Part shown: positions 1 to 64,000 of the stretch, in pieces
Layout: every line of letters starts with the position of its first letter
Numbering within the stretch: the stretch's first letter is position 1
NCBI GenBank assembly: GCA_963457665.1
Contig: OY735206.1
Location: 52,438,868-52,502,867, forward strand
Origin: Thysanoteuthis rhombus
Lineage: Eukaryota; Mollusca; Cephalopoda; Oegopsida; Thysanoteuthidae
DNA: 64,000 nucleotides
Direction: 5' to 3'
Position numbers and translations under genes: made by a program
Notes under the pieces: generated by a model
What the model was told of the DNA's origin: nothing
The model's input: the letters and a program-made list of their open reading frames with translations, nothing else
The model's database searches: none

Positions 1-2480
1 TAACTTCCAATGGAAACAAGGTCTTTGTATTGCCGTAGATACAAAGAATTCCAGTGAGTATATTTAGAAGCTGATTCGGCACTTGCAATCCCTTAACCTG
101 AAATATCGTTTCATATTTCCACTTTCGTTTAATCTAATTTAGCGCACCTCAGCAGTATTCTTAAAAACAAGAATCAATCGTTTAGTAAAATGTCTCATTC
201 TGTTATCAACGTTCATTTGAAAGTGACTGCCTCTGGATCCTCGCTAAACCTATTCTGGTACAAGGTCACGAGAAACCCAAAATGTCTGACATCATACGAA
301 AGCGAAAAAAAGAGCTATGAATATTATGCAATAATAAATCTCGCTAAATGCTGAAGAGGCCATTAAGGAACCAAGCCCTCTGCGCCCCAAAACCTCCAGC
401 CACGTTCCTACTTCGAGACTGCAGCAATCGCTCCAATAATAACGAATAAGAATTGTTGTCGCTTTCATATCACAAGTTCTTTTCTTTTCTCGCTAGGTCC
501 TGATATCTTTGCAGCTTTCCACGCTTTCTGACAGATTTACTCTCCGGTCTGTTGGGGTAGTGATATCTATTACCTAGCAATTTTTTTCAGGACCATGATG
601 AGTAAGTACGGCCTGCTAGCATGGATTGGGTGATCCGTTTGAATTTTAAACTCCCAGAGAATTTTATGTTTTTAAAAAAAAAAGAAAGAAAAAAAAAAGA
701 GGCTTCTAATATAGATTCTGGTTTGTCCTTATAGTATTTGTCTGTATGGTCAGTCCCAGTTGTTTGCATACTTCTTGATGGGTCATCTTAATAGCATAGT
801 AATGTCGACTTTCATGGTTCTTCTGAGCCAGCACGTTGCTTTCTGTGATCACAGCCACTGAAGGTATTTAGACAAAAAATGAAATAAAATTCTACTGAGA
901 TTCCAAAAGGAAGGTACAGCTAGCCTCATTAATTGTTGTAAGGCGCAGAAGAAAAATCGTTTGAGCCAACTTACGAGTATCAACCCCTGTATCTGAGCAT
1001 GAAACTGATATAAAAGTGACTTTTAGCTTGTCAGTTGATCTCATGTGTAGATATGTAGTCACGTACAAGATTTTCGTAATTATATTTAATGTCCGTTATT
1101 TGACGCCGTTGTTGATAGTATCAGATTTTGTCATTTTTGGTCATCCATATTTCAGTTGTCCTATGAAACGCTCGTAAATCAAAGCGGGTTCTCATCATGT
1201 ATGGGGGAGGGGGGGAAGCTGATTCAATGCCCACTTGAACTTTGAACTGATTTGACTGGTAATAAACACCCACAGTAAACAAATGTATTTTTCACTATAT
1301 TTCAATTAAAAAGTAAATAATATTTTTTCAAAATCCTGTAAAGTAATCACTAAAGTTAACTAATTTTCAGTTAATCCTATATTTATATAACGCCTGCTTT
1401 ATAGGAGATGTTTAATTACAGAGTTTAAACTTCAAGGCGTAATCGAAATTAAACTCAAATGACAAAAATTGACATCACTATCAGTCTATGACTTGCTTCG
1501 AGTATGCAAAAGTAAATTTTCTCTTTTACGACTAACTTTATGCTATCATCTTACAATTACGACCAAAATTAGAACTTTAGAGAAGATGTTTAAATCATAG
1601 AAATACGTTTTAAAGTTCCGTAAAAAAAGGTCCGTGATCATAGCCACAATTTGTGAGGTTTTTAGTACCTACCAGGTAGAGATGAACAACATATAAATTA
1701 TACCGTTTTATGCTGACGTGGGGTTATGTACGCAAAACATCAAAGTGTGTTTGGTGTATACTTTTAGATATGAACGAAAACATAGCATGACATGTTTTGT
1801 GCGTTGCAAAGCTACGGACATGGGCTTTTATGTATATAAGCAGACTGGTTACTTGGTTTTTAAATATTTTTGGTGATTGTCGAGTGATTTTGAAGTTGTT
1901 TTTCAGATACACAAAGTAGTCCTACGTCTGTATTTTCTTTTTAACTGTGACGTAAGTCGATAGTTCTAAGAACGGCAGAAATCTCATCTTAATACTAGTT
2001 GAATAGGTTAACAGCGTTTGTTACGAATTAAGTGAACCAAAGACAAAGTGGTTAAAGAGAGAAAGCCGTTATCTCAATGGGAGGGTGGATATAGAGAGTG
2101 GGTAAAGAATTTTCTTTTTTTTTTTTTGTCCTACCAATCCTTTTTTTAAAAATTAATTAATTCTCCAGACAAAAAAAATTGAAAGTACAAGAAAAAAAAA
2201 AAAAAAAAAAAAGACAGCAGCCTACTCAGTGTTAACACTTCATACATATATATATATTTATAACTTGGAAAAATCAATTCTCACGATAAATAAATTTTAT
2301 ATTCAGTGTCACATATTTTTCAACAGAATCTTTTATTTTTCTGGTTTAGTCTTGATATTTTGTACTTTCTAAAATTATTTTGACGAAATCATAATCGAGA
2401 TGTGAAATCAGAGATACACTCTCATAGTTGCAAATTACACTATTAGAGGGAATCGGAAAGAAATGCTGGTAACGACAGCC
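1..2480. other. Intergenic DNA, no gene seen
   Basis: AT-rich sequence with scattered homopolymer runs (poly-A near 2190-2212, a G run near 1205). The open frames are all short (about 60 codons), lack recognisable domains and look like chance. No tRNA-like boxes or clear transposon protein was recognised. Confidence 0.6.
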
Positions 2481-2490
2481 GATGCCAATT

Positions 2491-2891
2491 AGGGCCGGCC
2501 TTTGGAGTTACGGGACCCAATAGGAAACATTTTTTGCGGTCAAATCTAAGAAACATGAATAAACTTTACATCCCTATGGTGCAATGGAAAGCAATCAAAA
2601 TGTGCACCTGAAAATTTCGTAGAAAAATTTTTTTGCACGCCTCAATAATTGATTAACATTATTTAATTCAAGTCCAAAACAAAAAATTCAAAATTTTAAC
2701 AGTGTAAACAAACACTATTGAATCTTTATTCAGAAGAATATTATTGTTTCTGTTCTCAGTAAATCATATTGTTCACCTGCAATCTGGTGTCGTGTGTATT
2801 TGACAAGACTAGAATATACCAAAGTGCAGGGCCTCCTTAAGCGTGGGGTCCAATTTGGTGCAATTGGTCCAATTAGCTTGAAGCCAGCCCC
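2491..2891. mobile_element. hAT-like MITE candidate
   Basis: A roughly 400-bp non-coding segment starts with AGGGCCGGCCTTTGGA and ends with the inverted relative TCAAGCCAGCCCC (reverse complement GGGGCTGGCTTGA). It lies between near-identical 8-base flanks, gatgccaa at 2481-2488 and gatgccga at 2892-2899. GGGCCGG-type termini with 8-bp duplications are typical of hAT transposons. The inside is AT-rich and codes for nothing recognisable, so this would be a non-autonomous element. The two bases between the left flank and the terminus, and one mismatch in the flank, keep this tentative. Confidence 0.45.
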
Positions 2892-3307
2892 GATGCCGAT
2901 GATCGTTCTATAAGGTTGGATTCAAGTTATAAACTAACCGAGGCCTAACCTACTGGAGAGACGATATCGTTTGTTTTTCATCATTGGAGTCAACAAAGAA
3001 ATATTTTTATGAATATATCAAAACATCCATTTGGAAGAAGGAACGATTAATTGGAGAAATCTGATCATGAGGTTTGCTATCTTATTAGATAAGAGAAAAA
3101 AGCAGTTCCTTTTATTAGCTGTTAAAAGTTGGAGACGGGTCTCTAAGTAAACGGGTAAGGGACGTCAGATTAATTTTGTTGCTGACAGCGAATTGTAGTC
3201 GAGAGTAAGACAAAACAAGAGGGAATTGGAGGACAAAATTCATGTAAAGACTGCAACTGCAAACTGTTCCTCGCTTGGGGCCCATTTATCTCTCATCCAT
3301 AAGACTG

Positions 3308-4165
3308 TTACAAATGAAATGCCGTCTTTTGAATCGTAAAATGAGGGATGACATAAACAACAAAAATGGTAAATATTCAATTGATATATGACCCATTTGA
3401 AACAATGACTTTTTTCCACTGACCCTACAATGGTGATATGTCATCTCTAAAAAAATTATTTAGATTTGAGGTCTTAAATTCAGTAAGGACGCCAATTATG
3501 GCTTCCCGATTATTGAATCTCTTGTTATGGATATGAAGCTCAAAATGATTGGAAAGATATAATCTATAGTAGGAGAAATTCCAGGTGAATATGGAGGATG
3601 CTGCAGGACCTCATATCCCCATTCTGTAAGCTTGGACAGAGCCAGCAAAGAGTTGTGAAGTCTGGAACTGTTATGGGGCATATCACTGAGTTCATGTGTG
3701 ACCCATTTTCCAACTTTTTAACCCTTCGTATAGTCTTTATATGAAGTGATATGATCGCTTTTGAAGTCCCAAAAGTCTCCAGAAAGTGCTCGAACCGTTG
3801 TAGGTCGTTGACCATTGCCGTTGAAAATTCTTAATCATGAAGTAGGGGTATGGGGCTCTCTCTAGATTTCATTTATTCGTATCCATATTTCAACCTAAAG
3901 CTATTGAACCAACACAGAACAGTTCGCAAATCAAAAGGGTTAATTCCAGATGCCTTGTTGACGTTATCAGCAGCATTGTGTCCTAACTTGAGATTGTAAT
4001 TGAAAATCTGTCCAACTTCTTGCGGAAACGCCGTTGCTGGTAAAAACTGCTTATAATAACAAATCATGTCTCTTATTTACATAGAACCTGAAAAACATGC
4101 AATGTAAATTTTTCACTTTTAGAATTATTCTGTGACGATGTTAAAAAACGACATTTTATGTGTAA
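3308..4165 (-). mobile_element. Internally deleted mariner transposon, copy 1
   Basis: A mariner-family DNA transposon relic on the minus strand. The ends are inverted repeats of about 25 bp: TTACAAATGAAATGCCGTC at the left and GTTACACATAAAATGTCG read inward from the right. Each has a TA (3309-3310 and 4163-4164), as expected for TA-targeting Tc1/mariner elements. Reading minus, 4067-3870 resembles the mariner N-terminal helix-turn-helix (residues LGHNAADNVNKA), and 3700-3500 resembles the C-terminal catalytic region (YEVLQHPPYSPGISP, equivalent to the HPPYSPDLAPSD region carrying the third acidic residue). The central transposase is missing and the C-terminal part is frameshifted after SPGISP, so it cannot encode an active enzyme. 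Copy 2 at about 12.3-13.0 kb has the same organisation. Confidence 0.75.
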
Positions 4166-4369
4166 CCACGAAATGCACTTAAGAAACAATTGCAGTACAC
4201 GATTGACATAGTGATATTATTTTTCTCTCCACGTCTTCTATTGGAAGAGCCTGGACGTTGACTTTTCATTTGTAAAGCGAGAAAAAAAAAAGCGGTAAAC
4301 ACAATTTTATTGCCCTGTATTCATCCATCCGTATCTTATTTATCAATAGTTAAGTTCCTAACCAAGCGA

Positions 4370-4752
4370 CAGACTTGCTAATTGAGAACCATACAACGTG
4401 CACATGAAAGAATTATAGGCAACATCACATGGAGAAACCACAAGACAGCACAGTACATCTAGAAGAAGACAGGAGTCAGGGACATCATAGAATCTGTTAA
4501 AAATCTCAAATGGCAGTGGACTGGCCATGTTGCAAGAATGGCAGACAGCCGATGGACACCAAGACTTACGTTATGGATCCCAAGACACCACATGCACAAC
4601 CGAGGCTGGCAGAGTATTACATGGAGAAACGAGCTAGACAAATTCAGAAAGTACTGGCTCCGCGTCACTCATGATAGAGAGATGTGGCGAATCCTGGGAG
4701 GGTCGATGTCCAACGACGGACATTAAAAGACTGATGATGATGATGATGATGA
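4370..4752 (+). mobile_element. RTE-like LINE, 5'-truncated 3' end
   Basis: The 3' terminal fragment of a non-LTR retrotransposon. The translated tail contains HVARMADSRWTPRL, then WRNELDKFRKYW and DREMWRILGG. This is the C-terminal motif series of RTE-like reverse-transcriptase polyproteins (usual pattern: WAGHVARM, RWRDDL, DREMWR.LGEAYVQ). It ends in a (GAT)n tail at 4735-4752, the usual short microsatellite end for this group. Only the last ~380 bp remain. The same sequence recurs at 7.0, 11.9, 32.0, 33.9, 46.2 and 47.6 kb. It lies between mariner copy 1 and another mariner piece. Assignment to RTE is from the protein pattern and tail, not from a database match. Confidence 0.75.
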
Positions 4753-4754
4753 TG

Positions 4755-5105
4755 AAGTTATCGTCTAAAACATTCTATCAGGTCGATATATGTATAATTG
4801 CAGATCCCCCCATCTTCGTAACCTAGCTTGTTCAATTTCTGCAGGATCATTTGCGTGACTTGGGTGCTTTTTTGCTTTTGATTCGGGGTCAATCGCGCGA
4901 TATGTCGATCTTTTTTGCCTTTTCCAATTCGGTACAAATATCGAACGACTATTATTTTGCGTTGGCCCGTCTCGATAATGTTCTGAAATTTTTTTGACCG
5001 ATGTTGTGCCGAATGTTCGTTGACAGCCCCGTGGTCAAAGAATTGGTTGATATTGCGAGCAGTTCCCGCTGTTTTACATCCCATTTTGAACTCATACAAC
5101 TAACC
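4755..5105 (-). pseudogene. mariner transposase N-terminal fragment
   Basis: The minus strand encodes MYEFKMGCKTAGTARNINQF, then a segment with NEHSAQHRSKKF. This matches the N-terminal helix-turn-helix of mariner/SETMAR-type transposases (YEFKxGxxAAETARNIN, NERTxQRWFKKF). After about 50 residues the homology fades into frameshifted text and no catalytic DD(D) region follows before the LINE fragment on its left. It belongs to a different mariner lineage from copy 1, which carries its own diverged N-terminal segment. A truncated relic with no functional protein expected. Confidence 0.7.
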
Positions 5106-5789
5106 TGCTCGAATTTATGTTTTTTTTCCATTTATAATTTGGCTGCCTTAAATAAACCAGAATAAATAATGAAAAATAATGTTCAGCTTAAATAAATAGA
5201 GCAAAATTCACATTTTAAAATGGTATATTCCCTAGAAAACATGGTTAAATAATACTTCAATCCAAAATAAGTATCAGAGTTAAAATAACAAAAAACTGCT
5301 ATAATTTTTGCAACAACTTAATGGAAACATAGCCTTCGATTTTATCGAAATGGTCTTCATGGGAAAATAGTTTCTACTTCAGCCATTTGCATTTTTTTTT
5401 AACAAGATAAGAGCAGAGTCTTACTTATCGAAGATTAACCATTCAACCAACAATGAACAAAGGCTAAAAACGTATCAAATCAAAAATAAAGAAAAGAAAA
5501 TGATGAATGTGAGAAAGCAGAGATACGAAAGATTTTAATGGAAAATTCAAACAGTCAAATAGTAATGTTATCCTGATCGGAAGCCTTGTCAACCATCAAT
5601 TTAGGTTTACTTAATATGACTTTGGAGCGGGTCTCACAGCCGTTCTTAGCAAAATAATGAACCCACGGACAAAGTTCAAATGTTGGTACAGGCAATTAGA
5701 CTCTCACCAGGTGCTCATCACCAAATCATTGGTGAAATATAAATATTAGGCAAGGCATACAGAAGGTGACCAAAAGAACAAAAGTATTA
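5106..5789. other. Intergenic DNA, no gene seen
   Basis: AT-rich, with no coding, tRNA-like or clear repeat signal recognised. Confidence 0.5.
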
Positions 5790-6340
5790 TGACTCAAGTC
5801 AGTGACATGCAGAGAATTTCAGAAGGGCAACAGCCGCGAAGGGTACTCCAACAACACCGACCTAGGAACCTCGAACCTCTGATGGTCCACAAAGGTTTCC
5901 TATGCTGCGCCCCGCTTATACGCCTCCTATCTTCCGGCCTTCGGGATCAACATGTTGTATCTGTTCCGAGGCACAGGTACTGACACTTGCGCGTCGAATG
6001 GGCCGGAGTTAGTGTGCTGGTTGGTATCAACCGAGTGCACCGGTGCAATGCGTCAGCCAATGAAGTTTTACTGAGGCTGCGCTTTGCTACGCTCATTCGA
6101 GGCCTTTGGACTCGTCCTTGGGTTCTCCTATTTTTACTCGTCCCAGCTGCAGGGGGTCAGTTTCCCTGGAGCAGCACTGCTCCATTGCACTTCAAGGAGC
6201 AGGTTCCCTAGTGGACGCTTTCGTGGCGGAGGTTGCTTTGGTCGCATTACAAAACCGAAGCTGCGTCGGCTGGAGCCATTTTTGGAAGGGTTGATCCTAT
6301 TTTCCCCACGTTAAGCCCCGACCTTATTGCTGAGGTGGGA
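5790..6340. other. GC-rich island of unknown nature
   Basis: About 550 bp clearly richer in G and C than its surroundings, with several overlapping open frames of 60-76 codons on the plus strand (5987-6211, 6084-6314, 6106-6294). None has a domain I recognise and no frame is open throughout. The abrupt composition change at both edges suggests an inserted repeat (for example a retroelement 5' region) or a degraded exon. Function not assigned. Confidence 0.35.
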
Positions 6341-6586
6341 CAGTGATTTAATAGATGCTTATAATAAATGCAAAACTCAGAATACTTATCTATTCATAAA
6401 CGTAGAAATAAGACTTTAACATAACAAGCACATATACTTAAATGGAAAAATACCACTAATTACTGGATAAATGATAGATGATAACTGCACCCAAATATAC
6501 TAATAAAACTTAAATACTACATCTACAAATTACCGTAACATGTGAAAGATGATAACTATATAACTGTACCTAAATAAACTGTACTG

Positions 6587-6663
6587 CTACTACTACTACT
6601 ACTACTACAACTACTACTACTACTACTACTACTACTACAACTACTAAAAATACTAATACTACA
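6587..6663. repeat. (TAC)n microsatellite, interrupted
   Basis: About 77 bp of CTA/TAC triplets with a few single-base interruptions (ACAACT at two places). Confidence 0.9.
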
Positions 6664-6938
6664 ATGAATTAAAATAACATTATATTCTCATTGCTGAAAG
6701 GAAAGTCAAGTGCGAGAAACGTGCCTTCTATCGAAATATATTTTTCATTTTGACTAAATAGATACTTTACTTTTGATATGAAGAAGGAAAAAGTCTGGGG
6801 TTCAAACATTTCCACCAAATCCGTGTAAGAGTACGAGTGAAATTGTTTAATGGTGGGTTTACAAGGAAAACCTCTCCCATAAGGAAATGCAAAACTTTCT
6901 GTTCATCCCATGATCAGTGCAGATTAAACAAACTACAG

Positions 6939-7395
6939 CTTCTTCTTCTTCTTCTTCTTCTTCTTCATCATCATCATCATCATCACCATCATCATCATCA
7001 TTATTACTCTTTTAACGTCCGTCGTTGGACATAGACCTTCCCTGGGATTCGCCACAATTCTCTATCATAGGCGTCGTGGAGCCAGTATTCCTGAATTTGT
7101 CCAGTTTATCTCTCAATCTTGTGTTCTGTCGGCCTCATTTTTTTATGTGATCCCTGGGGATCCATGTTGTGAGACGTGATGTCCATCGGTTGTCTGTCAT
7201 TCTTGCAGCATGGCCTGCCCATTGCCATTCAAGTTTTTTAAAATAGTTTCTATGATGTCACAGACACCTGTTTTTTTCCTTATATACTGTACTGTCTTGT
7301 GATCTCTGCATGTGAGGTTGAGCATGATTCTCTCATGCGCATGTTGCATACTTCTCAGTTTGCAGGTCTGTCCCTTGGTTAGCTTAAGGCCCCAC
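6939..7395 (-). mobile_element. RTE-like LINE 3' end with (CTT)n(CAT)n tail
   Basis: Minus-strand LINE fragment. The tail lies at the left: (CTT)n from 6939 and (CAT)n to about 7002. It is followed by the reverse complement of the same 3' end seen at 4.4 kb (TTTTAACGTCCGTCGTTGG at about 7010). Read minus, 7397 downwards encodes MQHAHERIMLNLTCRDHKTV and KKTGVCDIIETI, matching the MQRAHERIML...RDHKTAQYIRKKTGVRDIIE block upstream of WAGHVARM in the other copies. 5'-truncated and broken. Confidence 0.75.
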
Positions 7396-7694
7396 AAACC
7401 CGTAAAACCCCAAACAAAATGAGAATTTATTTAGTTTACATGCTTTCAGTTTTTTTTTATCGCACTTCTCTTGTAACCAAAGAATATCCAATCTCTATAT
7501 AACTTAGGAACTCACAAGTTTAATATCCAGCATTTTCCATGAACGAAACCAGTAAGCCTACTCTAGACCACTTTCAGAAAGTCTTTATTCAATCTACCTC
7601 TTCCCAAAAGTAACTGCTAACATGTATGGCAGGAAGTTTGCTCATGACGGTATTTACTAATCTTGGCTTAGTCTGGCACAGGGCCAATTGTTGA
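7396..7694. other. Intergenic DNA, no gene seen
   Basis: No coding or repeat signal recognised between the LINE fragment and the tRNA-like segment. Confidence 0.5.
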
Positions 7695-7775
7695 TTACTC
7701 ATGGAGAATCAAACTAACTAGCAATGGTCTGCAAGACGAATATGCTAACCATTGTGTTACCACAGGCATTCAAAC
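7695..7775 (-). mobile_element. tRNA-derived SINE head candidate
   Basis: Read on the minus strand, this stretch has an A-box-like TGGTAACACAATGGTTAGC and, about 35 bp later, a B-box-like AGTTTGATTCTCC. This is the spacing of a tRNA-related RNA polymerase III promoter, but the cloverleaf is not intact. A second member of the same family lies at about 16.83-16.90 kb, sharing GGTTA...TTTGTAGACCATT...GAGTTTGATCTC. Confidence 0.45.
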
Positions 7776-8169
7776 CTTTCTCATAGATTTCTAGAGAAAA
7801 AAGCAGGAAAATCAAGCCGATATAAATTCATTTTTAAGGTATGAATTCAAATCGTAGGTTCCGTTCGACCTTATAAAACATACCCAATTTCTATTTCGTT
7901 GGCTTCTCCTTTGCTGCACAAAACTTTCAGAGTTGTACGCTGGAGTGTTTTTAAAAATTTTTCTTTTATCAGTATTCACTTGAAGGAATATTAACATTTT
8001 AAAGCTCAGTACTTCAATGTACTGGATGCCAAAGAACTATCGCGAAAGTTTTTTCCATGAGCTACTGTCAGTATCATTATGGTGATTTTGTTTTCATTTC
8101 TACATTATTTCAACTATTCTGTTTCAGATAAGATTCTCTCTCTCTCTCCCCCTCTCTCTCCCTCTCTCT

Positions 8170-8323
<154 letters not shown>

Positions 8324-9590
8324 CCCTCCGCAGAAAAAAGTATACTACCACTGGTTTTACTGGTATTAAATTGACAACTTGGCAGAAGGACTCATCAATC
8401 TAGAGTCTGAATTGGTGATTCCTTAATCACACGCAGAATCGTCATGCTGGAGTCCAACCAGCTCCTCTTACACACCTGTCCCTGCTTTCACTTGCAAATG
8501 TTCAGGTGTTGTATCAACTAAGCATTTACGATGAAAGGATTCTGAAGAAACACTCAACCCACCGCCACCGAAGTTTGAGAAATATCCATCTTCCAGCTTC
8601 AGTTATAAACTTCATGTGCAGTTTACTAACATGAAAGATGGAGGAGAACTTGCCTGGTTGAATGCGTTCATCAGATATTTTGAAACGAGGTAGAGAGGTG
8701 TTTATACTCTCGGAACCCTATACACCCCTTGAGAAGTGCAAATGTACCCCTGGGAGTACATGTACCCTAGGTTGGAAACACCTGATCTAAACTGAACGAC
8801 GAGTCTACTGTCAGGTGACAATCCTTCCCAACTTCACACCAAGGAAGAGGCCCAATTCTGTAGCCCCTTCCACTACTAGACAAGTAGGTAGCAGACCTAT
8901 CTCTATTGGTACTACTATAACGACTGTGGGTAGTCAATTATGCTATGCGATGTGATGTAACTAAAGCGGGTAAATCTAGTTTTTCTGGCACTGTGCCTAA
9001 ATTTCCCAATTTTACGCGTTTTTACGGCTTACTGGCTTCCTTTTTTTTTTCGACCCCCCTCTCTCTCTTCTTCTTTTTTTTTTCTTCTGCTTCTTCTTCT
9101 TTTCTGCGGTTGAGGTAAGCAGTCTCTAGGAATATTGGCAAAATAATGTCGGCTGCAGAGGGAAAGTAACCTGGCAATTCTGAAAGAAATAAAGAAAGGT
9201 AGATAGTGGTCATGTAACCTATTTGTTCAGTGAACTGGGTGTGGATATAAGAGACGTTGAGAAATTTGGTTTCTTGGCGAAGGCACAGAATTATTTATTC
9301 TCTGCTCTTGTATCGTAGGAACACTAAATATTTTTCAACAGATTTGTTTTTGTCATTTCCTTCATTGTTGATTTGTAAACACAGTATACCCACATGCAAA
9401 ATTAAATTGATTTTATTATTGGCAAAGGGAATATGAATTATTTCTTTTTATAAGAGATTCGATTTGAAACATTTTTGATAAAGAAAGTAATATACAAATT
9501 GAACATGAAAGCACGCAGAGAGTGTATATATCTGTCAATGCTATGCACCAACTAAAAAAACTGAATGAAAATCAATATATAACTACGATG
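8324..9590. other. Intergenic DNA; possible transposon end near 8.7-8.8 kb
   Basis: No gene. On the minus strand, 8795-8700 reads TTTCCAACCTAGGGTACATG followed by ACTCCCAGGGGTACATTTGC and CTTCTCAAGGGG. This resembles the repeated GGGGTAC termini of some hAT-type elements. A partner end was not found. 9040-9105 is a pyrimidine-rich CT/TTC tract. Confidence 0.35.
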
Positions 9591-9594
9591 CCAG

Positions 9595-9965
9595 GGAGTT
9601 TACTGTGTAAGTTTTTATTTTCCATAATTTTGAAATAATGTTTTGATAGACGAAAACATATCTCTCAATTGAGAAAATAGTGCTGTCCCAAAATTCAATC
9701 AATTCTTCCTCAGCCCGTAGCCCAACTTTCCACCAAATGTTGTTGAAATTAATTGAGAACTTTTGGAGATATTTCATGGACAAACGTAATTCAGATCCAT
9801 GAGAAAAATATCTCAATCAAAAAAAGATTTCTTCCTTACCTCATGACCTACGATTCTAGAAAATTTAATCGAAATTCATTGAGGACCGTTGGAGATATTG
9901 TATGGACCGAAATACAGACATGAATGAATGCATATACCTCTTCTAACTTCGTTGGCAGAGGTAAA
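9595..9965. repeat. Two adjacent copies of a dispersed repeat
   Basis: Two diverged segments (about 9595-9795 and 9835-9965) share a pattern like AAATTNAATNNAANTNATTGAG then GGAGATATT...ATGGAC. The second ends with TTCGTTGGCAGAGGTAAA. A third copy lies at 36.53-36.72 kb, ending TTCGTTGGCAAGAGTAAAA. It is non-coding. The class (SINE, MITE or LINE 3' end) cannot be decided from the sequence alone. Confidence 0.55.
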
Positions 9966-10431
9966 CATGAATACAGGTATCGCTTGCTTTTCGAAATTTA
10001 GCATTACACCACTTTTTCACTTTTACGGAAAAGGGCCAGAAGTGAAATGGGCCGCTTCTGTTTTGTAGGGAGATGTTATATCCTCTTCCTCCATCCCCAA
10101 CATCCCAGTCTCCTGTACCTCCCACCACCCCAACCTCTGACGACTCAGCATAACATACCATCATCAATATGTTTTATGTCTGGGATTGTTAAAAAAATAA
10201 TCCCCATATTAATTAATGGTAAGTGTTTCTTTGCTTTATATCATTTCTGTTAAAAAAATATCTTCAAAAATTTATCATAAATATGTGCATTGTCTTGCTT
10301 TATTCTAGTAAATAAATACAGTTTTACAAAAAAAAAAATTAATAATTTTTCTTTTGTCCAAAATCTTTTTTTTTTCCGTGACAAAAATTGAATTTGACAT
10401 AATGACAATAATACAATGCAAAAGTTTCAGT

Positions 10432-10495
10432 AATCATCTTCAGTCGGAGCAGCAGTTGCATTGGAGTTTGACCCTGCTGCAGGCAGTCGTGTTCA
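10432..10495 (+). repeat. Short dispersed repeat (AATCATCTT / TTTGACCCTGC family)
   Basis: One of three copies in the window. It has AATCATCTTCAG, then about 20 variable bases, then GGAGTTTGACCCTGCTGCAG. The other copies are at 15970-16022 (minus) and 53993-54046 (plus). Confidence 0.65.
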
Positions 10496-10646
10496 CAGAT
10501 CTCTTCACTACCACTCGAGCCAAGTCCTACAGTACTATATCTGTGTTGAGATTTTCTTGTTGATGTTAACTTACCCGTTATGCAGTAGTCGGAAGAAAAA
10601 GTCTATAAAGTGAACCTAGTTTCCTTCAGGAACTGATGGTGGTGCG

Positions 10647-10653
10647 ATATATA

Positions 10654-10744
<91 letters not shown>
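10647..10744. repeat. (TA)n microsatellite
   Basis: About 98 bp of TA with one phase slip near 10660. Confidence 0.97.
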
Positions 10745-10747
<3 letters not shown>

Positions 10748-11925
10748 CGATAACTTGTAGTCTTTTGCATTAATTAATTCTTATCTATTTCAAGATTCGC
10801 TTTCTTCCTCATGAAATTCGCGTACTTTTAAATCATTAATGTTGATCTCTTACCCCGGAAAGAACTAAAAATCTGCCTTTTTACTGAGACGAAAAAAAAA
10901 TATATAAGCGTTATTTGTCTACACAATTGTATCTCTAAAGGAGACAGACATTCTAAAGAATAAGACGCTCCTATTTTTAAATTTAAAAAAAAAAGTCAGA
11001 TAAGAAAACGATATGACGCGAGCGATACAGATGATAATTTTGAATCAAACCGATTAAAAAAAAATTCTTCTATCTTAAATCTGCGCCACTTTCAACACGT
11101 CACTCATCGCACAGTCATCTTCCGTTTTATCCATCCCCAACTTGATAGTCAACCCGACCCTTCGTGTTTTTAAAAAAAAAAAATATATATATATATATAT
11201 CCTTGCCGTATTGTGCTCCCCTGGTGACTCAGTCTTTCTTTGTCGTACTTGTCATTCTGTATTCTCATCCACAATGTGAAAGTATTTATTTGAATATTCA
11301 TGGAACGAACCGATAGTAAGACAGACTTCAACAATCGATAATTCTTTAGTAATCAGAGAAGGTAGAATTTAGACAGTGCTTCCGGTTCTATTGGTGGAGA
11401 TATCCTGCTCTGAACTACTGAATTCGTCGAGGGTTTCATTTTCATACGATTGCCAGAAGCCAAAAGTTGTTGGAGCTTGCACTAAACACTTTCTACTCGA
11501 AACTGCCGTAGATTAAACAATGAGGATTTGCATATGAAAATTATCTAATTAGTCGATGTCTTTCAGAAAGGACAATAGCATGAGATTCCTTTAACCCTTT
11601 CAAGACTCCTGGGACATATATCCCGAGGATTCTATGAGTGTTGGTATTCAGACATTGAGTATCTTGATAGGTTAGTCTTAAAAGATTTAAAATATACAGC
11701 GAATCCCTTGAAAAAAAAAATACAAAACATTGTTCAACCTCTGAGTGAATTTCTCTGCTTTTCAAAAGTAGTTCCACATACTAACTAAGATCCATCTTGC
11801 GATCTAGCCAAGCAATGTCAATTTCTATTCACAAGTTCACGCTCGCTATCCCTCACTTATCTACGCTTGATGACTAGACAGCCACGAATAAAACAAACAT
11901 ATCCTGATTGATGCTAAATCTACAG
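10745..11925. other. Intergenic DNA, no gene seen
   Basis: AT-rich. Contains a short (TA)n at 11182-11200. No gene or transposon protein recognised. Confidence 0.5.
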
Positions 11926-12065
11926 ATCATCATCATCATCATCATCAGTCTATTTATCTTCCGTCGTCAGACACAAGCCTTCCCCAGGATTTGCCACGTC
12001 TCTCTCTCATGGGCGTCGCAGAGCCAATACTTTCTGGATTCGTCTGGTTTGTCTTGCTATCTTAT
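11926..12065 (-). mobile_element. RTE-like LINE 3' end, very short
   Basis: The (ATC)n tail at 11926-11948 is followed by the reverse complement of the LINE 3' terminus (CGTCGTCAGACACAAGCCTTC and GGATTTGCCACG, matching the 7.0 and 33.9 kb copies). Only about 120 bp remain. Confidence 0.65.
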
Positions 12066-12256
12066 CATCTGGTACATATTTGTTGAATGAATGTATGCAG
12101 TCTAAGAAAACTATCAAAACAAATCTCCCCCCCCCCAATACCCCAAAGCAAAGCAGTTAATGGACCAACAAGAGACTAAATACAAGATGAAAAATTCACT
12201 TGACAGAGGCTGTAGAGTGTACCAACCTAAAAGATTATGCAATAATAGAAGGATGT
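12066..12256. other. Short intergenic DNA
   Basis: Nothing recognised apart from a run of C at about 12127-12136. Confidence 0.4.
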
Positions 12257-13026
12257 TACGTATGAAATGTCGGTTTTTTCACTAGTAGGATGAAGGATTC
12301 TATTAGCAACGAAAATGGCAAATATTTAATCGAAATGTGACCCATTCGAAGCTTTAACTTTTAAAACGAGCCTCCATCGATAAAATGTCATCCCTATAAT
12401 TTATTTTGAGGATTAATGATCACAAATTCAGAAAAAAAAGCACCAATTATGGTTTCCATGTTATTGAAACTTTTATTACGGATATGAAGTTTAAAATGCT
12501 CGAAAAAAATGATGATCTCTTCGGGAATATGGTGCAAGACTCCACATCTCGAGTCCTTGAGATTAGACACAGACAACTGAAAGATTTGGGGTCTGGAACT
12601 GTCATGGAGCATTTCGTTCAGTTCATGTGTGATCCATTTTCCTAACTTTTTAATCTTCCTTGAGATGACGCGATGTGATTGCCATTGCTGTCAATAATTC
12701 TTCATCATTAAGTACAAGGTTTATTATTGATATCCAAATTTCATGACCTACATTTATTGAATTAACGCTGGAGAGTTTGAATTGTAGAAGTGTTCACACC
12801 AAATCTTTGCCGAGGTTATCAGCAGCTTGAGCAATATTATGCCCTGACTTGAAAATTAGTCTAACTTCTTGGGTAGACACTATTGCTGTTCTAGGCTCAA
12901 AAACCACCAATAGTAACGAATTATTTCTCTATTTAAATCAAATCTGAAAAAAATGCAATTACATTAGTAAATCTTCCACTTTCAGCATTACTCTTTATGA
13001 AATAAAAATACGACTTTTCATACCTG
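12257..13026 (-). mobile_element. Internally deleted mariner transposon, copy 2
   Basis: A second copy of the element at 3308-4165. The left end TTACGTATGAAATGTCGG and the right end (inward CAGGTATGAAAAGTCGT) are inverted relatives and match the ends of copy 1. Minus-strand text at 12612-12394 (MLHDSSRPQIFQ, NKSFNNMETIIGAFF) corresponds to the mariner HDNARPH...NKRFRN...AFF.EF C-terminal block. 12900-12740 corresponds to the same degraded N-terminal segment (FKSGHNIAQAADN). The middle of the transposase is absent, as in copy 1, so the two descend from one deletion derivative. Neither can make transposase. Confidence 0.72.
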
Positions 13027-15950
13027 AATAAAATGAATGAGAGAATTTCTAAGACTGGCAGTTTTCAGAATGATGAAAGGCAAACAAGTATAAAAGAAAA
13101 TGAGTTGGAAGAGGTAAGAAAGTATTAAAACAAGATAAGAGACAGGAACAATATCTCTACTATACGCTTATCTCCATGTCACCATAGACTTTACTAACCC
13201 ACTTGCCAAACAGACAGTGATACAAGGTTATATAGAACAATACATTGGCTAGGCGAAATAAAAGGTACTGACACGCGACTGACTGACATTTTTAGTTTCA
13301 TACAAGAATGGACGTTACAATGAAATTAAATTTTATTTTAAAGAAATTGGAGATTAAAACACATACTTGAACCATACTTATATCCTTTGTAGTTAGATTT
13401 AATGAAATACAGTTTTGAGGAGTCAAGTTTCTTACTTTCATGTGACCAAGGACGATTTCAAGATTTGTGAAGAAAAAATGCTGTTTTGAGTTCGCCAGAT
13501 AAACATACAACAAAATCAAATGCTGGAATGTTTTGAATTCAATGTAGAAAGGGAGATTGCTTAATATCTTATTCATTACACATTTTTATTTTGTATTTGA
13601 CATCAAAATACTATCATGATGAAAATTTTTGGAAATGCAAACACCACTTCAATTTTCTTATTCCACGTGATTGGCAAAGTTTTGTTTTATCATTAATATG
13701 ATATTTTAATATAATTTTCTGTCGGAGCAATATACAGAAAGAGTAATAAATATACATTTACAAAAATATCGGATTATAAAAGGTCGAAAAATCTTTTTTT
13801 CTCAAATATTGAATGAACATTTTTTTTTCTAGATAAAAGGCCTACATTAATTGAATGAAACTAAAAAGTTGCTAAAAAGAAAAAATATTCTACTCAATTT
13901 TCCTGTTTTTTAAATGGGTGTTTTGTTCGGGCTGTTCCAGAATATTTTTGTAAAAAATGTACGCAAGATATCTCAGTGGATTTATTTGTAAAATGTGTAA
14001 AAATAAATTAAACCATATAAGTGAAAATAAAACATCCAATTAATACAAGTTTGAAAAAGTATTATTCCTCTCTGAAATTTGGAATAGAAAATTATTTTAA
14101 AAAAAATATCCTTTGATAAATAAGTATTGAAAATTTTATGAAAACTGAATGATACAAAACATATCCGGTTCTATAGAGTTTAATCACTGAAAGTTATTGG
14201 CATATTTTTCTTAAGATTTTTTCTTCTACGAAAAACATTAAAAAAATATTTGAAAACAGAATTTTTAAAATTTTATTTATGTTTTTAAAATTGTGTCTAT
14301 TTTCCAGTGAAAAATTTTGTTTGCACCTAAGGTTTAGTGTTTATGGTTAGTGTAAGGGGTTAGGATTATATAAGTCAATTATGGATTGAGGGAAAGCACT
14401 AAATTTGCCATTATGACAATTTTAGTCTCGCCATTGAAAAAATAGTTTACTGAATTTAATGTGGATCAAGGTAAAAATCGCCTGAATTATTTGGTACTTT
14501 TTGTGGTGCCTTTTTCTATGTGTTCGCTCCCCTTAGCTTTGCAACCTGGCAATGCCACAGGAGTACATATGCAAATTTTCAAGGCTCTATGCCGAAAAAA
14601 GTGACCAGGAGCATTGAAGCAGACAGACAGATGATTGAAAAAGGAAGAATACCTAGCCACCATGTTTCCTTTTGTTTGATTGGGTTAGTGATCATGATTC
14701 AATTGAAATTCGCTTAAAGATGAAAAGATCTCAATTGTTACTCTCACCGGAGTTGTTTGTTAGGAGGAGAAAAAAAGAATAGGAAGAGGTTTGATGTTTC
14801 AACTTCAATACCAGAAAGGAAACCTGTAAGCCAACATCAACTGAGGAAAATAAAAATTAATAAACTCTCCTTTCAAGCAATTATTTTCAAGACCAAAGGA
14901 AAGATTTGAAAATTGTTCAAAAGCTCACAAAGTGCCCATGGAAATTGATCATCTATGTATGGATAAATTATACATATGTATATTTTAGTATAAATATATT
15001 TATTGCAATAATTCTTCGAAGGCAACAGTTTTTGTGAAAACTCATGATTCAATGAGTTTACCCCGACCTTTGTAATCTTCATTGTGTACATTTAAGTTAA
15101 TCCGATTTCTTTCTCTACTCAGAGGTATATGCAGTTGGTCATGGATGAATACAGGCCGTGTGAGGAACAAACCTACTTTATCAAAAGATTGTGCTTGAGA
15201 TTTCAGATGCTGTAATAACTGGAAATTGGATATTGTATTTTATTAGTTTTCTTCTATGGAATTGATATTGATATTCCAATAAAAATGAAATTACCTATTA
15301 GCTGAAAAAATAATTGAAGCTGTGATTCATTTGAAATTTTAAAGAGATGTTGAAATGTAATAAGAATCTTAAAAAATGTAAAATTTAATTCTTGTTGTTT
15401 TAAATGAGTTCAACTTATCAATATTGATTGGAAAAAGAAAGAAATATAAGTGACTAATTCAAGTAACTACAAGCATTATGAATAAAAACTCATAATATTT
15501 CCCTATCTAATTTCTCCCAGCATTTAAATAATAGAAAGATAGCCTGATGGATACATCATGTACTTGCTTATGTCCAAGTTGGACATTCAGATCATGGCAG
15601 GATTCACTTGATTTTATAAACAGCAATATTTTGGACGGTGTGGTTTCGATGTAGCAAGGTTGAGATATCTGTGTACAAAATAATGTAACAAAGTAGAAGT
15701 TGGAACCCCCCCCCCAAAAAAAACACATTAAATCATTATAAGACCTTGAAAAGTACGGAAAGTTTTGGAATTAATCAAATGCAGGCGTATGTGGTGTTTT
15801 AACGAACCCCACGATGGAAACAAAAACAAACAAAAGAGTGAAATGGGCTTTTATATAATAAGAATTTTGTGAACAGTGACAAGTACCTGATTACTTACCA
15901 GTCACCCACAGTACTTTCTGAGATTCTTGACTAGTTAAAACTAGAAAGAA
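13027..15950. other. Long AT-rich intergenic stretch, no gene seen
   Basis: About 2.9 kb of very AT-rich sequence. The open frames are short and without domains. 14570-14650 contains GCAGACAGACAGATGATTG, a fragment common in invertebrate repeats, but no full element was delimited. Confidence 0.5.
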
Positions 15951-15969
15951 AATAGTTAGAACAAGCCCG

Positions 15970-16022
15970 GCTGCTGCAGGGTCAAACCACTCCTACTCCT
16001 ATTCCAATTGAAGATGATTGAT
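15970..16022 (-). repeat. Short dispersed repeat (AATCATCTT / TTTGACCCTGC family)
   Basis: Minus-strand copy. The reverse complement reads CAATCATCTTCAATTGG...AGTGGTTTGACCCTGCAGCAG, matching the copies at 10.43 and 53.99 kb. Confidence 0.65.
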
Positions 16023-16072
16023 GCAACTTTTATAACAATTGTATATATACTAAATAGACTTGTGGCTATGAA

Positions 16073-16310
16073 AGACTTGTCAGTTAGGCTCAGTAAGTAA
16101 GGGAGTTGGCTACCAATCCCTTGGTCATGATTTCAAATCATGGTAGGGGAATGTTCATTTTTATAAATGTATTCATTTATTAGAAAGATGCGTATTTCTA
16201 ACATGAATTTTCATAAAATTACCAGACTTGTCAATTAAGCTCAGTCGGTAAGTGAGCCAGCTATTAATCAATTGGTCACAATTTCTAAACATGGTAGGAG
16301 AATATTGATT
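16073..16310 (+). mobile_element. Tandem pair of tRNA-derived SINE heads
   Basis: Two copies about 151 bp apart (16073-16160 and 16224-16310). Each has GACTTGTCA, then an A-box-like GCTCAGTNNGTAAG, then TTGGTCA and CATGGTAGG. The A-box side resembles a tRNA such as Lys (GCTCAGTCGGTA), but the B box is eroded (ATTTCAAATC and ATTTCTAAAC). They look like the 5' parts of a SINE duplicated in tandem rather than functional tRNAs. Confidence 0.6.
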
Positions 16311-16824
16311 TTACATATTGGTTTGGTTTACTATGATGGCACAGATAAACACCGAAGAGTTTACTCCCTTGAATTTGGTGAGGATTGCTATTGTTAAGGT
16401 AGAAAAACAAAGTGAACTGCAGACCGGGACTGGAGTTTGATTATAAAATGGCTACAAATTATTTTATTCTTGCCAATCAGAATTTATAGTCAGCATGCAT
16501 TAATTTTATTTTTAATATATATATATATATGCACTTCACTCATGTTTAAGTACACAATGGAATCTTTACTACACTGTAGACCTGATATAAAAGTCATTGT
16601 TAGCCATTTTATGGCTATTTTAATGGCTGAGTAGTTAGATTAGCCTTATAATGGCTGAAAATATCAATGCCCAAACAGAAACTATGATGAAACAGTGTAA
16701 AAAAATTGAAGTTCGTCATACTCTTGACTATTTTTTTCTTCCTCGCTTCCTCCTCACTCATTTGTAGGCTCTTGGTTGACACTCACTACATATGTATCTA
16801 AGTTTTTTTAATGATAATAGGCAT

Positions 16825-16900
16825 GCAGAGATCAAACTCATTGGTGAATGGTCTACAAAATTAGCTCATTAACCATCACTCTACAGCAGGTGCTTCGACA
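16825..16900 (-). mobile_element. tRNA-derived SINE head candidate
   Basis: On the minus strand: GAGTGATGGTTAATGAGC (A-box-like), then GTAGACCATT and GAGTTTGATCTCTGC (B-box-like). Same family as 7695-7775. Cloverleaf degraded. Confidence 0.5.
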
Positions 16901-17044
16901 TACAGAGCATAGTCAGTTGAAACTAAGATTGTGTTGACAGTATGCTTTGTATAAAAGTAACCTGTTTGAGCTAATGAATAAAATAGGAAAAAAGTATCTG
17001 GATATTTGGCTGAAAACGACTACAAAGTGAAAATAGAAGATCAA

Positions 17045-17535
17045 TTATGATGATGATGATGATGGGATAAGGCCTTAGTGATGGCCTCTTGCACCAGATC
17101 CTAACATATGTCAATGGCTTTGTATCTTATTCTGTGATCAGATGATATTGCATAGAGATCAACATCAGGGCCGTAAATAATTCCTCTTCTCTCCCTCAGT
17201 TTATCCAGACATTTTTTTGAATGTGTTCAGGCTTGGTACCTCTACTATTACCTCTGGAAGATTGTTTCACAACTCAATTACTCAACCCTTGAAATAGAAT
17301 ATTCCAATATCTTTTTCACAGCTCTTTTTGTATACATTGAACTTGTGACCTCTAAATCTGTGATCTCACAAGTGACTACATTGAAAATGAAGGAAGTTTT
17401 GCATTGCGCCTTTGTTGTAAAAAAAAACGTGATAACTGATACATTTCGATCACATTACCTCTGTATCTATATGGTAGCATAATGTCGGTAGTCTAAAAAA
17501 CTGTAATCTCTCCAGATAGGACACGTTCGATAATC
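17045..17535 (-). mobile_element. CR1/Jockey-like LINE 3' end
   Basis: Minus-strand LINE tail with an (ATC)n end at 17048-17063. The reverse-strand translation runs with frame breaks through a pattern like YRGNVIE, VTCEITD, KKRAVKKILEYSISRV, LPEV, and then KCLDKLRERRGIIYGPDVDL, followed by HRIRYKAIDIC. This order (phage-like exit region ...WNNLP..V..A.S...FK..LD) is the C-terminus of CR1/Jockey-superfamily reverse-transcriptase proteins. It is followed by a microsatellite tail like that of the RTE copies but is a different family. Frameshifted relic. Confidence 0.6.
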
Positions 17536-17672
17536 CAGGGATTATTATGAACAGTGACATGTAGCAAGAATGAAGGTATCTGTTTCATAACAACTGTATG
17601 TCAGGTTCAGACGTACATAAGCAGGGAAACCTGATTTGAGTACTTCATTCAAATGTGTTGAATGTTGCAGTT

Positions 17673-18350
17673 ATGAGCAAAAAGAAAGATTTAAGTGATT
17701 TTGAAAAAGGTCAAATTGTTATGGCCAAAAATCTGCATGGCTTGGGAGGTGTTCACTTTCAGTTGTGGTAAATAAATCAAGCAAGGAAAAAGTCACCAAT
17801 GCCAACAAGGCGTTGGGCAGTCAAGACTTATTGATGCATGAAGTAAACAAAGGCTATCTTGCTAAATATAGTGCAACAGAAGGGCTACTGTGGCACAAAT
17901 TGCAGATCTGACGGGAAGCACTGGACCCTACCATTCATGTGGTAGATACTTCGTTGCATACTGAAAACCAGGTGCACCCGTTTATACCAAGTCTTATACA
18001 ATGACAGTGGCATCTTTCATCTGGACAATACACCCTAGCACACTGCATTAGTTGTACAAGAATAGTTTCAGGAACAACATTGCTTTTACCACCAAACTCC
18101 GCTGATCTTAATCTCAATGAGTGATTATGAGATGTATTGGACCAACGGATTCACTCTAAAGAAACTTCACCACAGAAATTACAGTAGTTAAAGGACCTGC
18201 TGTTAACATCCTGGCACTAGATGCCAGATAAAAATCTTTAAAGGTCTTGTAGAGTTCATGCCTGATGGGGTAAGAGTTGTTCTGCACGTGCATTGAGAAC
18301 CGATACTTTATCAGGCAGGTGATCATAATAATTTGCCTCGTCAGAGTATG
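17673..18350 (+). mobile_element. Tc1-family transposase pseudogene
   Basis: A degenerate Tc1 DNA transposon. It begins ATG at 17673 with MSKKKDLSDFEKGQIVMAKN, the N-terminal helix-turn-helix typical of Tc1 transposases. Further on (about 18005-18340, with frameshifts and stops) it reads HLDNTP, TALVVQE, FQEQH, LDQRIRSKKTSP-like text and GLVEFMPDGVRVVL. These are the C-terminal catalytic and tail motifs, with the second Asp in the HxDNxPxHTA region. The central part is shortened and stops interrupt the frame, so it is inactive. Clear terminal inverted repeats were not delimited. Confidence 0.75.
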
Positions 18351-18947
18351 CTTGAAGAATTAGTCCTTTTTTCTGACAAGCATAAGAGTGGCTTAGAATA
18401 AAGTACTAATCAGGTGATTAAATAATGATACCCCAGACAAAAAGTTGGTCATGTAAGATAACATGGACAGAAGAGATCTTGTTTGGAATCTTATTACAAT
18501 ATAGCCATTTGATAAGCATCATCAAATTTCAAACATTATAGTTAGATATAGAATAAGGTAAATGACATGCTTACTGAGAAATTTCCTTCCTATAAAAATG
18601 TCCTAAAGCATTTCATGAAAAAAAAAAGGCAATTTTATCATCTGGTGATGAAAGGTGTTCTAAAAACTTGTCTAAGTAAATGATTACTATTGCGAAAGAT
18701 AACTTTACATATTTATGAGCAGTAATTCTCTTTTAGAGGTCTACTCAGACATTCTGATTCACATATTAAGCCCCCTTGATAGGCTAGTCTTAAAAACAGT
18801 TAATGGACACCCCTTCATTTTGTTAAAATTTTAGTAGTCTTTGCTCATTTTTGCTTTGAATTGTTTTATAGAATACACAATCTTGATTTTTTTTTTTCTA
18901 AAAACAAGGTGAAGTGCAAATAGACAAATATGCCAACAATATATATA

Positions 18948-19300
18948 GGGTGTATGAAAAGAAACTCCCTATTAGAATTTGGTAATAACTTCATTTGTTG
19001 GTCAATTGTAGTCAAACTAGCTTTACTTTAGACTATACGATCGTGGAATTTGCCAGCTGTGTTAAAATTCAATATAGGCACCAATTTCTTTTTCTGTGTT
19101 TTGGTATTGCCTCTATAGGAAGTCCAGCGGTATGTTAGCCATGATATGTTGGATGCACTCCTCCAGTTGATCCAGAGTTTATTGTTTGGTATGGTACACC
19201 ACCTCCTTTGCCTTACCCCACAGAGAGAAGTCATGAAAATAGAACAATATTTACAAAAGTTGCATATAATTTCTAATAGGTAGTTAATTCCCACCCACCC
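18948..19300 (-). mobile_element. Mariner deletion derivative with TIRs
   Basis: About 353 bp bounded by inverted repeats. The left begins GGGTGTATGAAAAG and continues to CTATTAGAATTT. The right, read inward, begins GGGTGGGTGGGAAT and continues to CTATTAGAAATT, with roughly three quarters of 35 positions identical. A TA lies just outside the left end (18946-18947). Between them the minus strand encodes, with stops, LWGKAKEVVYHTK, TLDQLEECIQHIMANI and IGAYIEF. This resembles the transposase C-terminus of IS630-Tc1-mariner elements (LWG.LK..VY......T..EL...I...I........GAHIE). A 5'-deleted, TIR-bearing remnant. Confidence 0.65.
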
Positions 19301-20515
19301 TGTTTAAGTGGATCATTTCTAAACCTGGAGAAGTTGTCACTCACACAGGTAAAAGGTGAAAAGTACAAGAGCTTGTATTGATGGAAATCTATAAAAATCT
19401 AAAGTAAAACCTGAAACTTGAACATTGTTGTACATACAAGGTAAACAATAGGAATAGAACTATACTAGCTGGACACACAGAAATTCCATAGGTGTTGGCA
19501 ACTGAGATTATCCATTAACTTATGCCGTCGCTCTTCTCTGACCCTTTCTCAATATCTTCTTATTCTTTTCCTTATCCCTTCTAATCTTTTTTGTCGGTCG
19601 ATGTTTCTACCAAAATCTTATATGAAATAGAGATGAGAAATGCACAGATATTTTCTACTGCATCCTTCCTTTCCTTTTGCTTGATCTCTGCATCAAGAAT
19701 TTTGATGTTTTGCAAATTTTTAAGTATATCCATCCATACTTCTCTTTCCATCATTGTTTCTTGATATCCAACGAGAAAGCCCGTCTTGCTATATTCTTTC
19801 TTTCCTATTCATCCCTTCCTATATAAATATATATAATTCATTATTTCATCTAGTTTTCTTTTCAATTTTTTCTCAAGCTTTCCAACTTTTCTCTTTCCCC
19901 AGCCTCATTCCAGATCAGGAGGGCTGATACACTCTAATCCAAGGTAAAACTGTGTAATTGTTATACATACGAACAAGCAGAATGATATATAGGATATGAT
20001 TTTTTTTTTTTGTAAAGTAAAATTTATTCCAGTGAAATAATTATAAATGTTACAAGCTCGAAATCTTTTTAAAGATTTTTATCAGACATAAAAGAATAGA
20101 CCATTGGACTGAATTATGTGCTTTAAATATCTTCTTTGGTCAGTTCCTGATCTAAACACTTCAGTTGAATGCTCTTCCTTTTCAGTCCATGTTTTTATCT
20201 AAATTTCATTCTTTTTAGTCTTCTGAGCTCAAACACACACAAAAAAAATATTGTAACAAAGTATTATACAGATTTTTTTCAAACTAGTGTCCTCATTTTA
20301 TTTGTTAATGTCACATTTTAGCTGTTGCACTCTCTGACCATCTACAGGAGTCTGTTATGGTTAGTAACCTTCCAGGTATTTCGTACAGAACCCTTTATTC
20401 AATCCACAGGGGTTGATTGATCTCATACAGTTGTTCATGCCAGAAGATCTTTCGTGTCAGCTAATTATTCCTTGTGATATCATTTGTCTATTTCTTCCAC
20501 TGGACCAGAAGTTGT
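19301..20515. other. Intergenic / possible 3'-flank of the zinc-finger gene
   Basis: No ORF of note. 19520-19910 is pyrimidine-rich on the plus strand (purine-rich in the transcript direction of the minus-strand gene). Minus-strand AATAAA hexamers occur at 20297-20302, 20389-20394 and 20023-20028 and could be polyadenylation signals for the zinc-finger transcript. None can be chosen from sequence alone. Confidence 0.35.
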
Positions 20516-20519
20516 TTTT

Positions 20520-20600
20520 TTTTGTTGTAATACCCAACCCAGGGATTGAACTCACAACCACCAAAGCCTTTATCCACTAAGCCATGTGTCCATAGAACAG
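20520..20600 (-). mobile_element. tRNA-derived SINE head
   Basis: Minus strand: TGGCTTAGTGGATAAAGGC (A box) and, about 30 bp later, GAGTTCAATCCCTGGGTTGG (B box). This is close to the Pol III internal-promoter consensus. It lies about 150 bp past the zinc-finger stop codon, on the same strand, so it may be inside that gene's 3' UTR. The cloverleaf pairing looks imperfect, so a SINE is more likely than a tRNA gene. Confidence 0.55.
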
Positions 20601-20750
20601 ACAGACACCTGAAGTAGGCTAATCTGTACATTGGCTGAAATGTAACTAGATAGAACTACTAAAATGAGGACATTTGTCTGAAACGAAATCAGTGTATAAT
20701 AATGAGAATTCCTCACCTATAAAATTCAAACAAAAATGTAACAATGAGTT

Positions 20751-22817
20751 TCAATGAGTGTGAGATTTGAGCTTTAAATGATTGCAGATCTGTTGCACCT
20801 GTGTAAATGTTTTGTTGCAGCAGGTGAGGGGTTGGTCACCATCGTGCAGATGTGTTTCAAGGTGTTTAGAAAGGTTTTCTGACTTCTGAAAAGTCTTCTG
20901 GCAAACAACGCAAACGTTCGTGGACCTCAAGTGTGTGTGTACCGACAGATGTTTCTGCATGGACATCTGACTAGGGAACAATCTGGGGCAGTATTGGCAC
21001 TTGTACATAATCTTTTGCGCATGTGTCACCAAATGCTGGAATAACAAAGACAATCGACTGAATGTCTGAGCACAAATATCACATTGATATTGTTTCTTTA
21101 CCGTATGCAGATTCATGTGGTTCCTCATTTGTTTTTCAGACGCAAACTGGCGTGAGCAAATGTTGCATTTGAAGATTGTGGCCCACGGGTGTGCGATTTC
21201 TCTGTGGCGTTTTTGGCTGAGCTGGTCATCAAAAACTTTCGAACACAGAGAGCAAGAAAATGTTTGCTTGTGCCTATTGCTCCACTGCATGTGTTCCTTC
21301 AACTGGCGTGCACTCTTGAAATCCAGCGAGCAATGCCGACAAGAGTGGTTGCTTTTCTTGTAGTGCTTGAGCAAGTGATTGAAATAAGTCATACGTTGAC
21401 TGAAAGAACTGTCACAGTACTCACAGTCAAATTTCTGTCGGGTGGCGCAGTGCCATTTGTTCATGTGAGCGGTCAATTGCTTCAGTAGTGGAAACGATTT
21501 CGTACACACATCACACTTGTAATTTGAACCCTCCATGGCAACTTTTTTCACAGTTTCATAACTAACCCTTTCAAGGCTGCATGACACAGACAAGTTAGAT
21601 TTGGTGGTTGGTTTACACTTACTCAAATGTTCTTTGTTCTCCCGAGAAGTGATGGTCAATTTTTTTTCTGTGATCCGCGTTTTGCTTTTGCTACCCTCAT
21701 GGTTACTCGCAGTTCTTGACTTTTTATTCGAGCAGACTTGGTTATTTTTATAAGGAGGTGTAACTTTGATGGTCTTGATTTGTGTCGGTTTGTTCCCAGA
21801 TGCCGAATGGACGTTCAGATGTTTCTCCAGCCTTTTATGACTCATAAAAACTCGACTACAAATTTTGCAAGGCAGAAACTTGCGTTTGTGAATTTTCTGA
21901 TGTTCCTTCAAATCAAGCTCAATGGCAAAATATTCCCCACAAACTTCACAAATTGCAGGATTCCATTCCGGATGGCTTGAGATATGCTTGGTAAGGGACT
22001 CCTTAGTTTGGAATTTTGAGTAGCAGAATTTGCAGGAATATTTCTTGAAGTTCCGCAAGCGACTAGTCCCACTGGTCTTCTTTTTATCAGTCAGAGATGA
22101 CTGTACATCTGTGAGTATGACAAGGCCGCTGCTGCCTTGTGAGCTCTTATTTTCGTTGGCAATTGCAAGTGTGTCTCGGTGGCATTTTATATGCTTGTAA
22201 AGGCTGTTACGATGACTAAAACTAACACCACAGTGGCCACATCGGTGCTGACTCATGAGGTTTTCTTTCTGTGCAGAGTGGAAAAGGCCACAGTGTTCAT
22301 CTACGTCAGACTGACGTTCAAACGCCATCCCACAAAAATCACAGTAATGTTGGAACGTGTTACTATGTTTAAACATGTGTGCACCCACTTCACTCCCTCT
22401 TTTGAACCGTTCCCCACAGTGAGCACACTTGTATGGCTTGCTAGCAACGTCCTGACCCACATCCCGAGAGCACTGACTACTGGTCACCGTGCAAGTTGCT
22501 TTCCGGTGGTAGTCGTGTTCTACTTTGGAATCGGTAAGCTCAGGAGGAGTTTCATTCTGCTGGACCGGGGTGTAGTTTGTTGCATGCTCAGCGCTCAAAT
22601 GTTCCAGCATCTCACTGTTATCATGGAAAATCTTATCACATACATGGCAAGCATAAATTGTCTTTGGTTGTGATTCCTGAGCATGGTTGGAAGTCAGTAC
22701 GATGTTGTCCTCACGGTCGGAGATTTTGTAACCAACACTATCAACAGGCCCAAGATCAAGAAGTATTTCTGTATTCTCGGTTACAGCATAGTCTATCTTC
22801 TGAGCAGCAGCTTCCAT
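20751..22817 (-). CDS. Multi-C2H2 zinc-finger protein, 688 aa
   Basis: A nuclear zinc-finger protein, expected to bind DNA sequence-specifically and act in transcription or chromatin control; the target is unknown. The uninterrupted frame has 15 well-formed C2H2 fingers (C-X2-C...H-X3-6-H). They begin near residues 55, 129, 157, 191, 260, 289, 315, 433, 463, 491, 520, 548, 577, 605 and 634. A sixteenth, from about 665, has adjacent cysteines and looks degenerate. The N-terminal 50 residues are acidic with no KRAB, SCAN, BTB or ZAD signature. Residues 338-432 form a Lys/Ser/Thr-rich linker splitting the fingers into groups of seven and nine. Linkers between fingers mostly depart from TGEKP, so the fingers are not a recently amplified tandem set. 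The start codon has A at -3 and G at +4, and a splice-acceptor-like site lies 10 bases upstream, which suggests the whole CDS sits in one exon after a 5'UTR intron. No orthologue recognised. Confidence 0.93.
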   Translation of the reverse strand: MEAAAQKIDYAVTENTEILLDLGPVDSVGYKISDREDNIVLTSNHAQESQPKTIYACHVCDKIFHDNSEMLEHLSAEHATNYTPVQQNETPPELTDSKVEHDYHRKATCTVTSSQCSRDVGQDVASKPYKCAHCGERFKRGSEVGAHMFKHSNTFQHYCDFCGMAFERQSDVDEHCGLFHSAQKENLMSQHRCGHCGVSFSHRNSLYKHIKCHRDTLAIANENKSSQGSSGLVILTDVQSSLTDKKKTSGTSRLRNFKKYSCKFCYSKFQTKESLTKHISSHPEWNPAICEVCGEYFAIELDLKEHQKIHKRKFLPCKICSRVFMSHKRLEKHLNVHSASGNKPTQIKTIKVTPPYKNNQVCSNKKSRTASNHEGSKSKTRITEKKLTITSRENKEHLSKCKPTTKSNLSVSCSLERVSYETVKKVAMEGSNYKCDVCTKSFPLLKQLTAHMNKWHCATRQKFDCEYCDSSFSQRMTYFNHLLKHYKKSNHSCRHCSLDFKSARQLKEHMQWSNRHKQTFSCSLCSKVFDDQLSQKRHREIAHPWATIFKCNICSRQFASEKQMRNHMNLHTVKKQYQCDICAQTFSRLSLLFQHLVTHAQKIMYKCQYCPRLFPSQMSMQKHLSVHTHLRSTNVCVVCQKTFQKSENLSKHLETHLHDGDQPLTCCNKTFTQVQQICNHLKLKSHTH

Positions 22818-22827
22818 TATGATTGGT

Positions 22828-22842
22828 CTGACAAGACATAAA
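22828..22842 (-). promoter_or_regulatory. Putative splice acceptor upstream of the zinc-finger start codon
   Basis: Minus strand reads TTTATGTCTTGTCAG, a pyrimidine-leaning tract ending in CAG, 10 bases before the ATG. This is consistent with a 5' UTR intron ending here. The donor is unknown and could lie anywhere to the right. Prediction only. Confidence 0.4.
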
Positions 22843-24512
22843 ATAAGGGTATCATCTGGTGTCAGATTTCAGCACATAGAGATGGTCAGATGTTTGTAAC
22901 AATTTGATCATAGGTTGATTCCTGTAAAAAGAAATACATATATATTTATATTCTGATTACCATTGATTTACAAGCAAAAAAAAAAAAATATTTGTAATTC
23001 TTTTATATTAACTCTTAAAACAATTGTGAATTTTGTTAAACAAATTGATACCTTCAATATATTTACATTCTATAATTATTTGTGTATATCATACACTCCT
23101 AATCATTGGTTATAAATTTCTGGAGAAAAAAAGAAAAAAAAAAAATCTTTCATATATAATATGGAATGATATTTCAAAATTTGTAGAGGCCAAATTTAAC
23201 CTTTATTCAACTTTTTACTGGGTTCATATGGACTAAAAAAAGATTTTATAATTTACATTATATCTTGAAACAAACTTTATACAGTATTTACATCAAAACT
23301 ACGTACATGTTCACACAAAATTACAACATGCTAACAAGAAAACATAAACAACTACACATTTCAGTGGCTAGCAGCTATTTCTGTGAAGCTGTGTAAACTG
23401 GGAATGTTTACTACAACATCAGCGTAAGGCATATAAGAAAGCAAAAATTTAATTCAACACCTTGTCAGTAACCCACAACACCATTTCACTGATAGCTTGC
23501 CTAGAAGAGCATCCCTGAAACCATCATGGTGAGGTCTTTTAAAAAATGTTGCACCACAAATGCACTGGCTGACACTGAATACATCTGTTTTGAGGAACAA
23601 AGATAGGACGATGATATTGAAGAAGGCCAAGGCATCTATAACACTGACATCATAGACGATGATTCCATGGCATCTATCTTTAACACAGACAACAGTGAAT
23701 ACGACTAAAATGTACTTAATATACATGCGAACAAAACATTTAAAACACCAGGGTTTTGTAAGTGATTTAGACTCTTTGTTACACATTAGTTAGCTTGGAT
23801 AATAGACATATACTTTCAGTCATACTGCCCCGAATATGACTATGCACTTGGCTTGGAAAGAAAAAAGTTACATTTAGTTCCCATGGATAATACGCATCCC
23901 TAAGTTTTAGATTAAAAAAATCTCGGAAAAAACTGTGTATTATACACTAATAATTACAGTATAATGATGTCAGCTCAAGACCCTGATATGATGGTAGACC
24001 AAGCAAAATTTCCAAAATTAATTTTTCTTGTTTTTTCCTATTGTATAGACCACTTGAGATTGGATAAAAAAAATGTTGTATGAAATTTGTCTCGACTAAT
24101 TTCCTCATCTGTTTTTTCTCAACGTTTCAGCCTTGTACTTTCCTGCCTTCCTCGGAGCCTGTTGTGTTCTGGAAAGTGTGTTGACCCAGGAGAGCATGCA
24201 CTTCGACTCTCATACATGTCGTATCCAGCTTTTGCGTCTCTGTGTTCTTGGGAATGTCTCTTCTTGATCTCTTCACTGACCTCATGTTGTTGTCTTGAAA
24301 ATCAGAGCAGATGATAGCACAGTTCAATCCCATTCGACAAATAGAGATTATAATCTAGCTTCATCTGATAAAAAAAATGAAGATTATATTACTTCAACTA
24401 ATATATCTAGTGTATGTGAAAACAATAACAAATATGGTGGCAAGTGATCAGGGGAAAGATAAAGGATGGGTAAAAAGGTCAGATCTGATCTTTTGCCAGT
24501 TGTCAGAGTTCT
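22843..24512. other. Intron/intergenic DNA, no gene seen
   Basis: If the acceptor at 22828 is real, part of this is intron of the zinc-finger gene. Minus-strand 23786-23454 has an open frame of 110 codons (Cys-rich, one hydrophobic stretch) without a recognisable domain. It is not called a gene. Confidence 0.4.
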
Positions 24513-24600
24513 CATAGCTTAATCAGTAGAGCAGTTGTCTTGTATAGGCAGGCTTCCCAAGATAAAAGGAAAGCGAACTTGAGTATCATCCAGTGAAATT
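24513..24600 (+). mobile_element. Weak tRNA-derived SINE candidate
   Basis: CATAGCTTAATCAGTAGAGC resembles a tRNA A box (TAGCTCAGTCGGTAGAGC). A B box is not clear (GCGAACTTGAG is the nearest). Low support. Confidence 0.3.
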
Positions 24601-24769
24601 GACAAATTGCTGGAGGGTTGGAAGGTCTAATAGATTGAAAGCACATAGAATTAAATTTCCTTGGTAGATTCCATTTCCTGTGCTTTTAACTGCTTGGCCG
24701 TTGGTACTTCCACAGATCTTTTTAGAGATGAATAAATCTTTCTATGAAATCTAACAAATTAGGGCTGAA

Positions 24770-25480
24770 AAAGTCATTTTGATCCAAGGTGCTGATTTTA
24801 AGAAAAAAAAAAAATGTTTAAATATTTATTTTTGCAGTTTGGCCAGGAATAGCAGTTTTGATCTAGATTGTCTTATAGGGACCTCAGAGGTCGAGCCATA
24901 TATCGTATGTTAATGTTGGAGTCATGTTACCCTTATGTACAATTTTTTAGCCCCAAGGCTGTAGTAGTTTAGAAGGCTATATAAAGACTTATACACAATT
25001 AGAATCTTACAAGCATTTGCTGGCTTTATAGCATAAGATTGTAAATAGAATCCTCTAAAAACCTTTGAACATTTTTTTCTTCTCACAACTAACAAATTTT
25101 CAGAAGGTGTGAATGTATAATAGAAAGAAGGAAGCACTTAAGATTTAAAAAAAAAAAAAACTCGGTCCAACGATTTTATTTCCCACGATTAACATTGCTT
25201 CAAATGATTTAAGAAAAAAAAAAATGTATCTTGAAATACAAACTTACAAATCAAGATAAAAAAATAGCTTTGACCTGTAAGGGCCTCGGAGGTCAGTGCC
25301 ATCAACCCTATTTTAATCTTGGAGTCAAGTTACTACTATAGACAAATTTTCAGCCCCTTGAACTGCTGTCATTCAAGTGTCTGTAAGAAATATATACACA
25401 CACACACAAACATTCACCAGTTTTATAGTGTTATACATTAAAACATACATTGTTAAAAAAAAAAAATCGGACAAACTCTA
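24770..25480 (+). repeat. Diverged tandem duplication, two units of ~300-400 bp
   Basis: Unit 1 (about 24770-25165) and unit 2 (about 25170-25480) share the same order of landmarks: a poly-A after ATTTAAG, then CCTC(A/G)GAGGTC, GGAGTCA(T/A)GTTAC, ACAAATTTT(T/C)AGCCCC, GTTTTATAG-type text, and a poly-A followed by TCGG. The GGTC...GGAGTCAAGTTAC...ACAAATTT.CAGCCCC core is the same family as the tandem repeat at 44.3-45.0 kb and the minus copy at 42.5-42.6 kb. Confidence 0.6.
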
Positions 25481-28130
25481 TATCTAATTTTTTGGTTAAT
25501 TCTTCTGGTTTGCATACAAACCTTTTATTGATGGGATTGAAGTTTTTCAGAACTATTTTAACGTCGGTGGTTTGAGATCTTTTGACCATCATCGGTCATT
25601 ATCAAGAAATATACAGTGAGGAAAATCGCAAACATAGGATGGTCAGAATTCTGGTTGTAGAAATCAAACAAGAATCCAAATATATATATAAATGCACCAA
25701 TTGCTACAAAATAATTGGGTACGGCTGAAACCTTCCCAAGGTTTAGTTTCAGATCCTTAATTCTTGGAATCAGTAACACAATTTGAAGATGAACATGAAG
25801 CGGAGTAAGAACCGAAATTTGGGCATCTACACATAAAGACAGACCATTTACATTTTTTTTTATCCATTCGCTAAAACACCAAAGTTCATTGATGAAATGT
25901 AAGCATCAAAATTTTGAAACTTTAAAATCAAAATTAACAAGTTGATAAGATCAAAAGATCTGAAACAATAAAGTTAAAAACAATGAGATTTTCTTAGATT
26001 GTTCCAATAATACAAACTAAATATCAATAATATTTAGGAATATACATGAAATATACAAGAACTTACCAACATTTTATAGAATAAGGGAAATTTAGAATTA
26101 TCAGGTAAAATTAAACTAGTTAAATATTTGTCAATGCCTGGTTAAAAGGTTGATGGATTTATTTTCATTTCAATAAATCATTACTATTTATGAGCGAACA
26201 GTCAGCTTTTTCAATTTTTTCTCCTTTTAAATCATGGATGATTATATCTAATTTTGGGTCCAAACTTACTCAATCTATCATAAGTATGTTTTACTTTCTG
26301 TTTGATTGAATTGAACTAAGTAGTCTTTGGAGATCATTACAAGATATTTCCAATCCCCATTTAATCCAAAGTAAATGTCGCAGATCTCATTTTTCTTTCC
26401 TATCTTATCGGTAGTGTTTTCATGTTAAGTTCTCTGTATGATGAGATAGAAGAAAAGTTACAACTAGTTTGAGTTGTCTAATGATGGAACAGTGTGAGCC
26501 AGGAGAAACTTTGCTGACTACTTTACTTGAACTTTGCAAAGGCGATTTAGTAGTTTAGTATCCCAAATGATGAGTTGTTGAAAGGGCACACAGTCAATCC
26601 TAACGAAATATTGAGCATATATCACATCTAATTAGAAAAGTCAGTGATTTTTTCGACAGTATCAAAATCAATTTTTTTTCAGTTGATATTTGTATTTTTA
26701 TTACTTTTAGTATTAAAAAAATCATGAGTCTCCGTGATTTTTCGACACTAGAAGTAACAAGTAAATTACTAATAACATAATTTCGAAAATAAAACATACC
26801 AGCTTTCAAAACTAGAAAAAAAAAAAAATACCGTGCTCCTGACCATGTAATAAAATGTATATACCTATAGTTGAAATAGCAGATTGACTGGAGTGTTAAC
26901 TCTCATTTCATTTATAGATATTTTTCTCTCAACGTTTTGTCTTCATTAGATTCAATATTTGCTTTTTGTTCTGACTCACCGAGTACCACCACTTTCACAA
27001 CAGCCGTGATAATTTGGGACGTTAAACTATAAGACGGTCCTTTTGGGGGCCAGCTTAGAGTTCTCCTGCTATTTAACGAGATAGAACAGGAAAAAAAATG
27101 AAAAGGGCTTTACACAAACATAGAAAGAAAACACAAAAACATGCAGAAAAATATTTTGACTTCGAGTACATCACAGTAATTACTTGGAACACTTCTAAAA
27201 ACTTGGCATCATCAAAATTTTTTGAGACGTTGTCATACCACGAATATTGTTCCGTGGTTTTCAATATTTGTTTTTTGCAACAACAGAATGACTATTTAAA
27301 AGTAACAAATATTTAAATTCGAAGCGTTCTCTTTGCATGTCTGTTCGCAGGTTTTCTGGAGCAACATTTCCTGTTCTATGTTGTTGTAAGTTGCTAACCG
27401 AATTATACGAAAAAAAAAAAAAATCTAACAATACCGACTTAGATATATAATGAATTGGCAATAATATATCGGATTTATGGACGATATAAACTGCAAATGT
27501 GAAAAGAAATTCCAGTATTTTTTAAAACAGTGTGTCAACACGAGCATAAGTCAAAATAACAATAGAATAATTGAAAATATAAAACAATGTCACTCTCAAA
27601 AGGAGGCATATCGGGACTCACACTGTTGTTTGTTTAAAGCGATGAGCATAGAAATAGTTCTAGACGAACAGTTCAAGGAAATATGTAGAATTCGGCTCAA
27701 TTCTTGTATGAGTTTCCTAAAGATTCACACGGAAAATGGCAAATCGAAATGTGACGTACGCCATGTTGAAATGCTCTAGTTTAAACGGTGTAAAGGGAAA
27801 TAATTATTTTCTGAATATAAATTCCCAGTGCTTTCGGTAATGAAACGTCATTATCAAGTTGTATACCAGCCAAGGTTAGTTTTTCCCGTTACGTCCAATA
27901 GAAAAGGCTGAATTATGTTTATAAGTTTAATTCTTTATAGGCTGATATAGTTTTGGCAACTTATCAATTACTCAGCATCTGGTGTTTTTTTGTGTCAGTA
28001 AGTTTTTTCAATGAAACACCGTTTGTTCAGTGACTGCTGTATGTAAAGCAAAACAACTCTCGATGTACTGGAGATGTAAATTAAATAATAGATGAAGTTA
28101 TCGGTACCTTATTGAAAGAGGCACCTTGTC
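25481..28130. other. Intergenic DNA, no gene seen
   Basis: About 2.6 kb, AT-rich, with several short open frames on both strands (for example 27477-27779 plus, 100 codons), none with a recognised domain or composition unlike chance. No transposon protein seen. Confidence 0.5.
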
Positions 28131-28133
28131 GTG

Positions 28134-28215
28134 GTATAGTGGTTAGCAAGCTTGTTTTTAAGATGTTACGACTGAGCAGCTTTGAATTGCCTTCTCACTG
28201 GGTGCTCCGTGCTTG
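28134..28215 (+). mobile_element. tRNA-derived SINE head candidate
   Basis: TCGTGGTATAGTGGTTAGC (A box; resembles tRNA-Asp/Glu type) followed about 40 bp later by GCTTTGAATTGCC (B-box-like). The acceptor stem does not pair. Best read as a SINE 5' end. Confidence 0.5.
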
Positions 28216-28829
28216 TGGCCTTGTACTAAAACCAAACTTGGAAGCTTTTAGTTTTTAATCATTAAAAAGATAATTTTACACTTACTGAGATATCGCAAAA
28301 AACAAAAACAAAAACATAACTCAATAATTTTTTTTTTACTGAAACTGATTATAAATTTCATTATGGAACACTAAAAATATTGTTGCTGAATACCACTCCA
28401 GAAAAGTTATTCATTTCATAGAGAATTTCTGTGTTATACGAAATTAATCAAAAGTTCAATTTTGATATTTAACTTACGATGTATTCTTTTGTCATAGATT
28501 TAAAAAAAAAAATGACATTGGAAAAGATCGGATCTTTGAGCAACACGTCGAAACTCAAAATGGATAGCCTTTTTGTGTACGGAGTCACTTCCTTCGAGTT
28601 GTACCCGCACTGGTTCAATCTCTGATAACCTTCCATGATTTTCAATTTTCCAAAAATCCAACATGAGTCATATACCTAAAAAGTACAATAAATTCAAACG
28701 TGACTGACCAGAAAAAGATTACCCATAAATACAGAGATGACAGAAAGAGATCACAGCTGTATGAAAAATGAATTTAATAATATAATTTGGTAAAACTCTT
28801 ACAATATAAAAACATGATGTAAATCTCCC

Positions 28830-30500
28830 TTTTGACACATTCTTCAAAACTTTTGGAAAAATCCTTGATAGATATATTAGAAAAATAACAATTAGAAAAT
28901 TTTAAAATAGATATAAACCATGCATTACAGATGGAATCATTACAAGTATCAGATGGAGAGATGTAATCTTTGGAAAATATATAAGAGCGAAAAATGAAGT
29001 TGGGCCTCTTTTCATAGCAAATACAAAGAACTCCATAATACAATCATAGATCTTAACAGGGAAAGCAAATATGATTTCTTTAAAAATCACTTCCCTAAAA
29101 TTTTAAGTATAGCAAAGAAATCTTTGAAAAGGTGATAATCAAATATCAATTTTTAAATCTAAATCCTATGATTACCTAACAAAAATGGAACATGAAAATG
29201 GTGAACCAATTAATGATCCAACTAAAATCTCAAATTAATCATCATTTCCCCAGTGTAGCTGAAAAAAATTCTAAATAAAGAAAAATACAAGGTAATGGGA
29301 ATTTGGAAGTATAATTAAAAATCACTCTTCCAAACTCAATATCAGTTATCTCAGTTGATGATAAAGAAATTTTGAATATTATACCCACATTCAAAACTTA
29401 GAAATCTACAAGCCAATTCGGTATTCTGGCAGACATATTGAAAAAAAAATGATATAGCAGAACCATTCGCTGAAATCATAAACATCTCTTTTAAAATAGG
29501 CATTCATCTAAACAACTTGAAAATAGCTGATATAATCCCAACATCTAGAACCTTTTGTAGACCTCAAATTGTAGACCAATTTTTCTTCTATCAAACATAT
29601 ATAAGATTTTTGAAACGCTAGTTTTCAACAGAGTTTATAAATTTCTACATAAATACAAATGTTTTTATAAGCTACAATTTGGATTGGATCCAAAACACTC
29701 AACTGAGCGTGCACTAATAAAACTTAAAGAAAAAAAATCAAAGAGTTAATGAATGGTTGCTCATAATAATTCTAAATGCAAAAAAATATTCATGTAGAAT
29801 ATTTGTTGATTTCTAAAAAGCATTCGCCACAGTCAGTCATGACCAACTAAGATCTGGTTTAAATCATATCTGGATTAATAGACGGCCATGTGCCTTAGTA
29901 CTCGGGGTTAAATCTCAAATGAAAATAATAGATCAAGGAGTTCCTCAAGGATTGGTACTTGGCCCCCTTCTTTGTATCAGCAACTTTCATTTTGATTTAA
30001 CAAAATCTACTACCAACTACTTTTCAGATGACACCAGTTTACTTTTGATAGAAAAATCTTATGAAAAAATACCAAAATAATTCTGACTCCAAATATCTCA
30101 ATAAAAGGTCATCGACCAATACAATTTCACCAAACTGATAAAGCAGAACTAATCCCTTTCAGAGAACTTTCAGAGAAATTACCTGAATTAATCAAAATTG
30201 AAACAGATGACCAAAGAATCTATTCTACTTCCCACATCAAATGTTTTGGTGTGTATCTCGACGAATATCTTGATGGCTCTTCTCATTGTTTAGAACCAGA
30301 AATCCAACTTGGATGGTCTAATGAAATACTAGACCATATCTAACAGCTCATAATTTTCTTCCGTTCGAAATTGTCTTCTTCCTTGTTACATGGATGTCAG
30401 GTCTGGATCGTAAAGAAGGAACTTTTTGGTTCTTATATGGAATATCCTACAGTTTAGAAATATCTTCAGCAGCCGATTGACTCTCAGAAACGCAGGAAAA
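28830..30500 (+). mobile_element. CR1/Jockey-like LINE relic, reverse transcriptase
   Basis: A long degenerate plus-strand non-LTR element. From about 28912 it reads KPCITDGIITSIRWRD, the conserved KPWIT.GI..SI...D linker between endonuclease and reverse transcriptase. It then has KYDYFKNHF-like text, VSVDDKEILNI, FGILADILKK, EIINISFK.GIH, LQFGLDPKHSTERALIKL (about 29670-29720), VDF-KAFATVSHDQL (about 29810), QGVPQGLVLGPLL (about 29940), and YFSDDTSLLL (about 30020; the catalytic FADD motif changed to FSDD). About ten stops and frameshifts break it. The 5' end and tail are not defined. Inactive. Confidence 0.75.
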
Positions 30501-30510
30501 TGTTTAACAC

Positions 30511-30538
30511 CAAACAAACAAACAAACAAACAAACAAA
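30511..30538. repeat. (CAAA)n microsatellite
   Basis: Seven CAAA units between the CR1/Jockey-like and RTE-like relics, possibly the tail of the former. Confidence 0.85.
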
Positions 30539-30544
30539 AAGGAT

Positions 30545-32085
30545 ACAGAAAAATGAACGGAAAACACAAACCGAGAGTAATCAATTCGAGAATTTCCCAG
30601 AAATTACTTAATAGGATGTGAAGCAAGCCATCAAATAAATTAAGAAAAGAAAGGCCCCTGGACCCAATGACATCACCATCAACATACTCGAAGAAGCTGG
30701 AAAAGTCACCGCTGAGTAACTGACCATTCTTTTCAACTGATGCCTCAAACAAAGTAAAGTCCCAGAAGATTGGAACACTGCAATCATAATGCTGTTATAC
30801 AAAAAGGAAGCCCAAAAGACCTCCACAACTCAAGGCCAATAAGTCTACTCAACTGCATCTACAAACTTTTCTCCTAAGTGATCATCAACCGAATCGCCAA
30901 AACGTTTGATGAAAACCAACTACAGGAATAAGCTGGCTTCAGAAAAAACCCCACTTAAACATCGACCATCTCCATTCAGTAGACTAACTAAAAGAGAAAG
31001 CAACAGAATATAACATGCCACTCACTGTAGCATTTGTTGACTTTAAAAAGCCTTTGATTCAGTGGAAATCCCCAAAGTCATTAACGCAATAATACAACAA
31101 GGTGTAAACTTGTATCTGTCAGAGTACTGCAACATATCTACCGACACAGCAGTTTCTTCATCGAGCTACACAAACACTCTGAGCCCTTTCAACTAGGAAA
31201 AAAGAATGAGATAAAATGATACCAGATAACCAAAACTCTTCACAGCCTGCATTGAGATGATCTTCGGAAACCTAGAATGGGAACACAAAAGGTTTAGAAT
31301 AGATGGCGAACTCCTCAATAACCTTAAGTTTGAAGATGATAAGAACCTTGTTAAGAACCTTTACGGTCTCCAAATAATTCTGGACAAACTAAATGGAGCA
31401 AGCAAGACAGTTGGCCTCCACATGAACTTCAGCAAAATAAATGTCCTGTACAACAAGCATGTTGCGAACAGAGACAACGATCGAAATCGGAAACGCAGAT
31501 CTGGAGAAAGTAGACCACTACATCTACCTAGGACAGTGTGTCTCCATGAAGTCATCAAAAGATGAAAGAAATCAAGCAAATCACACTAAGTTGGCATGCT
31601 TTCGGTAGAGCAAGCTCAACTTTCTAGAAGAAGAAAATCCCTCAAGTTTTAAAAAGAAAGGTATACAACCAATGTATCCAACCGAGAATAATCCACACAG
31701 CTGAAATGTGGAACCTAACCAAGAGATTGACCCTCAAACTGAGAAGCATGCAACGTGTGCATGAGAGAATCATGCTCAGCCTCACATGGAGAGATCGTAA
31801 GACAGCACAGTATATACGAGGAAAGACAGGGGTCTGAGATATCATAGAAACTGTTGGAAAACTCAAATAGCAATGGGCTTGACATACTGCAAGAATGTCA
31901 GACAACCGCTGGATATCACGTCTCACATCGTGAATCCCCAGAGATCATACGCAAAATTGTGTCTGGCAGACAGTAAGATGGCGTGATGAGCTAGACAAAT
32001 TCAGAAAGTACTGGATCTGCGATGCCCATGATAGAGAGCTCTGATGAAACTCTCGGAAGGTCGGACACAAAAGGATGATCATCAT
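30545..32085 (+). mobile_element. RTE-like LINE relic, longest copy
   Basis: The longest RTE-type fragment here, about 1.5 kb. With stops and frameshifts it reads KKRKAPGPNDITINILEEAG (30640), LKQSKVPEDWNTAIIMLLYK (30735), AFVDFKK (about 31030; first catalytic Asp), then an intact stretch from 31257 (MIFGNLEWEHKRFRIDGELL). There the active site FADD reads FEDD. It continues to MQRVHERIMLSLTWRD and a C-terminal LDKFRKYW segment, ending GATGATCATCATT at 32075. The same family supplies all the short 3' fragments in this window, so this copy shows what lies upstream in the full element. Dead through many stops. Confidence 0.8.
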
Positions 32086-33041
32086 TGTGTCACAATGGCA
32101 TGAGCTTCATCGATTCCCCTAAAATCAAATTAAAAATATTTAGATTTAGAAATGACCTCAACTAAGGAACGTTGTATCGCTAAATTCTTTATTTGTTGCT
32201 TATTGTCTCTATGCATTTTTAATGATATCAAATTAAATTCTTTATTTGTGTTTGTAATACCCTTTCAATCATTTAGGACGAGAGTCAATCGGCTGATGAA
32301 CTTTCCAAGAGTCAATCGGCTGTTGAAAATATGCCTAAACCGCAGGATATCCTTTATTAGTGAGTATCTTTCCTAAATCTTTAAATTGAATTAAAGTGGA
32401 AGAAGATTGTAGTTTCTGATTTTTAAATTACATCATTTTTCGAATGGAAAGTAACGGCGGCCATTTAAAAGAATATTTAAAATAAAGACATTCCTGACTG
32501 AAAAGGAAACAAGGAAACGGTTCTATGCAAAAGATATTTCACCGGGCAGGTTTTAAATGATATTTTCAAAGAGTTCCATGAATCTGGAACCAAAATTCGA
32601 TTTTTTGGTTCGGCCCAAGACTAACATCTATTATTTTGAAGTTGATTTTATTTTCTCACCCACTAGAAACTATCAAATTAGTTGTAAACAAATAATAGTT
32701 ATATCAGAATCTTCTTCAAACATTATTGTTACGATTGGTACAAAGATTTCTCACGATGAAATCAATATCTATAAAAGTTTTGGGCGTTATTTCATCACAT
32801 ATCGATCGGTCAATGGAAACGGTTGTATTAGAGTATCACGAACACCCCATACACTTTCTTCTTTTTAGAGTACCAACAGCCTATCGTAAATTAGATAGAG
32901 CATGTCCCTTGCCCTTCCGGTGACATCAAATCCGGTTTATTGTATCCCTATGTTTTGCAGATTAACCCCCCTCCAACCTATGTACCACTGTGTTTTAGAG
33001 TTGTTCTCATTTGATCGGGTGGCTTTTTTCCGGAGTTATAC

Positions 33042-33043
<2 letters not shown>
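32086..33043. other. Intergenic DNA, no gene seen
   Basis: No domain recognised. A 16-bp direct repeat AGAGTCAATCGGCTG occurs at about 32281 and 32310. Confidence 0.45.

Positions 33044-33114
<71 letters not shown>
33044..33114. repeat. (GA)n microsatellite
   Basis: Pure AG for 71 bp. Confidence 0.97.
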
Positions 33115-33116
<2 letters not shown>

Positions 33117-33859
33117 CGGTCTGATGATCGAGTTGTCTGAGCATAGTATGTGGGCAGCTATTTTCAGACGTCTGATTCGCCAATTCTTCTCATTCTCTAT
33201 CATGTTTACCTCGTCCATTGTGGTCTATGTGCGCCCTTCTCCCTCCACAAGTGGTCAGCTATATCAAATTTGAAAGTTACGCCACATGTTAAGGCTTTCC
33301 GATATTCCTCAATTTTCATTTTAGAGGGTTGGGGGTGAGCTCAGACATTGGCGAAGCCAATATACGAAGGATATATCAATAAGTCCGTTGCTTGACGCAG
33401 TTACAAGCTATTTCGAATTCGTTTTCTTTTTCATGTAATTAAAAGAAAATTTTTTTCAATTCGACCCCTGCCAAAAACCTGTTTGTCGCCGACACCACTA
33501 AACATTTATAGCGGCAACATTATCCACTTACTGAATTGTAAGATCTAAATCTGTCCTGTCGATCAAATCTATCAACGAGAGGCTTGGTGCTTGCTTTTCA
33601 TAGTTCAGTGCCTTTCTGTCCCTCAGTCACTGGCATTGAATATTAGCAACCCAGCTTTTTTCACCTGTAGCCCTGAAGCAATCGGTATTATTTCTATAAC
33701 AATCTAAGAGCTAACGGTTTGGGTTTTTTTTCTTTGATAAGTGTCGGACCCGTTCTTTCGAGCTTAAAGCGTAGCTCTACCTGTGGTATCAAGTCAAATT
33801 TACTGAGTCAGTCAAGCCCGGAATATTTTCTATGAATGCAAACACTAACGATAGGTCTT
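33115..33859. other. Intergenic DNA, no gene seen
   Basis: No coding or repeat signal recognised. Confidence 0.45.
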
Positions 33860-34445
33860 CATCATCGTCATCAGTCTTTTAACGTCCGTCGTTGGACGTA
33901 GTCCTTCCTCAGGATCCGCCACAATTCTCTATCATAGGCATCGCAGAGCCAGTATTTTCCGAATCTGTCCAGTTCATCTCTCCATCTTGTGTTCAGTCGG
34001 CCTCAGTTTCTTATGTGATCTCTGAGGATCCATGTTGTGAGACGTGATGTCCATCGGTTGTCTTTCATTCTTGCAACATGACCTGCCCACTTTTAAAGTT
34101 TCTATGATATCACGGACACCCATTTTCTTCTTTATATACTGTGCTGTTTTGTGATCTCTGCATGTAATGATTCTCTCATGCGCTCGTTACGTACTTCTCA
34201 GTTTGCAGGTCTGCCTCTTGGTTAGGTTCCATGTTTCAGCTCCATAAGTGACTATCGGGAGAATGCATTGGTTGTATGTACTCTTCTTTTCAGGATTAAA
34301 GGGATCATCTGGTTCTTGAAGGCTGAGCTTGCTTTGCTAAAGGCTTGCCATCCCAAAGTAATTCTTCGCTTGATTTCCTCCTCTTTTGAGGGTCTCATGG
34401 AGATTCGTTGTCAGACACAACTTCAACTCTGCTCCAGATTACTGA
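33860..34445 (-). mobile_element. RTE-like LINE 3' part, minus strand
   Basis: An imperfect (ATC)n tail at 33858-33873 is followed by the reverse complement of the shared 3' terminus (TTTTAACGTCCGTCGTTGG). It then extends further 5' than the other minus copies, through MQ-ERMRESLHAEIT-type text to sequence around 34430 corresponding to the region after VGLHMNFSK in the 31.4 kb copy. It has an internal deletion near 34090 relative to the 7.0 kb copy. Broken frames. Confidence 0.7.
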
Positions 34446-35394
34446 TGAACATTTAAAAAGGTACAAATTGAGTATCACTGCTCCTAAAAAGACGAGCAAT
34501 CTTTACAATGGAGCCAGTGGGAGCTACTAATGGGATGTCGGCTGCTTTTTTTGCCCCAAAAGAGAACTGAAAAAATCGACTCTTTGTTGGGAGTCCATTC
34601 CACTATGTTACATCACAGATAGATGAATTCATACAAGGATCCTATACAATGATAGGAGCCTACACAGTGATGCTTTTGACAATATATTGCTGAACATTTC
34701 TAAATGTTGTTATGCATTGTGTAGTATTAGAATGAATTAATGATTATCGCACGGTATTCATTTTCATTGTAGCGACTTCAATTGTTTCAAGAAATAAATC
34801 AATAAATAGTGTAACATTGTAACACCTCAAATTGTTTTAAAAGAAAATGATTACTGCTTGTATTTCGGGATCGCAGTTAGCGTACGAGACGCGAAAATAA
34901 GGCAATACTATTATCTAGCTCAGCAGGAGGGACTGCATATCTTTTTAGGGACTGCATATCTTTTTAGGGACCGTACAACTCATACCCATTTGAATTTTGT
35001 CTGTAACTTGGATAAGTGTTAATGCATATTTTACTTCATAAATGCAATCCAGTTTCTCAGAAATCGTATTAATATCTGGTTGTCACAGCGTATGACCGTT
35101 ACGCTCTGATTGGACAAAAAACAACTATCTGCGAAGGAACGAATTTTGGATACTTCGTAAGGGATTTTCATGTTTGTCCCAACCTACGAAATCGGTAAGT
35201 TCCGAATTTTGGAAGGCAGAAATCTGAATGTAATCCCCAGCACTTATATAGACTGTGAGACTGCGAAGAGGAGGGCTGGATACTTGAGGAGACTTGCTGT
35301 CTCTCAGTCTCCAGCGGTGACCACCAGGCAACTGGTGTTAAAATTAAAATAATGATAATAATAATAACCTGAAGTAGAAGTAGTAAATATTACT
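34446..35394. other. Intergenic DNA with a 19-bp tandem duplication
   Basis: ACTGCATATCTTTTTAGGG occurs twice back to back (34932-34950 and 34951-34969). 35170-35352 has a 60-codon open frame (ending AVTTRQLVLKLK) without a known domain, followed by ATAATAATAATAA at 35354-35367. This could be a LINE 3' end but is unproven. Confidence 0.4.
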
Positions 35395-35595
35395 GTTCCA
35401 GCGGATGAAAAAAAACATGGCTGTCAAGAAATTCGAGAAACTCTCAAAATATAAAGACCCCGAAACAGAGATCAGTAGAATGTGGCAACTCAGGACCAAA
35501 ATGATACCTATCCCTTGGAGTGGATTTGCTAACAAGATATCTGGAAAGCCTAGCATATACATGAAATACTGAAAATAGCTCTTACCTCCAATACA
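35395..35595 (+). mobile_element. R2/R4-like LINE C-terminal fragment
   Basis: With two frameshifts it reads TVPADEKKHG, then EKLSKYKDPETEISRMWQLR and TKMIPIP. This corresponds to the VPAD..V...EEEK..KY.DL..EI.RMW..R....PVV.GALG block found after the reverse transcriptase in R2/R4/NeSL-type LINEs. Relic. Confidence 0.55.
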
Positions 35596-35854
35596 CACAT
35601 TATTAGAAAAATTTTGCCAATGTGAATGTATGAACTGCGCCTAACATACATCACTTTATGCATATGAAGTAGTATGTTTAGTAAAGTGTTGTATCGGCTG
35701 AATATGTAAAGTCTCCGCCCCCCTTTTTTTTCTAAAGTTTGGATTGTCATAACTCACAAGGTTTCCAGCCTTAGTTCTCTGGTTGAAACCTGGCTGGTGA
35801 TTTACTTAAACCGAAATCAAAGCCAACAACATGATAAGTATTGAATGAAACTAC

Positions 35855-36310
35855 ATTGAAATACACCTTGAAAAAATTGCCAACTGGAAATCGCCAGGAC
35901 CTGATGGGGTTCACAGATATTGGTTTAAGAAACAGGCTCATCTACCTACTCCAAAGTTGCCTAGATGGAGACGAAGTCCTAGAATAGATGGCCAAAGGCC
36001 TCCAAAAGTACATTGAGAAAGGGAACCAGGCAAGCAATTATAGACCAATCACGTGTTTTTTCCAAGGAGACTCTCTGTCCCCACTACTATTTGTTCTTAC
36101 CATGATACCAACGAACAGAATCTCGAAACGCAGCAAAGGAGACCAATTTCTCCAAAACAAAGGGAAAAGTCAACCACCTCATGTACATGGACAACATGAA
36201 ACTATTCGCTTAGAACAGGGAAGAGCTCAAAACGTTGTTCAACAAAGTGAAAGAATACCGCGATGACAGTGGGACAGAGTCCGGAAAAGAAAAATGTGCG
36301 CTTATGGTAA
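35855..36310 (+). mobile_element. R2/R4-like LINE reverse-transcriptase fragment, internally deleted
   Basis: Reads (with breaks) KIANWKSPGPDGVHRYWFK, CLDGDEVLEXMAKG, then EKGNQASNYRPITC fused directly to FQGDSLSPLLFVLTMIPTNR and a degraded YMD(D)-type segment (HVHGQHETIR, from HLYMDDMKLF with a frameshift). In an intact element more than 100 residues separate NYRPITC from QGDSLSPLLF, so the region between them is deleted. It lies after the C-terminal fragment at 35.4 kb, the reverse of the normal order, so these are two insertions or a rearrangement. Confidence 0.65.
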
Positions 36311-36529
36311 TGCATAAAGGAAGACTCATAGCATCATAAGAGATTGAATAACTGGAAAAAAAAAAAAAAAAAAAGTTCAGAGCATTTAACACACAGGATA
36401 AAAAGTACACTAAAAACTAGATGAAAAGAAAAAAAAGTTTTAGAAAAAAGAAGAAAGAGAACTCAAATATACAATTAAATCTATCCTTTTCGAAAACTGT
36501 TCGTTTTTACCTCTTTTCCTGCAGAATAA

Positions 36530-36720
36530 CAAAAATATCTCTCAATCGAAAACAAATGACTGGATTCGCCCCCCAAATTGAATGAACTCCTCCGTAACCT
36601 ATGGCACACCCTTCCACAAAATTTGAGTTTATTGAAAACTTTATGAGATATTGAGCGGACCGACAAACGGACAGCCAATGCATATATCTTCCTCGATTTC
36701 GTTGGCAAGAGTAAAATGAT
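36530..36720 (+). repeat. Dispersed repeat, third copy
   Basis: Same family as 9595-9965: ATATCTCTCAAT, ACCCTTCCACAAAATTTGAG, TTATTGAAAACTTTATGAGATATTG and the end TTCGTTGGCAAGAGTAAAA. Non-coding. Confidence 0.55.
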
Positions 36721-38309
36721 ATTCTGTCTGTTTGTAGTACGACTGCTACGCTTTTCTATCCAAGATCAGAGTGTAGAATCTGTCCATTCCCCCGACTCTT
36801 ATGGAGAGATAGAGCAAAAGAGAGATAAAAGAGAGTATGCAGTAAAACATATTTGTCAATTCTTTATTCTTTTTTCGCATGTGAAACTACTCCACGTTTG
36901 AATGATAACTAGATAAAAACGCGGAGGGGCAACGAAGATTGGAAAGGGTATGAGAAAATATTGGTAAAGGAGGAGTGAAAATCAACTGAGCAAAGGCATG
37001 AGATGATGAATAATCTTAGTTGTTATTAACATCTGTGAAATTTCCTTGGGTCCAGCCAGTTAAGTGGTAAATAGAAAATGAAATAAAAAAATAACTAAAA
37101 AAAAGATGAATAATGATCTTTTAGTTGCCTGAATTCAAGGATTTTACGTCCCCAAGTCCTGTTTTTGTTGGTCTAAGCTAAATATAGCACAAGAGCACCC
37201 ACTGTGTATCGTAAGTTGAACTTGGCAAAATCTTTTCAAAGGCGCTTTTACCCTGCTCGGCGCTAGTCTATGATCACGCCCTCAAATACCACTATGTTTT
37301 TGAAGACACACCTCCACAGGCCAAGTGACAACGTCAGTCTCTTTCTTTCCTTCTCTTCGTTTCTTTACAATCATATACACTTCTTCCTTCACCTTTTCCT
37401 TCTCCCGACGAACACCTGGCCTCTTGTAACTTCTTTTGTGCGGGTATATACGCTTTTTAAATGGAAGTTACTACAAATCTTGTTTTACTGTTTAGAAAGA
37501 AAAGAAAAGAAAAGAAAAGAAAAGAAAAAGAAACGTTGCCGAGATCTTAACAAAGAAAAGGGGAAAAAAATGATAAAAAGATTAATTTTAAACTAAAATT
37601 TGGAAAAAAAAGAGAAGTTACGGAGCAAATAATTACAGAATGATTTTAATAATTTTAGTTATATCACCATCATCATCAGCGGTCGTAGTCTTGTTTCTTT
37701 GCACAAAGTTTATCAGGAAAAAACAACTTTGAAATTATGCACGGCATCGAATTTTAAAGATCAATTAGTTTCTTTAAGGTAGTCATTTTTGCTGATATTT
37801 TTCCTGTCACGAACATGAAGCCACGTGATACTTCACCTGGTCGTCAGGCACTTTTTCTTCTAATGAGATGTGAATATTAAATGATTCCTGAATATTGGCA
37901 ATAAATGTTATGTTAAGCTTGCTTCATTATCGTCCACCGGGATAATCTCAATCTATCCGAGATTGCAAAGTAAATTCATTCAAGTCAACGTATCATATAT
38001 GTGGAGTCTGTGGCTATCACTTATCACTTCATAATCCTGTTTCAAAATACTGCCCTAAGCAAGATTGCCACCCGCAGTGTCCGGTCATTAGCGATTTTCC
38101 CCTAGTAGTGGAGAAAAGCACCAGTACTAAAAAAAATAATGTTATCAGGTATAATGGAATATCATTTTTCATTATCATCATGCCTTGATTTGATACCGAA
38201 GATTGAAGAATCATATAAAGTATAATCAGCTTTCTCAACAGTTAAAACAATAAAAAAAACGAACAAAACAACAACAATAAAAAAAATTGTTCAACAAACA
38301 GGCAGGGTT
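36721..38309. other. Intergenic DNA with short (AAAAG)n
   Basis: No gene. An (AAAAG)n tract lies at about 37496-37530. Confidence 0.5.
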
Positions 38310-38326
38310 TTTAAGAGACGGTGCAG

Positions 38327-38343
38327 CCGGTGCATCGCACCGG
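38327..38343. other. GC-rich perfect hairpin (possible transposon end)
   Basis: CCGGTGC-ATC-GCACCGG, a 7-bp stem with a 3-base loop, inside AGACGGTGCAG...GGGACCTATG. It is GC-rich text of a kind seen at hAT-like ends, but no partner terminus was found. Confidence 0.35.
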
Positions 38344-38659
38344 GACCTATGTATCCCACAAGAGTTAAACAATAATAAAATAGGTTGACTCCACCGTTTA
38401 CCGACGAGCTAATACTGTAAGGGTTACAGCAGATTAAAATAGGCTGGCTAAAGGACACACACACGCACACACAATCGCACGCACGCGCACAAACTTTGAT
38501 TAACAAACATGCAGAGCGAGAAAGTTGCCAGTAACCGGACTCATCCTTCAATAATCTTTTTCAACTCAAACAATAGGGAATAGATGTTTGATAGTTAACC
38601 TGTTTTATCTTTCTCTCGGAGGTTTACAAAAGTCAACTTTCGATCATTATTTTCTCTTC

Positions 38660-38660
<1 letters not shown>

Positions 38661-38710
<50 letters not shown>
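38661..38710. repeat. (GATA)n microsatellite
   Basis: Twelve GATA units, uninterrupted. Confidence 0.97.
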
Positions 38711-38711
<1 letters not shown>

Positions 38712-38937
38712 TCGGGTGTGAAGTACCTCATAGCAACCTTTTTAGAATTCCCATAGCCGTTCATAATTGACAATGAATGGCGAATTTATTCTTTTGCATT
38801 TTGAAGAAGTGGGGAATCCACTTTGGCAAGAAATAAAAAAAATGAATGATATAGAAAAATCATATCCCTAAATTAATCAATTATAAAAAAAAATACCCCA
38901 GTGTTCGAAATTTCTGCAGAATGAATGATTCTCATTT

Positions 38938-39115
38938 ATTAGTACCCGTAAAAAATGACGGGATCATTTGTGTGTGGGTGGGCATTTGCCACTTCGCCTA
39001 GAATCAGAGAATTTGTGCGCTCAGCCGAGAATCGGAGTGTCGCACCCGGGACTTCTGCCTAGGATCAGGGTGGTAGGATCTTGTGCGCTCGTTGGAAAAG
39101 GGTTTGATTATTAAA
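38938..39115 (+). repeat. Hairpin-headed dispersed repeat, copy A
   Basis: Begins TTAGTACCCGTAAAAAATGA and continues CGGGAT, so CCCGT (38945-38949) can pair with ACGGG (38958-38962). Downstream are spaced variants of CCTAGRATC (38998, 39057) and a GTGCGCTCGTTGGAAAAGG end. Copy B at 42366 shares the first 27 bases exactly and the diverged remainder. Confidence 0.6.
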
Positions 39116-39320
39116 AAGAGTAACATTTTTTTCCATACCCACTAATGTTTTTAGTCAATATGTAGCGAGATATCAAGTAATCACCGAGGACAGAAAAAAT
39201 CATAATTCAATAAAAAAGAAATATAAAAGAAATTGCGTTCGTTCACGCTCTTGAATTTTTCAATACAGAAGCGGATCCAGAGAGGGTCTCCCGAAGTGTT
39301 GGAGTCGGACGCTCTCTCTG

Positions 39321-39322
<2 letters not shown>

Positions 39323-39408
<86 letters not shown>
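39323..39408. repeat. (TA)n microsatellite
   Basis: 86 bp of pure TA. Confidence 0.97.
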
Positions 39409-39410
<2 letters not shown>

Positions 39411-41386
39411 ATATCCATTGTCTAATTAAAAATGGACCCTCCCTGATCAATATCCTAGTATATTTAAATATCTTTTTTAAGAGTATTACTACACGAACCG
39501 CAAAACTAATAATTTCTTGTGTACAGCTTTACTTTTTCTTGAACATTTCACAAAATATGATCTTGTTTACCGATCTAAATAGTTTGTTTTCTCTTCTCAT
39601 AAACCATTATTCGGTATGCCCCACCTTCCTCTGACCAATCTCAGCTGTCAGCTGTTAAGTAAAAAAAATAACAAAATTACGTATCAAATAGAGCAATGGT
39701 CTATTCACTATTCGGTAAATTCCGGCAAACTCCGGTATTTCTTTTTTTTAAACAAATCTTTGTTTGATACATATTTTACTTTTTTTATAATCAAGTATAC
39801 TACATGAAACTGGGTATTTAAAAAATCGTCTACGTCTAACAACAAAATCCAGCATTTCTCCAAAATTATAACGAAAGCGTTTGATTTTTTTACCCAGAGG
39901 AACAAAACAAAGAAACCACTACCGATGTATTTGCGACTGAATGATAACCTCTGAAGAATTATGGATGGGCGTAACTGATAACAAAATTCAGTGAATATAT
40001 CTTGTTATGTTCACTTTTGTTTGATTTTATAAATATTTTTACATTATAGATATCATTTAAGACACATTCATCGGCATTTTAAAATGAAATACTGTTTTGG
40101 TGTTCATATTTTATTCAATTAATTTGGAAAAAATATACATACATATCATACACCGATAGAAACTTATTTTTGTGATTGCAGGACTTTGCAAAATAAAATA
40201 TTGTAATATAGTCTTCGTAAAACTGTAACATGACTTACAAACAGAGTGATTGCTTTCTTTCCATTACCAACAAAGAAATGAGGGTTATTTATGAATGCAA
40301 GTGTGGTATTCGAGCATACTACCTATACTGAGCTTTCGTAGTTCAAAATAGGTCAACTGCTATATGGCTTGATATAAACACTTTTTATGGATGTGTCTGT
40401 TTCTATTGTTAGTTAAACCTTAGAACCTACACAATGTAGCTCTGTACCGACTTATATTAAGACTGGAATCTCTTTATGAAGTACATTATTATTTTCAGGC
40501 TGGCCCTCACAGAACACCTAGGTAATGGCAATAAATAATCTATCCTCATAAACAATGAACTGCTTTTAAAAATTAAGGCTCTTTTCTTCCTACTTTCTTT
40601 ATCTATATTGTATGGTCATTGCGTCACATGTGTAAAAAATGGACTTTAAAAAGATAATCTGATTAGAAAAATCCGTATATATTTTCTTTCCAAATATCTT
40701 AAATAACCTTATACACGATGAAAATAATTTGTTTATATATATATATATATACATATTTTTGTGGGTGTGAGACACACACGCACACGAACAATTAAAAACC
40801 ATCATAGCAGTTCTTGTTGAGTGTTTGAATGTTTTTATCGTTCACTATTGTTGTCGGAATAACTTATGAATGTATTTTATTTTTCTATCCACGTCTATAT
40901 TTCGTATTTGACTTAGATAGTTGTTAATTATCCACCTTCATATTGATCACACGCGTATTTTGATAGACAAACAGCTGACGGCACTCAGCTTTAAAGAAAA
41001 AATATCTCTAACTGAACCAATTCTGTACTTTAACTTTGATGGACAATCATTTATTTTTTTTTTCAAGTTTCCGTTCAATTTTCATTTTGTCCTCTCCTTC
41101 GTAATTTCCTGCAACCTTTAAAGCACACCAAGTGAGTTTTGACTTTGTTTACTGGAAACACTGAAAGTAAAGGAAGTCACTAGTAAAATATGACCTACTT
41201 TATTCGTTAATGGTACGGTACTATTAACATTAAAATATATTCCCGTCTAAATAATAAATAGGTGCTGCGAATATGGACAATTCAATAAGCATAAGTCACA
41301 CACCCGATATATATCCAACACCAAATAAGGTAGAAGGTTACAAACTCGATAATATATAGGTAAAAATGACAAGCGGATTATCAGTT
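39409..41386. other. AT-rich intergenic DNA upstream of the tRNA gene
   Basis: No gene recognised. A short (TA)n lies at 40734-40751. Confidence 0.5.
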
Positions 41387-41468
41387 GCTGCGATGGCCGA
41401 GTGGTTAAGGCGTTGGACTCGAAATCCAATGGGCAATGCCCTCACAGGTTCGAATCCTGTTCGCAGCG
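41387..41468 (+). tRNA. tRNA-Ser(CGA)
   Basis: An 82-nt class II tRNA reading UCG codons. The 5' acceptor strand GCTGCGA pairs fully with TCGCAGC (41461-41467), with discriminator G. The D arm carries the A box TGGCCGAGTGG. The anticodon stem TTGGA/TCCAA encloses loop CTCGAAA with anticodon CGA at 41420-41422. A long variable arm (GGGC-AAT-GCCC, 41431-41441) identifies serine. The T arm ACAGG-TTCGAAT-CCTGT contains the B box GGTTCGAATCC. CCA is not encoded, as expected for a nuclear eukaryotic gene. A Pol III terminator TTTT follows at 41477-41480. No intron. The cloverleaf is intact, so the gene is probably functional. Confidence 0.97.
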
Positions 41469-41476
41469 ATTATTGC

Positions 41477-41480
41477 TTTT
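41477..41480 (+). terminator. Pol III T-run terminator of tRNA-Ser
   Basis: TTTT eight bases after the discriminator base of the tRNA, the usual short-T termination signal. Confidence 0.75.
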
Positions 41481-41654
41481 AAGACATTTCTGCATTAAAT
41501 TGACTGACATTTAATTTGCTAACACTCCTGAAGGAAAATTTAAAGTTCTAGCGTGTTTTCTTTTACTTTATTAACATTTATGCTATTCATAAAGTGAAAC
41601 GAAATCGTATTATAGAGTCTAACTGTAAATATTGTATTCAAAGGAAGAATTGTA

Positions 41655-41870
41655 TTTTGTTTATTTTGATAAAATTCATCAACCATGATTCATGAATTAT
41701 CTTTTTATTGAATAATTTTATATTGAAGAAAAGAACCCCATTTTCGCTTATCATAACTTGAATTCATCAACCATAATTTATAAATTTTCTTTCTATTGAA
41801 TAACTTTATAGTAAAAAGAAGTATCATAATTTTGCTTATTTCTATTTGAATCTATCAACAATAATCTATT
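41655..41870 (+). repeat. 88-bp tandem repeat, about 2.5 units
   Basis: AATTCATCAACCAT at 41673, AATTCATCAACCAT at 41761 and AATCTATCAACAAT at 41849 are exactly 88 bp apart. The intervening text (ATTGAATAA.TTTATA, TTTTCGCTTAT/TTTTGCTTAT) aligns. AT-rich and non-coding, 190 bp after the tRNA. Confidence 0.8.
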
Positions 41871-42145
41871 GTTGCACCTATGATGGCATCGTCAAGTAAT
41901 ATTTATCTGTTTATCCTTCTCCCCGGAAACAAATAGGGGTCAAAATTTTATTACCACAGTGATACCTCTTGTATAGGCTATACAGCCAATCCAAACACAA
42001 CATATCGATTTTATAACGACCATCAAAAACATCAAGTTCAAACCTTACTCAGATATTAGACAAGAAGAGTACCAACAATTGAGGGGTGTAAAAATGTGAT
42101 GAAATGAAACTAGAGGCAGCCGTCTTTGCGCACGTGCACATGCAC

Positions 42146-42169
42146 GTGTGTGTGTGTGTGTGTGTGTGT

Positions 42170-42230
<61 letters not shown>

Positions 42231-42250
42231 AGGGAGAGAGAGAGAGAGAG
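42146..42250. repeat. Compound (GT)n-(GA)n microsatellite
   Basis: (GT)13 at 42146-42171, then (GA)n at 42173-42250 with a GGGA interruption. Confidence 0.97.
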
Positions 42251-42365
42251 ATTTCAAAATGTCTATTGAAACACAGATTTAAACGAGAGTCATTGAATAT
42301 AAGGATTAAGATTTTTTATTTGTTTCTTTTTATTTATTTATTTATTCATTTATGGATATATTAGC

Positions 42366-42520
42366 ATTAGTACCCGTAAAAAATGACGGGATTATTTCCT
42401 TACGTAAGGAGCAGCATGTCTGCCAAGAATCTCTCTGCCCTGCCCAGGATTGCTCCTCGACCCCTTACCTAAGATTGCAGTGTGCTATCCGTCCATTCGA
42501 TCAAAAGTGTTACATACTTA
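42366..42520 (+). repeat. Hairpin-headed dispersed repeat, copy B
   Basis: Begins ATTAGTACCCGTAAAAAATG and continues ACGGGAT; stem CCCGT (42373-42377) with ACGGG (42386-42390). The body carries CCAAGAATC, CCCAGGATTG and CCTAAGATTG at ~30-bp steps, then CATTCGATCAAAAGTGTTAC, parallel to copy A. Confidence 0.6.
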
Positions 42521-42539
42521 AAATATAATATATCTATTG

Positions 42540-42620
42540 TTTATATAGGTAACTCAAGCCCAGAATGAACATAGAGTAGGCGGCGCTGACCTCTAAGGTC
42601 TCTACAAGTTAATTTACGAT
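42540..42620 (-). repeat. Single copy of the GGTCA...CAAGTTACC repeat family
   Basis: The reverse complement reads CTTAGAGGTCAGCGCCGCC, TACTCTATGTTCATTCTGGG, CTTGAGTTACC. It matches the tandem units at 44.3-45.0 kb and the 24.8-25.5 kb repeat. Confidence 0.6.
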
Positions 42621-43041
42621 CAAAACTACTTTTTCCGCCTTAATTGTTTGTTTTTTGATCAATAATCGATGTAGTGCTAATAGTCAATTCGTTGAAAGCA
42701 CAGTAGCTGGAATTAGTGGGCCTAGTTTAGAAAAATACACCGGAAAGTAAAGAGATTTCATGAAATTAAATATGGAGGTCCGAAAGGGAGCTCTGTAGAT
42801 CCCCCCAACACCGATCGGGCCAGCATGCAGCCCCCGAAACCTTGAAAATATTACCAATCTAACATCAGCGCTCAGAGAAAGGGGAATTAAAATCAATTGT
42901 CAACTATTACGAATGGAAAGTTTAGCATTAAAACTACATTGTAAATAGAATCTCCCCGTCTTGCAAAACTATAAATATATTTCCCTTCTCGCATCTGACG
43001 AATTAACAGAAGGTTTGATGGTTTAATAGATTGAAATCAAA

Positions 43042-43073
<32 letters not shown>

Positions 43074-43189
43074 AAGTAAAATTCCTCCTTTGGGTTTCGA
43101 ACTTGGTTCGTCGATTGTATTTAACTTGTTCCTAAACACTGTTGTATCATTGCTCTCCACAATTTCTTTTGCGATGAAATTTGTCCCCC

Positions 43190-43350
43190 CCCCCGAACCC
43201 ATAGAATTTCTTTTGTAAAATTCGACCTAAAGATGTGTGCTGTAGGTAGATTGAAACTCGTTGATTTCAAATATGCCTTCATTTCCCCTCTGTGATCCGT
43301 AGTTCTCGACTGATAAAAGTACAAACATACAAACTCACAGGTGATCACAT
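43190..43350 (+). repeat. Direct repeat, left copy
   Basis: TTTTGTAAAATTCGACCTAA, GTAGATTGAAACTCGTTGATT, CCTTCATTTCCCCTCTGTGA, TCCGTAGTTCTCGAC and GTACAAACATACA align in order with 43748-43880 (right copy). The two are about 545 bp apart on either side of a (TA)n tract. Confidence 0.65.
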
Positions 43351-43555
43351 TCCGGGGAAAGCTACATCATGCAAACTGGTATAAACACTGCAGAAAAGAG
43401 AAATTTGCATCCATGGTCAGTTATGACGAAATTAAGACCGCAATGACTTTGGGAAGACGAATCACTACCCAAAACAAACATTTTGAAATAGCATCGGCAC
43501 CCCCTTTCATCTATGAGTAGGTTCAAATAAATGATGGAAATAGCCACCCCAGATT

Positions 43556-43557
<2 letters not shown>

Positions 43558-43611
<54 letters not shown>
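43558..43611. repeat. (TA)n microsatellite
   Basis: About 54 bp of TA followed by (CGAGAGAGA). Confidence 0.97.
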
Positions 43612-43614
<3 letters not shown>

Positions 43615-43724
43615 GAGAGAGTTTGATTTTATGCATCGAACTCAAATAAATAGCTTTTGAGAAAATCCGACACGAAAAAAAATATTATTCTACAGACTTG
43701 TTTTCTGAGAGAACGAACTCAGAC

Positions 43725-43895
43725 CTCATAAAAATCGACGATTGTCTTTTCGCAAAATTCGATCTAAAACTGTGTTATAAGTAATTTGAGACCAGCTGAT
43801 TCCGGACATACCTTTGTTTCTATTGTGTGACGCATAGTTCTCGACATCTTAGAGTACAAACACACACACATACACACATACACACACGTAAGTGC
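43725..43895 (+). repeat. Direct repeat, right copy
   Basis: TTTTCGCAAAATTCGATCTAA, AATTTGAGACCAGCTGATT, CCTTTGTTTCTATTGTGTGA, CGCATAGTTCTCGAC, GTACAAACACACAC. Diverged copy of 43190-43350. Confidence 0.65.
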
Positions 43896-44334
43896 TTTGT
43901 AATATAGATACTACAAAATAACATTAAAGGTATACTCAGTCTTTTAACTGACAACCAACATCCGACTATATCTGAAATATATCCTTTTGTCCTTCCCTGG
44001 AAAAGTGACAGCGGCAGTGAATGTAATGATAGAGGAAAGCAAATTACATCAAGTCATGGTGAATTCATTGAAATAATTCCAGGAGTGGGTGCACGCACGT
44101 GTCCCCATCCAACGTTGAGCCTACCAACACAAAAGAAAACAAACTCAAGTATAACACCACTCTGGACTGCCCAACCACAAAGAACTTCCAATAAAACAAC
44201 ACATTAAAGAAAATGATATTTTATAGAGATTACAGGAAATTGAATAAGCTGGTCGGGCCTGCAAACGAAATTCGCCAAAAAAAAAAAAACGAAAAAAACA
44301 AAAAAAAACAACGAACTTATCTACTTTAGAATTA

Positions 44335-45010
44335 AAAATACCAAAATTGACCTGACCCGACCCATAATTGATCTTTAGATGTTACTGAATGTCAATGCCA
44401 CCTATCCTATGCTCATTTTGGGGTTCAATTACCTTTGAACACAAAATTACAACCTCTGACATGCAACCGTCTCCCTTAGATTTGAAAATATTAAAATTGA
44501 CCTGACTCTAAAGACTTGACCCCTAATTTACCTTCAGAGATCATTAAAGGCCACGCTACTTATCCTATATTTCTTCTGGGGTCAAGTTAATCTTGTATAC
44601 AAATGTGCAGCCCCGAGGGTGCATCAGTCTCCCTCAGATTTGAAAATAATAAAATTGACCTGACCTGTAATTTACCATCAAAGGTCAACGCCAGCTACTC
44701 TATGTTTGTATTGTGGCTACCCTTGTACACGGATTTGTTGCCTATGCAGTGCATATGTCACCCTTAAATTTGACCAATGGGGGTCAAAAGAGGTCATCGA
44801 TATTTATTCTATGTTCATGCTGTGGTCAAGTTATCCTTGTACACAAATTTAGAGCCCATAGGGTGCAGCTGTTTCCGTTAGATGCCAAAATTGACTTTTT
44901 TTTTAAATAAAAAAAGCCAAAATTTACTCTACCTTAAATTAACCTTGAAATCTCAGCAGAGGTCAGCGTCACCTATTCTATGCTGATGATAGAATCTAGT
45001 TACCTTGGTA
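44335..45010 (+). repeat. Degenerate tandem repeat, about five units of ~120-150 bp
   Basis: Each unit runs: AAAATTGACCTGACC, TTNACCTTNANAGNTCA, GCCACCTATCCTATGTTCAT, TGGGGTCAAGTTANCCTTGT, ACACAAATTTGCAGCCC, GGGTGCA and CCCTNAGATTTGAAAAT. Units begin near 44340, 44490, 44645, 44770 and 44920. Non-coding and too diverged to be a recent expansion. Confidence 0.7.
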
Positions 45011-45599
45011 CACAGACCGTAAAGTGAAACCTTCTTGTGAAAGGGTACCTTTGCTCGGTACCTGCTCGGTCTGGTCTCACCCCGCCAACACTCTGTGCGT
45101 CCTTGTTGTACTTGAAGATTGTCAGAAGGGAAGTTGGGTGAAACGTCTTCGAGTTTGGATTGGTCCAGATGCAAAATGTATTTACCAAAAATCTTGGTGG
45201 CTTAATTTTAAGTTTGATGGCAGTCGTATTTTTTCACCCTGACAAAAAAAACCAATACGCCACTATATATATAATCATTATGCCATTTGAAATCTTGCCT
45301 TGTCATATTTTCCTAAAATTGGTCGTAGAGGGAATTATAAAACAGTCTACAGAATAAAAATCCATGCAAATTTATTCTAAAATAAGAAAAAAATATTTTA
45401 AATGTATGTTTCGAGTGGACTGATACGAATGCAAGTTGGCGCATCTTTCGTCTTATGATGCACCTATTTTCCATGAAAGGACGATTCTGGTAAGTAGGAT
45501 TGAGCAGGTGCGTAGGACTTCCTAACTAAACTGTGATCTTCATAGCATGAAGCAAAGGGTGATGTTTGAAGCAAATTAGGGGTGAGGTAAAAGCACAAT
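45011..45599. other. Intergenic DNA, no gene seen
   Basis: 45024-45240 is GC-richer than the surroundings and open for 72 codons on plus, but no domain is recognised. Confidence 0.4.
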
Positions 45600-46290
45600 A
45601 AACTAAATGAATTAAATGAAGAAAGCAAAAGAGTTGGCCTAACCATGAACTTCAGTAAAACAAAAATCATGTGTAACGATTACATCGAGAATAAGGACAT
45701 AACTATCAAAATCGAAGATGCAAAACTGGGGTAAGTAGACCACGATATCTATCTAGGACAACGAATCTCCATGAAACCCTCGAAAGAGAAAGAGATCAAG
45801 CGAAGTATTACCCTAGGACGGCAAGCCTTTGGCAGAGCAAGCTCAACCTTCAAAAACAATAATCCTAAAAAGAAGAGTATACAACCAATGCATCCTCCCT
45901 ATAGTCACTTATTGAGCTAAAACATGGAACCTAACCAAGAGACAGACTCGCAAACTGAGAAGCATGCAACGCGCACATGAAGAGATCACGCGACTGCACA
46001 GTATACAAGGACGAAAACGGGGGTCAGGGACATCATAGACTCTATTAGAAAACTTAAATGGTAATGGGCAGGCCATGTTGCAAGAATGACAGACAACCGA
46101 TGGACATCACGACTCACAATATAGATCCCCTGAAAGCACATGCGAAACTGAGGCCGACAAAATGCAACATGGAGAGATGAACTGGACAAATTTAGAAAAT
46201 ACTGGCTCTGCGACGCCCATGATAGAGAAGTGTGGTGAATCCTGTGGGGGGGGGTCTATGTCCAACGATGGACGTGAAAAAACTGATGAT
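45600..46290 (+). mobile_element. RTE-like LINE 3' part
   Basis: Reads LNEESKRVGLTMNFSKTKIM (about 45600-45670), then LGQRISMKPSKEKEIKR, FGRASSTF, MQRAHE and WAGHVARMTDNRWTS (about 46065), and ends DREVW with AACGATGGACGTGAAAAA and (GAT)n at 46288. It extends further 5' than most copies here. Frameshifted. Confidence 0.78.
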
Positions 46291-46348
46291 GATGATGGTG
46301 ATAAGGCAGGTATATAAAACTAAATATATATTACTTTTTCAGTGAAGC

Positions 46349-46422
<74 letters not shown>
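46349..46422. repeat. Compound (GT)n-(GA)n microsatellite
   Basis: (GT)8 then (GA)29. Same GT-to-GA order as 42146-42250. Confidence 0.97.
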
Positions 46423-46426
<4 letters not shown>

Positions 46427-46774
46427 TTTTGATACCAAGTGATTTAAGCAACACTGGAAAAGTTTTTTTTAATATTATGAAAAATTTAGAGTTCAATTGC
46501 AAATGAATTTTCATGATCCAACGTTACAGAAATATGTTAAGAATACTTCTTCGTGTTGAGTTTAAAAGGCTTTGAAAGCATCGCTGGAGAAACATTTAAG
46601 TTTTATTGAGGGTTTTTATGACATTTTTGTGAGAAAAATCAATTCTTCAAATGTTTAAGAGGTCAATGTATTAAAGCTCGAAACGACTATAGAAAACAGT
46701 AAAGACCGTTTTGTCTATTTATTCTCAAAAAATGTTCCACATATATCCTTGAATATACAGTTCTGGATCGTCAC

Positions 46775-47175
46775 ATGACCAACGTCTTTTAGCATCGCGT
46801 CGTGTTGGGGCGATCAATTAAAAAATGGAAAAGGGGACAATCAATGAATGAGTTATTTCTCTTGCCTTCCGCTTGGTAGTGATCTCTAAAAAGTTTGAAT
46901 TAAAAAAAAGGGGGGGAAAAAGGCATGAATACTGTTGGACGAAAATTGAGGGATTAATTTAGCATAAACTTACATTGTAAATTGACCCCTCCACTCAAAA
47001 ACCCATCAAGGAAGGAATAAAAAATAAAACGTTTATCAAGACATAATGAGTAAATGTTATAAACGTAAGACCCCTTGCTCCATTGGTAGGGTCCGTGCAC
47101 TTGATACATAGCCAGCCAGTCAACCAAACCGACTTGAAAACTGAAGAAACCTATTTACACAGTTTTTGTCACAGT
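46775..47175 (+). repeat. Dispersed repeat, copy 1
   Basis: GACCAACGTCTTTTAGC and GTGTTGGGGCGATCAA near 46780, TAAACTTACATTGTAAATTGA at 46968, ATACATAGCCAGCCAG at 47104 and ACTTGAAAACTGAAGAA at 47130 recur in order at 55205-55700. A further 5' piece is at 48538-48600. Non-coding. Confidence 0.6.
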
Positions 47176-47317
47176 TCGTTTGGCGGTATCTAGTACAATG
47201 AGAGACGTATCTGTAACACATATAGTATCGGTAGCAGCTACAAGATCCTCTCTTCTTTCCTTGTAGTCTCTTTGTCGGGCGTATTGTATAATAATATTTA
47301 CAAGGTTAAGTTGCTCA

Positions 47318-47697
47318 CCTTACCAAGAGACAGATCTACAAATTGAGAACCATGCAACGTGCGCATGAAAGAATTATGCTGGGCCTCACATGGAGAGACC
47401 ACAAAACAGCACATTACATCCAAGAAAAGACAAGAGTCAGGGACATCATAGAATCCATCAAAAATGGCGGTGGGCTGGCCATGTTGCAAGAATGACAGAC
47501 AACCGATGGACATCACGACTCACGACATGGATCCCCCGTGATCACATGCGCAACCGAGGCCGACAAAATATTAGATGGAGAGACGAGCTAGACAAGTTTA
47601 GGAAATATTGGCTCCGTGACGCCCATGATAGAGAAGTGTGGCAAATCCTAGGGAAGGTCTATGTCCAACGACGGACGTTAAAAGACTAATGATGATG
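47318..47697 (+). mobile_element. RTE-like LINE 3' end with target-site duplication
   Basis: The best-preserved LINE tail. It is open from 47390 to 47689 in the C-terminal frame (HVARMTDNRWTSRLTTWIPR, MRNRGRQNIRWRDELDKFRK, DREVWQILGKVYVQRRT) and then stops just before GATGATGA. It is 5'-truncated, starting within TTACCAAGAGACAGATC. The identical flanks AAGTTGCTCA at 47308-47317 and 47698-47707 are a 10-bp target-site duplication, direct evidence of insertion by target-primed reverse transcription. Probably the youngest of the seven RTE-like pieces. Confidence 0.85.
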
Positions 47698-47734
47698 AAG
47701 TTGCTCAGCCCATTCCTTGACGGAATTTCTTTTT

Positions 47735-48060
47735 GTTGTCGGAGTTACATTCTTTTAGGGCCGAAGAGCTACTAACTGCCCTGCTATTTACCCATAGCTC
47801 GGAGGAGAAGTGGTTTCATGCCTTTCAGCCTCGATTCAAACTCGAACTGTTCACGGATTCCTTTTCACGGGCTGGTAATCGCTACGCAAGGCTCTGGTTC
47901 CTACCTACCGGCTTATCGAACTACCTTTCTTTCCTCTCCCTTTCCTACTCTGTAACTAAGCCACTTTTTCTCCTCTCTCGCTTCTTGTACTGTTACCAAA
48001 CTATCTTCCTTCTCTCCCCTCTCAATGAACTACGAGACTTTCTTTTTTAACCTTTTCCTT
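47735..48060 (-). mobile_element. tRNA-derived SINE candidate, family 2
   Basis: The reverse complement of 47900-47800 reads GCGTAGCGATTACCAG (A-box region), CAGTTCGAGTTTGAATCGAG (B box) and CATGAAACCACTTCTCCTCC. It parallels the plus-strand copy at 55.73 kb, which has GCGTAACGGTTACTAAC, TTCGAGTTCGAACGG and CATAGAACCACTTCTCTCT. The RTE fragment with its target-site duplication abuts this sequence. Confidence 0.5.
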
Positions 48061-49126
48061 TCTATCATGACTGTCACACATTTACAGTATCAGTAGCAGC
48101 CATTAGCAAGACCTGTTTTCCGTACATGTGGTAGCTGTCAGCTAAACGACTGAGCATTAAATAAAAAAGCAACAAAAAAAAACAAAAAAAAACAGCGCTG
48201 ATTTTACATGTCACTGCTACTTCAGTGTCGTATTAAGTATAATTAAGAATTGATAGATACGTATTAGTAAGAAAGTGGACAGTGTCCATCTTCTTTCCAT
48301 CTATGCCCTCCCAATTCAGCCTAACACTGGTGATATTTTTAGAAGCCGCCAACCAAAACTGTCACCCCGCCCCCGACAAAACTCAAACATATTTTTGGGG
48401 TTGGGGGCCGATTAAAAAAAAAAAAAAATTGCTATTGATAAATAACTATGAATATCTAATTTTTTTTACGATCTCGGAAAAATACCGCTTCAGAAAATAA
48501 ACTAGTCTGGTTTGTCATTCAAGAGAAACTGTCTTGTGACCAACGTCTTTTGGTTGCACACTGTGTTGGGGATGAGAAACTTTGATTATTTGGCTGCATG
48601 TTAGATTCTGATGCAACCAAGATAATCTAAATTTAGATGTAAAACATGTACGTTTCAAATCTAAATTCAAAATATTGTAATCAACTCTTCCGTGATTTTT
48701 GATGAATTTAATTTTTTTTTTCAAAATCCAGCCAGTCAATCATTAAATTATATATTTTTCTTCGAATCAATTTTCGGAGGCCTACTTTGTCTTTGAAAGA
48801 TTAGTTATTAAACATTCTTAGTTTAATGTTCCTTTTTGAGGAGAGGGGTGCATCCTTAGAAGACGCTATTTGTTCATGTTATTGACAAATTTGTTAAATC
48901 TGCTTTACGAATAAGCTTGATTATTCTATGCCTGTATAACATATAGGACGATGAAAAAATTTTGACCGAATATCAACACATGATGAGAAAAAAAACCCGA
49001 AAAACTTGTATATAAAAGTTTTATTTGCTAGCTTTTCAATTAGTTTTTTTCAGAGATCGTGAAAAAATAATCCATATTTCACACACAAAAAAAAAACAAA
49101 AAACAAAACAAAACGAAACAAAAATC
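48061..49126. other. Intergenic DNA, no gene seen
   Basis: Contains GTAGCAGCC...TTAGCAAGACC (like 47226-47250) and a fragment of the 46.8 kb repeat at 48538-48600. No gene. Confidence 0.45.
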
Positions 49127-49146
49127 ACTTCATAACGTTATGAAGT
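49127..49146. other. Perfect 20-bp palindrome
   Basis: ACTTCATAACGTTATGAAGT equals its own reverse complement over all 20 bases. No adjoining gene. Confidence 0.85.
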
Positions 49147-49701
49147 TTTCTGCGAGTACAAATGTGACCATGGGAGAGAATTTTCTGAAAATTAGATTTT
49201 GAAAATTATCTAAATTCTGTGTCATCTTCTCAGAAACCGTCAACCAAAACTGTCAACGGAGGATTCTTCAATTTTTAAGTTGTTCCCCCCCCCTAATTAC
49301 GTCTTCATTAAAAAAAACAAAAACAAAAAAAACAATACAAAGCATTGGCTCAAAAACGTAGTTTGGGGTGACTATCAACCATTTACTTGCTAAAACCTGC
49401 TCCAGAGTCTTAGTAATACATAGAGAAAATTTCTTTGGTTTATGCCGTGTGCTTTTTGCCATCGGCGAGCACATACAAATGGACAGGCTGATATTCGGTG
49501 AATCATTACATGATAATTCCTTGATCTTAAAATTTGATCAATTGCAATCAATAGTGTTCCCTTTTGTACATCCGTAGTCAGTTTTAACTATGCTTAAAAA
49601 TTATGAAGACACACAAATGGATAATTTTATTAGCAGATGATATTAATTCATGTTGAAGTTACATGACAATATTTGGGTGAGTGTTTCGTGTTGGAAAAAA
49701 A

Positions 49702-49772
49702 TAAGATTCGGATAAGGGGATCAATCAGAAAATCGTGTAAAGGATTTTTGTGTTACCCTTATCCGAATCTTA
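49702..49772. repeat. Perfect 17-bp inverted repeat, 37-nt loop
   Basis: TAAGATTCGGATAAGGG at 49702-49718 and its exact reverse complement at 49756-49772. Could be the footprint of a tiny inverted-repeat element or a hairpin in RNA. Confidence 0.85.
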
Positions 49773-50425
49773 AACATTTCTGGTTTCTTTGATTTTTTAA
49801 AATTTCACTAATTATGTTTCACTGATGATAATGGCCTAAACTAACAGGGATCTGTCAATACTTTGAAAATCGGTTCTTGTGCTGTAAAGATTGAAACAAA
49901 CTGTCCGAGATTTAGTTTCAAACAAATGATCAATAGCAGCTTTTTGTTCGGGTAATTTAAACCCTTCTTCTTATCTTCGAAGTAGTCACAACGATCCGGT
50001 CGATCTATCCTACATTAAAGTTATACAGTTATCGACAAAATAAGATTGAATTTGGGTATGAGCAGGTCATTCATTACAGCATGTTCTATGAAGAGCCCAA
50101 CAGTTCTGGCTTCAACGTGCCCAGCAAGGCAGTTGTATCGAATGCTCCAAAGGGAGAATCTGTCAGAAAATATTTTGTGAACTAGCTAAGCGACGGTTGG
50201 GGTATGCAATTGATTGTGTTGAACAATATCGAATTCCATCTCTTGCCAGAAGAATTCAACTAAGAAAAAAAGTTATCAGTTTAACTGAACGTCGAATAAA
50301 TTAATTTAATTTCAATTCTAGTCGTTATTTCTTAATTTGACATAACTTTTACTCAATTCAATATAAAAATCAAATATTGTTATCATTTCTGTGTTATAAT
50401 GGTAATAATAGTGTCGATGGCATTG
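49773..50425. other. Intergenic DNA, no gene seen
   Basis: No signal recognised. Confidence 0.4.
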
Positions 50426-50426
50426 T

Positions 50427-50525
50427 GTCAGAGCCAACCCTAGGTTTCCTGGCACCCCGGGTAAGCTGGATTTCGGCGCCCTTTTTGGCGTCCGAAATAG
50501 TTGAAATTTTCCACCTTTTTTAAAA
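50427..50525 (+). mobile_element. hAT-like terminus
   Basis: CAGAGCCAACCCTAGG, GGCACCCCGGGTAAGC and GGCGCCCTTTTTGGCG resemble the CAGAGCCGGCCCTAGG...GGCGCCC ends common to hAT-type elements. Only one end was found. Confidence 0.4.
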
Positions 50526-50934
50526 TGAAACCAAAATTTGCAAAGGTTTACTGTGCTCACAAGAAAGGAAGGACGGAGAGAATGGACGAAAAAGAGGAAT
50601 ATCCTGTCTATTTTACGTCACATGATTAAAAAAAAAGTCAATTTTCAACTTTAGAAAAAGTGTTCGAAAATTCAATTTACTTCTTTGATACAAACGAAAA
50701 TGTAGCAAGGCAGTGTCCATTATCAGATAGTTTTCTTGAAAATCTTTTGACTATGAATTATTCTTTTTTATTCAATTTGAAACAAATAGTTTTATTGCAG
50801 AAACAAATAACGCCAAATGCTATCAAAAGTTGTGTAAACAACGTTGCTGGTTTTCGACCGAGTCTTCGCTTTTTCTTGTTTTTTCTTAGTGAATGGAATG
50901 ATATATTTTTTGTTTCTTCGATTAAAACGAATTT

Positions 50935-52800
50935 GCACACTGTACTAGTATTTACTAAGTGGAATTACGCATTATTAGCATTTACCAAAGGAAAGTACAC
51001 AGTGCTAGTATTTACCAAGTAAAATTACGCATTACTAGCATTTACCAAAAGAAAGTACACAGTGCAAGTATTTACTAAGTAAAATTACGCATTATTAGCA
51101 TTTAACAAAGGAAAGTACACAGTGCTAGTATTTACCAAGTAAAATTAGGCATTACTAGCATTTACCAAAGGAAAGTACACAGTGCTAGTATTTACTAAGT
51201 AAAATTACGCATTACTAGCATTTATCAAAGGAAAGTCCACAGTGCTAGTATCTACTAAGTAAAATTACGCATTACTAGCATTTATCAAAAGAAAGTACAC
51301 AGTGCAAGTATTTACCACGTAAAATTACGCATTATTAGCATTTAACAAAGGAAAGTACACAGTGCTAGTATTTACCAAGTAAAATTAGGCATTACTAGCA
51401 TTTACCAAAGGAAAGTACACAGTGCTAGTATTTACTAAGTAAAATTACGCATTACTAGCATTTATCAAAGGAAAGTCCACAGTGCTAGTATCTACTAAGT
51501 AAAATTACGCATTACTAGCATTTATCAAAGGAAAGTCCACAGTGCTAGTATCTACTAAGTAAAATTACGCATTACTAGCATTTACCAAAAGAAAGTACAC
51601 AGTGCTAGTATCTACTAAGTAAAATTACGCATTACTAGCATTTATCAAAGGAAAGTCCACAGTGCTAGTATCTACTAAGTAAAATTACACATTACTAGCA
51701 TTTACCAAAAGAAAGTACACAGTGCTAGTATTTACCAAGTAAAATTACGTATTTCTAGCATTTATCAAAGGAAAGTCCACAGTGCTAGTATTTACTAAGT
51801 AAAATTACGCATTACTAGCATTTACCAAAAGAAAGTACACAGTGCTAGTATTTACCACGTAAAATTACGCGATATTAACATTTATCAAAGGAAAGTACAC
51901 AGTGCTTGTATTTACTAAGTAAAATTACGCATTACTAGCATTTATCAAAGGAAAGTACACAGTGCTAGTATCTACTAAGTAAAATTACGCATTACTAGCA
52001 TTTACCAAAAGAAAGTACACAGCGCTAGTATCTACTAAGTAAAATTACGCATTACTAGCATTTACCAAAAGAAAGTACACAGTGCTAGTATTTACCACGT
52101 AAAATTACGCATTATTAGCATTTACCAAAAGAAAGTACACAGTGCTAGTATTTACCACGTAAAATTACGCATTATTAGCATTTACCAAAGGAAAGTACAC
52201 AGTGCTAGTATTTACTAAGTAAAATTACGCATTACTAGCATTTATCAAAGGAAAGTCCACAGTACTAGTATCTACTAAATAAAATTACGCATTACTAGCA
52301 TTCACCAAAAGAAAGTACACAGTGCTAGTATCTACTAAGTAAAATTACGCATTACTAGCATTTACCAAAAGAAAGTACACAGTGCTAGTATTCACTAAGT
52401 AAAATTACGCATTACTAGCATTTACCAAAAGAAAGTACACAGTGCTAGTATTTACCACGTAAAATTACGCATTATTAGCATTTACCAAAGGAAAGTCCAC
52501 AGTGCTAGTATTTACCAAGTAAAATTACGCATTACTAGCATTTACCAAAGGATAGTACACAGTGCTAGTATTTACCAAGTAAAATTACACATTACTAGCA
52601 TTTATCAAAGGAAAGTACTCAGTGCTAGTATTTACTAAGTAAAATTACGCATTACTGGTATTTACTTAAGGAAAGCACGCAGTTCTAGTATTCACTAATA
52701 GAAAGTACTCAGTACTAGTATTCACTAATAGAAAGTACTCAGTACTAGTATTCACTAATAGAAAGTACTCAGTACTAGTATTTATGAAAAGAAAGTACGC
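50935..52800 (+). repeat. 60-bp satellite made of two 30-bp halves
   Basis: About 29 units whose period is exactly 60 bp without a single indel from 51001 to about 52660. Half A is AGTGCTAGTATTTACTAAGT + AAAATTACGC; half B is ATTACTAGCATTTACCAAAG + GAAAGTACAC. They match at about 20 of 30 positions, so the 60-mer is a dimer of an older 30-bp unit. Variant positions recur in blocks: 51061-51300 and 51301-51540 carry the same order of four dimer variants, a 240-bp higher-order repeat. At the right edge (about 52681-52800) the array changes to 30-bp monomers (AGTACTAGTATTCACTAATA + GAAAGTACTC). The short open frame into the left edge is incidental. Confidence 0.95.
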
Positions 52801-53140
52801 AGAACTATGTTATTTATCTCCCACGCATCTCAAGGACAATATAAGACGTCTATTCCAAGTGGGGCCCCAGCACACATACTTGCGGGTAAAGGCAAAATTT
52901 ACACAGTCCCTGCGGCCGCTTCCACAAAGGTGTCAGGGTGGACCATGGGGAAGAGCTGCCTTGGTGTTGGAATCTCTCGGGATCAGAGCTGATCACAGTA
53001 AATAGGGCGGGGAGATATTTGCAAGTCTCCCTATGAAAACATATAAGCTGAAATGGCGTAAAACGAAGAAATTTCCATTAATTAATCCGAAAAACATTGA
53101 GCATTTACTGAGCAAAAAAAAAGAGAGGGTGATAATGGAA
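52801..53140. other. Short GC-richer segment, unrecognised
   Basis: 52807-52992 is open for 61 codons (SIPSGAPAHILAGKGKIYTV) and GC-richer than its surroundings. It could be an exon or transposon piece; no family recognised. Confidence 0.3.
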
Positions 53141-53149
53141 TATATATAA

Positions 53150-53310
53150 TTGCGTCATCCACAGACAGCTGTTTCGTTGTATCACAACTCTTCAGTGTGG
53201 CTATAGACAATCCAATGTCGCATCCAGTACCATGAGGCAAGATTGGAACCTTCGCTTCGGAGGCCGGTATCCTACCGCTTAGCTATGGAACTGAACGGTC
53301 AGTACAGCTG
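53150..53310 (-). mobile_element. tRNA-derived SINE, minus strand
   Basis: The reverse complement has CATAGCTAAGCGGTAGGATA (A box), GGCCTCCGAAGCG and GAAGGTTCCAATCTTGCC (B box). It is followed by CACTGAAGAGTTGTGATACA, ACGAAACAGCTGTC and TGGATGACGC, then TATATA. The tRNA-like head is comparatively well kept. A (TA)n microsatellite abuts its 5' side. Confidence 0.65.
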
Positions 53311-53319
53311 AATTCAAGC

Positions 53320-53323
<4 letters not shown>

Positions 53324-53367
<44 letters not shown>
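53324..53367. repeat. (TA)n microsatellite
   Basis: 44 bp of TA. Confidence 0.95.
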
Positions 53368-53370
<3 letters not shown>

Positions 53371-53992
53371 TAAAGAAATGGCATAAAATAAAGCAAACTT
53401 AGATGGTATACATCAGTTGTCTCCTACCTTTTCCGGCGATACAAACCCTGAATATTATCGGGAGACTCAAGAAGCATAAAACCTGATGATAGGGAGAATA
53501 GATACGGAGACATCTTTTCATTTTATTAAAAAAAACAATAGCATTTCACAAAAGATAAATCAAAGTAGAAATCCTCCAGAATTTCCTGAAGAATCCAACT
53601 TTATATCAACCAGATAAGAAGAGCCTGGAGATTTAATGACTTTTGTAGCTGTTTTATCAAATAGTTAAAAAGTGGCCAGAGTGGAGACAGTGCAGGGAAG
53701 AACCTCTTGTTTCTAGAAAAACCCTATTTTTTGCTTCTCGCAAACCATATGCGTTTGTACGAACCCATGTTGATGAGCATTGGTATAGATAATATTTGCT
53801 ACATTCACAGGAGGCATTTATATACGAACAATCATAGGCGGGTGTGTATCGATAGATATGGCGCGCCTGCCGCACAGTATGGTTACAAGCGTTTCTGATA
53901 GACCACTGCTCGGAGGTGAATTAGATTCGCACAACCGTTAGTAAAGACCTTTCGAATTTAATTATTATAGATACAATACAAAATGTTGCACA
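53368..53992. other. Intergenic DNA, no gene seen
   Basis: Two overlapping short open frames (53657-53875 minus, 53707-53898 plus) without domains. Confidence 0.45.
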
Positions 53993-54046
53993 AATCATCT
54001 TTAGTGGGAATAAAAGTACGAGTGGAGTTTGACCCTGCAGCAGCTG
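53993..54046 (+). repeat. Short dispersed repeat (AATCATCTT / TTTGACCCTGC family)
   Basis: AATCATCTTTAGTGGG...GTGGAGTTTGACCCTGCAGC. Preceded by ATACAATACAAAATGTTGCA, which also aligns with text before the other copies. Confidence 0.65.
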
Positions 54047-54504
54047 AGCTAGTTTTAAAGCAATAAGTCACATGAATTATACTAGGAATTAAGCCGATTA
54101 AAAGTTGAAATTGTTTAACGTTGGTTGTGTTTTCACTCTAGATATTTGGTTTCAACTTGCAACAATTTTGAAGGAAGAATAATAATTGTTTGTATTGATA
54201 GGTATATTTCAATTTGATTTACTTTCATTGTGTACATCTCTAGGGTAGGAAGCACTCAGTGCATACCTCTGTCAATGCCATTGTCAGGGGAAGGGATTGT
54301 GAATCAATCCATCCCGAAATTAGATTACTTCTCCCTCGGTACATTGTGCACGCATCAACGAAATTGCCGTAAAAAATTCATTTTGATCTATTATCACTTA
54401 TAAGAATCATATATGGACCTAAGAGTCGGCTAAAAATGACACCTCTTCCAATAAGACACATTACAAATTTGATAAATGATATAATGACTTCGATTCATTT
54501 ATGA

Positions 54505-54735
54505 GAATCAAATTTTTTTTTCTCACTTGTAGGGGACAAAATCGAAGACCATATATTTTTTTCAGTTTTGGGGGACAAAACCGGAGGAAAACTTCATTTT
54601 TTTTTATCTTCAAAGATTAAAATCGAGGGAAAAGTTTCTTTTCACTATTAGTAGTCAGAATCGAGTCTTTTTCACTTGCAGAAGTCAAAATTTGAAGAGG
54701 GTTTTTTTTTCGGCATTAGGGGTCAATAAACCACT
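54505..54735 (+). repeat. Degenerate tandem repeat of about 45-60 bp
   Basis: Four or five units of the type TTTTTCACTTGTAGGGGACA, AAATCGAAG, then T-rich spacer. Examples are CTTGTAGGGGACAAAATCG at 54527, TTTGGGGGACAAAACCGG at 54566, TTAGTAGTCAGAATCGAG at 54647, TTGCAGAAGTCAAAATTTG at 54676 and TTAGGGGTCAATAAACC at 54716. Confidence 0.6.
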
Positions 54736-55150
54736 TTTCTTAACAATGTGCTCCCATTCTCAACATTATCCTTCTATCTTTTATCCTTTTGTTACATTTT
54801 TTTTAACATTAACCTCCCTTTTTATATCACCTTAAAACCACGCCCCCATTATACCCCTCCTTTTTTTTTTAATCTAACCCCGACCCCATTCTTTGGTTAC
54901 ATTAGCCCCACCCCTTTCTGAACATCAACGCCCTCTTTTAAAAATTGATCCCCCCTATGACATCCTCCTTTTTTTTAAATTGCCCATCCCACTTTAGGAG
55001 ATAAGCCTTTCTATTTTCTAACATTAATCTCTCTTTTAACTTCTAAGCCTTCTATGATTCCTTTTAAAGATATCAATCTCTTTTTCACTTAGGCCGAACA
55101 TCATTTTTTACATTGGCCCGCCCTTTTTATTAATATTACCCCCTTTCCCA
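54736..55150 (+). repeat. Pyrimidine-rich degenerate repeat
   Basis: Repeated TTNAACATTAACCYCCYTTTT-like text (54792, 54927, 55018, 55108) at ~30-60-bp spacing, with CCCC and TTTTTT runs. Strongly pyrimidine-rich on plus. Confidence 0.5.
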
Positions 55151-55199
55151 AATGAGTGTTACTAACTCAACTTTAAAAACATTTTGAATTAAATGCTAT

Positions 55200-55700
55200 T
55201 TGATTTAGCAGCATATTGTGTTGAGGGTGATCAAGCAAATAAAACAAAAAATTAAAAAAAAAAAAAAATACCAAAAAAACCCAAAACAAAATAAATACCC
55301 ACCCCACAAAAAAAAAAAAAACTAAATAAAAAATAAAAAATTAAAAAAAACCCAGAAAAGTGGAAAGCAAAATGATCAGTGACCTACTTTTCTCTGGATC
55401 ACTAAAAAAATCAGAATTTCCAAAAATAAAAAACAAAGAAAAAGACAATGAAAAAAAAATAAGCGGGAACGCACTGTACACAAATTTAGAGGCTGATTTA
55501 CCATAAACTTACAATGTAAATTGATTCCCCCCCCCCTGAAATCTACATGGGAGTGGAGAAACAAAAACAAAATATAACATAATAATGAGCAAATGTTGAA
55601 ATTTCCAGCTTTCTTGCGTCTTATACACGGGATACATAGCCAGACAGAACAATTTGAAAACTGAAGAATCTTTTGTTGACAGTTTTGGTTTTTAATATCA
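55200..55700 (+). repeat. Dispersed repeat, copy 2
   Basis: Parallels 46775-47175: GCAGCATATTGTGTTGAGGG, TAAACTTACAATGTAAATTGA at 55505, GATACATAGCCAGACAG at 55630, ATTTGAAAACTGAAGAATC at 55652. Expanded by A-rich insertions at 55240-55350. Confidence 0.6.
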
Positions 55701-55734
55701 ATGAACATCAATATATATATGATGTCAGTTATGA

Positions 55735-55990
55735 ATCTATGGACGTGGCGTAACGGTTACTAACGGAAAACGAAATCAGCTATTCGAGTTCGAACGGAGA
55801 ATACTTGTATACACTTCGAAATTAAGCTCCGGGGAAAGTCATAGAACCACTTCTCTCTGCTTTTTGTCCGATCACCGAAAATGTTTCGTCACTGGCATGT
55901 CACGATGGTAAGTAGTGAGAAGGGAATTAGTGAGTTAGAACTTGGGTAACCACTCTCTTATAACTACCTGACGGCTGGTTAAGAGTGAGT
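55735..55990 (+). mobile_element. tRNA-derived SINE candidate, family 2
   Basis: GACGTGGCGTAACGGTTACT (A-box-like) and TTCGAGTTCGAACGG (B-box-like), then AAGTCATAGAACCACTTCTC. Same family as the minus copy at 47.8 kb. The sequence to about 55990 (GAACTTGGGTAACCACTCTC) may be its body. Confidence 0.5.
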
Positions 55991-56585
55991 GGTTTACATA
56001 AACAGTAGCAGCAATAAGCTGTTACTCCCATCATAGTAAAAACATGGTAGAAGCTAACGTCTCTTCATTCATGTTGATTTCTGCTACTCTACCTTCTTTG
56101 TTATGCTGTTTGAAACCGATGTTTTCAATTGGAGATTTAGATATTCAGTTGTTGCCGCCTACATTATTCTTCCGCGTCATTTCCAACCCTCTTTTTTCTT
56201 TGATTCTGATTGACTGAAAAGATGGAGGCGTGCATAGCCCATAGGATATGCCCAAGGTATTCATATCACAGCCATCCTGTCGAATGGCAAGGATTAATAC
56301 CGACTCACTACGTCAGTCATTCTTCTTTCTCTTGCCCATGGGTGTGATACTTTAATGAGAGGTGGGGGAGGGGAATCTGATGGGAGGAGTGATGATTCAA
56401 TGGGAGGAGGTGTAATAGTCTAGTGGGGCGTATTAGTTCAGGGAGCATGGTGTAATTGCCAAAATCAAGTAGCAACTACCTTTTTGAGCAATCGACTTAT
56501 CCAGTGATTATTTTGCCACGTAGTCGGGTGCACAGTAATTTTAATTTTGAATGCTGTAATGTTCTCTTTCAAAGTGAGATGCTCA
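55991..56585. other. Intergenic DNA beside the large array
   Basis: No gene. 56350-56435 is G-rich with repeated GATGGGAGGAG/AATGGGAGGAGG motifs. Confidence 0.45.
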
Positions 56586-56589
56586 CTGT

Positions 56590-56930
56590 CGAAAAAGAAA
56601 AGAAAAGAAAGACTGGAATTGAGAATAAAATGGATATTGAGGAAAAAAAAAAGATTGATATTAAGCAAACAAAAAGGAGAAGATATTAAGGAAAAAAAAA
56701 GAAAGACTGTTATTAGGAAAAAAAAAAAAGACTGATGTTGAAAAAAAGACTGATTTTAAGAAAAAAAAGGAAGACTATATTAAAAAAAAGAAAGATCGAT
56801 ATAATGAAAAAAAATACGGGTATTGAGAAAAAAAAAGAAAGACTGACATCGAGGAAAAAAAAGAAAGACTGATATCGAGTGAAAAAGAAAGACTGATATT
56901 AAGAATAAAAAGGAAAACTTATATTGAGAT
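56590..56930 (+). repeat. Purine-rich edge of compound minisatellite
   Basis: Irregular units of the type GAAAGACTGATATTGAGGAAA with many A-run length changes. This is the most diverged part of the array and marks its left edge. Confidence 0.85.
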
Positions 56931-58272
56931 GTCAGTCATTCTTTTCTCCTCGATATCAGTCGTTCTTTTCTCCTCAATATCAGTCATTCTTTTCTCCTCG
57001 ATATCAGTCGTTCTTTTCTCCTCAATATCAGTCATTCTTTTCTCCTCGATATCAGTCATTCTTTTCTCCTCGATATCAGTCATTCTTTTCTCCTCGATAT
57101 CAGTCATTCTTTTCTCCTCGATATCAGTCGTTCTTTTCTCCTCAATATCAGTCATTCTTTTCTCCTCGATATCAGTCATTCTTTTCTCCTCGATATCAGT
57201 CGTTCTTTTCTCCTCGATATCAGTCATTCTTTTCTCCTCGATATCAGTCTTTCTTTTCTCCTCGATATCAGTCTTTCTTTTCTCCTCGATATCAGTCTTT
57301 CTTTTCTCCTCGATATCAGTCTTTCTTTTCTCCTCGATATCAGTCTTTCTTTTCTCCTCGATATCAGTCTTTCTTTTCTCCTCGATATCAGTCTTTCTTT
57401 TCTCCTCGATATCAGTCTTTCTTTTCTCCTCGATATCAGTCTTTCTTTTCTCCTCGATATCAGTCGTTCTTTTCTCCTCGATATCAGTCGTTCTTTTCTC
57501 CTCGATATCAGTCGTTCTTTTCTCCTCGATATCAGTCGTTCTTTTCTCCTCGATATCAGTCGTTCTTTTCTCCTCGATATCAGTCGTTCTTTTCTCCTCG
57601 ATATCAGTCGTTCTTTTCTCCTCGATATCAGTCGTTCTTTTCTCCTCGATATCAGTCGTTCTTTTCTCCTCGATATCAGTCGTTCTTTTCTCCTCGATAT
57701 CAGTCGTTCTTTTCTCCTCGATATCAGTCGTTCTTTTCTCCTCGATATCAGTCGTTCTTTTCTCCTCGATATCAGTCGTTCTTTTCTCCTCGATATCAGT
57801 CGTTCTTTTCTCCTCGATATCAGTCGTTCTTGTCTCCTCGATATCAGTCGTTCTTGTCTCCTCGATATCAGTCGTTCTTGTCTCCTCGATATCAGTCGTT
57901 CTTGTCTCCTCGATATCAGTCGTTCTTGTCTCCTCGATATCAGTCGTTCTTGTCTCCTCGATATCAGTCGTTCTTGTCTCCTCGATATCAGTCGTTCTTG
58001 TCTCCTCGATATCAGTCGTTCTTGTCTCCTCGATATCAGTCGTTCTTGTCTCCTCGATATCAGTCGTTCTTGTCTCCTCGATATCAGTCGTTCTTTTCTC
58101 CTCGATATCAGTCGTTCTTTTCTCCTCGATATCAGTCGTTTTTTTCTCCTCGATATCAGTCGTTCTTTTCTCCTCATTATCAGTCATTCTTTTCTTCTCA
58201 ATATCAGTCTTTCTTTTTTTCTCAATATCAGTCTCTTTTTTCCTTGATTTCAGTCTTTCTTTTTTTCTTGAT
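56931..58272 (+). repeat. Pyrimidine 24-bp minisatellite block 1
   Basis: About 52 head-to-tail copies of a 24-bp unit, GATATCAGTCGTTCTTTTCT + CCTC on plus. Variants are clustered: CATTC and CGTTC forms to about 57240, a run of CTTTC forms about 57246-57460, CGTTC forms to 57825, and a run of eleven CTTGTCTCC forms about 57826-58080. The unit has no stop in several frames of either strand, so very long open frames (up to 459 codons) run through it on both strands. These are not treated as genes. Confidence 0.97.
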
Positions 58273-59203
58273 GTCTGATATTGAGAAAAAAAAGAAAGAC
58301 TGACATCAACAAAAAGAGACTGATATTGAGAAAAAAAGAAAGACTGATATAGAGAAAAAAAAAAAGACTGACATCAAGAAAAAAAGACTGATATTAAGAA
58401 TGAAAAAGAAAGACTGATATTAAGAATGAAGAAAAAAGACTGATATTAAGAATGAAAAAGAAAGACTGATATTAAGAATGAAAAAGAAAGACTGATATTA
58501 AGAATGAAAAAGAAAGACTGATATTAAGAATGAAAAAGAAAGACTGATATTAAGAATGAAAAAGAAAGACTGATATTAAGAATGAAAAAGAAAGACTGAT
58601 ATTAAGAATGAAAAAGAAAGACTGATATTAAGAATGAAAAAGAAAGACTGATATTAAGAATGAAAAATAAACACTAATATTAAGATGAAAAAGAAAGACT
58701 GATATTAAGAATGAAAAAGAAAGACTGATATTAAGAATGAAAAAGAAAGACTGATATTAAGAATGAAAAAGAAAGACTGATATTAAGAATGAAAAAGAAA
58801 GACTGATATAAGAGTGAAAAAGAAAGACTTATATTAAGAATGAAAAAGAAAGACTGATATTAAGAATAAAAAAGAAAGACTGATATCAAGAATAAAAAAG
58901 AAAGACTGATATCAAGAATAAAAAAGAAAGACTGATATCAAGAATAAAAAAGAAAGACTGATATCAAGAATAAAAAAGTAAGACTTATATCAAGAAAAAA
59001 AAAAGACTGATGTTGAAAAAAAGACTGATTTTAAGAAAAAAAAGGAAGACTATATTAAAAAAAAAAAGATCGATATAATGAAAAAAAATACGGGTATTGA
59101 GGAAAAAAAAAGAAAGACTGACATCGAGGAAAAAAAAAAAGACTGATATCGAGTGAAAAAGAAAGACTGATATTAAGAATAAAAAGGAAAACTAATATTG
59201 AGA
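58273..59203 (+). repeat. Purine ~26-bp minisatellite block 1
   Basis: GAAAGACTGATATTAAGAAT + GAAAAA repeated about 20 times, then AAGAATAAAAAA variants. It begins with CTGATATTGAG units that are the reverse complement of the preceding pyrimidine block, making a strand switch at about 58272. The unit is not a multiple of three, so frames are not kept. Confidence 0.95.
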
Positions 59204-60165
59204 TGTCAGTCATTCTTTTCTCCTCGATATCAGTCGTTCTTTTCTCCTCAATATCAGTCATTCTTTTCTCCTCGATATCAGTCATTCTTTTCTCCTCGAT
59301 ATCAGTCATTCTTTTCTCCTCGATATCAGTCGTTCTTTTCTCCTCGATATCAGTTGTTCTTTTCTCCTCGATATCAGTCGTTCTTTTCTCCTCGATATCA
59401 GTCGTTCTTTTCTCCTCGATATCAGTCGTTCTTTTCTCCTCGATATCAGTCGTTCTTTTCTCCTCGATATCAGTCGTTCTTTTCTCCTCGATATCAGTCG
59501 TTCTTTTCTCCTCGATATCAGTCGTTCTTTTCTCCTCGATATCAGTCGTTCTTTTCTCCTCGATATCAGTCGTTCTTTTCTCCTCGATATCAGTCGTTCT
59601 TTTCTCCTCGATATCAGTCGTTCTTTTCTCCTCGATATCAGTCGTTCTTTTCTCCTCGATATCAGTCGTTCTTTTCTCCTCGATATCAGTCATTCTTTTC
59701 TCCTCGATATCAGTCATTCTTTTCTCCTCGATATCAGTCGTTCTTTTCTCCTCGATATCAGTCGTTCTTTTCTCCTCGATATCAGTCGTTCTTTTCTCCT
59801 CGATATCAGTCGTTCTTTTCTCCTCGATATCAGTCGTTCTTTTCTCCTCGATATCAGTCGTTCTTTTCTCCTCGATATCAGTCGTTCTTTTCTCCTCGAT
59901 ATCAGTCGTTCTTTTCTCCTCGATATCAGTCATTCTTTTCTCCTCGATATCAGTCGTTCTTTTCTCCTCGATATCAGTCATTCTTTTCTCCTCAATATCA
60001 GTCATTCTTTTCTCCTCGATATCAGTCATTCTTTTCTCCTCGATATCAGTCGTTCTTTTCTCCTCATTATCAGTCATTCTTTTCTTCTCAATATCAGTCT
60101 TTCTTTTTTTCTAAATATCAGTCTCTTTTTTCCTTGATTTCAGTCTTTCTTTTTTTCTTGATGTC
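59204..60165 (+). repeat. Pyrimidine 24-bp minisatellite block 2
   Basis: About 37 copies of the 24-bp unit, mostly the CGTTCTTTTCTCC form, with CATTC variants near both ends. It lacks the CTTTC and CTTGTCTCC variant runs of block 1. Confidence 0.97.
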
Positions 60166-60991
60166 GGATATTGAGAAAAAAAAGAAAGACTGACATCAAC
60201 AAAAAGAGACTGATATTGAGAAAAAAAGAAAGACTGATATAGAGAAAAAAAAAAGACTGACATCAAGAAAAAAAGACTGATATTAAGAATGAAAAAGAAA
60301 GACTGATATTAAGAATGAAGAAGAAAGACTGATATTAAGAATGAAAAAGAAAGACTGATATTAAGAATGAAAAAGAAAGACTGATATTAAGAATGAAAAA
60401 GAAAGACTGATATTAAGAATGAAAAAGAAAGACTGATATTAAGAATGAAAAAGAAAGACTGATATTAAGAATGAAAAAGAAAGACTAATATTAAGATGAA
60501 AAAGAAAGACTGATATTAAGAATGAAAAAGAAAGACTGATATTAAGAATGAAAAAGAAAGACTGATATTAAGAATGAAAAAGAAAGACTGATATTAAGAA
60601 TGAAAAAGAAAGACTGATATTAAGAATGAAAAAGAAAGACTGATATAAGAGTGAAAAAGAAAGACTTATATTAAGAATGAAAAAGAAAGACTGATATTAA
60701 GAATAAAAAAGAAAGACTAATATCAAGAATAAAAAAGAAAGACTGATATCAAGAATAAAAAAGAAAGACTGATATCAAGAATAAAAAAGTAAGACTTATA
60801 TCAAGAAAAAAAAAAGACTGATGTTGAAAAAAAGACTGATTTTAAGAAAAAAAAGGAAGACTATATTAAAAAAAAAAAAGATCGATATAATGAAAAAAAA
60901 TACGGGTATTGAGGAAAAAAAAAGAAAGACTGACATCGAGGAAAAAAAAGAAAGACTGATATTAAGAATAAAAAGGAAAACTTATATTGAG
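60166..60991 (+). repeat. Purine ~26-bp minisatellite block 2
   Basis: Same organisation as 58273-59203 but shorter. It includes the marker variants AGACTAATATTAAGATG and GATATAAGAGTGAAAAAG, which recur in the other purine blocks. Confidence 0.95.
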
Positions 60992-61567
60992 ATGTCAGTC
61001 ATTCTTTTCTCCTCGATATCAGTCGTTCTTTTCTCCTCAATATCAGTCATTCTTTTCTCCTCGATATCAGTCATTCTTTTCTCCTCGATATCAGTCGTTC
61101 TTTTCTCCTCAATATCAGTCATTCTTTTCTCCTCGATATCAGTCGTTCTTTTCTCCTCGATATCAGTCGTTCTTTTCTCCTCGATATCAGTCATTCTTTT
61201 CTCCTCGATATCAGTCATTCTTTTCTCCTCGATATCAGTCATTCTTTTCTCCTCGATATCAGTCGTTCTTTTCTCCTCGATATCAGTCGTTCTTTTCTCC
61301 TCGATATCAGTCATTCTTTTCTCCTCGATATCAGTCGTTCTTTTCTCCTCGATATCAGTCGTTCTTGTCTCTTCGATATCAGTCATTCTTTTCTCCTCGA
61401 TATCAGTCGTTCTTGTCTCCTCGATATCAGTTGTTCTTTTCTCCTCGATATCAGTCGTTCTTGTCTTCTTGATATCAGTCTTTCTTTTCTTCTCAATATC
61501 AGTCTTATTTTTTTTCTCAATATCAGTCTCTTTTTTCCTTGATTTCAGTCTTTCTTTTTTTCTTGAT
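60992..61567 (+). repeat. Pyrimidine 24-bp minisatellite block 3
   Basis: About 20 units, then degraded CTTCTCAATATCAGTC forms ending CTTGATGTCGG. First half of a ~1405-bp higher-order unit repeated at 62397. Confidence 0.97.
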
Positions 61568-62396
61568 GTCGGATATTGAGAAAAAAAAGAAAGACTGACA
61601 TCAACAAAAAGAGACTGATATTGAGAAAAAAAGAAAGACTGATATAGAGAAAAAAAAAAGACTGACATCAAGAAAAAAAGACTGATATTAAGAATGAAAA
61701 AGAAAGACTGATATTAAGAATGAAGAAGAAAGACTGATATTAAGAATGAAAAAGAAAAACTGATATTAAGAATGAAAAAGAAAGACTGATATTAAGAATG
61801 AAAAAGAAAGACTGATATTAAGAATGAAAAAGAAAGACTGATATTAAGAATGAAAAAGAAAGACTGATATTAAGAATGAAAAAGAAAGACTAATATTAAG
61901 ATGAAAAAGAAAGACTGATATTAAGAATGAAAAAGAAAGACTGATATTAAGAATGAAAAAGAAAGACTGATATTAAGAATGAAAAAGAAAGACTGATATT
62001 AAGAATGAAAAAGAAAGACTGATATTAAGAATGAAAAAGAAAGACTGATATAAGAGTGAAAAAGAAAGACTTATATTAAGAATGAAAAAGAAAGACTGAT
62101 ATTAAGAATAAAAAAGAAAGACTAATATCAAGAATAAAAAAGAAAGACTGATATCAAGAATAAAAAAGAAAGACTGATATCAAGAATAAAAAAGTAAGAC
62201 TTATATCAAGAAAAAAAAAAGACTGATGTTGAAAAAAAGACTGATTTTAAGAAAAAAAAGGAAGACTATATTAAAAAAAAAAAAGATCGATATAATGAAA
62301 AAAAATACGGGTATTGAGGAAAAAAAAAGAAAGACTGACATCGAGGAAAAAAAAGAAAGACTGATATTAAGAATAAAAAGGAAAACTTATATTGAG
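61568..62396 (+). repeat. Purine ~26-bp minisatellite block 3
   Basis: Nearly the same as 60166-60991 in order of variants (about 829 bp against 826 bp). Confidence 0.95.
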
Positions 62397-62972
62397 ATGT
62401 CAGTCATTCTTTTCTCCTCGATATCAGTCGTTCTTTTCTCCTCAATATCAGTCATTCTTTTCTCCTCGATATCAGTCATTCTTTTCTCCTCGATATCAGT
62501 CGTTCTTTTCTCCTCAATATCAGTCATTCTTTTCTCCTCGATATCAGTCGTTCTTTTCTCCTCGATATCAGTCGTTCTTTTCTCCTCGATATCAGTCATT
62601 CTTTTCTCCTCGATATCAGTCATTCTTTTCTCCTCGATATCAGTCATTCTTTTCTCCTCGATATCAGTCGTTCTTTTCTCCTCGATATCAGTCGTTCTTT
62701 TCTCCTCGATATCAGTCATTCTTTTCTCCTCGATATCAGTCGTTCTTTTCTCCTCGATATCAGTCGTTCTTGTCTCTTCGATATCAGTCATTCTTTTCTC
62801 CTCGATATCAGTCGTTCTTGTCTCCTCGATATCAGTTGTTCTTTTCTCCTCGATATCAGTCGTTCTTGTCTTCTTGATATCAGTCTTTCTTTTCTTCTCA
62901 ATATCAGTCTTATTTTTTTTCTCAATATCAGTCTCTTTTTTCCTTGATTTCAGTCTTTCTTTTTTTCTTGAT
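62397..62972 (+). repeat. Pyrimidine 24-bp minisatellite block 4
   Basis: Near-identical to block 3, including the rare CTTGTCTCTTCG and CAGTTGTTC variants in the same order. It begins exactly 1405 bp later. Confidence 0.97.
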
Positions 62973-64000
62973 GTCTGATATCGAGAAAAAAAAGAAAGAC
63001 TGACATCAACAGAAAGAGACTGATATTGAGAAAAAAAGAAAGACTGATATAGAGAAAAAAAAAAGACTGACATCAAGAAAAAAAGACTGATATTAACAAT
63101 GAAAAAGAAAGACTGATATTAAGAATGAAGAAGAAAGACTGATATTAAGAATGAAAAAGAAAGACTGATATTAAGAATGAAAAAGAAAGACTGATATTAA
63201 GAATGAAAAAGAAAGACTGATATTAAGAATGAAAAAGAAAGACTGATATTAAGAATGAAAAAGAAAGACTGATATTAAGAATGAAAAAGAAAGACTGATA
63301 TTAAGATGAAAAAGAAAGACTGATATTAAGAATGAAAAAGAAAGACTGATATTAAGAATGAAAAAGAAAGACTGATATTAAGAATGAAAAAGAAAGACTG
63401 ATATTAAGAATGAAAAAGAAAAACTGATATAAGAGTGAAAAAGAAAGACTTATATTAAGAATGAAAAAGAAAGACTGATATTAAGAATAAAAAAGAAAGA
63501 CTGATATTAAGAATAAAAAAGAAAGACTGATATTAAGAATGAAAAAGAAAGACTGATATCAAGAATAAAAAAGGAAGACTGATATCAAGAATAAAAAAGA
63601 AAGACTGATATCAAGAATAAAAAAGAAAGACTGATATCAAGAATAAAAAAGAAAGACTGATATCAAGAATAAAAAAGAAAGACTGATATCAAGAATAAAA
63701 AAGAAAGACTGATATCAAGAATAAAAAAGAAAGACTGATATTAAGAATAAAAAAGGACTGATATTAAGAATAAAAAAGAAAGACTGATATCAAGAAAGAA
63801 AGACTGGCATCAAGAAAGAAAGAAAAACTGATATTGACAGAAAAAGAAAAACTGATATTGACAAAAAAAGAAAAACTGATATTGACAAAAAAAGAAAAAC
63901 TGATATTGACAAAAAAAGAAAAACTGATATTGAGAAAAAAAGAAAGACTGATATTGAGAAAAAAAGAAAGACTGACATCAAGAAAAAAAGAAAGACTGAC
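62973..64000 (+). repeat. Purine minisatellite block 4, runs off the window
   Basis: Starts like blocks 1-3, then from about 63540 changes to AAGAATAAAAAA and, from about 63790, to ATATTGACAAAAAAAGAAAA units. The array continues past 64000, so its right edge is not seen. Confidence 0.95.

Follow-up and report, generated by a model that had tools for sequence, protein, structure and literature searches.

The 64,000-nucleotide stretch of squid DNA analysed here (the window) carries, from position 56590, a minisatellite family on alternating strands that continues through the contiguous genome sequence to about 73710 in window numbering (about 17.1 kb, about C9:52495457-52512577; final monomer at 73686-73712) and is flanked on both sides by non-array sequence. 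A preliminary description had given an extent of at least 7.4 kb; the array is present there, but it runs past position 64000. Four pyrimidine-rich (Py) and five purine-rich (Pu) blocks lie inside the window, and the full array comprises seven Py and eight Pu blocks, that is, 15 blocks with 14 orientation switches (Table 1). Tandem Repeats Finder (TRF) detected four arrays of 24-bp Py units, with arrays of ~26-bp Pu units between and after them, and between 56653 and the window end, matches to the core motif with at most one mismatch group into nine blocks, each confined to one strand. Both results bear out the alternation of 24-bp Py and ~26-bp Pu units originally noticed from 56590 onward. 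Upstream of 56590, such core matches are scattered (12 + 6 in 56.6 kb). Py block length ranges from 582 to 2478 bp across the array, and the block copy numbers are the part of the assembled structure that is most likely wrong. From ~56728 onward, the leftmost block (Pu0) is nearly equal to the tail that precedes each later Py block.

Table 1. Blocks, joints and duplicated stretch of the array, in window numbering
Feature	Position	Strand	Description
Pu0	56590-56925	+	degenerate purine-rich monomers at the array's left edge
Pu-to-Py joint 1 with tail cassette	56728-56989	.	homologous joints near 59199, 60988 and 62393, and three past the window
Py1	56926-58275	-	24-bp monomers reversed; TRF 56928-58263, 55.8 copies, 97%
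Py-to-Pu joint 1	58201-58350	.	diverged palindrome, 40-bp exact arms at 58201-58240 and 58311-58350
Pu1	58276-59199	+	mostly 26-bp monomers
Py2	59200-60163	-	24-bp monomers; TRF 59202-60153, 39.8 copies, 96%
Stretch with 1405-bp period	60068-62029	.	at least 97% in 150-bp windows, exact period over 1961 bp
Pu2	60164-60988	+	820/821 aligned bases identical to Pu3, 4 gap columns
Py3	60989-61572	-	TRF 60991-61558; 583/584 identical to Py4, 0 gaps
Pu3	61573-62393	+	block calling from core matches, block alignment
Py4	62394-62977	-	TRF 62396-62963; block alignment
Pu4	62978-64000	+	crosses the window end and reaches 64480
Py5, Pu5, Py6, Pu6, Py7, Pu7	after Pu4, to ~73710	alternating	contiguous genome sequence

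The units are 24-26 bp long, with the core GACTGATAT, and tandem units of 24 and 26 bp fall within the ~10-100 bp of minisatellites. Since the modal Py monomer, once reverse-complemented, aligns over its whole length with the modal Pu monomer (2-bp length difference), the blocks represent one motif on alternating strands, and the earlier proposal that a single motif switches strand along the array holds. Within the window, a length of 24 bp is found in 136 of 144 Py pieces and one of 26 bp in 84 of 147 Pu pieces; there are 19 distinct Py and 46 distinct Pu monomer types, one being common to both arms. Calling the blocks polypurine and polypyrimidine overstated their composition, as the nine window blocks are only rich in one base class (76-78% and 74-75%). 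Mean similarity to the modal monomer in the window, calculated without Pu0, is 0.17 (Py) and -0.06 (Pu) at the block edges, where pieces are truncated, and ~0.95 from the ninth monomer inward; the Pu gradient is uneven, the fourth monomer falling back to 0.18. For this gradient, as for the register, joint-resemblance and permutation tests below, the piece before the first core match of each block was excluded.

Conserved joints and a duplicated compound unit

Over ungapped columns, the seven joints at which a Pu block passes into a Py block (Pu-to-Py, 261 bp) are 97.5-100% identical, and the seven Py-to-Pu joints (230 bp) are 90.4-99.1% identical. The first Pu-to-Py joint matches the other six at 98.1-99.6%, the core-to-core distance is 38 bp in all seven, and the longest exact arms at the four inside the window measure 13, 13, 10 and 10 bp. 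The first Py-to-Pu joint has homologues near 60163, 61572 and 62977, with exact arms of 22, 27 and 25 bp. Whole blocks are also duplicated: Pu1, Pu2 and Pu3 are pairwise 99.4-99.9% identical over aligned bases (818 of 822 for Pu1 and Pu2, with 105 gap columns), and the stretch with a 1405-bp period is the youngest-looking compound duplication. Among more distant pairs, identity is 93.3% for Py1 and Py3, 92.8% for Pu1 and Pu4, and 80-88% for Pu0 and the other Pu blocks (292 of 332 aligned bases for the whole of Pu0 against Pu1).

Because the joints of each class are near-identical, the 14 switches are not independent; a two-directional unit seems to have formed a single time, and its tandem copying to have produced the 14 changes of direction. 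The alternation first described is therefore real, but the repeated strand switching read into it is better explained by one compound unit duplicated in tandem. That every switch was a separate inversion in a formerly uniform array has a precedent inside satellite arrays (PMC2588610), and is nonetheless highly improbable here, given how closely the seven joints within each class agree in sequence and how similar Pu1, Pu2 and Pu3 are.

Assembly is known to be error-prone where 1.4-kb units are nearly identical and joints palindromic, and chimeric or hairpin reads might have created false switches. Arms produced by a fold-back of this kind would be exact reverse complements of each other, whereas here the unit lengths differ between the arms and a single distinct monomer is shared. 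Each class of joint also occurs in seven copies that differ slightly from one another, and there are no N bases in the window or in the 50 kb downstream. As the arms are diverged rather than identical, an assembly artefact looks very unlikely.

The rearrangement behind the Py-to-Pu joint may have been a fold-back (template-switch) inverted duplication or a plain inversion. The sequence somewhat favours the fold-back, because the joint is a diverged palindrome. We compared the four proximal Py with the four proximal Pu monomers at each joint by permutation, using only pieces of 18 to 28 bp. At all seven Py-to-Pu joints the proximal Py monomers fit better than random Py monomers, for which the observed score is attained in 0 to 3 of 2000 draws; at the Pu-to-Py joints they show no such advantage, 52-91% of draws attaining it. 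With random Pu monomers, the fractions at the seven Py-to-Pu joints are 0.04, 0.21, 0.07, 0.30, 0.21, 0.0015 and 0.28, below 0.05 in two of the seven. When the Pu monomers are held fixed in a register scan, the in-register Py position is best at all four joints tested; fixing the Py monomers instead leaves it best at one of four, with k=3 scoring slightly higher at the other three. Since the in-register match is weak against random Pu monomers and this k=3 register exceeds the in-register one, the symmetry may partly reflect old variants retained at block edges. In the four window units, the Py end at the Py-to-Pu joint resembles the adjoining Pu block (0.74-0.78) more than the opposite one (0.56-0.59), which favours the fold-back. 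The Py end at the Pu-to-Py joint does not favour it (0.56-0.69 for the adjoining and 0.69-0.71 for the opposite Pu block).

A single locus with strong predicted folding

In the 2.73-Gb assembly, the exact unit patterns have 210 and 127 matches, equal to the counts inside the array, with the caveat that for large families an assembly-wide count may fall short of the true number; among the matches listed, all are on C9. A 37-mer allowed up to three mismatches falls in the array in 66 of the 66 matches listed. No second locus was found, and the minisatellite is locus-specific for the exact unit patterns and for this 37-mer; a genome-wide satellite is ruled out for these units by the assembly-wide pattern counts. 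At gathering thresholds, Rfam identified no RNA family in the array, the sole match being a tRNA at 41387-41468, and neither unit pattern has a match in the viral collection. Three motif 10-mers used as literature text retrieved, among the matches listed, work that is unrelated by its title and the start of its abstract. A C2H2 zinc-finger ORF is also present.

The hairpin potential attributed to the inverted array is well supported by prediction. A 300-nt segment spanning the first Py-to-Pu joint has a predicted RNA fold of -141.2 kcal/mol (shuffles -60.5, z -16.3), and the 1405-nt unit one of -510.6 kcal/mol, compared with -138.8 kcal/mol when its Py block is turned round as a single-orientation control. 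The array could accordingly form hairpins, or double-stranded RNA if transcribed. The triplex (H-DNA) capacity also suggested for it finds no such backing: in the window part, pure tracts reach at most 22 nt, those of at least 15 nt hold 12% of the bases, and the longest homopurine/homopyrimidine mirror repeat is 17 nt. An H-DNA-forming Pu/Py mirror tract was rejected on two grounds, the limited purity of the tracts and the shortness of the mirror repeats.

One 37-mer in Pu6 occurs elsewhere solely in the arms Py5 and Py6, and its place in Pu6 mirrors that of the Py6 copy, which hints at possible arm-to-arm copying. This, together with strong predicted folding that is abolished by turning the Py block round, is what might be expected of a functional hairpin or double-stranded RNA source, or of a locus maintained through arm pairing (as a regulatory RNA or a fragile site). 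Such a role is nevertheless unlikely, as there is one locus, its block lengths are very unequal and the folding is an automatic consequence of the inverted layout. Another reading, also improbable, takes the Py-to-Pu joint as an active element whose arms would pair in vivo, exchange sequence and drive unit duplication, making the locus a self-amplifying palindromic minisatellite. Sequence copying between arms enters this reading because the head of Pu6 suggests it; if the reading were true, transcription of the locus would give long double-stranded RNA.

Several reading frames stay open through the Py blocks, with a longest ORF of 484 amino acids, and Py1 is open in three forward and two reverse frames, one of them for part of the block. 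Repetitive coding sequence has only a negligible probability, since a stop-free 24-bp unit holds frames open mechanically, five simultaneously open frames do not indicate coding, and each 26-bp Pu unit changes the frame.

Proposed origin and comparison with known arrays

We consider it probable that this is a single-locus, VNTR-type minisatellite with a bidirectional higher-order unit, generated by one rearrangement followed by tandem duplication. In the order of events that we infer, a short purine-rich motif would first have formed a tandem array, in which a single rearrangement, possibly the fold-back, reversed an inner segment to give Pu-left, Py and Pu-right. The whole bidirectional unit would then have duplicated in tandem, yielding seven Py blocks, while slippage or unequal exchange within blocks would have altered copy number and thereby Py block length. 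Block centres would have homogenised, with divergent variants remaining near the joints. The array is most likely without a dedicated function.

In Tribolium, conserved inversion sites in satellite arrays have been interpreted as possibly indicating function (PMC13081366). The squid array has the same pattern of diverged but conserved joints and variable arm lengths at a single small locus, where each copy can be enumerated. Here one rearrangement and tandem duplication of the compound unit can explain such joints, and selection is not required; the locus is therefore a tractable model of the beginnings of bidirectional satellites. It also offers a natural setting for asking whether inverted arms that are long and imperfect are unstable or make double-stranded RNA.

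Ordinary minisatellite or VNTR loci have one orientation throughout. The squid array shares with them its unit length, single locus, edge degeneration and whole-unit differences in copy number, and differs in its alternating blocks. A tandem repeat with fold-back potential was reportedly the subject of a 1998 paper, to go by its title.

In the macro-dyad arrays of Tribolium madens (TmSat1 and TmSat2), tandem repeats of the same origin flip orientation to give inverted subarrays, units at inversion sites are diverged from the standard yet conserved among copies, and repeat number varies between fixed joints ('cassettes') (PMC13081366). The squid locus, compared by architecture rather than by sequence, likewise has inverted subarrays of one family (15 blocks, 14 switches) and inversion sites that are diverged from standard units and conserved among copies. 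Macro-dyads are abundant satellites in large domains, whereas one 17-kb locus was found here. The Tribolium repeats are 225 and 704 bp long and occur in thousands of arrays in megabase, putative (peri)centromeric regions, in contrast to seven copies of one unit built from 24-26 bp repeats; their organisation was confirmed on HiFi reads, while that of the squid array comes from the assembly. The 1061-bp satellite of Tribolium brevicornis, with ~470-bp inverted segments (cited in PMC13081366), similarly has a complex unit, repeated in tandem, whose two parts point in opposite directions, but in the squid each arm is a variable-length minisatellite array and the unit was found at one locus only. 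Human HSatII at 16q11.2 (70.7 kb, its ~5.8-kb higher-order repeats occurring in either orientation) and GSATII at 12p11.1 (121 kb, with multiple inversions) are also tandem arrays with orientation reversals, and HSatII shares the presence of higher-order repeats; both are larger, and a tandem fixed bidirectional unit is not among the features described for them in the sections consulted (PMC2588610). Because satellites with inverted subunits or subarrays have thus been published for Tribolium (PMC13081366) and for human HSatII and GSATII (PMC2588610), the initial view that no satellite of this architecture had been described does not stand: the squid array is unusual, yet within a known repeat type.

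Extent and monomers of the array

From position 56590 onwards the window (52438868-52502867 of contig OY735206.1, in an assembly of 2.73 Gb and 514 contigs) is occupied by a minisatellite whose orientation alternates between the two strands, as the preliminary description had correctly spotted. The extent given there, at least 7.4 kb from the part inside the window, holds as a minimum but not as the full size. Traced through the adjoining 50 kb downstream, the array continues past the window as the blocks Py5, Pu5, Py6, Pu6, Py7, and Pu7 (Py, pyrimidine-rich; Pu, purine-rich), and its final monomer is at 73686-73712, counted from the window start. The 15 blocks, Pu0 to Pu7, with 14 orientation switches, total 17121 bp (Py 8036 and Pu 9085, with the ends taken as 56590 and 73710).

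Read on the purine-rich strand, the modal Py monomer (the reverse complement of the Py units) is GACTGATATCGAGGAGAAAAGAAC, of 24 bp, and the modal Pu monomer is GACTGATATTAAGAATGAAAAAGAAA, of 26 bp; the two can be aligned end to end and differ by 2 bp in length. Of the Py pieces in the window, 136 of 144 measure 24 bp; Pu lengths vary more, with 84 of 147 pieces at 26 bp. There are 19 distinct Py types and 46 Pu types, with one common to both (in each block, monomer counts leave out the piece ahead of the first core hit).

Across the whole assembly the pattern GATATCAGTCRTTCTTTTCTCCTC matches at 210 places, all on the plus strand, and 210 were counted within the array; for the Pu pattern GACTGATATYAAGAATRAAAAAGAAA both counts are 127. 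The first 100 places of each are all on this contig, and we infer that the remainder lie inside the array because the assembly and array counts are equal (the pattern search skips simple repeats, and its counts for large families may be lower bounds). When up to three mismatches are allowed, a 37-mer made of two Pu-like units gives 66 assembly matches, all within 52497040-52512492 of the contig. These single-locus searches covered the unit patterns and the mismatched 37-mer.

A small array of a related unit, GGCCGATATTGAGGATAAAAGAGAAA, sits about 7 kb beyond the end of the main array, and all 10 genome-wide matches of its unit pattern fall within it. This small array may be what is left of a unidirectional ancestor. 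The dispersed repeat copies in the window are presumably pieces of a non-LTR retrotransposon; Pfam gave no hit for three open reading frames overlapping them.

Other features in the window and downstream of it, in coordinates counted from the window start
Feature	Position	Orientation	Details
Open frame, stop to stop, with several C2H2 zinc fingers	20751-22868	minus	705 aa; Pfam PF00096, E 1.5e-43
Dispersed copies of one repeat	4356-4702, 6989-7247, 31650-32059, 33856-34091, 45866-46250, 47317-47703	both	~66-90% alike
Weak reverse transcriptase match	29817-30077		E 0.00017, short of the Pfam cut-off
Apparent tRNA-Ser(CGA) gene	41386-41469		
Second tandem array	50937-52802		60-bp unit, 31.1 copies, 91%; unit is a diverged dimer of 30-bp units (two phases, ~92% and 66% alike)
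Small GGCCGATATTGAGGATAAAAGAGAAA array	80860-81265	Pu	26-bp unit, 16 copies

Comparison of blocks and joints

Pu1, Pu2, and Pu3 share 99.4-99.9% identity over aligned bases only, with 105 gap columns outside this figure in both Pu1 versus Pu2 and Pu1 versus Pu3, and Py3 differs from Py4 at one of 584 bases. Other pairs are less similar (e.g., Py1/Py2 97.0%, Py1/Py3 93.3%, Pu1/Pu4 92.8%, and Pu0/Pu4 80.4%). An exact 1405-bp period runs across 60068-62029, and the seven Py blocks follow one another with start-to-start periods of 2274, 1789, 1405, 2087, 3808, and 1952 bp. The joints, where orientation flips, share 97.5-100% identity over 261-bp stretches (seven Pu-Py joints) and 90.4-99.1% over 230-bp stretches (seven Py-Pu joints), gaps excluded. 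The tail cassette preceding every later Py block is also present in Pu0, at the left edge of the array. Together, the near-identical blocks and joints and the Pu0 cassette indicate that a single bidirectional unit (one Py and one Pu block) was copied; 14 independent strand switches are ruled out by the near-identical joints and blocks. The array is explained by ordinary repeat dynamics following one inverted rearrangement.

Fold-back reads or false joins could in principle create strand switches, but they would give exact arms and the arms here are diverged. Two further observations speak against such artefacts: Py and Pu arms differ in unit length, and the joints recur with small copy-to-copy differences. 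Block copy numbers in the assembled array may be wrong.

Origin of the first switch and folding potential

Alignments of the four Py-Pu joints in the window show two sides that mirror one another outward from the centre, with longest exact arms of 40, 22, 27, and 25 bp versus 13, 13, 10, and 10 bp at the Pu-Py joints. At all seven Py-Pu joints, the Py monomers closest to the joint match the closest Pu monomers better than Py monomers drawn at random (0-3 of 2000 draws reach the score). The comparison with random Pu monomers is weak (fractions reaching the score 0.0015-0.30, below 0.05 at two of seven joints), and when the Py monomers are kept constant, shifting the Pu register gives a higher score than the in-register position at three of the four Py-Pu joints tested. 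At Pu-Py joints, random draws reach the score in 52-91% of cases with Py monomers and in 35-96% with Pu monomers. Given the mirror arms and the monomer-draw and register tests taken together, we lean towards a fold-back inverted duplication as the first switch, the alternative being a simple inversion together with old variants at the block edges.

At 19 alignment columns where the other six Pu heads are all alike, the head of Pu6 departs from them; 7 of these columns are substitutions, 6 are insertions, and 6 are end gaps. Four of the seven substitutions have the Py6 base (columns 77, 88, 98, and 165) and three do not (58, 110, and 114). A 37-mer spanning this tract occurs three times, in Py5 (66856), Py6 (68768-68804), and Pu6 (68937-68973), the latter two copies at mirror positions around the joint near 68870. 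This pattern is only suggestive of arm-to-arm conversion, in at most one event.

For 300 nt spanning the first Py-Pu joint, the predicted folding energy is -141.2 kcal/mol for RNA (-60.5 for shuffles, z -16.3) and -87.6 kcal/mol for DNA (z -14.8); the first Pu-Py joint gives -101.9 (z -11.6). The 1405-nt Py3 plus Pu3 unit reaches -510.6 (opposite strand -587.0) versus -138.8 with the Py block turned round, indicating that the predicted potential arises from the inversion. The hairpin potential proposed from the sequence is thereby upheld, whereas the triplex potential proposed with it is poor.

Relation to known satellites

One study describes Tribolium madens satellites with inverted subarrays, in which inversion sites are diverged yet conserved and cassettes vary in repeat number, and cites a T. 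brevicornis satellite of 1061 bp with inverted segments of ~470 bp (PMC13081366). Its statement that macro-dyad symmetries of satellite arrays are documented only in Tribolium is qualified by the orientation reversals in human HSatII and GSATII arrays, as described in PMC2588610. In the portions consulted, PMC13427858 names macro-dyads in its reference list only, and PMC12767296 describes HSat3 arrays oppositely oriented between gorilla chromosome groups. Searches confined to open-licence papers, mostly at listing level, turned up no description of a minisatellite at one locus whose bidirectional unit is repeated in tandem. The array resembles human HSatII and GSATII in its orientation reversals, and T. 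madens satellites in its inverted subarrays and diverged-but-conserved inversion sites.
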